This document shows, piece after piece, positions 1 to 36,338 of a stretch of DNA of 36,338 nucleotides. A program made the translations under genes and the position numbers. The number at the start of each line of letters is the position of its first letter. Within the stretch, counting starts at the first letter, position 1. This DNA is from Sulfurimonas sp. GWF2_37_8 (lineage in GTDB: Bacteria > Campylobacterota > Campylobacteria > Campylobacterales > Sulfurimonadaceae). The stretch spans positions 2,058-38,395 of the forward strand of contig MIBW01000018.1 of assembly GCA_001829625.1 (NCBI GenBank), given 5' to 3'. The notes under the pieces were generated by a model. The model had not been told where the DNA came from. It made no database searches and saw only the letters and a list, made by a program, of their open reading frames with translations.

Positions 1-1
1 A

Positions 2-451
2 AATTACGGCTCTATTGACGCAGTAGCTTCTTATATGCACCAAAGTTCCATCAATGATTACGATACTTCTATGGTGGGCATCGGCATAAGTATTCCTCTT
101 TACAGCGGAGGAAGAATCAGTGCGCAAACAGAGCAAGCACGCCTAAAACAAGAGATGGCAAAAGAGTCCTACAATGCGAAAAAGCTTCTTTTAGAAGAGG
201 AGATTGAGGGTTTAGTGATTGATTTACAAAGATACGAACATACACTTAAAGCAAAAGAGGCGCTCATCAACTCCTCAAGAGCAACAAAAGAGATAGTGCA
301 AGCGCGTTATATAGAGGGGCTTGCAACATACATAGAAATTCTCGATGCGAGCTCCACGCATTTATATGCGCAACTTGGGCTTTTAGAGGCAAATTTTTCT
401 ATAAAAAGAGCTAGAAACAGATTGGAATATTTAAAAGGAGAAAAAGAATGA
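2..451 (+). CDS. TolC-family outer-membrane efflux protein, C-terminal part
   Basis: The reading frame is already open at the left edge, so only the last ~150 residues are visible. The stretch around GISIPLYSGG is the conserved turn where a TolC protomer passes from beta barrel into its second helical repeat. Long amphipathic helices follow, then a motif close to YIEILDA, typical of TolC-family C-termini. TolC proteins form the outer-membrane and periplasmic tunnel of tripartite exporters. The stop overlaps the start of the adaptor gene by 4 bp, so the four genes from here to 3450 look like one exporter operon. The transported substrate cannot be told from sequence. Confidence 0.9.
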   Translation, partial: NYGSIDAVASYMHQSSINDYDTSMVGIGISIPLYSGGRISAQTEQARLKQEMAKESYNAKKLLLEEEIEGLVIDLQRYEHTLKAKEALINSSRATKEIVQARYIEGLATYIEILDASSTHLYAQLGLLEANFSIKRARNRLEYLKGEKE

Positions 452-1593
452 ATAAGTGGTTAAAGTATGGAATTATCGCACTCATTATTGCCATTGGCGG
501 AGCGATTTTTTACAACAAAGTTTATCTTGTAAAAGTCACGTTTGAGACACTAAAACCTCTGCACGGGGAGCTTCATGTAACTGTCCGCGCGATAGGAAAT
601 GTAGATGCAAAAAACATCTACAACATAACAGCACAAACAGGCGGAAAAATAGAAAAAATCTTTTTCGATGAGGGAGAATGGGTCAAAAAAGGTGACCTTC
701 TTGTAAGCATAGACCCTGTAGATATGCCTCTTCTTTTAGAAGAAGCAAGTTTATCGCTTAAAAAATCTAGTCATGAGCTCCAATCAACAAAAGAAAATTT
801 AGCAAGTTTAGAAGCGCAAAAAGTGCTTTTACAAGCCACTTACAAGCGTTATGAAAATCTTTTAGAGCAGAAGTTTGTCTCTAAGGCAGAGTACGACAAA
901 GCAAAAAGCGACTTAGATAACATAAACGCACAAGCCAAGGCAGCAAAGTCCAAAATAGCTTCCGCAGTTTCAGAAGAGTTGCGAGCGCAAAAGGGCATAG
1001 AGGCGATATCTGCCAAACTTCAGAGACTCAAAGTGTATGCGCCAGTTGATGGTTATATTGTTTCAAAAGAGGCCGAATTAAGCCAGTATGTTGCGCCATC
1101 TGAGGTGATTTTTAAAATCGTAGACCCAAAAACGCTATGGATACGGGCAAACATCGATGAGAGGCTGGCAAATCAGGTAAAAGTAATGCAAAAGGCAGTT
1201 ATAAAACTCCGCTCCAACCCAAATGAAAAAATAGAAGGAACACTTGAGCGTGTAGTTGCCATGAGCAACGCTGTTACATTGGAGCGAGAGGTAAACATAG
1301 GTTTTGACGTGACTCCAGAGACTTTTTACATTAACGAACAAGCCGAGGTAAGCATTGAAGTGGCAAAACATGAAAATGTTTTAAAAATCCCTCTCAAACT
1401 TCTCGTTACAAAAGAGGGCAAAAAAGGTCTTTGGGTGAGTGAGGATGAACGTGCTTATTTTAAAGAGGTCTCTGTTTTAGCGCAAAGTGATGAAGAGGCG
1501 GCGATTGCTTCGGGGATAAACGCAACTACGGAGCTTTTAGTGCCAAAGATAAACAACAAAGCTCTCAGTAACGGTATGAAGATTTTTCGATGA
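448..1593 (+). CDS. HlyD/DevB-type membrane-fusion (adaptor) protein
   Basis: A 381-aa periplasmic adaptor that links the inner-membrane ABC transporter to the TolC tunnel. One N-terminal transmembrane segment lies at about residues 6-22. A lipoyl-like half-domain follows (AQTGGKIEKIFFDEGEWVKKGD), then a long coiled coil (about 95-190), the returning lipoyl half (LQRLKVYAPVDGYIVS) and a beta-barrel domain. A GAF-like ABC adaptor order such as DevB fits the partner genes. It overlaps the upstream gene (ATGA) and the permease gene downstream, so translation is coupled. The family call is firm; the substrate is unknown. Confidence 0.92.
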   Translation: MNKWLKYGIIALIIAIGGAIFYNKVYLVKVTFETLKPLHGELHVTVRAIGNVDAKNIYNITAQTGGKIEKIFFDEGEWVKKGDLLVSIDPVDMPLLLEEASLSLKKSSHELQSTKENLASLEAQKVLLQATYKRYENLLEQKFVSKAEYDKAKSDLDNINAQAKAAKSKIASAVSEELRAQKGIEAISAKLQRLKVYAPVDGYIVSKEAELSQYVAPSEVIFKIVDPKTLWIRANIDERLANQVKVMQKAVIKLRSNPNEKIEGTLERVVAMSNAVTLEREVNIGFDVTPETFYINEQAEVSIEVAKHENVLKIPLKLLVTKEGKKGLWVSEDERAYFKEVSVLAQSDEEAAIASGINATTELLVPKINNKALSNGMKIFR

Positions 1594-2735
1594 TTGATTT
1601 GGCAAAAAGAGACATAGAACATACTCTTGGCAAGTTTATAGTTACGGCTATGGGCGTTGGAATGCTGCTTGGAATTGTTCTCATCATGATTGGTGTTTAC
1701 CGTGGCATGATGGTAGATGCGGAGATTTTACTTGATGACATAAGCGCAGATTTGTGGATAGTTCAGGAGAACACGCTTGGGCCATTTGCTGAATCTTCGC
1801 GCGTGCATGAAGACCTCAAAAATATCATCTATGTCGTAGCGGGGATTGACAAAAGTGAAGCGATGACCTTTCAAAACATCCAACTTCCGCGCCCAGAAAA
1901 ACCAGTGCGTGTTGTGGCTGTCGGTTACGATATTTACGGCGCAATAAATCCTATAAATCCAAAAAGATTGGTAGCAGGAAGAGAGCTTAAAAATGACCAT
2001 TATGAAATCGTGGTTACCGACAAAACAGGTTTTAAGTTAGATGAAAAAATCAAGCTTGGACGCAACTTTTACACAGTTGTGGGCATTACGCACAGCACCG
2101 TCTCCAACGGCGGTGACCCGCTTGTTTACATTAGCCTCAAAGATGCGCAGGACTTGCAGTTTTCTTACTCCAACAAAGAGATTCAAAATAATGTCGCACG
2201 AGGCGTGCAAAACGCAGAAACATTTATGGTAAATGTTATCGTAGCCCGTGTAAAAAGCGGGTATAACGTAGATGAGGTAGCAAGCGATATTCGTAAATGG
2301 CAACACAAAAGTGTCTATACTGCAGAACAACAAAAAGAGATACTAACAAAAAATGTAGTAGAGAAATCTGCTAAACAGATTGGTCTTTTTACTACAATTT
2401 TAGTGATTGTTTCAACAATAATTATTGCTTTAATCATCTACACAATGACCTTAGAAAAGATGAAAGAGATTTCTATTATGAAGCTCATGGGACTTCCAAA
2501 CTCTCTTATCATTTCTATGATTGTCAAAGAAACGCTGCTTCTTGGCGTTTTTGCTTTTATTTTTGGCAATATATTTTCACATCTTGTGTATGACAAATTT
2601 CCAAAACGCATCGTGCTTGAAATCCCCGATGCTTGGGGACTTTTTGGGGTTATTATTATTGCCTCAATCTTAGCCTCGTTTGTGGGTGTAAAAAAAGTTA
2701 TCAGTGCCGACCCCGCTTCGGCAATAGGAGGGTGA
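1590..2735 (+). CDS. ABC transporter permease, DevC/FtsX/MacB-like
   Basis: A 381-aa inner-membrane permease. The first transmembrane segment lies at about residues 17-39, a periplasmic domain of ~220 residues follows, and three C-terminal transmembrane segments (about 262-285, 305-330, 348-370) form the FtsX-like core. The start of the periplasmic domain (DLWIVQENTLGPFAE) resembles the DevC subgroup of ABC exporters. It carries no ATPase domain; the ATPase is the next gene, one base downstream. Together with the TolC and HlyD genes it would form a tripartite export machine, probably for a lipid, peptide or drug-like compound. Confidence 0.9.
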   Translation: MIDLAKRDIEHTLGKFIVTAMGVGMLLGIVLIMIGVYRGMMVDAEILLDDISADLWIVQENTLGPFAESSRVHEDLKNIIYVVAGIDKSEAMTFQNIQLPRPEKPVRVVAVGYDIYGAINPINPKRLVAGRELKNDHYEIVVTDKTGFKLDEKIKLGRNFYTVVGITHSTVSNGGDPLVYISLKDAQDLQFSYSNKEIQNNVARGVQNAETFMVNVIVARVKSGYNVDEVASDIRKWQHKSVYTAEQQKEILTKNVVEKSAKQIGLFTTILVIVSTIIIALIIYTMTLEKMKEISIMKLMGLPNSLIISMIVKETLLLGVFAFIFGNIFSHLVYDKFPKRIVLEIPDAWGLFGVIIIASILASFVGVKKVISADPASAIGG

Positions 2736-2736
2736 G

Positions 2737-3450
2737 ATGCAAAAAGATACAGCTATAAAAGTTCAAAACTTAGTCAAAAATTTCGGCAAGGGCGAGAACC
2801 TTGTAAAAGTTATTGAAAACGCTTCCTTTGAGATAAAAAAAGGGGAACTCGTAGCCCTCATAGCTCCAAGCGGTGCAGGAAAAACTACACTTTTAATGAT
2901 GATAGGATGCGTACAAGAGCCGACAAGCGGAGAAATTTGGTTGGGAGAGGAGAAAGTTTATGACAACAAATGGACGGCTAAAGACACACGTGCTATCCGC
3001 CGAGAAAAGATTGGTTTTATCTTTCAGGCGCACTATCTCATCCCGTTTTTAAATATCATGGAAAATATCACGCTCCTGCCACAAACGAACAAGGTAAGCG
3101 AAAAAGCGGCAAAGCAAAAAGCGACAGAGCTTTTAGAGTATCTCGACATTGCCGACAAAGCTTATGCTATGCCCTCACAGCTCTCAGGCGGACAAAACCA
3201 AAGAGTTGCCATTGCCAGAGCATTAGCCAACAACCCTCAAATCATCCTAGCTGATGAACCAACCGCCGCACTCGATGCACAGCGCTCCATCAGTGTTATC
3301 CAAATGCTCAAAAAAATTGCTCTAGAACAAAACGTAGCCATCATCACCGTAACGCACGACGAGAGAATCCTCCCATACTTTGACAAAATCATGAAGATAG
3401 AAAACAGAAGCATCGTTTTTCATGAGCTAGAAGGGGAAAAGATTGTGTGA
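2737..3450 (+). CDS. ABC transporter ATP-binding protein, LolD/MacB/DevA-like
   Basis: A 237-aa ABC ATPase that powers the preceding permease. Walker A is PSGAGKTT (44-51), the signature is LSGGQ (149-153), Walker B ends in ADEPTAALD (172-180) and the switch histidine is in VTHDE near residue 206. Length and motif spacing match the LolD/MacB/DevA group that works with FtsX-like permeases. It is the last gene of the four-gene exporter operon. A long inverted repeat starts at its stop codon. Confidence 0.95.
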   Translation: MQKDTAIKVQNLVKNFGKGENLVKVIENASFEIKKGELVALIAPSGAGKTTLLMMIGCVQEPTSGEIWLGEEKVYDNKWTAKDTRAIRREKIGFIFQAHYLIPFLNIMENITLLPQTNKVSEKAAKQKATELLEYLDIADKAYAMPSQLSGGQNQRVAIARALANNPQIILADEPTAALDAQRSISVIQMLKKIALEQNVAIITVTHDERILPYFDKIMKIENRSIVFHELEGEKIV

Positions 3451-3487
3451 TGTTTACAGATACCTCTTTATTTATTTGTAAACATCA
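3448..3487. terminator. Inverted repeat between convergent genes, possible terminator
   Basis: TGATGTTTACA at 3448-3458 is the exact reverse complement of TGTAAACATCA at 3477-3487, separated by an 18-base loop. It begins at the stop codon of the ABC ATPase gene and lies between convergent genes, which suits bidirectional termination. There is no clear T run after it on either strand, so an intrinsic terminator is only a moderate guess. Confidence 0.4.
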
Positions 3488-3553
3488 CCTCTGCATACTC
3501 TTAATGTTTAATATAAAAGAGAAAATCTAATGATTTATATTACGGAGCTACGC

Positions 3554-3991
3554 TTACTCTTTGTCGTCATTATAAGCATCTATAAAATCATCAAGAAGAA
3601 AATAGATAGACTCCACACTATCGGTGTAAGCATCTTTTGTCTGAAAAAAATCATTGGCATGGTAGGTAAACGCAAGAGTTTCTACAGCATCTTTGCGTTT
3701 GGTGCGGATCTCCTCGCCCACAGCGATACCGACATTCATAATATAAGTCGTATCTACTTTTACAGATTCTATTTTTAGCATAAAAGTTGCGCTATCGGGA
3801 GCATCAAGCGTGATACCGGCAGCAAGAAGTTTTGTACTTATTGCCTCTTTAAGCGTCTCTTCTTGCGTTTTGTTGATAAAGTCACTTTTGTTGATAAAAT
3901 AGACACGAAGGTTTTGCAGGTTCTCCAAAGTAAATGGAGGCGCAGCAAAAAGAGAAATACTCAACAAAACAAGCAGGAAAATCTTTTTCAT
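3554..3991 (-). CDS. Exported protein of unknown function
   Basis: A 145-aa protein with a clear signal peptide: a basic start (MKK), a hydrophobic core (IFLLVLLSISLFA) and a probable cut after AA near residue 17. The mature part has alternating short strands and helices and no cysteine pair or known catalytic motif. I do not recognise the family. The gene start overlaps the end of the thioredoxin-like gene upstream by 4 bp, so the two are co-transcribed and translationally coupled. The context suggests a periplasmic partner of that thioredoxin, but nothing proves it. Confidence 0.75.
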   Translation of the reverse strand: MKKIFLLVLLSISLFAAPPFTLENLQNLRVYFINKSDFINKTQEETLKEAISTKLLAAGITLDAPDSATFMLKIESVKVDTTYIMNVGIAVGEEIRTKRKDAVETLAFTYHANDFFQTKDAYTDSVESIYFLLDDFIDAYNDDKE

Positions 3992-4422
3992 TTTTTCTCG
4001 CTTTTATAGCTCTGTATCGTATCCTCAAGTGTTCCTAAAAACTCATCTTTTTTTACATACCCTAAAGACTCAAAAAGAGTATCTCCGCTTTTTGGGTCTA
4101 TAAAATAGACAGTCGGAATCCTTTGTGCAAAATAGGCAGGAGGATATTTTCCTTTGTCGTGGTTTTTGTCTAAGATAAGGGCGATAAAGTTTTCATTTAC
4201 TTTCATCGCCACCGCTTTTCTTTGGAGCGTTTTTCTCTCAAACTTGCGACACCAAGGGCAGTAGTCTCCAACCATTACTATCATGAGCGGTTTGCTCTCT
4301 TTTTTGGCAACTGCGAGTGCTTGGTCATACTCTCTATAGTATCCCATAGTCGTAGAAAACTCATCGATCTGCGCGCCAAAAAGCCCAAACGCAAGGGCAA
4401 AAAATAAAACAATTGTTTTCAT
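3988..4422 (-). CDS. Periplasmic thioredoxin-fold protein
   Basis: A 144-aa exported protein. The signal peptide covers about residues 1-17 (LFFALAFGLFGA). The thioredoxin domain carries a CPWC redox centre (C55-C58) in VGDYCPWCRKF and a cis-proline in RIPTVYFID. This is the Thioredoxin_7/SoxW-like type used to reduce periplasmic disulfides or to aid cytochrome or sulfur-oxidation enzymes. An AGGAG ribosome site and a TATAAT box lie upstream, so it is the first gene of a two-gene operon. The precise redox partner cannot be read from the window. Confidence 0.88.
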   Translation of the reverse strand: MKTIVLFFALAFGLFGAQIDEFSTTMGYYREYDQALAVAKKESKPLMIVMVGDYCPWCRKFERKTLQRKAVAMKVNENFIALILDKNHDKGKYPPAYFAQRIPTVYFIDPKSGDTLFESLGYVKKDEFLGTLEDTIQSYKSEKK

Positions 4423-4449
4423 AAAAAACTCCTAAAATGTAATGTTTTA

Positions 4450-4455
4450 ATTATA
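4450..4455 (-). promoter_or_regulatory. -10 box for the thioredoxin operon
   Basis: On the minus strand this reads TATAAT in the context GAATGCTATAATTAAA, 28 bases before the ATG at 4422. An AGGAG ribosome site lies between. No good -35 box is visible, as is common for sigma-70 promoters of Campylobacterota. Confidence 0.6.
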
Positions 4456-4545
4456 GCATTCTCTTATACAATCTTGAATGATTTTGTTGTTGTGTTGTTG
4501 TGAAAAGATGATGTATGATTTCGATACTTTTTTATAGGAAAAATA

Positions 4546-5526
4546 ATGGTAGATTTTCGAATTGGTACATATCTTCTCAAGCCGTTCAATATAGACTCCA
4601 AAGAACTTATGGAGAACTATTTGCAACATGTTCAGAGCAATCTTAGTGATTATTCTTTTACTGCCAATTTTATGTGGCTTGGAAACTCTAGCGGTTTTTA
4701 TACGATAGTCAATGATACTTTTTGTCTTTTTATACTCAATGGAAGTGAACTCTCTATGCTTTTGCCACCGCTGGGAAAACTAGAAAATATTAATGATGCC
4801 ATCATCGAGTGTTTTGCTATTATGAATACAAATAACTCCTCAAAATATCTCTCACGCATTGATTATGTGGATGAATACTATATGCAAAATTTCATTCATA
4901 ATGTAGAAGAGTTGGAGATATTCGAGGTGCTTGAGAACTATCTTGTTGAGAAAAAACTTGCCGATTATGTCTATAATATTGATGATCTTATCGAACTACG
5001 CGGTAACAGTTATCATACAAAACGTACGGAAATCAATAAGTTTAAAAATGTTTATCCGAACTATTCTGTAGAAATACTTGATTCAAAAATTCATGCAGAG
5101 TATATTACGGAGCTATTTAATCGTTGGGTTGTGAACAGAATGAAATATATGCCAAAAGTCGAAATTGATGCTTTTTTGGATGGCATCAACTATGAACGTT
5201 TTGCGATTAAACGTATCCTTAAATATTACGATAGACTCAATTTATACGGTATGGTACTCAAAATTGATGGTGCGTTTGTTGGCTTTACTATTGGTGAAAA
5301 AGTGAGCGAATCGACTGCAAGCGTACTAATTGAAAAGACGGAATTTGATATTTTAGGTTCGGCGCAGTTTATTTTTAGAGAGTTTTGCAAAGTTTTAAAA
5401 GAGCAATATGGTTCTATATATATAAACGCGGGTGATGATATGGGGTTTGAAAACCTCAAAAAGGTCAAACTCTCCTACCGTCCAAAAAAACTTTTGCCAA
5501 AATACTCTATCTATCAGAAAAACTGA
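4546..5526 (+). CDS. DUF2156 (phosphatidylglycerol lysyltransferase C-terminal-like) protein
   Basis: A 326-aa soluble protein resembling the DUF2156 family, a tandem GNAT-fold domain also found as the catalytic half of MprF aminoacyl-lipid synthases. Supporting stretches are YVYNIDDLIELRG followed by KRTEINKF, and in the second half GFTIGEKV and YINAGDDMGFENL. There is no membrane domain, so it is the stand-alone form. Its substrate is unknown; aminoacyl or acyl transfer is the family expectation. A GATACT box at 4519-4524 and a weak AGG site precede the ATG. It overlaps the next gene, a GNAT acetyltransferase, by one base. Confidence 0.8.
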   Translation: MVDFRIGTYLLKPFNIDSKELMENYLQHVQSNLSDYSFTANFMWLGNSSGFYTIVNDTFCLFILNGSELSMLLPPLGKLENINDAIIECFAIMNTNNSSKYLSRIDYVDEYYMQNFIHNVEELEIFEVLENYLVEKKLADYVYNIDDLIELRGNSYHTKRTEINKFKNVYPNYSVEILDSKIHAEYITELFNRWVVNRMKYMPKVEIDAFLDGINYERFAIKRILKYYDRLNLYGMVLKIDGAFVGFTIGEKVSESTASVLIEKTEFDILGSAQFIFREFCKVLKEQYGSIYINAGDDMGFENLKKVKLSYRPKKLLPKYSIYQKN

Positions 5527-5969
5527 TGCGAATATCTCCTGCATCCGACACACATCTTCATGCTCTTTGTGCGCTTGAAAATGCCACCTTTGATGCCCAC
5601 AGTTTTCCACTCTCTAAACGCAACTTCATCCACCATCTCAAAAAGGGAAATATCTTTATAGCGCACAAGCAAACGCAGATTATGGGCTATATTTTGTTAT
5701 TTACCTATAAAAAATCTTTACGTATCTATTCCATTGCGGTAGATAAAGATTTTCGTGGTCAAAAAGTGGGAATGAAACTCATGGAATACACCAAAGAGCT
5801 GGCAATAATAATGCAAAAAGAGAGACTTACACTCGAAGTCAAAACATCCAATCTAAATGCAATTCGATTTTATGAAAGATTTGGTTTTAAGATGATGAAA
5901 AGACTCAAAGAGTATTATTCAACTGAAGATGGGTACAAAATGGAGATGATGTTAAAAAAAACAGTGTAA
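5526..5969 (+). CDS. GNAT-family N-acetyltransferase, RimI-like
   Basis: A 147-aa single-domain GNAT enzyme that transfers acetyl from acetyl-CoA to an amine. The acetyl-CoA pyrophosphate loop is visible as VDKDFRGQKVGMKL (Q/RxxGxG/A pattern). It is followed by the strand LTLEVKTSNLNAIRFYERFGF, a hallmark of the RimI group that acetylates protein N-termini. The start codon overlaps the stop of the DUF2156 gene, so the two are coupled. The target protein is not predictable; RimI-like is a subfamily guess. Confidence 0.85.
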   Translation: MRISPASDTHLHALCALENATFDAHSFPLSKRNFIHHLKKGNIFIAHKQTQIMGYILLFTYKKSLRIYSIAVDKDFRGQKVGMKLMEYTKELAIIMQKERLTLEVKTSNLNAIRFYERFGFKMMKRLKEYYSTEDGYKMEMMLKKTV

Positions 5970-6235
5970 GGCAATAATCAAAGGCGGTAATTAATTTAGA
6001 TAACTGGCGATAGGGAGCATTATATTTTGAAGCGCAGCCTATCTTTGTGCGATTAATGCTTCATCTTGTTTGTAGGACTTGACGATAGATTTTTGAAAAA
6101 GAGACATGGACAAACCTTGTTTTTTGTGGCACCTATAGTATCAAAATGAACCAAAAAGTAACATTATCAGCCTTTTAAATCCTCCTAAATCTTCTTTTGT
6201 GTAAAATGCGTCCATCAAGTCACAAGGATAAAATT

Positions 6236-7606
6236 ATGAGTATTTATAGAGAGTATGACATCAGAGGAATCTACGAAAAAGAGTTACATGAGCAGAGTGT
6301 GGTACGTATTGGATATGCACTTGCAAGTAAGATAGAGGGCGAATATGTGGCGGTTGGGTATGATGCAAGAAGTCACTCTCCGATACTCTTTGAGTATCTC
6401 GTACATGGTTTAAACGCAGGTGGTAAGAAAGTTCTCGATATGGGGCTGGTACCGACACCTGTGAACTATTTTGCAAATTATCAAGTCTGGGACGGCATCA
6501 CACCATCGGCTTCTGTGATGATAACAGGCTCACACAACCCTAGCGAATATAACGGTTTTAAAATCACGGTAAATAAAGCGCCTTTTTTTAGTGAAGCTAT
6601 CTATGCTTTGGGACGCGAATGTGAAATCATGCCTTTTCCTGCTAAAGTTGCAAGGGAAGTAACAAAGATAAACGCAGTAGAGAGATATATAGACTTTTTG
6701 GTTGAGGAGTTTGAGCATCTCAAAGGTATGGAGACAAAAATAGTGTATGACTGTGGTAACGGTGTTGCTGGAGTTGTAACGGAAGATATTTTTCATAATC
6801 TGCAACTTGATGCCAAGGGTCTTTATGTCGATCCAGATGGAACTTTTCCAAACCATCACCCAGACCCTTCAGATGAGCACAACCTAGAAGATGTCAAAAA
6901 ACTTCTCGAAGCAGAAGGGGAAATCGCGTTTGCCTATGATGGAGACGCTGACCGTATCGCTGTTTTGACACACAAAAACAATATCAAAGGCGATATGATG
7001 GCGCTTTTATATACGCTCAATATGGATAAACCAACTGTTGTTGGTGAGGTGAAATGTTCACAAGTGATGTATGATGAGCTTGAAAAACGTGGCTCAAAGG
7101 TTGTTATGTATAAAACAGGACACTCCAACATCAAAGTCAAGATGCAAGAAGTAAATGCAGACCTTGCGTGTGAAGTCAGCGGACATATCTTTTTCAAAAA
7201 CCGTTATTTTGGTTATGATGATGCTATCTATGCGACGCTTCGTATGTTGGAGTTGATTCATATCGGGATTGATTTGGATGCAGAACTTGCGAAACTGCCT
7301 CAGGTTTTTTCTACAGAAGAGATAAAAGTAGAAACGACAGAAAAACAGAAGTTTCAAATCATAGAAAAAGTAAAAGAGCTTCTTCAAAACCCACCACAAG
7401 GTTTTCCAGCGATACGTGACATCATAGAAGTAGATGGACTTCGTATCAATTTTGAAAACGGCTGGGGACTTGTGCGTGCAAGTAACACGACTCCAGTGCT
7501 TGTCACACGTTTCGAATCCACTTCACAAAAAGAAGCAAAACACTATGAAGATGCGATAAATGATTTGATAGTGGAAGCAAAACGCAGCTTAGAAGCTAAA
7601 AGTTAG
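6236..7606 (+). CDS. manB: Phosphomannomutase/phosphoglucomutase
   Basis: A 456-aa alpha-D-phosphohexomutase that interconverts hexose 6-phosphate and 1-phosphate for LPS, capsule or exopolysaccharide sugars. The phosphoserine loop is TGSHNP (97-102, S99), the magnesium loop is DGDADR (235-240), the sugar-binding loop is in CEVSGHIFF and the phosphate-binding loop is RASNTTP near the C-terminus. An AUG 13 codons upstream is in frame, but 6236 has the AAGGA site (6224-6228) and begins the conserved SIYREYDIRG. A TAAAAT box at 6202-6207 is a likely -10. Bifunctionality (AlgC/ManB type) is usual but unproven here. Confidence 0.92.
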   Translation: MSIYREYDIRGIYEKELHEQSVVRIGYALASKIEGEYVAVGYDARSHSPILFEYLVHGLNAGGKKVLDMGLVPTPVNYFANYQVWDGITPSASVMITGSHNPSEYNGFKITVNKAPFFSEAIYALGRECEIMPFPAKVAREVTKINAVERYIDFLVEEFEHLKGMETKIVYDCGNGVAGVVTEDIFHNLQLDAKGLYVDPDGTFPNHHPDPSDEHNLEDVKKLLEAEGEIAFAYDGDADRIAVLTHKNNIKGDMMALLYTLNMDKPTVVGEVKCSQVMYDELEKRGSKVVMYKTGHSNIKVKMQEVNADLACEVSGHIFFKNRYFGYDDAIYATLRMLELIHIGIDLDAELAKLPQVFSTEEIKVETTEKQKFQIIEKVKELLQNPPQGFPAIRDIIEVDGLRINFENGWGLVRASNTTPVLVTRFESTSQKEAKHYEDAINDLIVEAKRSLEAKS

Positions 7607-7665
7607 ATTGTCACGTCGCGAGCATAGCGCGGCAGTCTAAAAAAGAGCTTTTAGAACTCTTTATA
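7603..7665. terminator. GC-rich imperfect hairpin plus second stem after manB
   Basis: Starting at the manB stop, TTAGATTGTC...CGCG (7603-7620) pairs imperfectly with CGCGGCAGTCTAA (7628-7640). A second stem AAAGAG/CTCTTT follows. The local GC content is far above the surroundings. It probably ends the manB transcript, but the T run is short. Confidence 0.35.
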
Positions 7666-7686
7666 TGTAGCTAACACCTCTTTTGT

Positions 7687-7692
7687 TATACT
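7687..7692 (+). promoter_or_regulatory. -10 box for pyrC
   Basis: TATACT sits 30 bases before the pyrC ATG, followed by AAGGAAAT as the ribosome site at 7711-7718. No -35 match is evident. Confidence 0.5.
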
Positions 7693-7721
7693 TTTGTATT
7701 GAAAAAATTTAAGGAAATATT

Positions 7722-8729
7722 ATGAAAACTCATACACTTTTGATGCCTCTGGATATGCATTTGCATTTGCGTGATGGAGTGATGCTTGAAAATATTGCAC
7801 CTCTGAGTGCATACAGTTTTAGCGGTGGGCTTGTGATGCCAAATCTTGTGCCTCCTGTTTCTACTTTAGAAGATATAAAAGCCTACAAACAACGCATTAT
7901 GGCAGCCGTACCAAACGACTATTTTGAACCATACATGACGCTTTTTTATAAAAACTATGACAAAGCTTTTTTGGAGAGTATCGCAGAACATATTACTGCT
8001 ATCAAACTTTATCCTGCAGGTATCACGACAAATTCTGAAGGCGGTGTCTCTTCTTTTGATATTGCAGAGATGCGTTCTACTCTTGAGACGATGAGTAGTC
8101 TTGGTATTCCTCTTTGTGTTCATGGAGAGACAGACGGTTTTGTGATGGATAGAGAGGCAGAATTTATGACTATTTATGAACTTTTGGCACAAAATTTTCC
8201 AAAACTCAAAATCATTATGGAACATATCACGACCAAAGCCGCGGTGGATATGCTAGACAAATATGAAAACCTCTATGCCACGATAACAGTGCACCACCTT
8301 ATTCTTACCCTTGATGACGTGGTCGGTGGGATGATGAAACCGCACCTTTTTTGTAAACCAATCGCCAAACGTCCTGAAGATTTGGAAGCACTTTTAAATA
8401 TCGCACTTGACGCACATCCAAAGGTTATGTTTGGTTCAGACTCAGCACCGCATCCGCAACACAAAAAAGAGTCTTGTGGTTGTGCGGCAGGTGTTTTTAC
8501 TGCACCTATCGCATTGCAGCTATTGTGTGAAGTTTTTGAAAAAAACAACAAACTCGGCAATCTTCAAGCTTTTGTGAGTGACAATGCACAAAATATCTAT
8601 GGTATCTGCCCAGAGTTTAAAGAGGTAGTCCTTGAAAAACGACCATTTGTTGTGCCTGAGAACTACTCTGGTGTAGTCCCTATGTATGCTGGAGAAACTA
8701 TCGAATGGGCGATAGAGAGTGTTGATTAA
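7722..8729 (+). CDS. pyrC: Dihydroorotase, class II (PyrC)
   Basis: A 335-aa zinc amidohydrolase that cyclises carbamoyl-aspartate to dihydroorotate in pyrimidine synthesis. The HxH zinc motif is in MHLHLRDG, followed by the conserved VMPNL. The bridging lysine is in AIKLYPAG, further zinc histidines in CVHGE and MEHIT, and the catalytic aspartate in FGSDSAPHP. Length and motifs match the E. coli-type PyrC of ~345 residues rather than the longer class I enzyme. Its end overlaps the response-regulator start by 11 bp, a tight link between a biosynthetic gene and a signalling pair. Confidence 0.97.
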
Positions 8730-9375
8730 GATTTTACTTCTCGAAGATGATTTGCTTTTTGCAGAGACACTAAGTGATCTGCTTGAAGAAAATGGCTATG
8801 AGGTTGTTCATGCACCAAATGGGCAAAAAGCTCTTGATTTGCTTTATGGAAAAAAGTTTGATATCTATCTTTTGGATATCAATGTTCCTCTTATCAACGG
8901 TATAACACTGCTGCAAGAGCTGCGTGATGCAGATGACAACACACCTACTGTTTTTTTGACCTCACACAAAGACAAAGAGATGCTTAAAGAGGGTTTTTTA
9001 AGTGGAGCGGATGACTATATCACAAAACCTTTTGACAGTGATGAGTTGCTACTGCGTTTACACTCGATTGTACGCCGTATCAAAAAAGATGTTGTCGAGA
9101 GCGTCGGTTTGCTTATGCATGATGCTACGCACAAACGTATTTTTTATGACACACATGAGCTAGAACTTTCAAAAAAAGAGTATCAGCTTCTTGTGTTGCT
9201 CATGCATCATGCGGACAATCTTGTTCCAAAAGAGCTTATCATGGAAGAGTTGTGGAGTGCAGGGGAGAGCGGGAGCGAAGGGGCTATTCGTGTCTATATC
9301 AACCGCATCAAACAATTGTTACCTCAGATAAAGATTGAAAATATACGCGGTCTAGGATATAAACTTGTTTCGTAA
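8719..9375 (+). CDS. OmpR-family two-component response regulator
   Basis: A 218-aa DNA-binding response regulator. The receiver domain has the acidic pair at D10-D11, the phospho-acceptor D53 in [12 protein letters not shown], the switch threonine in FLTSH and the lysine in DDYITKPFD. The C-terminal winged helix (about 125-217) ends in [13 protein letters not shown] and IRGLGYKL, typical of OmpR/PhoB. The GTG start at 8719 overlaps pyrC by 11 bp (a TTG at 8722 is possible). It overlaps the kinase gene downstream, so it should be that kinase's partner. The regulon is not visible. Confidence 0.93.
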
Positions 9376-10195
9376 TCTGCGTTTGAGTATCTTTGTCTAT
9401 TATTTTTTGACAGTGGCTGCGTTTTTGGGTGCACTGCATTTTCTGCTTGTTGTTGCAAGGGTAGAAAATATTTTTTTACTAGCAAGTGTGATGCTCTCTA
9501 TTGTGGCACTCTCAGGAGTTTTTATCTCCAAACTCTCCATCGACCCGCTAGAGCAGTATGTGAAAAATCTCCAAAACCTCTCCAAAGAGACACTCCATGA
9601 GCTCAATCTGCCTGTAAGTACCATCATGACAAACACGCATATGCTCAAGAAAAATCTTGATGATGCAAAATCTCTCAAACGCATCGCACGTATAGAGAGT
9701 GCCTGCGGTATGCTTGAGTTGCGATATAATGAACTTGACTACATGATAAAAACGCAGTCGCAAAAAAGTGTTCAGGAGCATTTTGATATCAAAGAGTTGA
9801 TGATGCAAAGAGTTGATTTTTTTCACTCTTTGTATCCACAGGTTGCGTTTGTGGCTGAACTCCATGAGCACTTTATCTTGAGTGACAAAATAGGCTTGAG
9901 CAAGGTCATAGACAACATTATTGACAATGCCGTAAAATATTCACCAAATAGTAAAAAAATAGAGATAAAGATATATAATTCCACGCTTCATATCCAGGAT
10001 TACGGTTGTGGTATGGATGAGGTAGAGTTATTACACATTTTTGACAATTATTATCAGAGCAATGAAAATATGAAAGGCTTTGGAATAGGACTAAGTATGG
10101 TGAAAAGATTTTGTGACAATAACAGAATAGATTTGCTATTTAAATCAAAACCAAACGAAGGTACTACGGTACTTTTACATTTTAAGGAAAATTAA
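9365..10195 (+). CDS. Two-component sensor histidine kinase
   Basis: A 276-aa membrane kinase. Two transmembrane segments (about 8-30 and 36-56) enclose almost no periplasmic loop, so the signal is probably sensed in or near the membrane. The H-box is LHELNLPVSTI (H78). The N-box is NIIDNAVKYS, G1 is IQDYGCGMDE, and F/G2 is FDNYYQSN...GFGIGLSMVK. The TTG start overlaps the regulator gene by 11 bp, and its TAA overlaps the exbB start by one base. It is short for a kinase and has no HAMP, PAS or periplasmic sensor domain. Confidence 0.92.
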   Translation: MFRNLRLSIFVYYFLTVAAFLGALHFLLVVARVENIFLLASVMLSIVALSGVFISKLSIDPLEQYVKNLQNLSKETLHELNLPVSTIMTNTHMLKKNLDDAKSLKRIARIESACGMLELRYNELDYMIKTQSQKSVQEHFDIKELMMQRVDFFHSLYPQVAFVAELHEHFILSDKIGLSKVIDNIIDNAVKYSPNSKKIEIKIYNSTLHIQDYGCGMDEVELLHIFDNYYQSNENMKGFGIGLSMVKRFCDNNRIDLLFKSKPNEGTTVLLHFKEN

Positions 10196-10641
10196 TGCAA
10201 ACAGAAAATTTATTACAATATGCCGAAGGCGCGCTTGACTATGGAGTTATGGGACTTTTGATACTTATGAGTATCGTGACTTTGTGGCTTTTTATCGAAA
10301 GAATGATGTTTTATAAAAGTGTTCGTATTGAAGATTATTCTCATAGAGATACTTTGGAGATGGATTTGACGGACAATATTAGTATCATTAGTGCTATCGG
10401 TTCAAACGCTCCTTATGTGGGGCTTCTTGGTACAGTTATCGGAATTATGCTTACTTTTTATACGATGGGTGATGCAGGAGCGGTGGATGCGAAAAAAATC
10501 ATGTTAGGTTTGGCGCTCGCACTTAAAGCGACTGCAATGGGACTAATCGTGGCGATGCCTGCGATAGTGACCTATACGATACTTCTTCGTAAAGTAGAAA
10601 AAATACTTACAAGTTTTGATGTCAAATACGAGACAAAGTAA
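10195..10641 (+). CDS. exbB: ExbB/TolQ-family proton-channel protein
   Basis: A 148-aa inner-membrane protein with three transmembrane segments (about 16-35, 70-92, 103-128). It has the family's small-residue-rich motifs SNAPYVGLLGTVIGIM and LALALKATAMGLIVAMPAIV. With ExbD it converts proton flow into force on TonB-type or Tol-type partners. The length fits the short ExbB of Campylobacterota. It overlaps the kinase gene by one base, placing it in the pyrC-regulator-kinase transcript. TolQ is an alternative name; no tolA, tolB, pal or tonB is next to it. Confidence 0.9.
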   Translation: MQTENLLQYAEGALDYGVMGLLILMSIVTLWLFIERMMFYKSVRIEDYSHRDTLEMDLTDNISIISAIGSNAPYVGLLGTVIGIMLTFYTMGDAGAVDAKKIMLGLALALKATAMGLIVAMPAIVTYTILLRKVEKILTSFDVKYETK

Positions 10642-10646
10642 ACACA

Positions 10647-11039
10647 ATGGCAAAATATAAAAAACAGCGTAAAAGATTTGATGAGATCAATGTTATCCCT
10701 TTTATCGATATCATGCTCGTACTTCTTGTTATGGTTCTTACAACCGCGACCTTTATCAAACAAGGCATCATACCGGTAGATTTACCTGAAGCAAAAGCAG
10801 CTGAGAAAGAAAAAGTCGAAAAAGAGGTCACTGTTTATGTAAACGCAAAGGGTGAGATGTTTTTTGAAAAAGAGCAGGTGGATTTGAAGCAACTTGAAGA
10901 AAAACTCTCAAGTATTTCAAAAGAACAAACAGTCGTACTGCGAAGCGACAAAGAGTCTAAGTTTCAAGACTTTGTAAGTGTGATGGATATCCTCAAACGC
11001 CTCAAACATGAGCAACTTTATATCATCACAAAAGAGTAA
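10647..11039 (+). CDS. exbD: ExbD/TolR-family protein
   Basis: A 130-aa protein with a basic cytoplasmic start, one transmembrane helix (about 16-38) and a periplasmic domain. The transmembrane motif NVIPFIDIMLVLLVMVL contains the conserved proton-carrying aspartate of ExbD/TolR. It lies 5 bp after exbB and should assemble with it. The pair ends an operon that converges on the gene at 11051 with only 11 bp between stops. No TonB gene is present in the window, so the energised partner lies elsewhere. Confidence 0.9.
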   Translation: MAKYKKQRKRFDEINVIPFIDIMLVLLVMVLTTATFIKQGIIPVDLPEAKAAEKEKVEKEVTVYVNAKGEMFFEKEQVDLKQLEEKLSSISKEQTVVLRSDKESKFQDFVSVMDILKRLKHEQLYIITKE

Positions 11040-11050
11040 GTCAAACAAAA

Positions 11051-13096
11051 TTAACTCTCTAGTGCGTGCAACTCTTGAACGATTTCTCTTTGTCTAAAAG
11101 AGACATAAGACTGGATACTCTCCTCATCTTTTGGGGAGGTTAACAGTTTAAAAATAACATTAAAAACACCCTTTGATTCATTACCCACTTTTATCACTTC
11201 TACAGGCAAAGAGAGAGTTTTTTTGTTCCCTTTCCATTCAAGAACCATATCCATGTTGATATCGTGATTGAGTGAAAATGAGCAGACATTTGGAAGAAGA
11301 ATTTTGACTGTATCAATAGAGATACTTTTAAGATAGGCAACTTGTTGTTTTTTGTCATGTTTGAGGGTTACTGGGATGTGTTTTTCAACTTCAACATGGA
11401 TGCTTCTGCGTTTGAGAGGTGAAGCAGAGACAAATTGAAACTCTCCGATTTCGACCGTATTGCTTATGCGGTCTAGAGTTAAAACATTGGAGCGGATATC
11501 TTTTTGTGCGGCATCGCGTTTGATAAAAAGTTCACTGCCAAGTTTGAGTGAGTGCATAGCAATAGAACGCAGAGAAAGTAGAAGAGAGTTTTTGTCTCGT
11601 CTTAAAATTTTCGCTTGAGACTCTATAGGAAGCTCTTTATAAAAGTTGACTGTATTGAGAGTGCTTTTTGCATTTTGAATGAGACGGCAATCTTGTAAAA
11701 ATTTCTTTTGTAGTTTTATTCTCTCAAACTCTTTTTCCAATATTTTCATATCATCACGAACCTGATCGCTTCCATGTTCATCAACATCTTGTATAAGATC
11801 TTTGATACGCTGTTGCAGAGTTGTTTTTGTCTCTTTATCTACAAAGTTGATAACAGCTATAGAAAATTTTGGATGTAAATCTATCGTCTCATCAAAGATA
11901 ATGGAGCGACCCAGAACTAAAATAGAGTTTGCATAAAGTTTTGCGGACTCTTTTGTAGTATTGTCACACATAAGCGCAAACATATCTCCATCGATGCGAG
12001 CAAATAATCCTAATTCACTAAAAGAATCAACCACCTGATCCGCAAACTCTTGTAAAACGACATCACCCATCTCAATGCCATAAATTTGGTTGATGTTTTC
12101 CAAATCTTTTATTTTTGCTACGATGATAGAGATCGCTTCTTTTTTACTCTCAAAGAGAGCAAGTTTTGTTTCAAGCACCTGCTCAAATTTGAGTCTATTT
12201 GGGAGATTGGTAAGTGCGTCTATGTAGTTTACCGGAGCAAGCTCTTCGTTGAGTAGATTTGGATAAAACGTCATAATGTATTTGTTGGATTCTTCGCAAA
12301 TCTTACATGGGACTTCACTCACCAAAACTCTATAGGGAATATTTCCTTTGCTATTTTTTTCGCGTATAAAAATTTTATTGACAGACTCTTTATTGTTGAG
12401 AACTTCTTCAAGCCATTTTTCATACTCTTTGTCTTTAAACTTTTTATCCACAAATTCAAAAGAGTCAAATATTTCCCATGGCGTTTTATATTTTGTATTG
12501 AACTCTTCTATATTTTCTACATGAATAATATTTAAAAAAGCACTATTGGCGTGCATAAGATTTTTTTTATTAAAGGTAATCGCAGGATTTTCCTGTTGCT
12601 CTAAAAAAGCTTGAAACTCTAGCTCATATTCGGAAAAATCAGGCGTACTTATATCATCTGAGATATTTAAACATTTATTTTGGTAGTAATCCAAAACGCC
12701 TGCAAGGTTTTGGTTGAAAATATGAGAGAGGGCATCGATAAGTTCCATATTTTCAGAAGTGAGCAGTTTTACCGTGGTTAGTTCGGCTATCATGGAAGCG
12801 CGAAACTCCATGCAGATGAGAAAAATTTCTCGTACACTGATATGACGCTCTATCATATAATCAATAAACTTATTCATAATAGGGCAGTTGCCTATCTTTT
12901 GTTTTCCTAAAAGTACATCTGCAAAATAGGCGATAATCTGCTGCGCAAAATACTCATGAAATTTTTTACGGCTTACTTTATGGTGGTTAAAAATATCCAC
13001 CATCATCTGACTTTTCATCCAAGAAACTGAGATACGCTCCTTGTTATTGTGCATATAAGTGCTGATTTTATTGATGAGTATTTTGTTTTGAGCCAT
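11051..13096 (-). CDS. Signalling protein: RsbR-like N-terminus, PAS, degenerate GGDEF, PilZ-like C-terminus
   Basis: A 681-aa cytoplasmic protein without transmembrane segments. The N-terminal ~150 residues are helical and resemble globin-like/RsbR sensor domains. A PAS-like domain (about 165-285) follows. The GGDEF domain begins at YIDALTNLPNRLKFE (~290), but the catalytic GGDEF loop reads IDGDMF, so diguanylate cyclase activity is doubtful. The C-terminal ~120 residues start with KRRSIHVEVE and look like a PilZ domain, the usual c-di-GMP receptor, with a weak second motif. It is probably a c-di-GMP sensor or adaptor rather than a synthase. There is no EAL domain. Confidence 0.75.
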   Translation of the reverse strand: MAQNKILINKISTYMHNNKERISVSWMKSQMMVDIFNHHKVSRKKFHEYFAQQIIAYFADVLLGKQKIGNCPIMNKFIDYMIERHISVREIFLICMEFRASMIAELTTVKLLTSENMELIDALSHIFNQNLAGVLDYYQNKCLNISDDISTPDFSEYELEFQAFLEQQENPAITFNKKNLMHANSAFLNIIHVENIEEFNTKYKTPWEIFDSFEFVDKKFKDKEYEKWLEEVLNNKESVNKIFIREKNSKGNIPYRVLVSEVPCKICEESNKYIMTFYPNLLNEELAPVNYIDALTNLPNRLKFEQVLETKLALFESKKEAISIIVAKIKDLENINQIYGIEMGDVVLQEFADQVVDSFSELGLFARIDGDMFALMCDNTTKESAKLYANSILVLGRSIIFDETIDLHPKFSIAVINFVDKETKTTLQQRIKDLIQDVDEHGSDQVRDDMKILEKEFERIKLQKKFLQDCRLIQNAKSTLNTVNFYKELPIESQAKILRRDKNSLLLSLRSIAMHSLKLGSELFIKRDAAQKDIRSNVLTLDRISNTVEIGEFQFVSASPLKRRSIHVEVEKHIPVTLKHDKKQQVAYLKSISIDTVKILLPNVCSFSLNHDINMDMVLEWKGNKKTLSLPVEVIKVGNESKGVFNVIFKLLTSPKDEESIQSYVSFRQREIVQELHALES

Positions 13097-13153
13097 TTAT
13101 TTTGTAATATAACGCATTAATCATAAAAGAGGTATTAATATCACTTTTTAGAG

Positions 13154-13387
13154 TTAATATACTTTATCCATGAGCCGTATTTGAGAATTTATAACTTGCG
13201 TTTGGTTCTCTTCTTGTTTATATTGGAAAAGTTGTTTGCTTGTATTTGTATTAAAGATTTTTTTATCCATTGTTTGTACATCGTTAAAAAGTGTACTGGC
13301 AATAAAAAAGAGCACCATGATAACTACTACGCTGGCATATAAAAGAAGATAGTTTTTGATGTGACCTGATTCAAAAGGATTTTGCAT
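13154..13387 (-). CDS. Small single-pass membrane protein, unknown
   Basis: A 77-aa protein with one transmembrane segment at about residues 13-32 (LLLYASVVVIMVLFFIASTL) and a polar C-terminal tail of ~45 residues, rich in Gln and Asn. The family is not recognised. It lies between the signalling protein and the two-helix membrane protein on the same strand, 47 bp after the latter. Its small size and lack of motifs limit any call. Confidence 0.6.
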   Translation of the reverse strand: MQNPFESGHIKNYLLLYASVVVIMVLFFIASTLFNDVQTMDKKIFNTNTSKQLFQYKQEENQTQVINSQIRLMDKVY

Positions 13388-13434
13388 TGAGAACTCGCTG
13401 TTTTTGATGAATTATAGTAAAAGATACTTATATT

Positions 13435-14004
13435 TTAGAGTTTCTCATGAAATTTAAAAGCGATTTGTGCGTTTGCAATGGCATGATAGAGTGTTATTTT
13501 TTTCTTTAAAGGCATCCATTTTATCAGAAATGTTGCCAAGGATTCCCAAAGTGAAACCCAAGCAGCAACTGTCAAACCTTCTGCAATGACGGCTATAGTG
13601 ACACTCTCTGTTGCAAAATCACTTTGATTGATGAGAATAGAAAATGTCGCGAGGACGATTCCAATAAGTAAAAATATAAAAGATGAACGCATCATTCCGT
13701 GCATCTTTTTATGCTCAAGTTCTTGCATATAGATAAAGAAGTTTTCTATACTGTTTTGAACCCTAGAGATAGAAGCATCATCCTCTTTAGTTTCAAAATT
13801 GAACTGGATGATAAATTGATTTTTACCAATCTCACTTACACTCTCAACAAGATAAGTAACCAAATCCTCATTTAAATCTTTTTTGAGAAAATGTGCACGT
13901 TTGTCAAAATTATTGTACAAATCTTCCACTTTTTGGGTCGAAACATCGATAATAAATGCTCCATCCCCGTTACACTCATAACGGGAAAGTATCTCTTTTT
14001 TCAT
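13435..14004 (-). CDS. Two-helix membrane protein, unknown
   Basis: A 189-aa protein with an N-terminal soluble domain of ~105 residues and two closely spaced transmembrane helices (about 107-123 and 131-150). A basic C-terminal tail follows with a WESLATFLIKWMPLKKK patch. The helix pair with a short loop resembles small bacterial membrane proteins of unknown role. The ATG is 17 bp after the groEL stop on the same strand, so it may be read through from the chaperonin operon. That would link it to heat or envelope stress, as an inference only. Confidence 0.7.
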   Translation of the reverse strand: MKKEILSRYECNGDGAFIIDVSTQKVEDLYNNFDKRAHFLKKDLNEDLVTYLVESVSEIGKNQFIIQFNFETKEDDASISRVQNSIENFFIYMQELEHKKMHGMMRSSFIFLLIGIVLATFSILINQSDFATESVTIAVIAEGLTVAAWVSLWESLATFLIKWMPLKKKITLYHAIANAQIAFKFHEKL

Positions 14005-14021
14005 TTTCTTTACTCGGTAGC

Positions 14022-15653
14022 TTACATCATTCCTGGCATGCCTTGCATTGCGTTGTTCATATTGTCATTTGAAGAGCTTGCTTCTGGAAGTTCGAAGATA
14101 GCTGCTTCTGTTGTAAGAAGCAAACTTGCAACAGATGTTGCGTTTGTTAGAGCAACACGGCCTACTTTAAACGGATCGATGATACCTGCTTCAAACATAT
14201 CTACATATTCACCTGTAGCTGCATCAAACCCGATATTTTCATTTGTTGCGTTTACAACGCCGTTTACAACGACACCTGTGTCATAACCTGCGTTTGCTGC
14301 GATTTGTTTCATTGGCGCTTTAACAGCACGAAGGATGATTTCACAACCGATTTTTTGATCACCGCTAAGGTCAAGATTTACTTTTGCAGCAGCACGAACA
14401 AGTGCAGCACCTCCACCGATAACGATACCTTCTTCAACAGCCGCTTTTGTTGCTGAGAGCGCATCATCGACACGGTCTTTTCTCTCTTTCATCTCAGTTT
14501 CAGTGGCAGCACCGACTTTGATAACTGCTACACCGCCGCTGAGTTTGGCTAAACGCTCTTGCAGTTTTTCTTTGTCGTATTCACTTGAAGTCGTATCGAT
14601 TTGGACTTTGATTTCAGCGATTCTTGCTTTTACAGACGCTTCGTCTCCTGCACCGTTTACGATAACCGTGTTGTCTTTGTCTATAACTACGCGTGAAGCC
14701 TGTCCTAACATCTGGATAGTCGCACCCTCAAGTGTGTAGCCTGTTTCATCAGAGATAACAACACCTCTTGTGAGGATAGCGATATCTTGAAGCATCGCTT
14801 TACGACGATCACCAAATCCAGGAGCTTTTACCGCAGAAATATTTAAAACGCCACGAAGTTTATTGACAACCAAAGTTGAAAGTGCTTCACCCTCTACATC
14901 TTCAGCGATGATAAGAAGAGGACGAGAAGTTTTTTGTACTTGCTCCAAAACTGGAAGCATATCTTTGAGTGAAGAGATTTTGTGGTCGCAAAGAAGTATC
15001 CAAGGATTTTCGATTTCAGCTACCATTTTTTCAGTATTTGTGATGAAATACGGACTGAGATATCCACGGTCAAACTGCATACCCTCAACAACAGTAAGCT
15101 CATCGGAGATACCTTTTGCCTCTTCTACGGTGATAACACCGTCTTGCCCGACTCTATCCATAGCTTCAGCGATCATTTCACCGATTTGTGCATCTGAGTT
15201 TGCAGAAATAGTTGCAACTTGTGCGATCTCTTTTTTACCGTTTACAGCTCTTGAAGATGCTTTTAGATGCTCAAGTATTGAAGCACAAGCTTTGTCCATG
15301 CCGCGTTTTACTTCGATAGGATTTGCTCCTGCAGTGATATTTCTAAGACCCTCACTGAGTATCGCGTTTGCCAAAACTGTAGCCGTAGTCGTACCATCAC
15401 CTGCTTCATCAGCAGTTCTTGAAGCGACTTCTTTTACAAGCTGTGCACCCATATCTTCAAGTTTGTCTTTAAGTTCCACTTCACGTGCAACAGATACACC
15501 ATCTTTTGTGATGATAGGATTGCCGTAGCTTTTTTGTATAAGAACATTACGACCGCGTGGCCCCATTGTTACCTTTACAGCATCTGTTAGTTTTGCAACA
15601 CCACGAGCCAATGCATTACGCGCATTGTCTGAAAAAATCATCTCTTTTGCCAT
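14022..15653 (-). CDS. groL: Chaperonin GroEL (Cpn60)
   Basis: A 543-aa 60-kDa chaperonin that folds proteins inside a double ring with GroES. It starts [19 protein letters not shown], has the ATP-site motif [10 protein letters not shown] with the conserved GDGTT, and ends in a Gly/Met-rich tail (MQGMPGMM). Length and motifs are standard; no insertion or missing residue was seen. It lies 104 bp after groES on the minus strand, forming the usual groESL operon. Confidence 0.99.
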
Positions 15654-15757
15654 TGTTTTTTATTCCTTAATTTTATTTCATATTGAAAGCTTTGAATGAC
15701 GATATTTTTGTCATTCTGAACTTGATTCAAAATCTCATAGCTATTAATCTTTGTTAC

Positions 15758-16018
15758 TTAGCCGATGATTCCAAAAACATCATCAATTTCGATTACAACA
15801 AATTTTTCACTGTCCAATGAAACTTCATTGCCTGCATATTTGCCAAAAAGAACTTTATCACCACATGTAAGTTCTGTAACCTCTTTACTCACTGCTACAA
15901 CCTCACCGCGAGAAGGTTTTTCTTTGGCATTATCAGGAATGATAATGCCAGAAGCAGTTGTACTTGCCTCTTCTACGCGTTTGACTAGCACTCTTTTACC
16001 TAATGGTTGAAAATTCAT
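15758..16018 (-). CDS. groS: Co-chaperonin GroES (Cpn10)
   Basis: An 86-aa lid of the GroEL chamber. It shows the mobile loop [20 protein letters not shown] with the conserved GIIIP, and the domain-roof strands [11 protein letters not shown]. The start has an AAAGGAG ribosome site 6 bases upstream. A possible promoter on the minus strand is TTGATA at about 16058-16063 and TAATTT at about 16036-16041. I saw no CIRCE repeat (HrcA operator) in the 180 bases upstream. Confidence 0.98.
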
Positions 16019-16173
16019 AATACTCCTTTTTTTATCGATAAATTATTTAAAAACGCAACTGTATCAAATGTTGGTAAATTAAAATTTAATAATGAAGTCT
16101 ATCATCATAGTGGTTTGTTTGCCCTTAAGTTCTTTTTTATTGTGACAAAAGGAAAACAAAAGCTTTGCATAGA

Positions 16174-16179
16174 TATAAT
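16174..16179 (+). promoter_or_regulatory. -10 box for the tRNA pair
   Basis: TATAAT in the context TAGATATAATTCCGACC lies 20 bases before the tRNA-Met start, a spacing that would put the transcript start a few bases upstream of the mature 5' end. It probably serves both tRNAs. Confidence 0.65.
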
Positions 16180-16198
16180 TCCGACCTACAAAAAAGAT

Positions 16199-16275
16199 GT
16201 CAGGGTAGCTCAGCTGGTTAGAGCACTGGTCTCATAAGCCGGGGGTCGGGGGTTCGAGTCCCCCCTCTGACACCA
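16199..16275 (+). tRNA. tRNA-Met (CAT)
   Basis: A 77-base cloverleaf: acceptor GTCAGGG pairs with CTCTGAC, the T arm is GGGGG-TTCGAGT-CCCCC, the anticodon loop CTCATAA gives CAT at 16233-16235, and CCA is encoded. The first pair G-C rules out the initiator, which has a mismatch there. Elongator Met is most likely; a lysidine-modified Ile2 tRNA also carries CAT and cannot be fully excluded. Confidence 0.93.
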
Positions 16276-16301
16276 TTTTTAAGTAGAATTTTCTTCAACA
16301 T

Positions 16302-16376
16302 TCCGAATTAGCTCAGCGGTAGAGTAGGTGACTGTTAATCACTTGGTCACTGGTTCGAATCCAGTATTCGGAGCCA
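16302..16376 (+). tRNA. tRNA-Asn (GTT), integration target
   Basis: A 75-base cloverleaf: acceptor TCCGAAT pairs with ATTCGGA, the anticodon loop CTGTTAA gives GTT at 16334-16336, the T arm is CTGG-TTCGAAT-CCAG, and the 3' end is GCCA. It lies 26 bases after tRNA-Met on the same strand. Its last 17 bases form part of the 19-bp repeat found again at 35666-35684, so the mobile element entered here and left the tRNA intact. Confidence 0.96.
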
Positions 16377-16378
16377 CA
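16360..16378 (+). repeat. attL direct repeat (tRNA-Asn 3' end)
   Basis: The 19 bases TCCAGTATTCGGAGCCACA are identical to 35666-35684. They cover the T-arm/acceptor end of tRNA-Asn plus two bases downstream of CCA. This is the usual core for tyrosine integrases that target tRNA 3' ends. Confidence 0.95.
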
Positions 16379-16389
16379 ACAACATAGAA

Positions 16390-16404
16390 CCCCACAAACT
16401 GGGG
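16390..16404 (+). terminator. Element-borne terminator-like hairpin after tRNA-Asn
   Basis: CCCCA (16390-16394) and TGGGG (16400-16404) form a 5-bp stem with loop CAAAC, followed by ACTTCTTACC. The same kind of hairpin, with nearly the same loop and tail, stands at 35691-35706 beyond attR. There it would be the chromosomal terminator separated from the tRNA by insertion. Confidence 0.5.
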
Positions 16405-16426
16405 ACTTCTTACCCCTCATAAATCA

Positions 16427-16580
16427 TTCGGTGTCAATCTCGGTGCCATTCGGTGTCAAATAAATCTTTATCCAAATTACAAACCTCATGCAATCTATAA
16501 AACATTTCCATTTTTGGAAAAAAACACCATTTTCAACAACTCAGGCAACAAGTTTTTCACTCGGTGCCAATTCGGTGCCA
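16427..16580 (+). promoter_or_regulatory. Left arm-type integrase sites, five TTCGGTGYCA copies
   Basis: Copies of TTCGGTGYCA lie at 16427-16436, 16439-16448 (CTCGGTGCCA), 16449-16458, 16560-16569 (CTCGGTGCCA) and 16571-16580. They come in closely spaced direct groups about 10-12 bp apart. The last two lie inside the integrase 3' coding end. Matching copies occur at the right end. This arrangement fits arm-type sites bound by the N-terminal domain of the integrase. Confidence 0.65.
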
Positions 16581-17674
16581 AAAGAAGAAAAAGTTCCGTT
16601 TAAAAACTCTTCTCTTTTCTTCTCTTTTCTCTTAATGTAATGAGTGTATTTACTCAGTGTCATAGACGAGTCGGTATGTCCTAACATATTAGATAACCAA
16701 AGAATATCTTCCCCATTTTCCAACATCATAGTCGCAAATGAATGTCTTGTTTGATAAATGGTTCTGTAATCAATCCCACAAACTTTTAATGTCTTCTTCC
16801 ATGAAGTCTCTCTGATTCTTTTGATGTCATAAATAGGTTCATCAAACTTATTTAAAAACACATACGAATCTTTATCGCCAGTGAGTTTGTATTGACTTTT
16901 TAAATATGGCATCAATGAGTCTAAAATATCAATCGTGCGATTGCTCGATTCTGTTTTAGTCTTACCATCAAAACCCATTTTTCTGGTTCTTGTGATTTTG
17001 ATTTCAGATTTGAAAAAATTCACATCACACCACTTCAAACCAACCATCTCTCCGCTTCGCATCCCGCTCATAAAACCAAGAGCGAAAAAGTTTCTGTCTT
17101 GTCCGTCCGACTTTTCTAAAATCAATGAAATCTCATTAAGTGAAAAAGGTGTAATTTCAGTTTTTGAGACTTTTGCCGTTTTAACAAGAGTCAAAGGATT
17201 TTTATCTATCAACTCATCGGCAATTGCATCTTTTATAATGGTGCTTAAAATAGCTCGAATAGTTCTTACTCTTCTTGGACTTACCGCTTTTAGCAATTTG
17301 CTTTGCCATAATTTAATATGAGACGCTTTTATTTCGTCTAGTTTTAAATGTCCCAAATGGGGTGAGATGTGTTTATTATAAGCTATTTTATAATCGTTTT
17401 GGGTGCTGAGGCTTCGTGAGCCTTCATTCATCTCAAATGACTTCTTTTGATAATCATCCAATTTTGGTATCTTTTTTTCAATGAACTTATTATTCTCTAA
17501 CTTATACAACAGCTCAGGAATAATCTTTTTCTTTGCCAATTTCATATTAGCAGGTGTATTCTCTAATTTAAGAGTTTTTCTTTGTCTGATTCCATCGTTA
17601 TCGTTGAAATCTATCCATAACCACTCTTTAACTATACCTTCGGAATTTTTAACTTTTTTAACATAGATTTTCAT
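16541..17674 (-). CDS. int: Tyrosine recombinase / site-specific integrase
   Basis: A 377-aa integrase that joins element and tRNA-Asn att sites. An arm-binding N-terminal part (1-70) is followed by a SAM-like core-binding domain (about 75-165) and a catalytic domain. Catalytic residues seen are R206 (GMRSGEM), R310-H311 in YQTRHSFAT, H333 (MLGHTD) and nucleophile Y343 (SKYTH). The usual His of the HxxR box is Tyr (Y307), a variant seen in many phage-type integrases. The gene reads away from cargo and ends 165 bp from tRNA-Asn. The start follows AAGGAACTGTATATT; the promoter is at 17736-17741. Confidence 0.95.
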   Translation of the reverse strand: MKIYVKKVKNSEGIVKEWLWIDFNDNDGIRQRKTLKLENTPANMKLAKKKIIPELLYKLENNKFIEKKIPKLDDYQKKSFEMNEGSRSLSTQNDYKIAYNKHISPHLGHLKLDEIKASHIKLWQSKLLKAVSPRRVRTIRAILSTIIKDAIADELIDKNPLTLVKTAKVSKTEITPFSLNEISLILEKSDGQDRNFFALGFMSGMRSGEMVGLKWCDVNFFKSEIKITRTRKMGFDGKTKTESSNRTIDILDSLMPYLKSQYKLTGDKDSYVFLNKFDEPIYDIKRIRETSWKKTLKVCGIDYRTIYQTRHSFATMMLENGEDILWLSNMLGHTDSSMTLSKYTHYIKRKEKKREEFLNGTFSSFGTELAPSEKLVA

Positions 17675-17706
17675 AATATACAGTTCCTTTATTTTTAATA
17701 ATTGAA

Positions 17707-17741
17707 CCCTATATATACGAAGTTTTCACTCCATCATTATA
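17707..17741 (-). promoter_or_regulatory. int promoter with the element's conserved 28-bp leader motif
   Basis: On the minus strand TATAAT (17736-17741) is followed by ATGGAGTGAAAACTTCG and TATATATAGGG, ending at 17707. The leader after the -10 box recurs upstream of the parB-like gene (20510-20538) and, in shortened form, near attR (35609-35630). It is probably a binding site for an element-encoded regulator such as the excisionase-like protein. Confidence 0.55.
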
Positions 17742-17769
17742 GGGTAATAGAGGCTAAACAGCCCTTAAT

Positions 17770-18111
17770 TTATGAGACTAATGAGGATAAAATCTCATTG
17801 ACGATTGATGCAGTTTGTTCTTTTTCATAGGTTACATTGTTTGCAGATTTGACACCCATTACCCAATTATCAACTTCAACTTTGTCAAATAAAAGTTTCC
17901 CATCTCTTTTGAAGTAGTGGACGCCTTGGATGAAATCATTTTTTTTGATTTTAGATTTGATAGTTTCAAGTTTGTAGCCTGTGTAGTCCGACAACTCTTG
18001 TGTGTTGAACCATCTCTTTTGGATAGTTCCTTTTTCAACTGTATCTTTTACAGATGTTAAAAGAGATACGATGGTAGAAATATGATTTAATGCTTCAAAG
18101 TCAATATTCAT
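17770..18111 (-). CDS. Excisionase/MerR-like helix-turn-helix protein
   Basis: A 113-aa small DNA-binding protein. The region RWFNTQELSDYTGYKLETIK through FKRDGKLLFDKVEVDNWV (about 40-95) is the winged helix-turn-helix of the HTH_17/Xis group. It lies next to the integrase on the same strand, the usual place for a recombination directionality factor, so excision control is the likely role. The ATG at 18111 was chosen because AAGGAC precedes it; the longer frame to 18156 lacks a ribosome site. A regulator-only role is also possible. Confidence 0.72.
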   Translation of the reverse strand: MNIDFEALNHISTIVSLLTSVKDTVEKGTIQKRWFNTQELSDYTGYKLETIKSKIKKNDFIQGVHYFKRDGKLLFDKVEVDNWVMGVKSANNVTYEKEQTASIVNEILSSLVS

Positions 18112-18217
18112 TTTTGCGTCCTTTGTTTTTCTTGTCCGCAGTTTATTTGAATACAAGAAAAGAAGCGAAGGTAAAACGGCAGTGGAAGTGCAACAGATTT
18201 ATTGTATTAAACTGCTT

Positions 18218-18223
18218 ATTATA
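18218..18223 (-). promoter_or_regulatory. -10 box for the excisionase-like gene
   Basis: On the minus strand it reads CCCCTATAATAAGC, the same CCCTATAAT context as the int promoter, about 107 bases before the ATG at 18111. The long leader contains no ORF I can support. Confidence 0.5.
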
Positions 18224-18295
18224 GGGGATTTGTTAAGGGTGTGATTTTTAAATAAGAGGGGGTGAAAATTAGATTTTTGTGAGGGGTGAAAATGT

Positions 18296-18314
18296 CTTAA
18301 CTTTAAAAGTTAAG
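18296..18314. terminator. Perfect 9-bp-arm palindrome at the methylase stop
   Basis: CTTAACTTT-A-AAAGTTAAG spans the stop codon (18310-18312) of the methylase gene. It could end the ParB-methylase transcript, but no T run follows on the minus strand. Two direct copies of GGGGTGAAAAT (18259-18269, 18283-18293) lie just beyond it. Confidence 0.35.
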
Positions 18315-19422
18315 CACATTTTTCAAGAGATTTTGAATCGAAGATATTGTTTAGAGGTTGTTTGAAGTTATTTTTATATAGTATAAGTTCAACAACATTT
18401 TTAACTTTCGCATTTTTTGCACTTGTGATAAGTTCTTTTCTGTTAAAAGGTTTATACTCTAAATCAAGTTTATTAATGTAATGATAAAGGATTGGACTTA
18501 CATTATTGTTATAGATGAAGTCTATATCGCTTAAACTATCAAGTGTGCCTATATGATTGAAGTTTTTTTGTGAATAATTAACAGTACATTCTTTGATGTC
18601 TGAATTTTGAAGATTCATCATCTCTTCTGCGTTGTATTCGCGGTAATCTTCTTTTAAATAGACTGGGTCAATATTCCATAGAGTATTTTTTCTGTGTTTA
18701 AACTCTTTGTACATCAACAAGTAATCAGAGTTGAAAAACTTCATATCGAATCTGTTATACAGTTTGCTGTAGGTATCTATTCTTTTGATGGTTTTATAAA
18801 AAAAGTCATCTATGTCATCAAATTCATAGATAGGTTTTCCAAAGCTAATGATGCCACCTTTTTTAAAACTCATCATTCCAGAAAAGTTAAAGGCTGATAA
18901 CATAATTAAAAGAGTGCTTGTCTCAATGCCAAACTCTTTTTTCTTTTGAAGTTCATTAAATCTCTGAATCATCTTTTGCTTCACCTTTAAAAAATCCTCT
19001 ATTGGTATATAAAGCTTTTTGTAAGGGATGATAATTTCAGTTCTTACAAACTCTAAAAAATAATCTCTCATTTTTATAGGTGAGTTTCTTATATTTTCAT
19101 GCATTGTAATGATGCAGGTGTTGATTTCATTTACGATTACGGTTTTTACACCATGCTTTTGTAATGAATCGCTCAGAGCTTTAAAAGAACCGCCCATCCC
19201 ATAAAAACCATCTACATAGGTGTCGTAGTGATTATATTTGGTTAAATGGTTGTTAAAGATGTCATTTAAGTCATTTCTCATCTTGTACTTTCCCCCACCA
19301 TAGGCAAGTAGAGCTTTGATGTCGTGTTTATATGAATAAATAAAAGATATATAGTTATCTTTAAAAAGTTTCTTGTCGTGACTTGATTGGTGCAGTTGTG
19401 AATCAATATTAATTGTAGCCAT
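18310..19422 (-). CDS. D12-class DNA adenine methylase-like protein with DPVY motif
   Basis: A 370-aa protein with the layout of Dam/D12 N6-adenine methyltransferases. AYGGGKYKMRNDL (40-52) is the AdoMet-loop start and DGFYGMGGSF (71-80) matches the family FxGGG element. FNFSGMMSF (178-186) lies where the FNGLxR motif is expected. The catalytic DPPY is DPVY at 252-255, so the second proline is replaced, which may alter or abolish activity. Its ATG overlaps the ParB-like gene stop by one base (TAATG), so the two act together. Likely roles are self-marking of the element or evading restriction; both are inference. Confidence 0.8.
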   Translation of the reverse strand: MATINIDSQLHQSSHDKKLFKDNYISFIYSYKHDIKALLAYGGGKYKMRNDLNDIFNNHLTKYNHYDTYVDGFYGMGGSFKALSDSLQKHGVKTVIVNEINTCIITMHENIRNSPIKMRDYFLEFVRTEIIIPYKKLYIPIEDFLKVKQKMIQRFNELQKKKEFGIETSTLLIMLSAFNFSGMMSFKKGGIISFGKPIYEFDDIDDFFYKTIKRIDTYSKLYNRFDMKFFNSDYLLMYKEFKHRKNTLWNIDPVYLKEDYREYNAEEMMNLQNSDIKECTVNYSQKNFNHIGTLDSLSDIDFIYNNNVSPILYHYINKLDLEYKPFNRKELITSAKNAKVKNVVELILYKNNFKQPLNNIFDSKSLEKCA

Positions 19423-20378
19423 TAGTTTGCTCCTTCAAGAAGAGATTTGATAAGTTCAAGCTCTTCTTTGAAGTCGATATGAAGTTTGGATTGTATTTTT
19501 TCTACATCTTCCTCTTCATCGGTTTCAATGGCAACATTAAAATATTTTTTAATCTCATATTTAAAGACTCTCTTCATATCGACAAGAATATTGGGTTCAT
19601 CATCATCTTTGATTTCTGCATCTTCTGACGAATTTAATTCGTTGACAGATATTTCGGAAAGAACAGTCTCTTCTTTGGTTTCTTTTGACTCTTTTGATTT
19701 TTTGGAATCTTCATTAATTGTTTTGTTGCGATTTTGACGAGCTAACATCTCTTCATATTGTTTTGTGATGGAAACAAGGTGTTTGTGTTCAATATTCTCT
19801 GTCTCAATAACTTCTTTTATGAAGTTGGCTAAATCTATCTCTTCAAGTTTAGACATCACAATAAAAGTTGTGAAAGGGATTTTTTTCGCCGAGTCTAACT
19901 TTTGAAAAATAGACTTCACTTCGTCTGAAAGTGTTGAATAAATTTTTCCAGCTTTAAGTTTTAACTGTATCGCTCTTTGAGTGCAATTTTGAATTTTTGA
20001 CATATACTCTGTGTATGGTTCATCGTATTTTTCAAATACAGCATGTTGATAATAGTATATTTGAATGATATCAAGATGCGACATATTTCTGTTAGTCAGT
20101 AAAAACTCAATTCTTAACTTCTCTATTTCAAGAGGGGTTTTATTGGAATCAACCACAAACGCAGGTATCGTCTTAATTTCTAAATTCTTTGATATTAACG
20201 CTCTTCTATTTCCTGAGATAACATTGTTATCATCATCAATATAAATAGGTGTCTGAACACTATAATTTTTAATTGACTCTGTCAAGTTTTCAAAAGAGAT
20301 TAAATCTCCTACGATATCTATAATGTTGTTAAATTTAAGTGCAGATACACTCGCTTGAATAATTTTATTGTTTTTCAT
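19422..20378 (-). CDS. ParB-like nuclease/partition-domain protein
   Basis: A 318-aa protein whose first ~90 residues match the ParB/Srx fold: ASVSALKFNNI, then the motif ISGNRRALISKNL in place of the ParB GxRR box, and IPAFVVD. A helical region follows that could include a helix-turn-helix (about 120-160), then an acidic, Ser/Glu-rich linker and a short C-terminal domain. An in-frame ATG at 20420 has no ribosome site; the ATG at 20378 has AGGAAC at good distance and starts the conserved domain. No ParA partner is present. ParB-like genes next to DNA methylases are common in phages and elements, which favours DNA modification or targeting over segregation. Confidence 0.75.
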   Translation of the reverse strand: MKNNKIIQASVSALKFNNIIDIVGDLISFENLTESIKNYSVQTPIYIDDDNNVISGNRRALISKNLEIKTIPAFVVDSNKTPLEIEKLRIEFLLTNRNMSHLDIIQIYYYQHAVFEKYDEPYTEYMSKIQNCTQRAIQLKLKAGKIYSTLSDEVKSIFQKLDSAKKIPFTTFIVMSKLEEIDLANFIKEVIETENIEHKHLVSITKQYEEMLARQNRNKTINEDSKKSKESKETKEETVLSEISVNELNSSEDAEIKDDDEPNILVDMKRVFKYEIKKYFNVAIETDEEEDVEKIQSKLHIDFKEELELIKSLLEGAN

Positions 20379-20469
20379 TTTTTGTTCCTGTTTAGGTTCT
20401 TCAAAATAAATTTTGAACATGGATATATGTCTATTTAAAGTTTTTACTTAAAAATGACACCCACCGTTT

Positions 20470-20488
20470 AAACGAAAAAAATTCGTTT
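20470..20488. promoter_or_regulatory. Element palindrome copy AAACGAA-N5-TTCGTTT
   Basis: A 7-bp-arm palindrome in the region upstream of the ParB-like gene. It belongs to the family with arms AACGAAT/ATTCGTT found at 19627, 26881, 27388 and 34706. Confidence 0.55.
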
Positions 20489-20509
20489 CCTATATAGTTG
20501 AGACAACTC

Positions 20510-20538
20510 CCCTATATATTTCTATGGATTCACTCCAT
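20510..20538 (-). promoter_or_regulatory. Conserved leader motif upstream of parB-like gene
   Basis: On the minus strand it reads ATGGAGTGAATCC..AAATATATAGGG. It matches the int leader (17707-17734) at both ends, with a divergent middle. It lies ~130 bases before the ATG at 20378. A hairpin CTATGGA-TTCAC-TCCATAG (20522-20540) overlaps it. Confidence 0.5.
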
Positions 20539-20622
20539 AGTGGTGTATCTTGAAGATTATTCAATGATTGTTTTTTTGACAATAATAATTTAAAGAACAT
20601 GACACCTTTTGGTATTGGATTT

Positions 20623-20672
20623 AAAACGGGGAAGTTATTCAAACACAACTTATGTTTGAGTATCTCCGTTTT
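20623..20672. repeat. Two-tier inverted repeat, possible structured RNA, terminator or origin
   Basis: The outer arms AAAACGGGGA (20623-20632) and TCTCCGTTTT (20663-20672) pair 9 of 10. The inner arms TTCAAACA (20638-20645) and TGTTTGAG (20653-20660) pair 7 of 8 around loop CAACTTA. The right arm runs into six T residues on the plus strand, as in an intrinsic terminator. No plus-strand gene precedes it, so a short antisense RNA or DNA cruciform is also possible. Confidence 0.5.
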
Positions 20673-20996
20673 TTAATCTTGATGGCATTAAATCTAAAAA
20701 CAGAGGGCTTTGTCGATTCTGTATTCAGGCGGTGATTGCAAGTGCTCTTTTGGAATTTTTTATTTAAAAATAGAGTTGTCTAAATGGCTTATTTACGCTG
20801 TTTCATGAGGTTTTTGAATTTAAAAAAAAGTGTTGTTTTATGAATATTTTTTTATAAAAATAGGGGTAAAAAATCATTATTTTAAAAGTGAAAAAAAGAA
20901 GATTTTTTCATATAAATTTAATAAAATTATGACTTTTTATCTTATGTGAGATTTCTTTGTGGTGTTATTTTGTAGAGTTTTTGCTTGTTTTACTTT

Positions 20997-22694
20997 TTAA
21001 AAGGTGAAGGCGATTTCATAATCCGAGGTGTCTATCTTTGGTTTATCGTTTTTTTGTTTTGAATGTTGATAGTTTTGATAGTCTTTTTTTGTTTTTAATA
21101 TATGTCGTGAGTTTCCTACGGATGATTCTATGTATTCTAAATCTGACATCTCTTGTTTCATTTTAGAGATTAAATAAAACTTCTCAACTGCTTCTTCTTT
21201 ATAAAGCTCATTGTTGTCAAAAATTGTTGTTTGATTTTTGCCTCTTGCATCACTTCTTGAATAGCTTTCATTTTCTCGTTTTTCAAGTAAATATTTCTTT
21301 GTTTCCACTTTTAATAATTTGGCATGCTCTGCCTTGGTAAGTCGTATATATTTACCGTGTTTAAGTTTTGTGGTTGGTATTCTTGTATTTATATCAATAT
21401 CTATAATAGCATCGTTCTCTGAGTAAAGAGATTTTAAAAATTCCAACTCTAACTGACTTTGCTCATAAATGTAAATTTCCTTAAATGCTTCTATATGCTC
21501 TCTTGTGTTACTATCTTTTATTTCAGAAACAGTAACGCCATTTGTATCAGCACCATATATATGATTAAGATACATTCCTAACATATCCTCTTCATAGGCT
21601 TCAATATCTCCATTATAAAGCGATTTTATCTCTTCATCAACTAAAAGGGACTCTTTTTCTTTGATATCATCTATGAGCAGTTCATATTCCATCGTATAGT
21701 CATATTGTTCTCTTAAATATAAAGATGGGGAACTATTTACATCTATAATTTTAAGAGTATTATATGTCATGCTTTTATACAATCTCTTCATTGCGTTTTT
21801 AAATATAGCTCTATTATATGTCTCATCATATGAGTATAAATTTACATATTTGATTTCTCGCAAGATTTCAAGTAGGAAGATTTTAGCGTTTTTATGAGGG
21901 CTTGAAGATTTAGAGTTTGAAATCTTTTCAAAAATAGCATTAAACATTTTTTTGTGAAATTCTTCATTTAAATAATTTATTGTCTGTAAGAGACACCCAT
22001 CTTCATGAAAAAAAAGATTTTCCAAGGCATCTTCCATTTGATGATTATTTAGTATTTCACGAATATTGGTTTCTACATATGACTCCATGGGCATATAATA
22101 ATCTTTCAGAATTTTTTTGTATGCTTTCTTTAGCAACTCTTTATCTTCTTTTTTATTACTTGCTATCATCTTTTGAGCAGTTTTTTTATCTTTGTATATT
22201 TCATGCTTAGTTAGAAGGTTGATAAGTTGAGGCTCTTCTAAAAAATAAGTATTTAATTTTTTAAAATCCAATAAGATTTTTTTGAAGATATGTTGAGTAG
22301 ATATAGTGTTAGAAATCAATTCTACAAGGGTGTCTGATTGGACTAATGATTGATAAGAGGATATATCAACCTTCTTATTTTCTATCATTCGTATTATGAG
22401 ATTGTAGGTTTCTGGTGCAACTTTTCTGCTTAGTACATTTTCAACGATTGAGGAGGTGTTTTTTGTGTTGGACTTGTATCTCTCTTTGTCATAAATTACT
22501 AAAATCATTGAGTTTGACAAGTAGGTTTCTATAAATTCTCGAGATACTTCTTCTTTGGATGCTATGGGTATAAACTGTTTTTGTAAATAAACTTTTGAAT
22601 TAACTTCAACATATTGAAAATCAATAAGTACAAACTGTATATCATCGCTTATTAGGGATTCAAAAGTATTAAAAGAGTCTAAGTGCAGTATCAT
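20997..22694 (-). CDS. 565-aa protein of unknown function in the mobilization operon
   Basis: A large soluble protein, Lys/Glu/Ile-rich, with no signal peptide, membrane segment or motif that I recognise. The first ~100 residues look alpha/beta (QFVLIDFQYVEV, MILVIYDKERY). The middle is helical with a charged stretch near 170-200 (KKEDKELLKKAYKKILKD). The C-terminal ~100 residues are highly polar and end in a basic, Gln-rich tail. It starts 39 bp after the relaxase stop, so it is probably the last gene of the mobilization operon. A role in relaxosome function, helper-conjugation hijacking or host interaction is open. Confidence 0.7.
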   Translation of the reverse strand: MILHLDSFNTFESLISDDIQFVLIDFQYVEVNSKVYLQKQFIPIASKEEVSREFIETYLSNSMILVIYDKERYKSNTKNTSSIVENVLSRKVAPETYNLIIRMIENKKVDISSYQSLVQSDTLVELISNTISTQHIFKKILLDFKKLNTYFLEEPQLINLLTKHEIYKDKKTAQKMIASNKKEDKELLKKAYKKILKDYYMPMESYVETNIREILNNHQMEDALENLFFHEDGCLLQTINYLNEEFHKKMFNAIFEKISNSKSSSPHKNAKIFLLEILREIKYVNLYSYDETYNRAIFKNAMKRLYKSMTYNTLKIIDVNSSPSLYLREQYDYTMEYELLIDDIKEKESLLVDEEIKSLYNGDIEAYEEDMLGMYLNHIYGADTNGVTVSEIKDSNTREHIEAFKEIYIYEQSQLELEFLKSLYSENDAIIDIDINTRIPTTKLKHGKYIRLTKAEHAKLLKVETKKYLLEKRENESYSRSDARGKNQTTIFDNNELYKEEAVEKFYLISKMKQEMSDLEYIESSVGNSRHILKTKKDYQNYQHSKQKNDKPKIDTSDYEIAFTF

Positions 22695-22719
22695 TCATAG
22701 CCATTTTTTATAAAATGAT

Positions 22720-22743
22720 ACCGAAAAACGAATTTATTTCGGT
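22720..22743. terminator. Hairpin at the relaxase stop, diverged palindrome copy
   Basis: ACCGAAA (22720-22726) pairs with TTTCGGT (22737-22743) around a 10-base loop that contains the relaxase stop. The loop and right arm resemble the AACGAATTTA-TTCGTT palindrome with one inserted base. It could attenuate transcription into the 565-aa gene. Confidence 0.4.
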
Positions 22744-24221
22744 TTTAAATCTCTTGATGGACTTCTATAATCTTCTTGAATATAAAGCTTGTTTTGCTCA
22801 GTAAAATGGTTTTTGTGGTGCTTTTGTTGTAAATCTTCTATTAATAGATCAGTTGCCACAAGAGATAGTTCCATCAAATCAGTAAAAAAATCAGTTATTT
22901 TTTTCATATACTTTATAATGAAATATATCTCTGTAAATAAATTCTTTGCGAGCATCTCTAAAAAATCACCTATATCTCCGCCTTTACTGCTGTTGTTTAA
23001 ATTCTTATACATATAGTTTTTTGATTTCTCATCTTTATAAACAACCAACTGTTGAGAACTTGTTTTATTTTCTATAACTGAATAATTAGCGGTGGACTCT
23101 ATCTCTTTATAATTGTAAAGTTTTATGGCGATATGGGCTAAATTCAAAGATTTCAGATATTCGAGTTTTTGGTAATGCAGAGCATTGTTTTTAATGGTAC
23201 TCTCTTTTTTTATTTCATCGCCGTGGAATAATTTATCTTCTAAAATTGGCGGTGTATCCATAGGTTCGATGAAATTATTTGTTTCTTCGTTTAAACGGCT
23301 ACGGGCTTTTACTCTTGAGCCGTCCAATCTGTTATCAACTCTTTTTTTATGTACCTCTTGCATAGCATCCAACCGACTTTTTATATGGTTTAGTGATTGC
23401 TGTTTTATATGCTCTTTTTGCTTTTGCAGAGGGATGTCATTAAAATCATATTCTATATATTTTTTTGTTCCGTTTTCGGTAATATATTTAGATTTGCCGT
23501 CATTGAATAAGGGACTAAAAATCCTCTGAGCTTTTAATCCGATGTCATGTTGCACCGTTAAATAAAAATCATCTTTTTTATAGTCATAGCCTATTTTTTG
23601 AATATCAAGTTTCAGCTCATTTCTCATGTGCTGTATAAGTTCATCGTGAGAACTAAAATTCTCTTTATTTTCAAAAAGGTAATCAAGTAATTTATCCTCA
23701 AAAGCTTTTTTATCAAGTTTATTTTTTATAGAGGATGGGTTATATTTCCAATTCTTCTCGGGGTTTGATTTTGAGATGGGGTTTGGCGGTGTTTCATCAT
23801 ATTTTATATTTAAATAATCTCTTATTGCCTCAAATCTTTTTAAATCACGCTTGTGATAGTATAAATCCAACTTCGTATCGGTTAGCAGGTTCTTTTTTGG
23901 AACTTGTATATGGATGTGGCTGTTGTCTGTGTCTTGATGAAGAACAGCGAATAAATTTACTTCATCTTTTGAATAGGAATGCAATAACTCTTTTTTAAAA
24001 TCTTTATATATGGCAGACATATCTTCATCGCTTCGTTTGCCGTTTGCACTTACTATAAAGTGAAAATGACTGTCTTTATAATTTAATGACTTTGATAATG
24101 AATCCGTCAATTTGGCATTACCGTCCAAAATAGTTATTTTTTCTCTATCTCTACTATTATTGGTGCCGTTGATTAGATAGTTCGTTAAATTCCCGTTTCC
24201 ACTATTTACCGTAATTATCAC
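22734..24221 (-). CDS. Relaxase / mobilization nuclease (MOB_P-like)
   Basis: A 495-aa protein that would nick oriT and lead the transferred strand. A tyrosine near the start (Y15, in GNLTNYLIN) is the candidate nucleophile. The metal-binding triad is in LHQDTDNSHIHIQV (H95, D97, H102, H104), the motif III of the PF03432 relaxase domain. The C-terminal half is hydrophilic and helical with no helicase or primase motifs. It overlaps the MobC-like gene by 20 bp. No coupling protein accompanies it, so transfer needs a co-resident conjugative system. Confidence 0.9.
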   Translation of the reverse strand: MIITVNSGNGNLTNYLINGTNNSRDREKITILDGNAKLTDSLSKSLNYKDSHFHFIVSANGKRSDEDMSAIYKDFKKELLHSYSKDEVNLFAVLHQDTDNSHIHIQVPKKNLLTDTKLDLYYHKRDLKRFEAIRDYLNIKYDETPPNPISKSNPEKNWKYNPSSIKNKLDKKAFEDKLLDYLFENKENFSSHDELIQHMRNELKLDIQKIGYDYKKDDFYLTVQHDIGLKAQRIFSPLFNDGKSKYITENGTKKYIEYDFNDIPLQKQKEHIKQQSLNHIKSRLDAMQEVHKKRVDNRLDGSRVKARSRLNEETNNFIEPMDTPPILEDKLFHGDEIKKESTIKNNALHYQKLEYLKSLNLAHIAIKLYNYKEIESTANYSVIENKTSSQQLVVYKDEKSKNYMYKNLNNSSKGGDIGDFLEMLAKNLFTEIYFIIKYMKKITDFFTDLMELSLVATDLLIEDLQQKHHKNHFTEQNKLYIQEDYRSPSRDLKPK

Positions 24222-24489
24222 TTAGCACCTCCATTAGCAATTTTTCTATCAGGTACAAATAATTAAAAATAGCAATATCAAAACTTCGATAACCACTTCT
24301 GTTGATTTCATTATTTATATTTTCCAATGTACCGTTAATGCTGTTGAGCAAATAAAAGAGATGTGTTTGATTTTTAGTTTTTAGAGCGTTGGATGTGATA
24401 TATTCACGAATGCTCTTATTGGAACTATTTGCTAATATTTGAACTTTGTTATACTCATCCTCATCCAATCTCACTCTTACAAATTTCAT
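24202..24489 (-). CDS. MobC-like relaxosome protein, ribbon-helix-helix type
   Basis: A 95-aa protein. It starts KFVRVRLDEDEYNKVQILA and continues NSSNKSIREYITSNAL, a beta strand and two helices typical of ribbon-helix-helix relaxosome accessory proteins. A helical tail follows (about 40-95). It overlaps the relaxase start by 20 bp and lies one base after the coiled-coil gene. It should bind near oriT and recruit the relaxase. The assignment rests on pattern and position, not on a database match. Confidence 0.75.
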   Translation of the reverse strand: MKFVRVRLDEDEYNKVQILANSSNKSIREYITSNALKTKNQTHLFYLLNSINGTLENINNEINRSGYRSFDIAIFNYLYLIEKLLMEVLSDNYGK

Positions 24490-24490
24490 A

Positions 24491-24979
24491 TTATCTTCTT
24501 GGATTATTAAACGATTTATCTAACGCAGAATTTGGCTTTATCTTTTTTAACTCATCATTGTAATCAAGGTTATTATGTCTTAGTACCAATTGGATGTTTT
24601 CAAAGTACTGCTCTATATATTCGGTTTTTTCATTATAGGCTTTCACCAATTTTTCTAATGACTTAACCTCGTGAATTAGCTTTCTTATAGTATGATTGGC
24701 ATCGTTTAATTGAGAGACTTTTAAGCCGTTATCAAACGACAACGCAAATGACTCATCTTCCAAATTCTTTATTGTTTCTCTCATGTTTAAACTTAAATCA
24801 GGGGAAACAGATAATTTACAAATCATTTTTTCAATAAATTCTCTCTCATCCTTGCATTTGTATTTTTCTAAAAAACCATTGATTGACTGTTTTTCGTATC
24901 TGTCATGTATTTCTGATACAACCCTCGTAACAACAGCGTTGATTATCTTTTTTACTTCAATATATGTTAATTCTTCCAT
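24491..24979 (-). CDS. Coiled-coil protein heading the mobilization operon
   Basis: A 162-aa protein, helical throughout, with a heptad-like coiled coil at about residues 85-135 (NHTIRKLIHEVKSLEKLVKAYNEK). I do not recognise the family. AAGGACT sits 8 bases before the ATG, and the promoter is at 25077-25082. It is first in the order coiled-coil, MobC-like, relaxase, 565-aa protein, so a role in relaxosome assembly or operon control is likely. Confidence 0.7.
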   Translation of the reverse strand: MEELTYIEVKKIINAVVTRVVSEIHDRYEKQSINGFLEKYKCKDEREFIEKMICKLSVSPDLSLNMRETIKNLEDESFALSFDNGLKVSQLNDANHTIRKLIHEVKSLEKLVKAYNEKTEYIEQYFENIQLVLRHNNLDYNDELKKIKPNSALDKSFNNPRR

Positions 24980-25018
24980 AAGTATTAGTCCTTTTTAAAT
25001 TTTTGTGTTTAACAAAAA

Positions 25019-25053
25019 CAAGGCGGAAAATGTTTTACATTTGCCTAACCTTG
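25019..25053. other. Candidate oriT inverted repeat
   Basis: CAAGG..AAATGT (25019-25033), loop TTT, and ACATTT..CCTTG (25037-25053) form an imperfect inverted repeat. The terminal 5 bp and the inner 6 bp pair fully; the middle does not. It lies in the leader of the mobilization operon, 40-75 bp before its first start codon, where oriT of MOB_P-type elements is usually found. CCTTGCTATG just after the right arm is a possible nick region. No experimental consensus is matched exactly. Confidence 0.4.
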
Positions 25054-25076
25054 CTATGTTTTAGCCACTTCTCTAT

Positions 25077-25082
25077 ATTATA
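25077..25082 (-). promoter_or_regulatory. -10 box of the mobilization operon
   Basis: On the minus strand it reads ATCCTATAATATAGAG, about 97 bases before the ATG at 24979. The candidate oriT lies in the transcribed leader. The CCTATAAT context is shared with the int and xis-like promoters. Confidence 0.55.
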
Positions 25083-25120
25083 GGATGTAATGCAATGAAA
25101 TCTCTCTGTTCTTTAAAAAG

Positions 25121-26095
25121 TTATAAACTTTTGGATAATAAGTTCTCAATATAGTATTGAATTTGGTATTGGTGCTTTTTCATAATGTCCTCGTAGCCTC
25201 TTGCTTCAAATATCTTTTTAATGATGATTTCATCATCTGTGATTTGTTTCGAGGTGCGAAGCCATCTTGCATAGGCTAAGTCGGCTGTGGATTTGTCTTG
25301 ATTGTATTTATTTAGTAGCTCTATGTATTTACGATTTACGATTTTTTTAATACCCTTGTATTCTTCAAATTCAGCTCTGCTCGAGTCAATGTCCGTATTT
25401 TTGTTTATCATCGCTTTTGGACGGGTTTCTGCCGTTTTTTGGCAAGGTTTTTTCGCCTCTGCCTCTGCTAATAAATAGTTTTTCGCGACATTTTCAAAAT
25501 CTGTAAAATTGTAATAATTTGGAAATTTTTCGACTGTGACTATAAAATTATTATTCTGAGTTTTTTTATTCATATAGCCCGCTAATCTAAAAATGCGAGC
25601 GGTGTCAAAAGTTTTATCAACATCGAAGTGGTAGATTAAACCCTTGAGCAGTTTTTTAAAATAATCCCGCTCCTCTTTGTTTTTTACAATATGGGCTTCT
25701 TTAAATTTATAGATAAATTGGAACTTCCTTAATGAGGATTCTGTTTTATAAGTTGGTTCTCCAAACAGTTCTATTATTTTTCTTTTTTTCTCTTCTATAT
25801 CGCCCTTGTCTATATCGAAGTAAAAGCTTTTTATTGAATTCACAAATTCCTCTTTACGGCTTGGATGGAAGGTGTTTTGCGGTTTATAGGTGTTTAATGA
25901 AAAATATATATCAACACCATCATTTTTGTTTAGGTAGTAAAATCTCCCTAACTGTTTTTTAAAATTAGTATCTTTTATATTGAGCATGGTATGGTAATTT
26001 TTTACTTTACCATCAGCACCGATTGGATGTTTTTGGGCGATTATGAAATGCTCGTCTTCATTGAAGTAATCTTCTAAAAATTCAATAGAGTTCAT
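25121..26095 (-). CDS. RepB-type DNA primase
   Basis: A 324-aa protein resembling the RepB_primase family (PF16793) of mobilizable plasmids such as RSF1010, which primes single-stranded initiation sites. Supporting stretches are SFYFDIDKGD (the acidic metal-binding strand) and DKTFDTARIFRLAGYMNKK, equivalent to the family RLPGFxNxK motif. A helical C-terminal part follows (about 240-320) with an ARWLRT segment. AAAGGCT lies upstream of the ATG. It follows the winged-helix gene with iteron-like repeats between them, so the element may replicate autonomously after excision. Confidence 0.78.
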   Translation of the reverse strand: MNSIEFLEDYFNEDEHFIIAQKHPIGADGKVKNYHTMLNIKDTNFKKQLGRFYYLNKNDGVDIYFSLNTYKPQNTFHPSRKEEFVNSIKSFYFDIDKGDIEEKKRKIIELFGEPTYKTESSLRKFQFIYKFKEAHIVKNKEERDYFKKLLKGLIYHFDVDKTFDTARIFRLAGYMNKKTQNNNFIVTVEKFPNYYNFTDFENVAKNYLLAEAEAKKPCQKTAETRPKAMINKNTDIDSSRAEFEEYKGIKKIVNRKYIELLNKYNQDKSTADLAYARWLRTSKQITDDEIIIKKIFEARGYEDIMKKHQYQIQYYIENLLSKSL

Positions 26096-26168
26096 TTAAT
26101 AGCCTTTCGCAAAGTTTTTTTTCTATTTTCATTTTTTCATATTCTGAGTATTTATATATTAAGTTCAA

Positions 26169-26267
26169 TGTATATTTTAAATTTAGTGTAAATCTTAAAT
26201 ACGGCATAGTTTTTGAGCCACCACAAAGCATGATTTTTAAGCCACCTAAAAGCATCATATTTGAGCC
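26169..26267. repeat. Iteron-like repeats with AT-rich flank, candidate replication origin
   Basis: Three tandem repeats of exactly 24 bp lie at 26204-26227, 26228-26251 and 26252-26267 (partial). Each starts GCAT and contains TTTRAGCC. Two 14-bp AT-rich direct repeats (TGTATATTTTAAAT at 26169-26182, TGTAAATCTTAAAT at 26187-26200) stand next to them. The third 24-bp repeat overlaps the 3' end of the winged-helix gene. Tandem iterons beside an AT-rich block and rep genes are the classic form of an iteron-type plasmid origin. Confidence 0.6.
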
Positions 26268-26713
26268 TTGATGAATTTTGCGAAAAATGGTGTCATCTCT
26301 ATTATATTTGGTTGGTTACGCATGGGGTTATAGAATAAGGTGTTTTGGGGAAATATAAATTCCCTTATCTCCTTATTTATAACTCTGTTGGTACCTGAAT
26401 GTAATTGGATGAAACCTTTTGAATCCAAATCTTGTAGGGAATTTATTGCGGTGGGTTTTTTAATCCCCGTATGTTTTTCTAATTCCTTATAGGGCAGAAA
26501 AATATAGAGGTGTTCATATGAGAAATGAACACGAGAGAGTAAATACACCAATAATATTTTTGAAGTCGCCGTTAGCTCTGATTTTAGAATCAGTTTGAGG
26601 GCTGGCTCTTCTAAAACAAGATACAGAACCTCTTGCTCTGCCTTATTTTTAGCTTTATAATTTTTTATTCTTTTGCACATCTCTTGGTGCTCTGGGGAAA
26701 GTTTATGAGTCAT
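26255..26713 (-). CDS. Winged-helix replication-initiator-like protein
   Basis: A 152-aa DNA-binding protein. Residues ~48-110 read as a winged helix (LTATSKILLVYLLSRVHF, then YKELEKHTGIKKPTAINSLQDLDSKGFIQL), like the helix-turn-helix of phage and plasmid replication or replisome-organiser proteins. GAAAGGACAAC is a good ribosome site. It precedes the primase gene and borders the 24-bp repeats, so it is the best candidate for the iteron-binding protein (RepC-like function). It could instead be a transcriptional regulator. Confidence 0.65.
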   Translation of the reverse strand: MTHKLSPEHQEMCKRIKNYKAKNKAEQEVLYLVLEEPALKLILKSELTATSKILLVYLLSRVHFSYEHLYIFLPYKELEKHTGIKKPTAINSLQDLDSKGFIQLHSGTNRVINKEIREFIFPQNTLFYNPMRNQPNIIEMTPFFAKFIKAQI

Positions 26714-26726
26714 TGTTGTCCTTTCA

Positions 26727-26750
26727 TATAGGGGTTAAAATATCCCTATA
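26727..26750. promoter_or_regulatory. TATAGGG/CCCTATA inverted repeat, operator candidate
   Basis: TATAGGG (26727-26733) and CCCTATA (26744-26750) are exact 7-bp arms 10 bp apart, 14 bases before the ATG at 26713. TATAGGG also ends the leader motif at int, parB-like and attR, so the same regulator may bind here. Confidence 0.45.
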
Positions 26751-26880
26751 CAAAGACGATGATACCGCTATAAAAGGATTAAATCAAATAAAAGCGAGGG
26801 TGTTTTAAAGAATATCAAAACTCTTTTTTAGCCCTATTTTTAGGCTTTTAATTTGACTTTATTTAAAAAAAATGGGCTGT

Positions 26881-26907
26881 GCCTAAACGAAATAAATTCG
26901 TTTAGGC
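26881..26907. terminator. 11-bp-arm hairpin at the J-domain gene stop
   Basis: GCCTAAACGAA (26881-26891) and TTCGTTTAGGC (26897-26907) form a perfect stem around ATAAA, overlapping the stop codon at 26902-26904. On the minus strand it is followed within ~8 bases by a run of eight T, so it can act as an intrinsic terminator. Its core is also a copy of the element palindrome. Confidence 0.6.
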
Positions 26908-27366
26908 AGTGAGTTTATTTCGTTGTTTGGTTTTTACTTCTTGGCATCCGTATTTTGCTTTTATGTCGTCCATAGATTTTTGCTGTGGGTTTCTGCTTTT
27001 CATCTCTCCGTAATACCACATTTTTTTCTTTGATGCCCATTTGAAATTTAGCTCTTTCAATGTTTCTTTAATACCTTTGGTGTCACCTGATAGCCAAATC
27101 CAACTTCCCACAACTTCAATGATGATATTTTCAAAATGCAGAATTTTAGAGATTACTTTTTCAAGTTCAACATCAAATTCACTATCATTTAAAAAGTTGA
27201 GTCCATGTTCTAAAATATGGTTATATACTTGGTTTAAGAGTTTAAACATTTCATCTGTTCCCCCAACATCAGGGTGTAGTTTTTTTGCTAAATCCTTGTA
27301 TATCTTTTTTGCTTCATTGATTCCCTCTATCCCTTTAAACTGTTCTTCGATTTGTGAATGTGTCAT
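26902..27366 (-). CDS. J-domain (DnaJ-like) protein
   Basis: A 154-aa protein with an N-terminal J domain (about 14-65). The HPD motif is at 31-33 in LAKKLHPDVGG, so it should stimulate a host DnaK ATPase. The rest (about 70-140) is a separate alpha/beta region (IIIEVVGSWIWLSGD, then KWASKKKMWYYG) seen in plasmid and phage J-domain proteins. It is the first gene of the replication module. J proteins can help disassemble or activate replication initiators, which fits the neighbouring winged-helix and primase genes. AAAGGAT precedes the ATG. Confidence 0.85.
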   Translation of the reverse strand: MTHSQIEEQFKGIEGINEAKKIYKDLAKKLHPDVGGTDEMFKLLNQVYNHILEHGLNFLNDSEFDVELEKVISKILHFENIIIEVVGSWIWLSGDTKGIKETLKELNFKWASKKKMWYYGEMKSRNPQQKSMDDIKAKYGCQEVKTKQRNKLTA

Positions 27367-27387
27367 GATAAATCCTTTGTGTTTTTA

Positions 27388-27404
27388 AACGAATTTAATT
27401 CGTT
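27388..27404. promoter_or_regulatory. Element palindrome AACGAAT-TTA-ATTCGTT
   Basis: A perfect 7-bp-arm palindrome 22 bases upstream of the J-domain ATG. It is the best-conserved copy of the recurring motif and is placed like an operator for the replication operon. Confidence 0.6.
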
Positions 27405-27838
27405 GAATGACTTTCTCTTGTTGGATTCTTGGTTGAGTTTTTTCTTTTATTCCATTATCTCAACAGAATAAAATTTACTCTTTCAAAAATCTCTTTCTCC
27501 CGTCATCATCTCGTGTATCGTTTTTATGATTGCAGTGTTTTAAAAAATATTTGGGATAAAATAAAAGCAGTTTTATTGATTCGTCAATATTCTCTTCGCA
27601 GAAGACTTGTTTTAAATAAAATGTAGTGAAGAAAAATGTTTCGAGATGATTTGGGAGTTATTGATTTTTGGATTGTTTATTTTGTTCTGTTGAGAGGGGT
27701 AATGGGATAGTTGATGTTATTGATTTTTAAATCAATTCATTTTGGCTCTTGCTCTGCCTACTCTCAATAGCAATGTAATCAAATCTTGCAGAGATTTATT
27801 TTAAATGAATAGTAAGAATTAAGTCTAGAAAAGTTTTG

Positions 27839-27863
27839 TGTGGGGCTGAGGAATCGAACCTCA
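27839..27863 (-). other. tRNA-like 3' fragment (T arm plus acceptor strand)
   Basis: On the minus strand TGAGG-TTCGATT-CCTCA forms a perfect 5-bp T stem with a consensus 7-base T loop. It is followed by seven bases GCCCCAC and an A, as in an acceptor strand with discriminator. Upstream bases do not fold into an anticodon arm, and no 5' half (GTGGGGC) is nearby. It could be an att remnant of an older insertion, or chance. Confidence 0.4.
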
Positions 27864-27966
27864 GTAGTGCTGATATAGTAATTACACGCCTTTAATTTGT
27901 TATTGAAGTAAGTCAACTTTAACTTTAATTTTTCCATAATTTCACGCTTCGCAGTGTTTTTGGGAT

Positions 27967-27996
27967 ATAGTATTTATTAATAAATAGTTATACTAT
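27967..27996 (+). promoter_or_regulatory. Cargo promoter with inverted repeat
   Basis: ATAGTAT (27967-27973) and ATACTAT (27990-27996) are exact inverted arms. TATACT (27989-27994) inside the right arm is a good -10 box, 24 bases before the TTG start at 28018. The inner TTTATTAATAAA is itself a palindrome. The layout suggests a repressor-controlled promoter. Confidence 0.45.
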
Positions 27997-28017
27997 CAAT
28001 AGACGAAAGGATACATC

Positions 28018-28641
28018 TTGAACGAAGAATTAGTTAAATTAATGGGGACTATAAGAGCAAATTTTATTTTCATCCATAAAATACTAGATAACCAAAAACT
28101 AAATTTTAATGATGATTACAAGAAAATAAATTATGCATATTACAATGTATTTTGTGCTCACTATGAATCCTTTTTTATTTTAATTTATAATAATAATTTT
28201 AGTTCGGCTATATTATTATTAAGAACGATGCTAGAATTGTATGTCAAAAGTTATTATCTTGAATTTATAGAAAAAGAAAAAAATACAAATATTTTACAAC
28301 TTATAGATGGAGAAGAGGACTTTCCAAGTTTTTTTAAAATGCTAAAAGATCTCGAAAGTTATAAAGATAAATCAGGAGCAAAATTTGAAGGAGTTTTTAT
28401 ACAATTTTCAAAATCTGAATTAGCCAGTTATGAAAAATTTTCTTTATTTAGTCATGGTAAAGGAGAATATTTAAGAACTATCTTTGAGAATAATAAAATA
28501 AGCTATAGTAATAAACAAATTTCAGATGTTGTTAAAACAGCAAAAGGACTTTTTGAAACTTTATCACTCTTATTAATGTATACCCATAGTCTCAATGACG
28601 AAGTAAAAGAAGTGATTAAGGAATTACAAGAAGCCCTATAA
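28018..28641 (+). CDS. DUF5677/DUF6988-like helical protein, unknown function
   Basis: A 207-aa, mostly helical protein with a TTG start preceded by GAAAGG. The segment SSAILLLRTMLELYVKSYYLEF is like the conserved helix (A-x-x-LLRxxxE) of DUF5677-type proteins, a group often found in defence or mobile contexts. FSLFSHGKGEYL near residues 140-151 is the second landmark. No membrane segment or nuclease motif is seen. It stands alone, with its own promoter and a hairpin behind it, before the seven-gene operon. Base composition is clearly more AT-rich than the backbone. Confidence 0.6.
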   Translation: MNEELVKLMGTIRANFIFIHKILDNQKLNFNDDYKKINYAYYNVFCAHYESFFILIYNNNFSSAILLLRTMLELYVKSYYLEFIEKEKNTNILQLIDGEEDFPSFFKMLKDLESYKDKSGAKFEGVFIQFSKSELASYEKFSLFSHGKGEYLRTIFENNKISYSNKQISDVVKTAKGLFETLSLLLMYTHSLNDEVKEVIKELQEAL

Positions 28642-28647
28642 CAAAGC

Positions 28648-28691
28648 CTTGAAGAGAAATAGTTGACTAATCAGGTTCAACTATTCTCAAG
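28648..28691 (+). terminator. Long imperfect hairpin after the first cargo gene
   Basis: CTTGA..GAAATAGTTGA (28648-28666) pairs with TTCAACTATTCTCAAG (28676-28691) around a 9-base loop, with a small bulge. No T run follows, so it may attenuate rather than end transcription into the operon at 28751. Confidence 0.4.
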
Positions 28692-28750
28692 TCAACCGAT
28701 AGTATACGAGATTAACTTTTATGAAAAATTAACAAATATATAGGACAATA

Positions 28751-29785
28751 ATGAAATTAGAGAATCACTTAATATATTTTGATATAACACAAATTTGTGG
28801 AGTTGGTTGTGAGTTTTGCATGTACTCAGATAAACATACAATAAAAGACCACTTGGTTTTGACAAAAAAAGCAAAAGTAAACATATCTAAACTTATAAAT
28901 CACGAAGAAATAAAAAGAGTTTCTATTAGTGGAGAGGGTGAACCACTCAATAATATTAAAGCTTTTAAAGAAATTTTATTGTTATCTAATGGAGGAATTG
29001 CATTTGAATTTATCACAAGTGGATATATTTCTCATGATAAATTAATTAATTTATATGATGAAATAAATGAAATCATTATAAAAAATGGAGATACTTGCAA
29101 TATTAGACTAAGTACAGATTCATATCATATCGCTAAAATTAATCATAAGCCTCATGCAATAAGTGTTAAATATTTTTTAGATAATAATTTAACAAATATG
29201 ACATTTTCTTTTAGGTCAATTGATATTGATAAAGAATTTACAAGAAATTATTTACAAGAAGAATTAAAACTATTAGGTATAAAATCAAAAATTTTAATAA
29301 ATGATGAACTTGAAGATAGTGTTATTATCGATAATAAAAAACTTCAAATTGATTATAAAAATTTAGTTAAGCCTACATTTTTAAAAGATATGAAATATAT
29401 GACTTTATCTGAATATATTGAAGCTAAAGAAAAAAAATTAAATAAAGTTTTTACATTGGGAAATGTAAATCCAAAAGCATTATTGAATGGTATGGGAATC
29501 ACGATTAAGCCAAATGGTGATATTTATTTTTATGGTATTGATTGTAATTTATTAGCTAATATTAACTCTGATACTGTAGATATTGATTTTTTTAAAAATA
29601 TTGTTCTAAGAGATAAATTAATCAATACTTTATATACAATACCATTTATGCAATTAATGGATAAAATTTCTATAAATGAGGATGTTAAAAAACTAATTAA
29701 GGATGTTAATAATCCATACTGGATTATAAAAGAAATTATGTTTTATGAGAAATCCTTACTGAATAAAATGATTGAAAATGATTGA
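28751..29785 (+). CDS. Radical SAM enzyme
   Basis: A 344-aa enzyme that would use a 4Fe-4S cluster to cleave AdoMet into a 5'-deoxyadenosyl radical. The cluster motif is canonical CX3CX2C (C16, C20, C23 in ICGVGCEFCMY). SISGEGEPLNN is the GGE-type AdoMet motif at the end of strand 2. The C-terminal part has IKPNGDIYFYGIDCN, a segment like those in which radical SAM proteins read out a final strand, but no full SPASM cysteine set. TAGGACAAT precedes the ATG. It heads a run of seven coupled genes. Substrate unknown. Confidence 0.85.
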   Translation: MKLENHLIYFDITQICGVGCEFCMYSDKHTIKDHLVLTKKAKVNISKLINHEEIKRVSISGEGEPLNNIKAFKEILLLSNGGIAFEFITSGYISHDKLINLYDEINEIIIKNGDTCNIRLSTDSYHIAKINHKPHAISVKYFLDNNLTNMTFSFRSIDIDKEFTRNYLQEELKLLGIKSKILINDELEDSVIIDNKKLQIDYKNLVKPTFLKDMKYMTLSEYIEAKEKKLNKVFTLGNVNPKALLNGMGITIKPNGDIYFYGIDCNLLANINSDTVDIDFFKNIVLRDKLINTLYTIPFMQLMDKISINEDVKKLIKDVNNPYWIIKEIMFYEKSLLNKMIEND

Positions 29786-30614
29786 TTCTCATACGCATTC
29801 AAAATATTCTAAACATGCTATAGGAAGCATTGAAAATATTGTAGTATCTGCTATAGAAAATAATATTAAATTTCTTACAATTACGGATCATGCTCCTTTC
29901 CCAATAGATATAAATAATAGATTATTATATGATGAGTTAAAATATTATTTTGACGATATAAATACTGTTCAATCAAAATACTCAAAAGATATAACTATCT
30001 TAAAAGGGTTAGAAGCTGATTTTGTGCCACAACATATAAATTATACAAAAAATTTAATTTCTAACATGGAACTAGATTTTTTAATAGGCTCAATTCATTC
30101 CATGTTCATAGAAAATAAAAGAATAAATATTTGGGATATAGATAATATACATGATGAAAAGCTAATTACACAATATTTTTTATATCTAAAAGAACTTATT
30201 GAATCTAATTTATTTGATAGCATTGGTCACCCTGATGCAATTTTAAGAGGTGGTATAGATGAAAATATATATTGTGATAACTTTTATCCATTAATAAAAT
30301 TAATGCGAAATAATAATATATCGTACGAGTTAAATACATCTGGATTAAGAAAATCAACATATAATATTAAAACAAATAGCAAAACAAAAAAAATGTGGAA
30401 TTTTCCATCAAAATCATTGATATCAATTTTAAATGATTTTGATATTTTTTTTACTATTGGTTCTGATGCACATGCACCAAATGAAATAAGTATGGGCATT
30501 CAAACTATATTAAATACAGCTAAAGATATTGGTGTTAAAAAAATAAGTTATTATCAAAATAGAAATGTTATACATGTAGATATTGATAAGTGTATTGCAA
30601 AGGGAGATAGATAA
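29778..30614 (+). CDS. PHP-domain phosphoesterase (histidinol-phosphatase-like)
   Basis: A 278-aa metal-dependent phosphoesterase. The PHP motifs are in order: DSHTHSKYS (H5, H7), ITDHAPFP, the metal-binding GSIHSM, SIGHPDAI and the closing GSDAHAP. This is the HisK-type histidinol-phosphatase layout, but there is no histidine pathway nearby, so a different phosphate ester is likely. The ATG at 29778 overlaps the radical SAM stop by 8 bp; a TTG two codons earlier is possible. It would dephosphorylate an intermediate of the same pathway as its neighbours, by inference. Confidence 0.85.
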   Translation: MIDSHTHSKYSKHAIGSIENIVVSAIENNIKFLTITDHAPFPIDINNRLLYDELKYYFDDINTVQSKYSKDITILKGLEADFVPQHINYTKNLISNMELDFLIGSIHSMFIENKRINIWDIDNIHDEKLITQYFLYLKELIESNLFDSIGHPDAILRGGIDENIYCDNFYPLIKLMRNNNISYELNTSGLRKSTYNIKTNSKTKKMWNFPSKSLISILNDFDIFFTIGSDAHAPNEISMGIQTILNTAKDIGVKKISYYQNRNVIHVDIDKCIAKGDR

Positions 30615-31564
30615 TGCAAATTTCAAATTGTTATCTTACTATAAATAGTGAGAATAATTTTATCAATATGAAAAATTATGATGACATGAGTTTATTAACC
30701 GAACAATATAGTTTAGCTAAATATGGAAGTATAAAAGATATAAATATATTTGCCTATATGATTATAAAGAATATGTTTCAAGAGATTGATAATTCTCAAA
30801 GTGGATTTAGAAAAATACTTGAAATAGCAAAACAAAATAATGATTATATTGTTCTTATGACACCAGGATATAGAAATGTTAAATCATCTGCAAATATTAT
30901 GTTTGACATTGCTCTTCCACATATAAATACAAAACTAGCAATTATGAACTTTCCAATAATATCAAAATTAAAACTTCCTAGATTAGCAAGTCCTTGTGAA
31001 AACTATGCATCACTTACAACAAAAGAAAGAAAAATTATTGGACTAACAACTGACCATATTTTACCTGATTATGATTTTTATAAAAATAATAATATTCATG
31101 TAGTATATGGTGATGATATACTTATAACAGGTTCATCATCCAATAAAGCAAAGCTTGATGCTTTGTCAAAAGGTGCAAAATCATTTACATCTATTTATTC
31201 AGTTATAATTGACAAAAAAGTAGCATTAAATAACCCATCTATAGAAGAACAGTTAAACAAATCTAAAGTTACAGAAAAACTTGATAATACTGCAAAAGAG
31301 ATATTTATACAAGATGATTTTATGCCAGTTTTAAGGTCATTAAGATTAATTCTAAATGAAAGCAATTTACCCGATTTAAAACAATTTTTAGATGAAATCC
31401 CAAATCATAATCTTTTGAAAATTTATATTTCATATATGACAAATGAATCCTTAGAAAATGAGAAATATATAAAATCATTAGAATTTATTAAGAAATATTT
31501 AATATTAAATAATGAAATTAAACCTTGTGGTAATTTAAAAATAGGAGCAATATATGAGTTATAA
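30614..31564 (+). CDS. Phosphoribosyltransferase-like protein
   Basis: A 316-aa protein with a PRPP-binding signature, VVYGDDILITGSS (163-175), matching the type I phosphoribosyltransferase pattern of hydrophobic residues, DD and TGS. It continues with ALSKGAKSFTSIYSVIID as in that fold. The N-terminal ~150 residues (VLMTPGYRNVKSSA, LASPCENYASLT) and the helical C-terminal ~100 residues are not typical of salvage or ComF enzymes. They recall phosphoribosyltransferases linked to ter stress operons. Stop and start overlap in TAATG with the PHP gene. It may attach or release a ribose phosphate on a nucleoside-like product. Confidence 0.65.
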   Translation: MQISNCYLTINSENNFINMKNYDDMSLLTEQYSLAKYGSIKDINIFAYMIIKNMFQEIDNSQSGFRKILEIAKQNNDYIVLMTPGYRNVKSSANIMFDIALPHINTKLAIMNFPIISKLKLPRLASPCENYASLTTKERKIIGLTTDHILPDYDFYKNNNIHVVYGDDILITGSSSNKAKLDALSKGAKSFTSIYSVIIDKKVALNNPSIEEQLNKSKVTEKLDNTAKEIFIQDDFMPVLRSLRLILNESNLPDLKQFLDEIPNHNLLKIYISYMTNESLENEKYIKSLEFIKKYLILNNEIKPCGNLKIGAIYEL

Positions 31565-31961
31565 ACAAGTTATTGAAAAAACAAAAAGAATTGAGACAAT
31601 TTTAGTTAAGATGGGTGCAGACGGTAGAGGTCTTCATGAAAAAATTTCCAGCATAGAACATCTAATTGATGAAAAAATAGTAAAATCAATCCGATTTATA
31701 GCATCGATAAGAAATAAGTTGCTTCATGAAGATAATTTTGAAATGACATCAGAATTATTATCAGATTTTGAAAATGCATGTGAAAATATTATAAATAGTT
31801 TGGAAAATAATTCAACTTATGCCAAAGAACAAAATGATAATTCAAGTTATAGTTCATCATCTTCATCATCATCTTCAAGTTCAGATGAATTATCAGGCTG
31901 GGCATTACTAGGAGTAGGTATTGCTGGAGCTTTTGCAGTTTATAATTGGTTTAATTCATAA
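31554..31961 (+). CDS. HEPN-domain protein with Ser linker and C-terminal membrane anchor
   Basis: A 135-aa protein in three parts. Residues 1-88 are helical and contain SIRNKLLHED, an R53-x4-H58 motif, the catalytic signature of HEPN ribonucleases (DUF4145-like). Residues 97-110 are almost pure serine, encoded by a TCA/TCT triplet run. Residues 114-132 (WALLGVGIAGAFAVYNWF) form one transmembrane helix. This is the shape of a membrane-tethered RNase or a structural HEPN scaffold. AGGAG precedes the ATG, which overlaps the previous gene by 11 bp. It may be the effector of the operon, as an inference. Confidence 0.65.
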   Translation: MSYKQVIEKTKRIETILVKMGADGRGLHEKISSIEHLIDEKIVKSIRFIASIRNKLLHEDNFEMTSELLSDFENACENIINSLENNSTYAKEQNDNSSYSSSSSSSSSSSDELSGWALLGVGIAGAFAVYNWFNS

Positions 31962-31964
31962 TCA

Positions 31965-32405
31965 ATGATATGTTTAATAGGAATTATTGAAAGAGGAGAA
32001 TCATCAGCATCGGGTCAAAAAATGAATTGGAATGGATATGGTTCAATATATCATCAAGTAAATTTTTTCAAAGAACATTATCCATCTTTTTTTAAAAAAA
32101 TCATTGATTGTCAAATGGCTACAATAAATATTAAATTAAAAAATAAATTTATTTTAAATCATTGGGAATATACATTTGATAAAGTATATTGGCTACCAAA
32201 TTCAAATACATGGTATGAAAAATTATCATTTACTCCCATTACATTTTCATATAAAAATAATCAAGTTCAAGCATGGCTATATAAAGCTTATAAATCACCA
32301 CATAAAAATAATGATTTTCTTATCGAAGTTGTAGCCCCATATATAAAGAATCTAAAAATTAATGATATTTGTGAAATTAAAATTAATGAAAAATATATTA
32401 AATAG
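31965..32405 (+). CDS. Small protein resembling CTP-dependent riboflavin kinase (DUF120)
   Basis: A 146-aa protein. It begins with a glycine-rich strand (GIIERGESSASGQKM), has TINIKLKNKF in the middle and ends FLIEVVAPYIKNLKINDICEIKI. Together these resemble the archaeal RibK pattern G-x-V-x-S-G, GTLNIxL and EIIAPxxLRExLxLxDGD. In RibK this cradle-loop barrel uses CTP to phosphorylate riboflavin. Several RibK residues are not conserved here and the match is by eye only, so treat it as a fold hint. It starts 3 bp after the HEPN gene without a ribosome site, so translation depends on coupling. Confidence 0.4.
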   Translation: MICLIGIIERGESSASGQKMNWNGYGSIYHQVNFFKEHYPSFFKKIIDCQMATINIKLKNKFILNHWEYTFDKVYWLPNSNTWYEKLSFTPITFSYKNNQVQAWLYKAYKSPHKNNDFLIEVVAPYIKNLKINDICEIKINEKYIK

Positions 32406-33441
32406 ATTTTTTTATAAATTATGTAGAAAAATTGGAATTTTATTATTTGATAAAGAATTAAGTAGTTCGTTACACAATATAAATCATATTTTACTTATAA
32501 ATTGGCATGGTAAAATTGGTGATGCAATAATTTCATCATTTATTTTTAGAGAAATTAAAGAAAAGACAAATATTAAGATTTCTATTATTACTACTAAAGA
32601 GTTAAAATCAATATATAAATATTATAATTCTGATAGTATCCATATTATCGATAGTAACCATAGTTTAATTGATATAAATAATATTGCTAATAAAATTAAA
32701 AAAGTTGATATTATAATTCCACTAATTGGAACATTAGGATTTAATGATTTATTTTTCATTAATAAACTTACCCCCTTGTATGTCTTTTCAACGGATGAAA
32801 CTTTAAAGTTATCAAATAAAAATTTTTTAAAAGAAGTCAATGAAAAACTTGTTAATGAAATATATTATAAAATTTTAGAGTATATGAATATTGATAATAT
32901 TAATGATAATTATATTATTCCTCATACTAAAAAGGAAATAAATATCATTCAATATGATATTTTATTCAATCCATTTGGGAGTAGAAATGATAAGTCATTA
33001 TCCATTAATAAATCAGTTTCTATCTTACAAAAAATTAATAAAGTTTATCCAAATCTAAAAATTATTATTTTGTTTTCTCCAAATACAAAACATACTGCCT
33101 ATAAAATAATTAAAAAAACAAATTGTAAAAATATTATTTTAGCTAAAAATATTTTCACTATAAAAGATAGTATTGATTTAATAAATAAATCTGATATTGT
33201 AATATCTGTTGATACTTCAATTGTCCATATTTCTATTGGAATGAATAAAAAACTTATATCTATTTATTATAAAGCAGGTAATAGTTTTAATGCTTGGTTA
33301 CCAAAAAAATCATTAAAAACTAAAATTATTTTTAGCTTAGGTAAAGATGATTATATGACAAAAGATATGAATAAGTTTAATGATGATGAAATTATACAAA
33401 AAATAAATTTTTTTAAGGATTTAAATAGTGATAAAAAGTAA
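32386..33441 (+). CDS. GT9-family glycosyltransferase (heptosyltransferase-like)
   Basis: A 351-aa GT-B enzyme. The N-terminal domain begins with ILLINWHGKIGDAIISSF, the heptosyltransferase G-D-x-hydrophobic motif. The C-terminal domain has FNPFGSRNDKSLS and ISVDTSIVHISIGMNKKLISIYY, the nucleotide-sugar binding signature of GT9. Such enzymes add heptose or related sugars to LPS core or other acceptors. The ATG at 32386 overlaps the preceding gene by 20 bp; an in-frame ATG 8 codons earlier is possible. Codon use is extremely AT-biased. The acceptor is unknown. Confidence 0.82.
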   Translation: MKNILNRFFYKLCRKIGILLFDKELSSSLHNINHILLINWHGKIGDAIISSFIFREIKEKTNIKISIITTKELKSIYKYYNSDSIHIIDSNHSLIDINNIANKIKKVDIIIPLIGTLGFNDLFFINKLTPLYVFSTDETLKLSNKNFLKEVNEKLVNEIYYKILEYMNIDNINDNYIIPHTKKEINIIQYDILFNPFGSRNDKSLSINKSVSILQKINKVYPNLKIIILFSPNTKHTAYKIIKKTNCKNIILAKNIFTIKDSIDLINKSDIVISVDTSIVHISIGMNKKLISIYYKAGNSFNAWLPKKSLKTKIIFSLGKDDYMTKDMNKFNDDEIIQKINFFKDLNSDKK

Positions 33442-34429
33442 TAAAAATGTATTTTTATATTGGGATAAAAGTGAAGATAGAATACCCATTATTCACAAGA
33501 TGAATATCGGTAATATAAGAAAACGCTTAGAAAATACAGATTGGAATGTCGTAGTTGTTTCACTTGACAAAACATCTAAATATTATGTGGAAAATTTAAT
33601 AAATTTGCCAGATTATTTTTTTGACATGAAAAACAGAATAAATGATTTAAGTACTATTGGTGGAAATCAAAGTGATATTATTAGATTAAGATTGCTTGAA
33701 AAATATGGTGGGGTGTACTTTGATACAAGTACAATACTGTTAAAAAACAGCATCGAAGATATAGAACTTTATAAAAATTTTAGTGAATCTGATAATTATA
33801 AACTAGCTGGATATACAAATGTAACATTTACAAGAAAAAATGATGATGGTACAAATTATTTTAAAAATGCAAAAGATGGTATAGAATTAGGGGTACTATT
33901 TGCTAAGAAAGATTCCAAAATAATTAAAATTTTAAATCAAGAAATAGATGAATATTGGCATTGGAAAACGAAAGATAATACTTATATAGATTATCCATTG
34001 TTTAAAAAGCATAAGTTATCAAAAGTAAGTTTTTTAAATGAATACCATGTGCATTATACAATTTTTCACATGATTATCACTAAAGATGCATCATTACTAA
34101 ATGAACTTTTAACACAAAGTATCCATATGAAAGGAAAAGAAAATTCTATAAAAGATGGTGCATACGCAATTACAGATAGGTTTTGTAGGGGTAATAATGG
34201 ATATGATAAAGCAAATCCAAAATATTTATTAAAAGCTTTTATAAAAGGTGATAGGAATATGTTTAATGGTAAAACAACGACTTTAGAAGATAGAATTAAA
34301 CTGATATCAAAAATGGATTTAATAGTGATACCTGGATATTTAAGAGTTGAAGTAGAGGAATATTTTAAAAGTATAGATGATTATAAAAATATTGAATCTG
34401 TATATCAATTTGTATATAAGGAAATTTAA
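33428..34429 (+). CDS. Capsule-type glycosyltransferase (Caps_synth/GT32-like)
   Basis: A 333-aa GT-A-type sugar transferase. It starts with VFLYWDKSEDRIP, continues with IGGNQSDIIRLRLLEKYGGVYFDTST (S82 onward), and has DTS (99-101) where GT32 enzymes have DxD. That variant is usual in the capsular polysaccharide synthesis family (PF05704). A later segment FLNEYHVHYTIFHMI also fits. The GTG start with AAGGAT overlaps the GT9 gene by 14 bp. It is the last gene of the coupled operon and, with GT9, suggests glycosylation of a surface polymer or of the operon's product. Confidence 0.82.
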   Translation: MIKSNKNVFLYWDKSEDRIPIIHKMNIGNIRKRLENTDWNVVVVSLDKTSKYYVENLINLPDYFFDMKNRINDLSTIGGNQSDIIRLRLLEKYGGVYFDTSTILLKNSIEDIELYKNFSESDNYKLAGYTNVTFTRKNDDGTNYFKNAKDGIELGVLFAKKDSKIIKILNQEIDEYWHWKTKDNTYIDYPLFKKHKLSKVSFLNEYHVHYTIFHMIITKDASLLNELLTQSIHMKGKENSIKDGAYAITDRFCRGNNGYDKANPKYLLKAFIKGDRNMFNGKTTTLEDRIKLISKMDLIVIPGYLRVEVEEYFKSIDDYKNIESVYQFVYKEI

Positions 34430-34478
34430 TTCATTTTTAGCTATAACTCAACTTATAAATCAAACAAAGGGGATTCAA

Positions 34479-34667
34479 ATGGCTGTTAAACATATTAATG
34501 AAAACGCAAAAGAAGAAAGCGGTATTTTACTTTCTGGTGCGGATGCAACAAAAGTTTTTTCAATGTTTAGCGACAACAAGTCTTCTAAATATATTCAAGA
34601 AAAAACAGACAAGCTAAAATCTCTTCTTGATTTTGCTACAAAAAAACCTTTTCAATCTGCAAGTTAA
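34479..34667 (+). CDS. Small protein, 62 aa, unknown
   Basis: The ATG at 34479 has AAAGGGG seven bases upstream; a longer frame from 34377 overlaps the glycosyltransferase gene and lacks a ribosome site. The product is soluble and helical, starting MAVKHINENAKEESGILLSG and ending in a basic tail. I recognise no family. It lies 49 bp after the glycosyltransferase and before the palindrome-controlled promoter at 34706-34783. It may be an accessory to the operon or an orphan antitoxin-sized protein. Confidence 0.5.
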   Translation: MAVKHINENAKEESGILLSGADATKVFSMFSDNKSSKYIQEKTDKLKSLLDFATKKPFQSAS

Positions 34668-34705
34668 ATTTTTTAAGGACTTCAATTATTAATCTTTCAA
34701 ATTAA

Positions 34706-34783
34706 AACGAATTTTATTCGTTGTCTTTATGACAACTATTTTGGAATAATGAACTTAGTTCGTTTTATAAAATATGCTATAAT
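34706..34783 (+). promoter_or_regulatory. Promoter with palindromic operators for the GNAT pair
   Basis: AACGAAT-TTT-ATTCGTT (34706-34722) is a near-exact copy of the element palindrome. A TTGTC/GACAA stem follows (34721-34735). A half-site TTAGTTCGTT (34755-34764) covers the -35 position, and TATAAT is the -10 box (34778-34783). The arrangement suggests repression by an element-encoded or TA-encoded regulator. Confidence 0.6.
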
Positions 34784-34812
34784 TGTGTAAAGAACAAAAG
34801 GAGGAGTTAGTA

Positions 34813-34971
34813 ATGACAAAAGCATTTACAGAAATTATTAAATTATCGGACTCATCTATTAAAGGGTTTGAAGTGGCTGAGAAGAATGCAAATTCTTCGG
34901 CACGAAAAGAGCAAGAAACTGCTCGTAAAGAAAGAAGAAATAGACTAAATAAACTTCGTGCATCTGCTTAG
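34813..34971 (+). CDS. Small basic protein, 52 aa, possible antitoxin
   Basis: The ATG at 34813 follows AAGGAGGAG, one of the strongest ribosome sites in the window; an earlier in-frame start at 34783 lies inside the promoter. The product is highly charged and helical, ending RKERRNRLNKLRASA. It precedes a GNAT protein by 13 bp, the order of antitoxin then acetyltransferase toxin in TacA-TacT modules, but it is shorter than the usual ribbon-helix-helix antitoxin and has no clear fold. The antitoxin role is inference. Confidence 0.5.
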   Translation: MTKAFTEIIKLSDSSIKGFEVAEKNANSSARKEQETARKERRNRLNKLRASA

Positions 34972-34984
34972 TAATTTTCACTAA

Positions 34985-35539
34985 ATGACAGAATCTCAAA
35001 AAGAATCTTTATATGCAACTTTTAAGTTGTTTCCGATTAGAGAAGTTGAACTTTCTCTTCTTGGTACATTTAAATGTGATATAAATTCAGATTTAACGAA
35101 TTTCATTCATATTACTGCTCTTGATTTTGAAGATAGACAAATATCAAGAACTTTTGTACTTGTAAATATTAGTAAAAATGAAATTGTAGGGTATTTTACA
35201 ATATCTATGAAATCATTAAGCACTAATGGTATGTCTAAAACAAGTATAAAAAAGATAGATGGTGTTTCAAATAGCAGAGTTTGTATTCATAGCTTCTTGA
35301 TAGGACAACTTGGTATTTCTGACAACTATTCAAAATACAAATTAGGCACATTATTACTGGATGATGCTTTTTCAAAAATTGAAATGGCACATGATTTGGT
35401 GGCTGGAAGATATATTTTAGTGGATGCTATCAATCATGAAAAGGTAATTAAATTTTATACAGAATATGGATTTGCACTATTAGATACCAACCTTGAGGAA
35501 TCTGAAAATGGTAGTATTCGGATGATTTATAAGATATAA
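34985..35539 (+). CDS. GNAT acetyltransferase, TacT-toxin-like
   Basis: A 184-aa GNAT protein. Core elements are VLVNISKNEIVGYFTIS, the acetyl-CoA loop near ISDNYSKYKLGTLLLDDA, and ILVDAINHEKVIKFYTEYGF. The N-terminal ~60 residues and the YTEYGF ending match the length and shape of TacT/YokL-type enzymes, which acetylate aminoacyl-tRNA. The small gene before it and the palindromic promoter fit a toxin-antitoxin module that stabilises the element. It is the last gene before attR. Other acetyl targets are possible. Confidence 0.7.
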   Translation: MTESQKESLYATFKLFPIREVELSLLGTFKCDINSDLTNFIHITALDFEDRQISRTFVLVNISKNEIVGYFTISMKSLSTNGMSKTSIKKIDGVSNSRVCIHSFLIGQLGISDNYSKYKLGTLLLDDAFSKIEMAHDLVAGRYILVDAINHEKVIKFYTEYGFALLDTNLEESENGSIRMIYKI

Positions 35540-35545
35540 AATATT

Positions 35546-35566
35546 TTCGGTGCCAATTCGCTGCCA
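35546..35566 (+). promoter_or_regulatory. Right arm-type integrase sites, two copies
   Basis: TTCGGTGCCA (35546-35555) and TTCGCTGCCA (35557-35566) repeat the left-end motif with the same 11-bp spacing, 100-120 bp inside attR. Presence at both ends and nowhere else that I noticed supports integrase binding. Confidence 0.65.
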
Positions 35567-35608
35567 TTTAATACCTAAAAAATACCATTTTGACTAAATA
35601 TCTTATAT

Positions 35609-35630
35609 GTGAAAACTTCGATATATAGGG
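35609..35630 (+). promoter_or_regulatory. Right-end copy of the conserved leader motif
   Basis: GTGAAAACTTCGATATATAGGG matches the int leader (reverse strand of 17707-17729) except for one missing base. There is no gene start after it, so a recombination or excisionase site is more likely than a leader. Confidence 0.55.
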
Positions 35631-35665
35631 TATTTTAAGGGTATTTAAGAGATTACTCTGTGGTT

Positions 35666-35684
35666 TCCAGTATTCGGAGCCACA
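35666..35684 (+). repeat. attR direct repeat
   Basis: The sequence is identical over 19 bases to 16360-16378. It marks the right end of the element; the chromosome resumes beyond it. Confidence 0.95.
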
Positions 35685-35690
35685 TTAAAA

Positions 35691-35706
35691 TCCCTATAAA
35701 CAGGGA
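35691..35706 (+). terminator. Displaced chromosomal terminator of tRNA-Asn
   Basis: TCCCT (35691-35695) and AGGGA (35702-35706) form a stem with loop ATAAAC, followed by CTTTTAAG. It lies just outside attR, where the original tRNA-Asn terminator would be. Confidence 0.5.
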
Positions 35707-36157
35707 CTTTTAAGCACTTTTCATTTCAACTTTAAGCTTTCAATAAATAAACAAAGCCCGTCACAAGTCCGTCCAATAATAAGATTTTTGATAAGATTTG
35801 AATAAGAATCTTTTCTTTAAAAGATATTTTTGAGTCCGTAAAAGTCCGACTTAGTAGAATTAAATTAGATGTAGGTATTGATTTTTGAAGATATAGAGGC
35901 ATATTTTGCTCTATATCTTTTATAGTTGTAGTATTCTGTTGATTATAATCACAGCCAGCCTTTGACATACAAGGCTGATTCTAAATCCATACCATTTATC
36001 TCTTTGATTTGTGTTCTAGAATTTACATTAATATATTTAGTTGAACTGTTGTTCCACAGCCTCATTTTTGTGTCTCGTCCATCAATAAAAATTCTATTGT
36101 CATTATGGATATTAACTCGCTTACCCCTTATATTAAAACATTTCACTACTTATACCA
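35707..36157. other. Gene-poor chromosomal flank, about 450 bp
   Basis: I find no gene I can support. Two minus-strand frames (35732-35968 and 35949-36146) are open but lack ribosome sites and recognisable motifs. An AGCCTT/AAGGCT hairpin lies near 35956-35975. The stretch may be decayed coding sequence next to the transposase remnant. Confidence 0.5.
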
Positions 36158-36338
36158 ATGACACCTGTAGGACTTGTATGGCACACTGATAGAGGAAGTC
36201 AATATGCAGCGTATGAACATAAAGATTTACTCCAAAAACATGGAATCGTGCAAAGCATGAGCAGAAAAGGAAATTGCTGGGATAATGCAGTGGCTGAGAG
36301 CTTCTTTCATACTTTAAAAACTGAGCTTATTTATCATG
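36158..36338 (+). pseudogene. IS3-family transposase (OrfB) fragment, 5' truncated
   Basis: The frame encodes [13 protein letters not shown] and [18 protein letters not shown] followed by TLKTEL. These carry the second catalytic Asp and the Glu of the DDE integrase core of IS3-type OrfB. Upstream the frame meets a stop at 36134-36136 and nothing before it resembles the rest of OrfB, so the first ~200 residues, including the first catalytic Asp, are missing. The gene runs off the right edge. The break at about 36150 is a deletion or insertion junction. Confidence 0.85.

Follow-up and report, generated by a model that had tools for sequence, protein, structure and literature searches.

N6-adenine methylases are called by their DPPY signature, and the canonical motif IV of the D12 methylases reads (D/N)PP(Y/F/W). 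In the part of PMC3814359 available, the catalytic groups of the m6A enzymes are given as the D side chain, the backbone at position 2, the Y and the Lys of motif X; for the RNA m6,2A dimethylases KsgA/Erm, the motif (A/S/N)(L/I/V)P(Y/F) is given. ParB-type proteins joined to methylases have been described as well. Bce_0392 is a ParB-methylase fusion as cited in an excerpt of PMC5512222, and the available portion of PMC12704722 includes ParB fused to an N6_N4 methyltransferase. The defence system PD-lambda-5 was looked up in an excerpt of PMC9519451. Here, we describe a gene pair in which a D12-like protein whose motif IV reads DPVY rather than DPPY is coupled to a ParB-like protein.

Organisation and Co-Inheritance of the Gene Pair

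The window, that is, the whole stretch of 36,338 nucleotides of Sulfurimonas sp. GWF2_37_8 that was analysed, carries a gene for a divergent protein of predicted Dam/D12 fold (18310..19422, minus strand, 370 aa) next to a ParB/Noc-like gene (19422..20420, minus strand, 332 aa counted from the first ATG). As the earlier note had stated, the two genes overlap by one base, shared by the ATG of the D12-like gene (19422-19420) and the TAA of the ParB-like gene (19424-19422). The range of 18310-20378 given there holds at the D12-like end, but 20378 is an internal ATG and the ParB-like ORF starts at 20420.

Strong matches to the D12-like and to the ParB-like protein were detected in the same four of 135 genomes of the genus, and a fifth pair was found in the genome referred to as G346. 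The ParB-like neighbour is present in all five clade members (the window and genomes G004, G502, G018 and G346), with the order of the pair swapped in G346; the two genes are co-inherited. Among ten other loci of the wider family none has this ParB, and eight have an integrase or relaxase match. Both ORFs are intact in the window, G004 and G346, the D12-like copy of G502 ends early, and that of G018 is broken in frame at motif IV. Comparison of G004 with G502, the one gene pair on which purifying selection was measured, yielded a dN/dS of 0.118 for the D12-like gene (at dS 0.51) and of 0.22 for the ParB-like gene.

The pair sits in a 19.3-kb element at tRNA-Asn, which is an integrative mobilisable element since it combines an integrase, a relaxase and att direct repeats. 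The left att repeat of 17 bp (16360..16376, plus strand) lies at the 3′ end of tRNA-Asn (16302-16376), and an identical 17-bp repeat marks the right end (35666..35682, plus strand). The further genes considered here all lie on the minus strand. They encode a tyrosine integrase (16541..17674; Pfam Phage_integrase, E 5.9e-24), an excisionase-like HTH protein (17770..18156; PHROG_539, E 3.4e-6), a 565-aa protein without assigned function (20997..22694; 27% identical to its counterpart in the G018 element) and a MobA/VirD2-like relaxase (22734..24221; Pfam PF03432, E 3.2e-8, above the cut-off). Pfam matches under the cut-off were obtained for a NikA-like accessory protein (24202..24489; counterpart in G018), a RepB-primase-like protein (25121..26095; counterparts in G004 and G018), a HTH_36-type regulator (26255..26713; just under) and a small DnaJ-domain-like protein (26902..27366), which is 72-78% identical to counterparts at three other loci. 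No conjugation-machine genes were found among the Pfam matches of the element proteins. The element is AT-rich and makes up 1.01% of the host assembly. A literature search on Sulfurimonas elements returned nothing on point among the titles listed.

Fold and Motif IV of the D12-Like Protein

Taken alone, the window protein matched nothing in Pfam at E up to 10 and nothing in PHROG at E up to 1 (HMMER, speed filters on); it gave no PF02086 match above the curated cut-off, and none was found in G000 either. The Dam-like character proposed in the earlier note is not obvious, but it stands because three findings link the protein to Dam. A profile of nine family members matches DpnM (2dpm, E 2.5e-12), its motif IV being aligned to DPPY; the N-terminal part of the G018 homologue scores 39.5 bits, above the PF02086 cut-off; and the predicted fold agrees. 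All 18 Foldseek matches of the AF2 model at E up to 0.001 are Dam, DpnM, T4Dam or M.CbeI, and comparison with 4rtr_A gave VIA Z 11.5 and rmsd 3.3 over 169 aligned residues; pLDDT is under 50 beyond residue 250, motif IV region included. Model and motifs thus assign to the protein a predicted Dam-type fold with motif X (YGGGK), motif I (DGFYGMGGS) and motif II (NEIN). Motif IV, residues 252-255, was correctly read before as DPVY, in the context WNIDPVYLKE. Seven of the 15 invariant columns in the nine-member alignment (Met1 excluded) fall within the 39 residues of motifs X, I, II and IV (P 3e-4, with boundaries set by us).

The conservation of DPVY among homologues, a check proposed in the earlier note, was followed up, and DPPY is found in none of the four closest homologues. 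Their motifs are DTVY, DTVY, DVPY (G346) and DTV followed by the frame break (G018); farther relatives read DPLY, DPEY or DPPY. DPPY is absent from nine of the 14 family members that cover the motif, whereas all 30 control D12 loci have it; these controls are PF02086 loci, mostly the best-scoring ones, and lower rows, among them the family members in G018 and G425 that lack DPPY, were left out. A mutation private to the window copy is ruled out by these homologues, and the refuting condition set in the earlier note, DPPY homologues around a single mutated copy, does not hold. The PP state changed at least three times on the tree, which takes in the N-terminal piece L017 ending inside motif IV and the long-branched L050, whose placement is unsure. 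The motif counts set aside three sequences reading DPPY, namely the G622 copy, which is interrupted by masked bases, and the ordinary D12 proteins L005 and L014; the alignment set aside other weak matches, one of them a 308-aa match in G389 (E 1.2e-7).

The D and Y of motif IV are retained in 14 of 14 sequences that cover it and, together with the motif X Lys, are invariant down to 20% identity. Given the catalytic groups named above, all of which are retained, DPVY does not imply lost catalysis. The altered motif IV is likelier a conserved variant, perhaps still catalytic, than a product of decay. In G346 motif I has degenerated to GAMNS, and the DPLY clade lacks the acid of motif II, as expected if the SAM sites of these proteins were drifting.

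Single-protein scans of genome contigs and viral contigs found nothing, nor did searches of the viral contigs with the A2 query and the G346 protein or tblastn of plasmids. A phage search returned 12 Synechococcus-phage "DNA adenine methylase" matches with a query coverage of at most 41%. A literature search on DPVY, DPLY, DPEY, DTVY and DPIY methyltransferases gave nothing relevant by title.

The ParB-Like Protein

The ParB-like label of the earlier note was upheld by a match to PHROG_620, "ParB-like partition protein" (E 7.8e-9), and by the predicted Noc/ParB fold. Scores against Pfam ParB_N (18.4 bits, cut-off 26.3) and NCBIfam parB_part (24.2 bits, cut-off 58.45) stayed under the cut-offs. 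The model (mean pLDDT 70.6) matches Noc 7nfu in Foldseek (E 1.7e-6) and 7bnk with Z 11.0 and rmsd 3.5 over 91 aligned residues, and the N-terminal part is predicted to have the ParB/Noc/KorB (ParB-CTPase) fold. Foldseek aligns the model through Noc, ParB and KorB over ~210-225 columns, with a TM of only ~0.3, and matches to the separate DNA-binding domains of Spo0J, VirB, SopB and KorB are weak (Z 4.9-6.1). The window protein is 25-34% identical to the ParBs of G346, G004, G502 and G018. Box II reads GNRR in the window, GSRR in G004 and G502 and GYNR in G346, the arginine being kept; in G018 it reads GTED and the arginines are lost. No ParA-type Pfam match was found among the element proteins scanned, and hence no ParABS arrangement with ParA next to parB.

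Palindromes Confined to the Element

An observation beyond the earlier note is that the palindrome AACGAA-N5-TTCGTT is confined to the element: all four perfect copies in the host assembly fall within it, as do seven of the ten copies genome-wide with at most one mismatch. Perfect copies are located 51 bp upstream of the ParB-like start (20471..20487), on either side of the DnaJ-like gene, at its 3′ end (26886..26902) and 22 bp upstream of its start (27388..27404), and near the right end of the element (34706..34722). Copies with one mismatch lie inside the ParB-like ORF (19627..19643), at the junction of the relaxase and 565-aa genes (22727..22743) and again near the right end (34748..34764). 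Related elements in other genomes carry repeats of a sister palindrome, GTGAAATNATTTCAC; the 13 genomes in which it occurs once stayed outside the inspection. The palindromes were also considered as terminators in general, which was rejected: of four folded, only the copy at 26886 lies in a strong hairpin (z -9.1), possibly a terminator, and the others gave z -1.0 to -2.7.

By count alone, the four copies in the element equal the best of 40 shuffles (any 6+6 palindrome), and likewise the three copies in G004. Genome-wide, the reversed control pattern outnumbers the pattern itself when one mismatch is allowed (17 versus 10), and without mismatch it occurs in 43 of 135 genomes (1-3 copies each) compared to eight of 135. 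The case for AACGAA-N5-TTCGTT is therefore its copies' confinement to the element, a binomial view of which assumes even spacing and sets the AT richness of the element aside.

Either the ParB-like protein or the HTH_36 regulator may bind these sites. The ParB-like protein appears doubtful in this role, because G246 has sites without a ParB match and G346 has the ParB without a recurring palindrome in 25 kb of its element region, where only AT-rich words recur. Co-occurrence slightly favours the HTH_36 regulator as candidate. A HTH_36 homologue accompanies the sites in five of five site-bearing elements or piece sets (the window, G004 contigs C15 and C9, G502 and G246), and no HTH_36 match was found in G346 across the 38 kb covered. 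The HTH_36 of G004 C15 shares 79-82% identity with those of G004 C9, G502 and G246, the site being common to all four, and 46% with that of the window, which carries the other site; HTH_36 proteins with different sites differ in the stretch taken for the recognition helix. The nearest site upstream of the HTH_36 ORF is at ~173 bp in the window, 109 bp in G004 C9, 111 bp in G502, 57 bp in G246 and 500 bp in G004 C15. On the other hand, the parB ORF itself contains a site, which is perfect in G004 and G502 and carries one mismatch in the window and G018, at matching positions in these two; moreover, the G004 C9 and G246 pieces are cut contigs and the G018 contig ends before the expected HTH_36 position. 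We consider the chances about even that the palindromes belong to the HTH_36 regulator and that the ParB/D12 pair targets something else. As this view is about the palindromes, it is compatible with the explanation of the pair given below.

Function of the Gene Pair

The explanation we favour, tentatively and as a whole at slightly less than an even chance, is that a family of integrative mobilisable elements found in Sulfurimonas and its relatives carries the two genes as a conserved module, in which the ParB-like protein loads on DNA and its D12-like partner still methylates. The ParB-like protein would load on element DNA, possibly at the palindromes, and serve as a KorB/Noc-like regulator or organiser. 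The D12-like protein would still bind SAM and transfer methyl groups to a base amine, the simplest candidate being adenine N6 of the element's DNA, with D252 and Y255 performing catalysis in a motif IV loop that has lost the support of two prolines. The resulting marks, or the presence of the protein beside the clamp, might tune how the element is excised, expressed or protected from restriction. Within this analysis no member with an altered motif IV is known to be active. The earlier note had offered a changed specificity, a changed chemistry or a DNA-binding pseudoenzyme as readings of DPVY, and all three are still candidates.

A real possibility, though one we would not back, is that the D12-like protein is a pseudoenzyme that combines the Dam fold with SAM or DNA binding but transfers no methyl group and instead assists the ParB-like protein as a partner that confers specificity or stability. 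The variation of motif IV positions 2 and 3 within the clade (DPVY, DTVY, DVPY), set against the uniform DPPY of the controls, the motif I drift in G346 and the strict pairing with the ParB-like gene are in line with this. Pure DNA binding would, however, have no need of the invariant D, Y and motif X Lys, and the purifying selection seen on one gene pair also counts against this reading. It is unlikely that the protein is just an ordinary orphan methylase by which a mobile element counters restriction, the ParB-like gene being a separate maintenance or nuclease gene and the coupling mere operon economy. The available parts of PMC5512222 and PMC12704722 report methylases and ParB-superfamily domains from invasive elements, and the wider-family loci, with integrase or relaxase matches in eight of ten and this ParB in none, would fit; yet the pair is kept throughout the clade despite the swapped order in G346, and the window protein lacks the DPPY of the control methylases.

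More speculatively, and with little probability, the favoured module could work as a ParB-type sliding clamp that delivers the Dam-fold methylase to DNA spreading from element sites; amine methylation guided by the clamp rather than by sequence would then mark the whole element, and the relaxed, proline-poor motif IV would be adaptive, the enzyme having no further need to recognise targets itself. That the pair is functionless, decaying element baggage, as the frame break and lost Box II arginines of G018 and the early end in G502 might suggest, is very improbable given the intact ORFs in three members and is already disfavoured by the dN/dS values.

A family that repeatedly drops the prolines while keeping D and Y, with purifying selection in the single pair compared, would either widen the working motif IV or supply a natural series of pseudoenzymes. 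Pairing with ParB and element-confined palindromes define a question: which protein binds there, and does the methylase-like partner act there?

Comparison with Known Systems

With the D12 methylases (Dam, DpnM, T4Dam; PF02086) the window protein shares the predicted fold, GGK in motif X, FxG in motif I, motif II and the D and Y of motif IV. It differs by DPVY instead of DPPY, DGF instead of EPF in motif I, the lack of a PF02086 match of its own and its clade's tie to a ParB-like gene. The ParB/Noc/KorB CTPase clamps are resembled in the predicted N-terminal fold and, in the window, G004, G502 and G346, in the Box II arginine; here, in contrast, the partner is a methylase-like protein and the scanned element genes include no ParA. 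The profile of PD-lambda-5 component B (PADLOC PDLC04018) matches the D12-like protein with 29.3 bits. Membership in that system was rejected: four proteins of the genus reach 261-391 bits, followed by D12 proteins generally at 67 and below, a gap that marks the match as generic D12 similarity. The DVPY of G346 recalls KsgA/Erm, as their motif is given in PMC3814359, by a small hydrophobic residue replacing the first proline, but the overall family is different and the resemblance concerns one row only. As in the ParB-methylase fusions of phages or mobile elements, so far as the available parts of the cited sources describe them, a ParB fold is tied to an adenine-methylase-type domain; here, the two are encoded by separate ORFs with a one-base overlap, and the methylase belongs to the Dam/D12 type rather than to PF01555.

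Genomic context of the gene pair

The D12-like gene (window 18310-19422, minus strand) and the ParB-like gene (19422-20420, minus strand) overlap by one base, as had been read from the sequence, with the TAA stop and the ATG start having one A in common. Both are part of a 19.3 kb element bounded by a perfectly repeated 17-bp sequence, whose copies lie at 16360-16376, where tRNA-Asn has its 3′ end, and at 35666-35682. The GC content is lower in the element (0.280) than in the left flank (0.380). The left half of the element encodes an integrase, an Xis-like protein, the D12-like/ParB-like pair, a 565-aa protein, a relaxase and four proteins assigned from scores under the Pfam cut-offs (NikA-like, primase-like, HTH_36-like and DnaJ-like). 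The right half (28018-35539), with a GC content of only 0.239, carries cargo comprising DUF6988, radical SAM, PHP domain, glycosyltransferase-like and capsule-synthesis-like genes.

Several further observations were made on the element. The cargo radical SAM gene gave a weak viperin-type PADLOC match (E 1.1e-5). By eye, mid-element positions 27841-27866 look like a tRNA 3′ end in reverse, possibly a relic of an older att site. The DnaJ-like protein (26902-27366) is 72-78% identical among loci in different genera (L108 14189-14656, L109 14253-14717 and L152 3608-4072), which is higher than for the other window proteins found there. Genome G004 has a second, sibling element on contig C9 (L126 5600-10205, truncated by the end of the contig), in which the relaxase is 96% identical and the palindromes are the same.

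The pair represents a real, conserved variant. Strong ParB-like matches (≥481 bits; next 22.7) and strong D12-like matches were found in the same four of 135 genus genomes, and a fifth pair with swapped gene order is present in genome G346. In the wider family, ten further loci were examined over 11-20 kb each; this ParB was found at none of them, and eight of the ten showed an integrase or relaxase match.

Dam-type fold and altered motif IV

Scanned alone against Pfam, the window D12-like protein had no match with an E-value of 10 or lower. A nine-row profile of homologues matched DpnM (2dpm, E 2.5e-12) with motif IV aligned with DPPY, and the N-terminal piece of the homologue from genome G018 scored over the PF02086 cut-off. 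The AlphaFold model, built from five rows, has a mean pLDDT of 52; residues 64-250 are mostly fair and those beyond 250 poor, so that it offers no basis for the geometry of motif IV (residues 252-255). With this model, every one of the 18 Foldseek matches with E ≤ 0.001 was a Dam-type enzyme, and VIA gave Z 11.5 (rmsd 3.3, 169 residues), compared with Z 4.0 for the highest-ranking chain that is not of the Dam group. Profile, G018 piece and predicted fold agree with the Dam-like character proposed in the earlier note.

Counting the own genome, the single-protein search had matches in 5 of 60 relatives and, across the class, in 10 of 397 genomes; with a three-row profile, the figures were 10 of 135 genomes for the genus and 21 of 398 for the order. 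Most of the weakest matches, sized like ordinary D12 proteins, stayed outside the alignment; tree and motif table comprise 15 family members and five controls. The window clade of five (support 100/99 and 100/100) reads DPVY in the window, DTVY in G004 and genome G502 and DVPY in G346, and is broken after DTV in G018. Outside this clade, DPLY occurs in three proteins, DPEY in two and DPPY in five. Asp and Tyr are kept in all 14 rows covering them, and the proline pair is not intact in nine of the 14. The control PF02086 loci have DPPY in 30 of 30 cases (28 by script, two by reading), a set leaning to standard enzymes because it consists mostly of best-scoring rows. On a tree built without the two proline columns, the proline state changes at least three times, deep branches being weak. 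The altered motif is thus common to close homologues, the conservation that the earlier note had proposed to check; a private mutation of the window copy is ruled out, as the whole window clade lacks DPPY.

The G018 gene has its frame break within motif IV at L017 6863-6868, reflecting either an assembly error or true decay; other genomes have intact copies. The DPEY proteins (L011 and L012, in L108 and L109), which come from another family, are sister to DPPY sequences, and a nearby relaxase is about 40% identical to that of the window.

Catalytic potential

The RlmJ paper (PMC3814359) names as the acting groups of m6A enzymes the D/N side chain, the position-2 backbone carbonyl, a motif X lysine and, in the aromatic residue, both the ring and the backbone amide; for KsgA/Erm-type dimethylases it describes the residue at position 2 as small and hydrophobic. 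DPVY and DTVY retain those acting residues or backbone positions. To our knowledge, no tested enzyme has a non-proline at position 3. Comparison of the G004 and G502 genes yielded a dN/dS of 0.118 at dS 0.51, the remaining pairs being saturated or almost so. In the nine-row alignment, seven of 15 invariant columns (Met1 left out) fall within 39 residues that we assigned to motifs X, I, II and IV by our own choice (P 3e-4). Retention of the acting groups would fit a D12-like protein that still moves methyl groups onto DNA amines. That it is instead a pseudoenzyme appears somewhat less likely; the degenerate motif I of G346 and the missing motif II acid of the DPLY clade count against activity. 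The three DPLY proteins (L010, L021 and L022; about 500 aa, Sulfurimonas clade) read NSIN in motif II and have also lost the acidic residue preceding PF of motif I; judged by these residues, they are better candidates for a pseudoenzyme than the protein of the window.

Palindromes confined to the element

AACGAA-N5-TTCGTT occurs four times in the window versus 0.06 expected, which by count alone is not beyond shuffles. These four are the only perfect copies in the own assembly (1.9 Mb, 82.7% complete), where the reversed control pattern occurs once. Allowing up to one mismatch, seven of ten places lie inside the element (1.01% of the assembly), and the control has 17 places; ignoring AT richness, the binomial chance of such confinement is about 1e-8 (perfect) and 1e-12 (up to one mismatch). 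In the window, the ParB-like gene has sites upstream and within, the DnaJ-like gene is flanked by them on both sides, and others lie at the relaxase junction and close to the right end. Perfect copies are present in eight of 135 genus genomes, the other seven holding one or two each. 

Related elements carry a different palindrome, GTGAAATNATTTCAC, whose reversed control has no copy in any of the 135 genus genomes. All five copies in G004 and all four in G502 lie among element genes; in genome G246, five of six are on two contigs that also carry element genes, and one of the five is 1.6 kb away from its nearest element gene. Thirteen further genomes have a single copy each. Two one-mismatch copies are present in G018; one falls in the parB ORF at residue 259 (260 in the window), the other, like in the window, at the relaxase junction.

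From sequence patterns, the HTH_36 regulator has an even chance of being the binder. A homologue accompanies the sites in each of the five elements, or sets of pieces, that bear them, and none was found in 38 kb of G346. Homologues sharing the G004 site are 79-82% identical to the G004 protein; for the window's, the figure is 46%. The ParB-like protein might bind the palindromes instead, given that copies lie within parB ORFs, without mismatch in G004 and G502 and with one in the window and G018. This is slightly less likely because G246 has sites and no ParB-like match in its assembly, and G346 has the ParB-like gene and no recurring palindrome in 25 kb.

A putative clamp and methylase

For the ParB-like model (mean pLDDT 71), a match to Noc was obtained (7nfu, E 1.7e-6). 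In VIA comparisons, the N-terminal part aligned with ParB 7bnk (Z 11.0, rmsd 3.5 over 91 residues) and KorB 8qa8 (Z 9.6, rmsd 3.2 over 88 residues), and 198 residues aligned with pNOB8 ParB-N (Z 9.7, rmsd 7.2). Matches to separate ParB-type DNA-binding domains were weak (Z 4.9-6.1). Box II reads GNRR in the window, GSRR in G004 and G502 and GYNR in G346, and is without arginines in G018; the excerpted part of PMC12704722 describes loss of NTP binding in Box II R-to-A variants.

We tentatively suggest, at slightly less than even chances, that the ParB-like protein would act as a KorB/Noc-like clamp on element DNA while the D12-like protein still methylates. KorB is described in part of PMC11790492 as a CTP clamp and repressor, and passages of PMC12704722 report that orphan ParB-like proteins are frequently tied to mobile elements and that phages have ParB folds fused with methyltransferase domains.

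Follow-up and report, generated by a model that had tools for sequence, protein, structure and literature searches.

The tandem 24-bp repeats at the end of a winged-helix gene in Sulfurimonas sp. GWF2_37_8 are likely the iteron-type replication origin (oriV) of a small initiator-plus-primase replicon, which would belong to an integrative mobilizable element (IME). After excision, the element would probably be able to replicate as a circle. The window, i.e., the whole stretch of 36,338 nucleotides that was analyzed, contains an element of 19.3 kb inserted at tRNA-Asn and flanked by 19-bp att repeats (TCCAGTATTCGGAGCCACA), with copies at the tRNA-Asn 3' end and at 35666 (Table 1). An iteron origin inside an integrative element had been suggested in the initial annotation, and it is the reading that best fits the att repeats, the integrase, the relaxase, the RepB'-like primase, the initiator-like winged helix, and the repeat triples in four relatives. 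Autonomous replication has been documented for few IMEs, mainly Salmonella genomic island 1 (SGI1), and a Sulfurimonas module would extend it to the Campylobacterota.

Table 1. Features of the candidate replicon and of the element that carries it (window coordinates)
Feature	Position	Strand	Basis
attL, 19-bp repeat in the 3' end of tRNA-Asn (16302-16376)	16360..16378	+	Direct repeat match
Tyrosine integrase	16541..17674	-	Family matches
Possible excisionase	17770..18156	-	HTH_17/DUF1233, weak match
ParB-like protein	19422..20420	-	Homologues in relative elements L016 and L020
MobA/VirD2-type relaxase	22734..24221	-	PF03432 above cut-off
NikA/MbpA-like mobilization accessory protein	24202..24489	-	Weak match
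AEP-type primase, 324 aa, RSF1010 RepB'-like	25121..26095	-	Pfam, motifs, structure model
AT-rich array, about three 18-bp units, candidate DNA-unwinding element	26151..26204		Tandem Repeats Finder, triple scan
Candidate iterons, three tandem 24-bp units	26204..26275	-	Tandem Repeats Finder, shuffle tests, genome scan
Single winged-helix protein, 152 aa, candidate replication initiator	26255..26713	-	HTH_36, PHROG 270, structure model
J-domain protein adjoining the replication genes	26902..27366	-	72% identical copy in L024
attR, identical 19-bp repeat, far element end	35666..35684	+	Direct repeat match

Tandem Repeats Finder reported a repeat of period 24 with 2.7 copies at 26204-26267, and its score of 79 is the highest in the window. 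If mismatches are allowed, the array extends to three full units at 26204-26275 with a mean pairwise identity of 69%. No other three-unit tandem of period 18-27 in the window is as good, and none of 200 dinucleotide shuffles equalled it. The three tandem units described before are thus well supported. The iteron core on the minus strand is GGTGGCTyAAAAA; the core GGTGGCTYAAAAA has two occurrences in the 1.9-Mb host assembly, both within the 24-bp repeat array. The third unit overlaps the final codons and the stop of the winged-helix gene, and the order in the coding direction is winged-helix gene, 24-bp repeats, and primase gene, with the primase start just over 100 bp downstream of the repeats. 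The neighboring winged-helix and primase genes are also as had been described. Iteron-type replicons are recognized by direct tandem repeats of about 17-24 bp adjoining an initiator gene and by an adjoining AT-rich stretch. The first is seen in the 24-bp array, and the second in a GC content of 20% in 26096-26204 (vs. 28% for the whole element) and in an AT-rich array of 18-bp units.

This AT-rich array was reported by Tandem Repeats Finder at 26153-26200 (period 18, 2.7 copies, score 54); among triples it ranks second in the window, and it directly adjoins the 24-bp repeats. The AT-rich repeats had initially been noted as a pair of 14-mers. That pair alone (12 of 14 matches) is weak, since 21 of 300 local shuffles are as good, whereas the 18-bp array is convincing. 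The S. denitrificans-type DnaA box is HHATTCACA (PMC5043019). No such box was found between the iterons and the primase in the window, and loci L018-L020 of other genomes have one DnaA box with an 8/9 match. A DnaA box in the origin is not a requirement of every replicon.

The 152-aa protein matches PHROG 270, a replication initiation protein (E = 9.8e-07), and its HTH_36 match is just under the cut-off. Its structure model is of modest confidence (pLDDT 70.9) and resembles DnaD-N (Z 8.5), RepA NTD (Z 7.4-7.8), and pPS10 RepA WH1 (Z 6.7). Many winged-helix folds match the model, with replication proteins in the top group and others at similar Z, and Z 7-8.5 is a common level for winged helices. 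Because other winged helices score similarly, the fold supports an initiator role and falls short of proving it. Likewise, the resemblance to the N-terminal domain of the staphylococcal RepA_N initiators (4pql, 4pt7, 5kbj) is limited by the lack of a C-terminal partner domain in the window protein and by a Pfam RepA_N (PF06970) score far below the cut-off (12.5 bits vs. 30, E = 0.14). None of the six winged-helix homologues has a listed match to Rep_3 (PF01051). A PDB sequence search with alignments of both the winged-helix protein and the primase gave nothing useful.

MarR-like and CodY-like regulators are also among the fold matches, and the repeats lie just upstream of the primase start, as would be expected if they were an operator only, the winged-helix protein being a transcription regulator of the primase operon in an element without replication of its own. 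We consider this unlikely. Direct repeats of 22-24 bp beside AT-rich repeats typify plasmid origins, whereas the operators of winged-helix proteins are usually palindromes. Furthermore, the PHROG matches are replication initiation proteins, and another Sulfurimonas genome (L023, below) pairs a primase of this family with a Rep_3 initiator. These observations favor an origin over an operator.

By its structure model, the 324-aa protein is a primase of the archaeo-eukaryotic type, with priming activity predicted. It carries the primase motifs FDID at residue 93 and YHFD at 155. The Pfam RepB_primase match of the window protein (20.1 bits) is below the cut-off of 24.3, and a RepB_primase match was found in all nine members of the primase family. 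The model is confident (pLDDT 84.8) and matches S-2L PrimPol (Z 18.8) and RSF1010 RepB' (3h20, Z 15.8, aligned ends 1-324; 3h25, Z 15.6). The module therefore resembles the IncQ replicon (RSF1010: RepA, RepB', RepC) in its RepB'-fold primase, an initiator-like gene, iterons beside an AT-rich stretch, and a mobilizable element. It differs from IncQ in having neither a recognized RepA helicase gene nor a RepC match, and in its integrated state and its tyrosine integrase. Neither a RepA hexameric helicase nor any other helicase family was recognized in the element proteins that were scanned.

In RSF1010, RepB' is linked to mobilization. Alternatively, the primase and the winged-helix protein might act in conjugation: like RepB' and MobA-RepB of IncQ plasmids, they would start complementary-strand synthesis once the element has been mobilized, and the repeats would serve for priming or loading instead of as oriV. 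The relaxase gene, which lies downstream of the winged-helix and primase genes on the same strand, would suit such a role, as would the resemblance of the winged-helix fold to DnaD, a helicase-loading protein. Against it, tandem repeats arrayed regularly behind an initiator-like gene are a feature of origins, and the genomes G489 and G016 have related relaxases and no primase match. Thus, a role in conjugation is very unlikely, and the repeats are better read as an origin.

The element is an IME by gene content, with excision and mobilization predicted, because the element proteins that were scanned include no T4SS or conjugation apparatus family; it combines a site-specific recombinase and flanking att repeats with a relaxase that lacks a complete conjugation apparatus. 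The Rfam scan of the window returned two tRNAs and nothing else. The opposite strand carries a series of cargo genes at 28751-34429 (radical SAM, PHP-domain, glycosyltransferase-like, and capsule-synthesis-like). A 17-bp palindrome, AACGAAnnnnATTCGTT, has four copies (20471-20487, 26886-26902, 27388-27404, and 34706-34722); copies precede the ParB-like and J-domain genes and also lie close to the winged-helix gene. The palindrome is confined to the element, with no further copy in the 1.9-Mb genome, and a search of the loci from other genomes did not find it. This palindrome may be a ParB-type or operator site.

The pair of winged-helix and primase genes is also present in the Sulfurimonas loci L017, L018, L019, and L020 and, more distantly, in L024; for other families, the winged-helix matches were too weak (E about 1e-3 to 1e-5) and were left out of the relatives. 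Three tandem 22-bp units are found in L017-L020 at the site equivalent to the window repeats. Individually these triples are modest (0-5 of 200 shuffles as good), and in a joint test on the four loci, which are close to one another, only 2 of 1000 alignment-column shuffles were as good. The initiator of the window is about 45% identical to those of this group, and the putative recognition helix differs. A shared iteron sequence was rejected because a weight matrix of the window units scores the relatives no better than shuffles. Repeats and their binding protein diverging together would give such a pattern, and ancestry and drift could do so too. In L024 (initiator 36% identical), no significant triple was found, with 141 of 200 shuffles as good. 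Therefore, conservation of the repeats in related elements, on which the earlier reading had been made to depend, extends in L017-L020 to position, number, and approximate period, but not to the unit sequence, and it fails altogether in L024. The J-domain protein of the window is 72% identical to one at 8784-9245 of L024 (G309, another family), far above the identity of neighboring genes.

In the single-contig Sulfurimonas genome G230 (L023), a Rep_3 initiator (PF01051, passing cut-offs) is followed by the same primase family, and 4.5 copies of a 21-bp repeat are found upstream of the Rep_3 gene. L023 resembles the window in its primase family, in an initiator gene just upstream, and in tandem repeats, but its initiator is of the Rep_3 type and its repeats precede the initiator gene, whereas those of the window follow the winged-helix gene. 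Because the primase family pairs elsewhere with a recognized iteron initiator, the same role is supported for the winged-helix gene. A homologue of the L023 Rep_3 protein, with 30% identity, is found in L022. The ends of the small contigs L017 and L022 do not overlap, and neither was therefore classed as a circular plasmid. The plasmid collection gave no tblastn match with either the winged-helix protein or the primase, and viral contigs searched with single proteins or alignments gave no relatives. L016 of G476, a genome of the same genus, has relaxase, NikA-like, ParB-like, and primase genes in common with the window, and its contig ends inside the primase gene. A frame change interrupts a further gene common to both, a methylase-like one, in L016 (12837-13896); this would be a pseudogene or an assembly error.

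Across the 135 genomes of the genus, the relaxase family occurs in 12, the primase in 8, and the winged helix in 6, one of which is a weak match with internal stops. The replication module is judged to be an optional part of these elements because the relaxase family occurs in genomes without a primase match. A scarcity of carriers would also be expected if the replicon were a decayed remnant of an integrated plasmid that no longer works, as would the partial winged-helix gene without a primase in L052 (G424). Such decay is highly improbable for the window, where the initiator, primase, relaxase, and integrase genes are all open frames and the two att copies agree across 19 bp.

Replicating IMEs are known, and SGI1 is the closest model: its rep gene (S004-rep) is followed immediately downstream by iterons and AT-rich DNA, and it replicates the excised island (PMC7433901, PMC7826253). 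The arrangement in the window is similar to the SGI1 oriV in that a candidate initiator gene of an IME is followed by tandem candidate iterons and AT-rich DNA. The two differ in the initiator (an IncN2/N3-type RepA in SGI1, a 152-aa single winged helix here), in the repeats (four GC-rich ones of 16-17 bp vs. three AT-richer ones of 24 bp), in DnaA boxes (present in SGI1, none found in the iteron-primase gap of the window), and in the primase gene that adjoins the origin in the window element.

We propose that the integrase would excise the element as a circle, as its presence together with the att repeats suggests. The winged-helix protein would bind the three iterons where its own gene ends, and this binding would help open the adjoining AT-rich 18-bp repeats. 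The host DnaB helicase would enter there, as we infer from the lack of a recognized helicase gene in the element, and the RepB'-like primase, encoded just downstream and assigned by its modeled fold, would prime synthesis. Initiator binding may also regulate primase transcription, given the short distance from the repeats to the primase start.

Iteron origins in IMEs are of a known kind, and a replicon that pairs a single winged-helix initiator with a RepB'-type primase and has no recognized helicase gene is a variant. It is filed as such, and not as a separate category, because the kind is known and the combination had no match to described replicons among the searches made. Tentatively, and with somewhat less confidence than an even chance, Campylobacterota elements might have a separate class of minimal replicon, defined by a single-domain winged-helix initiator and a RepB'-type primase, with iterons located between their genes and no helicase gene, in which a change of initiator goes along with a change of iteron sequence at constant position and copy number. 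The compact initiator-iteron-primase module would offer diverging initiators and iterons as a testable pair, and it could be used as a replicon in genetic tools for Sulfurimonas and the Campylobacterota.

A tRNA cluster (Gly-Leu-Cys-Ser) adjoins different elements in L020, L023, and L063, which belong to different genomes, and is by this distribution a shared integration hot spot. L063 (G489) encodes an integrase, a relaxase, and a set of large proteins; four genes at 9746-17353 presumably resemble a JetABCD (Wadjet-type) defense operon, as judged by length and order.
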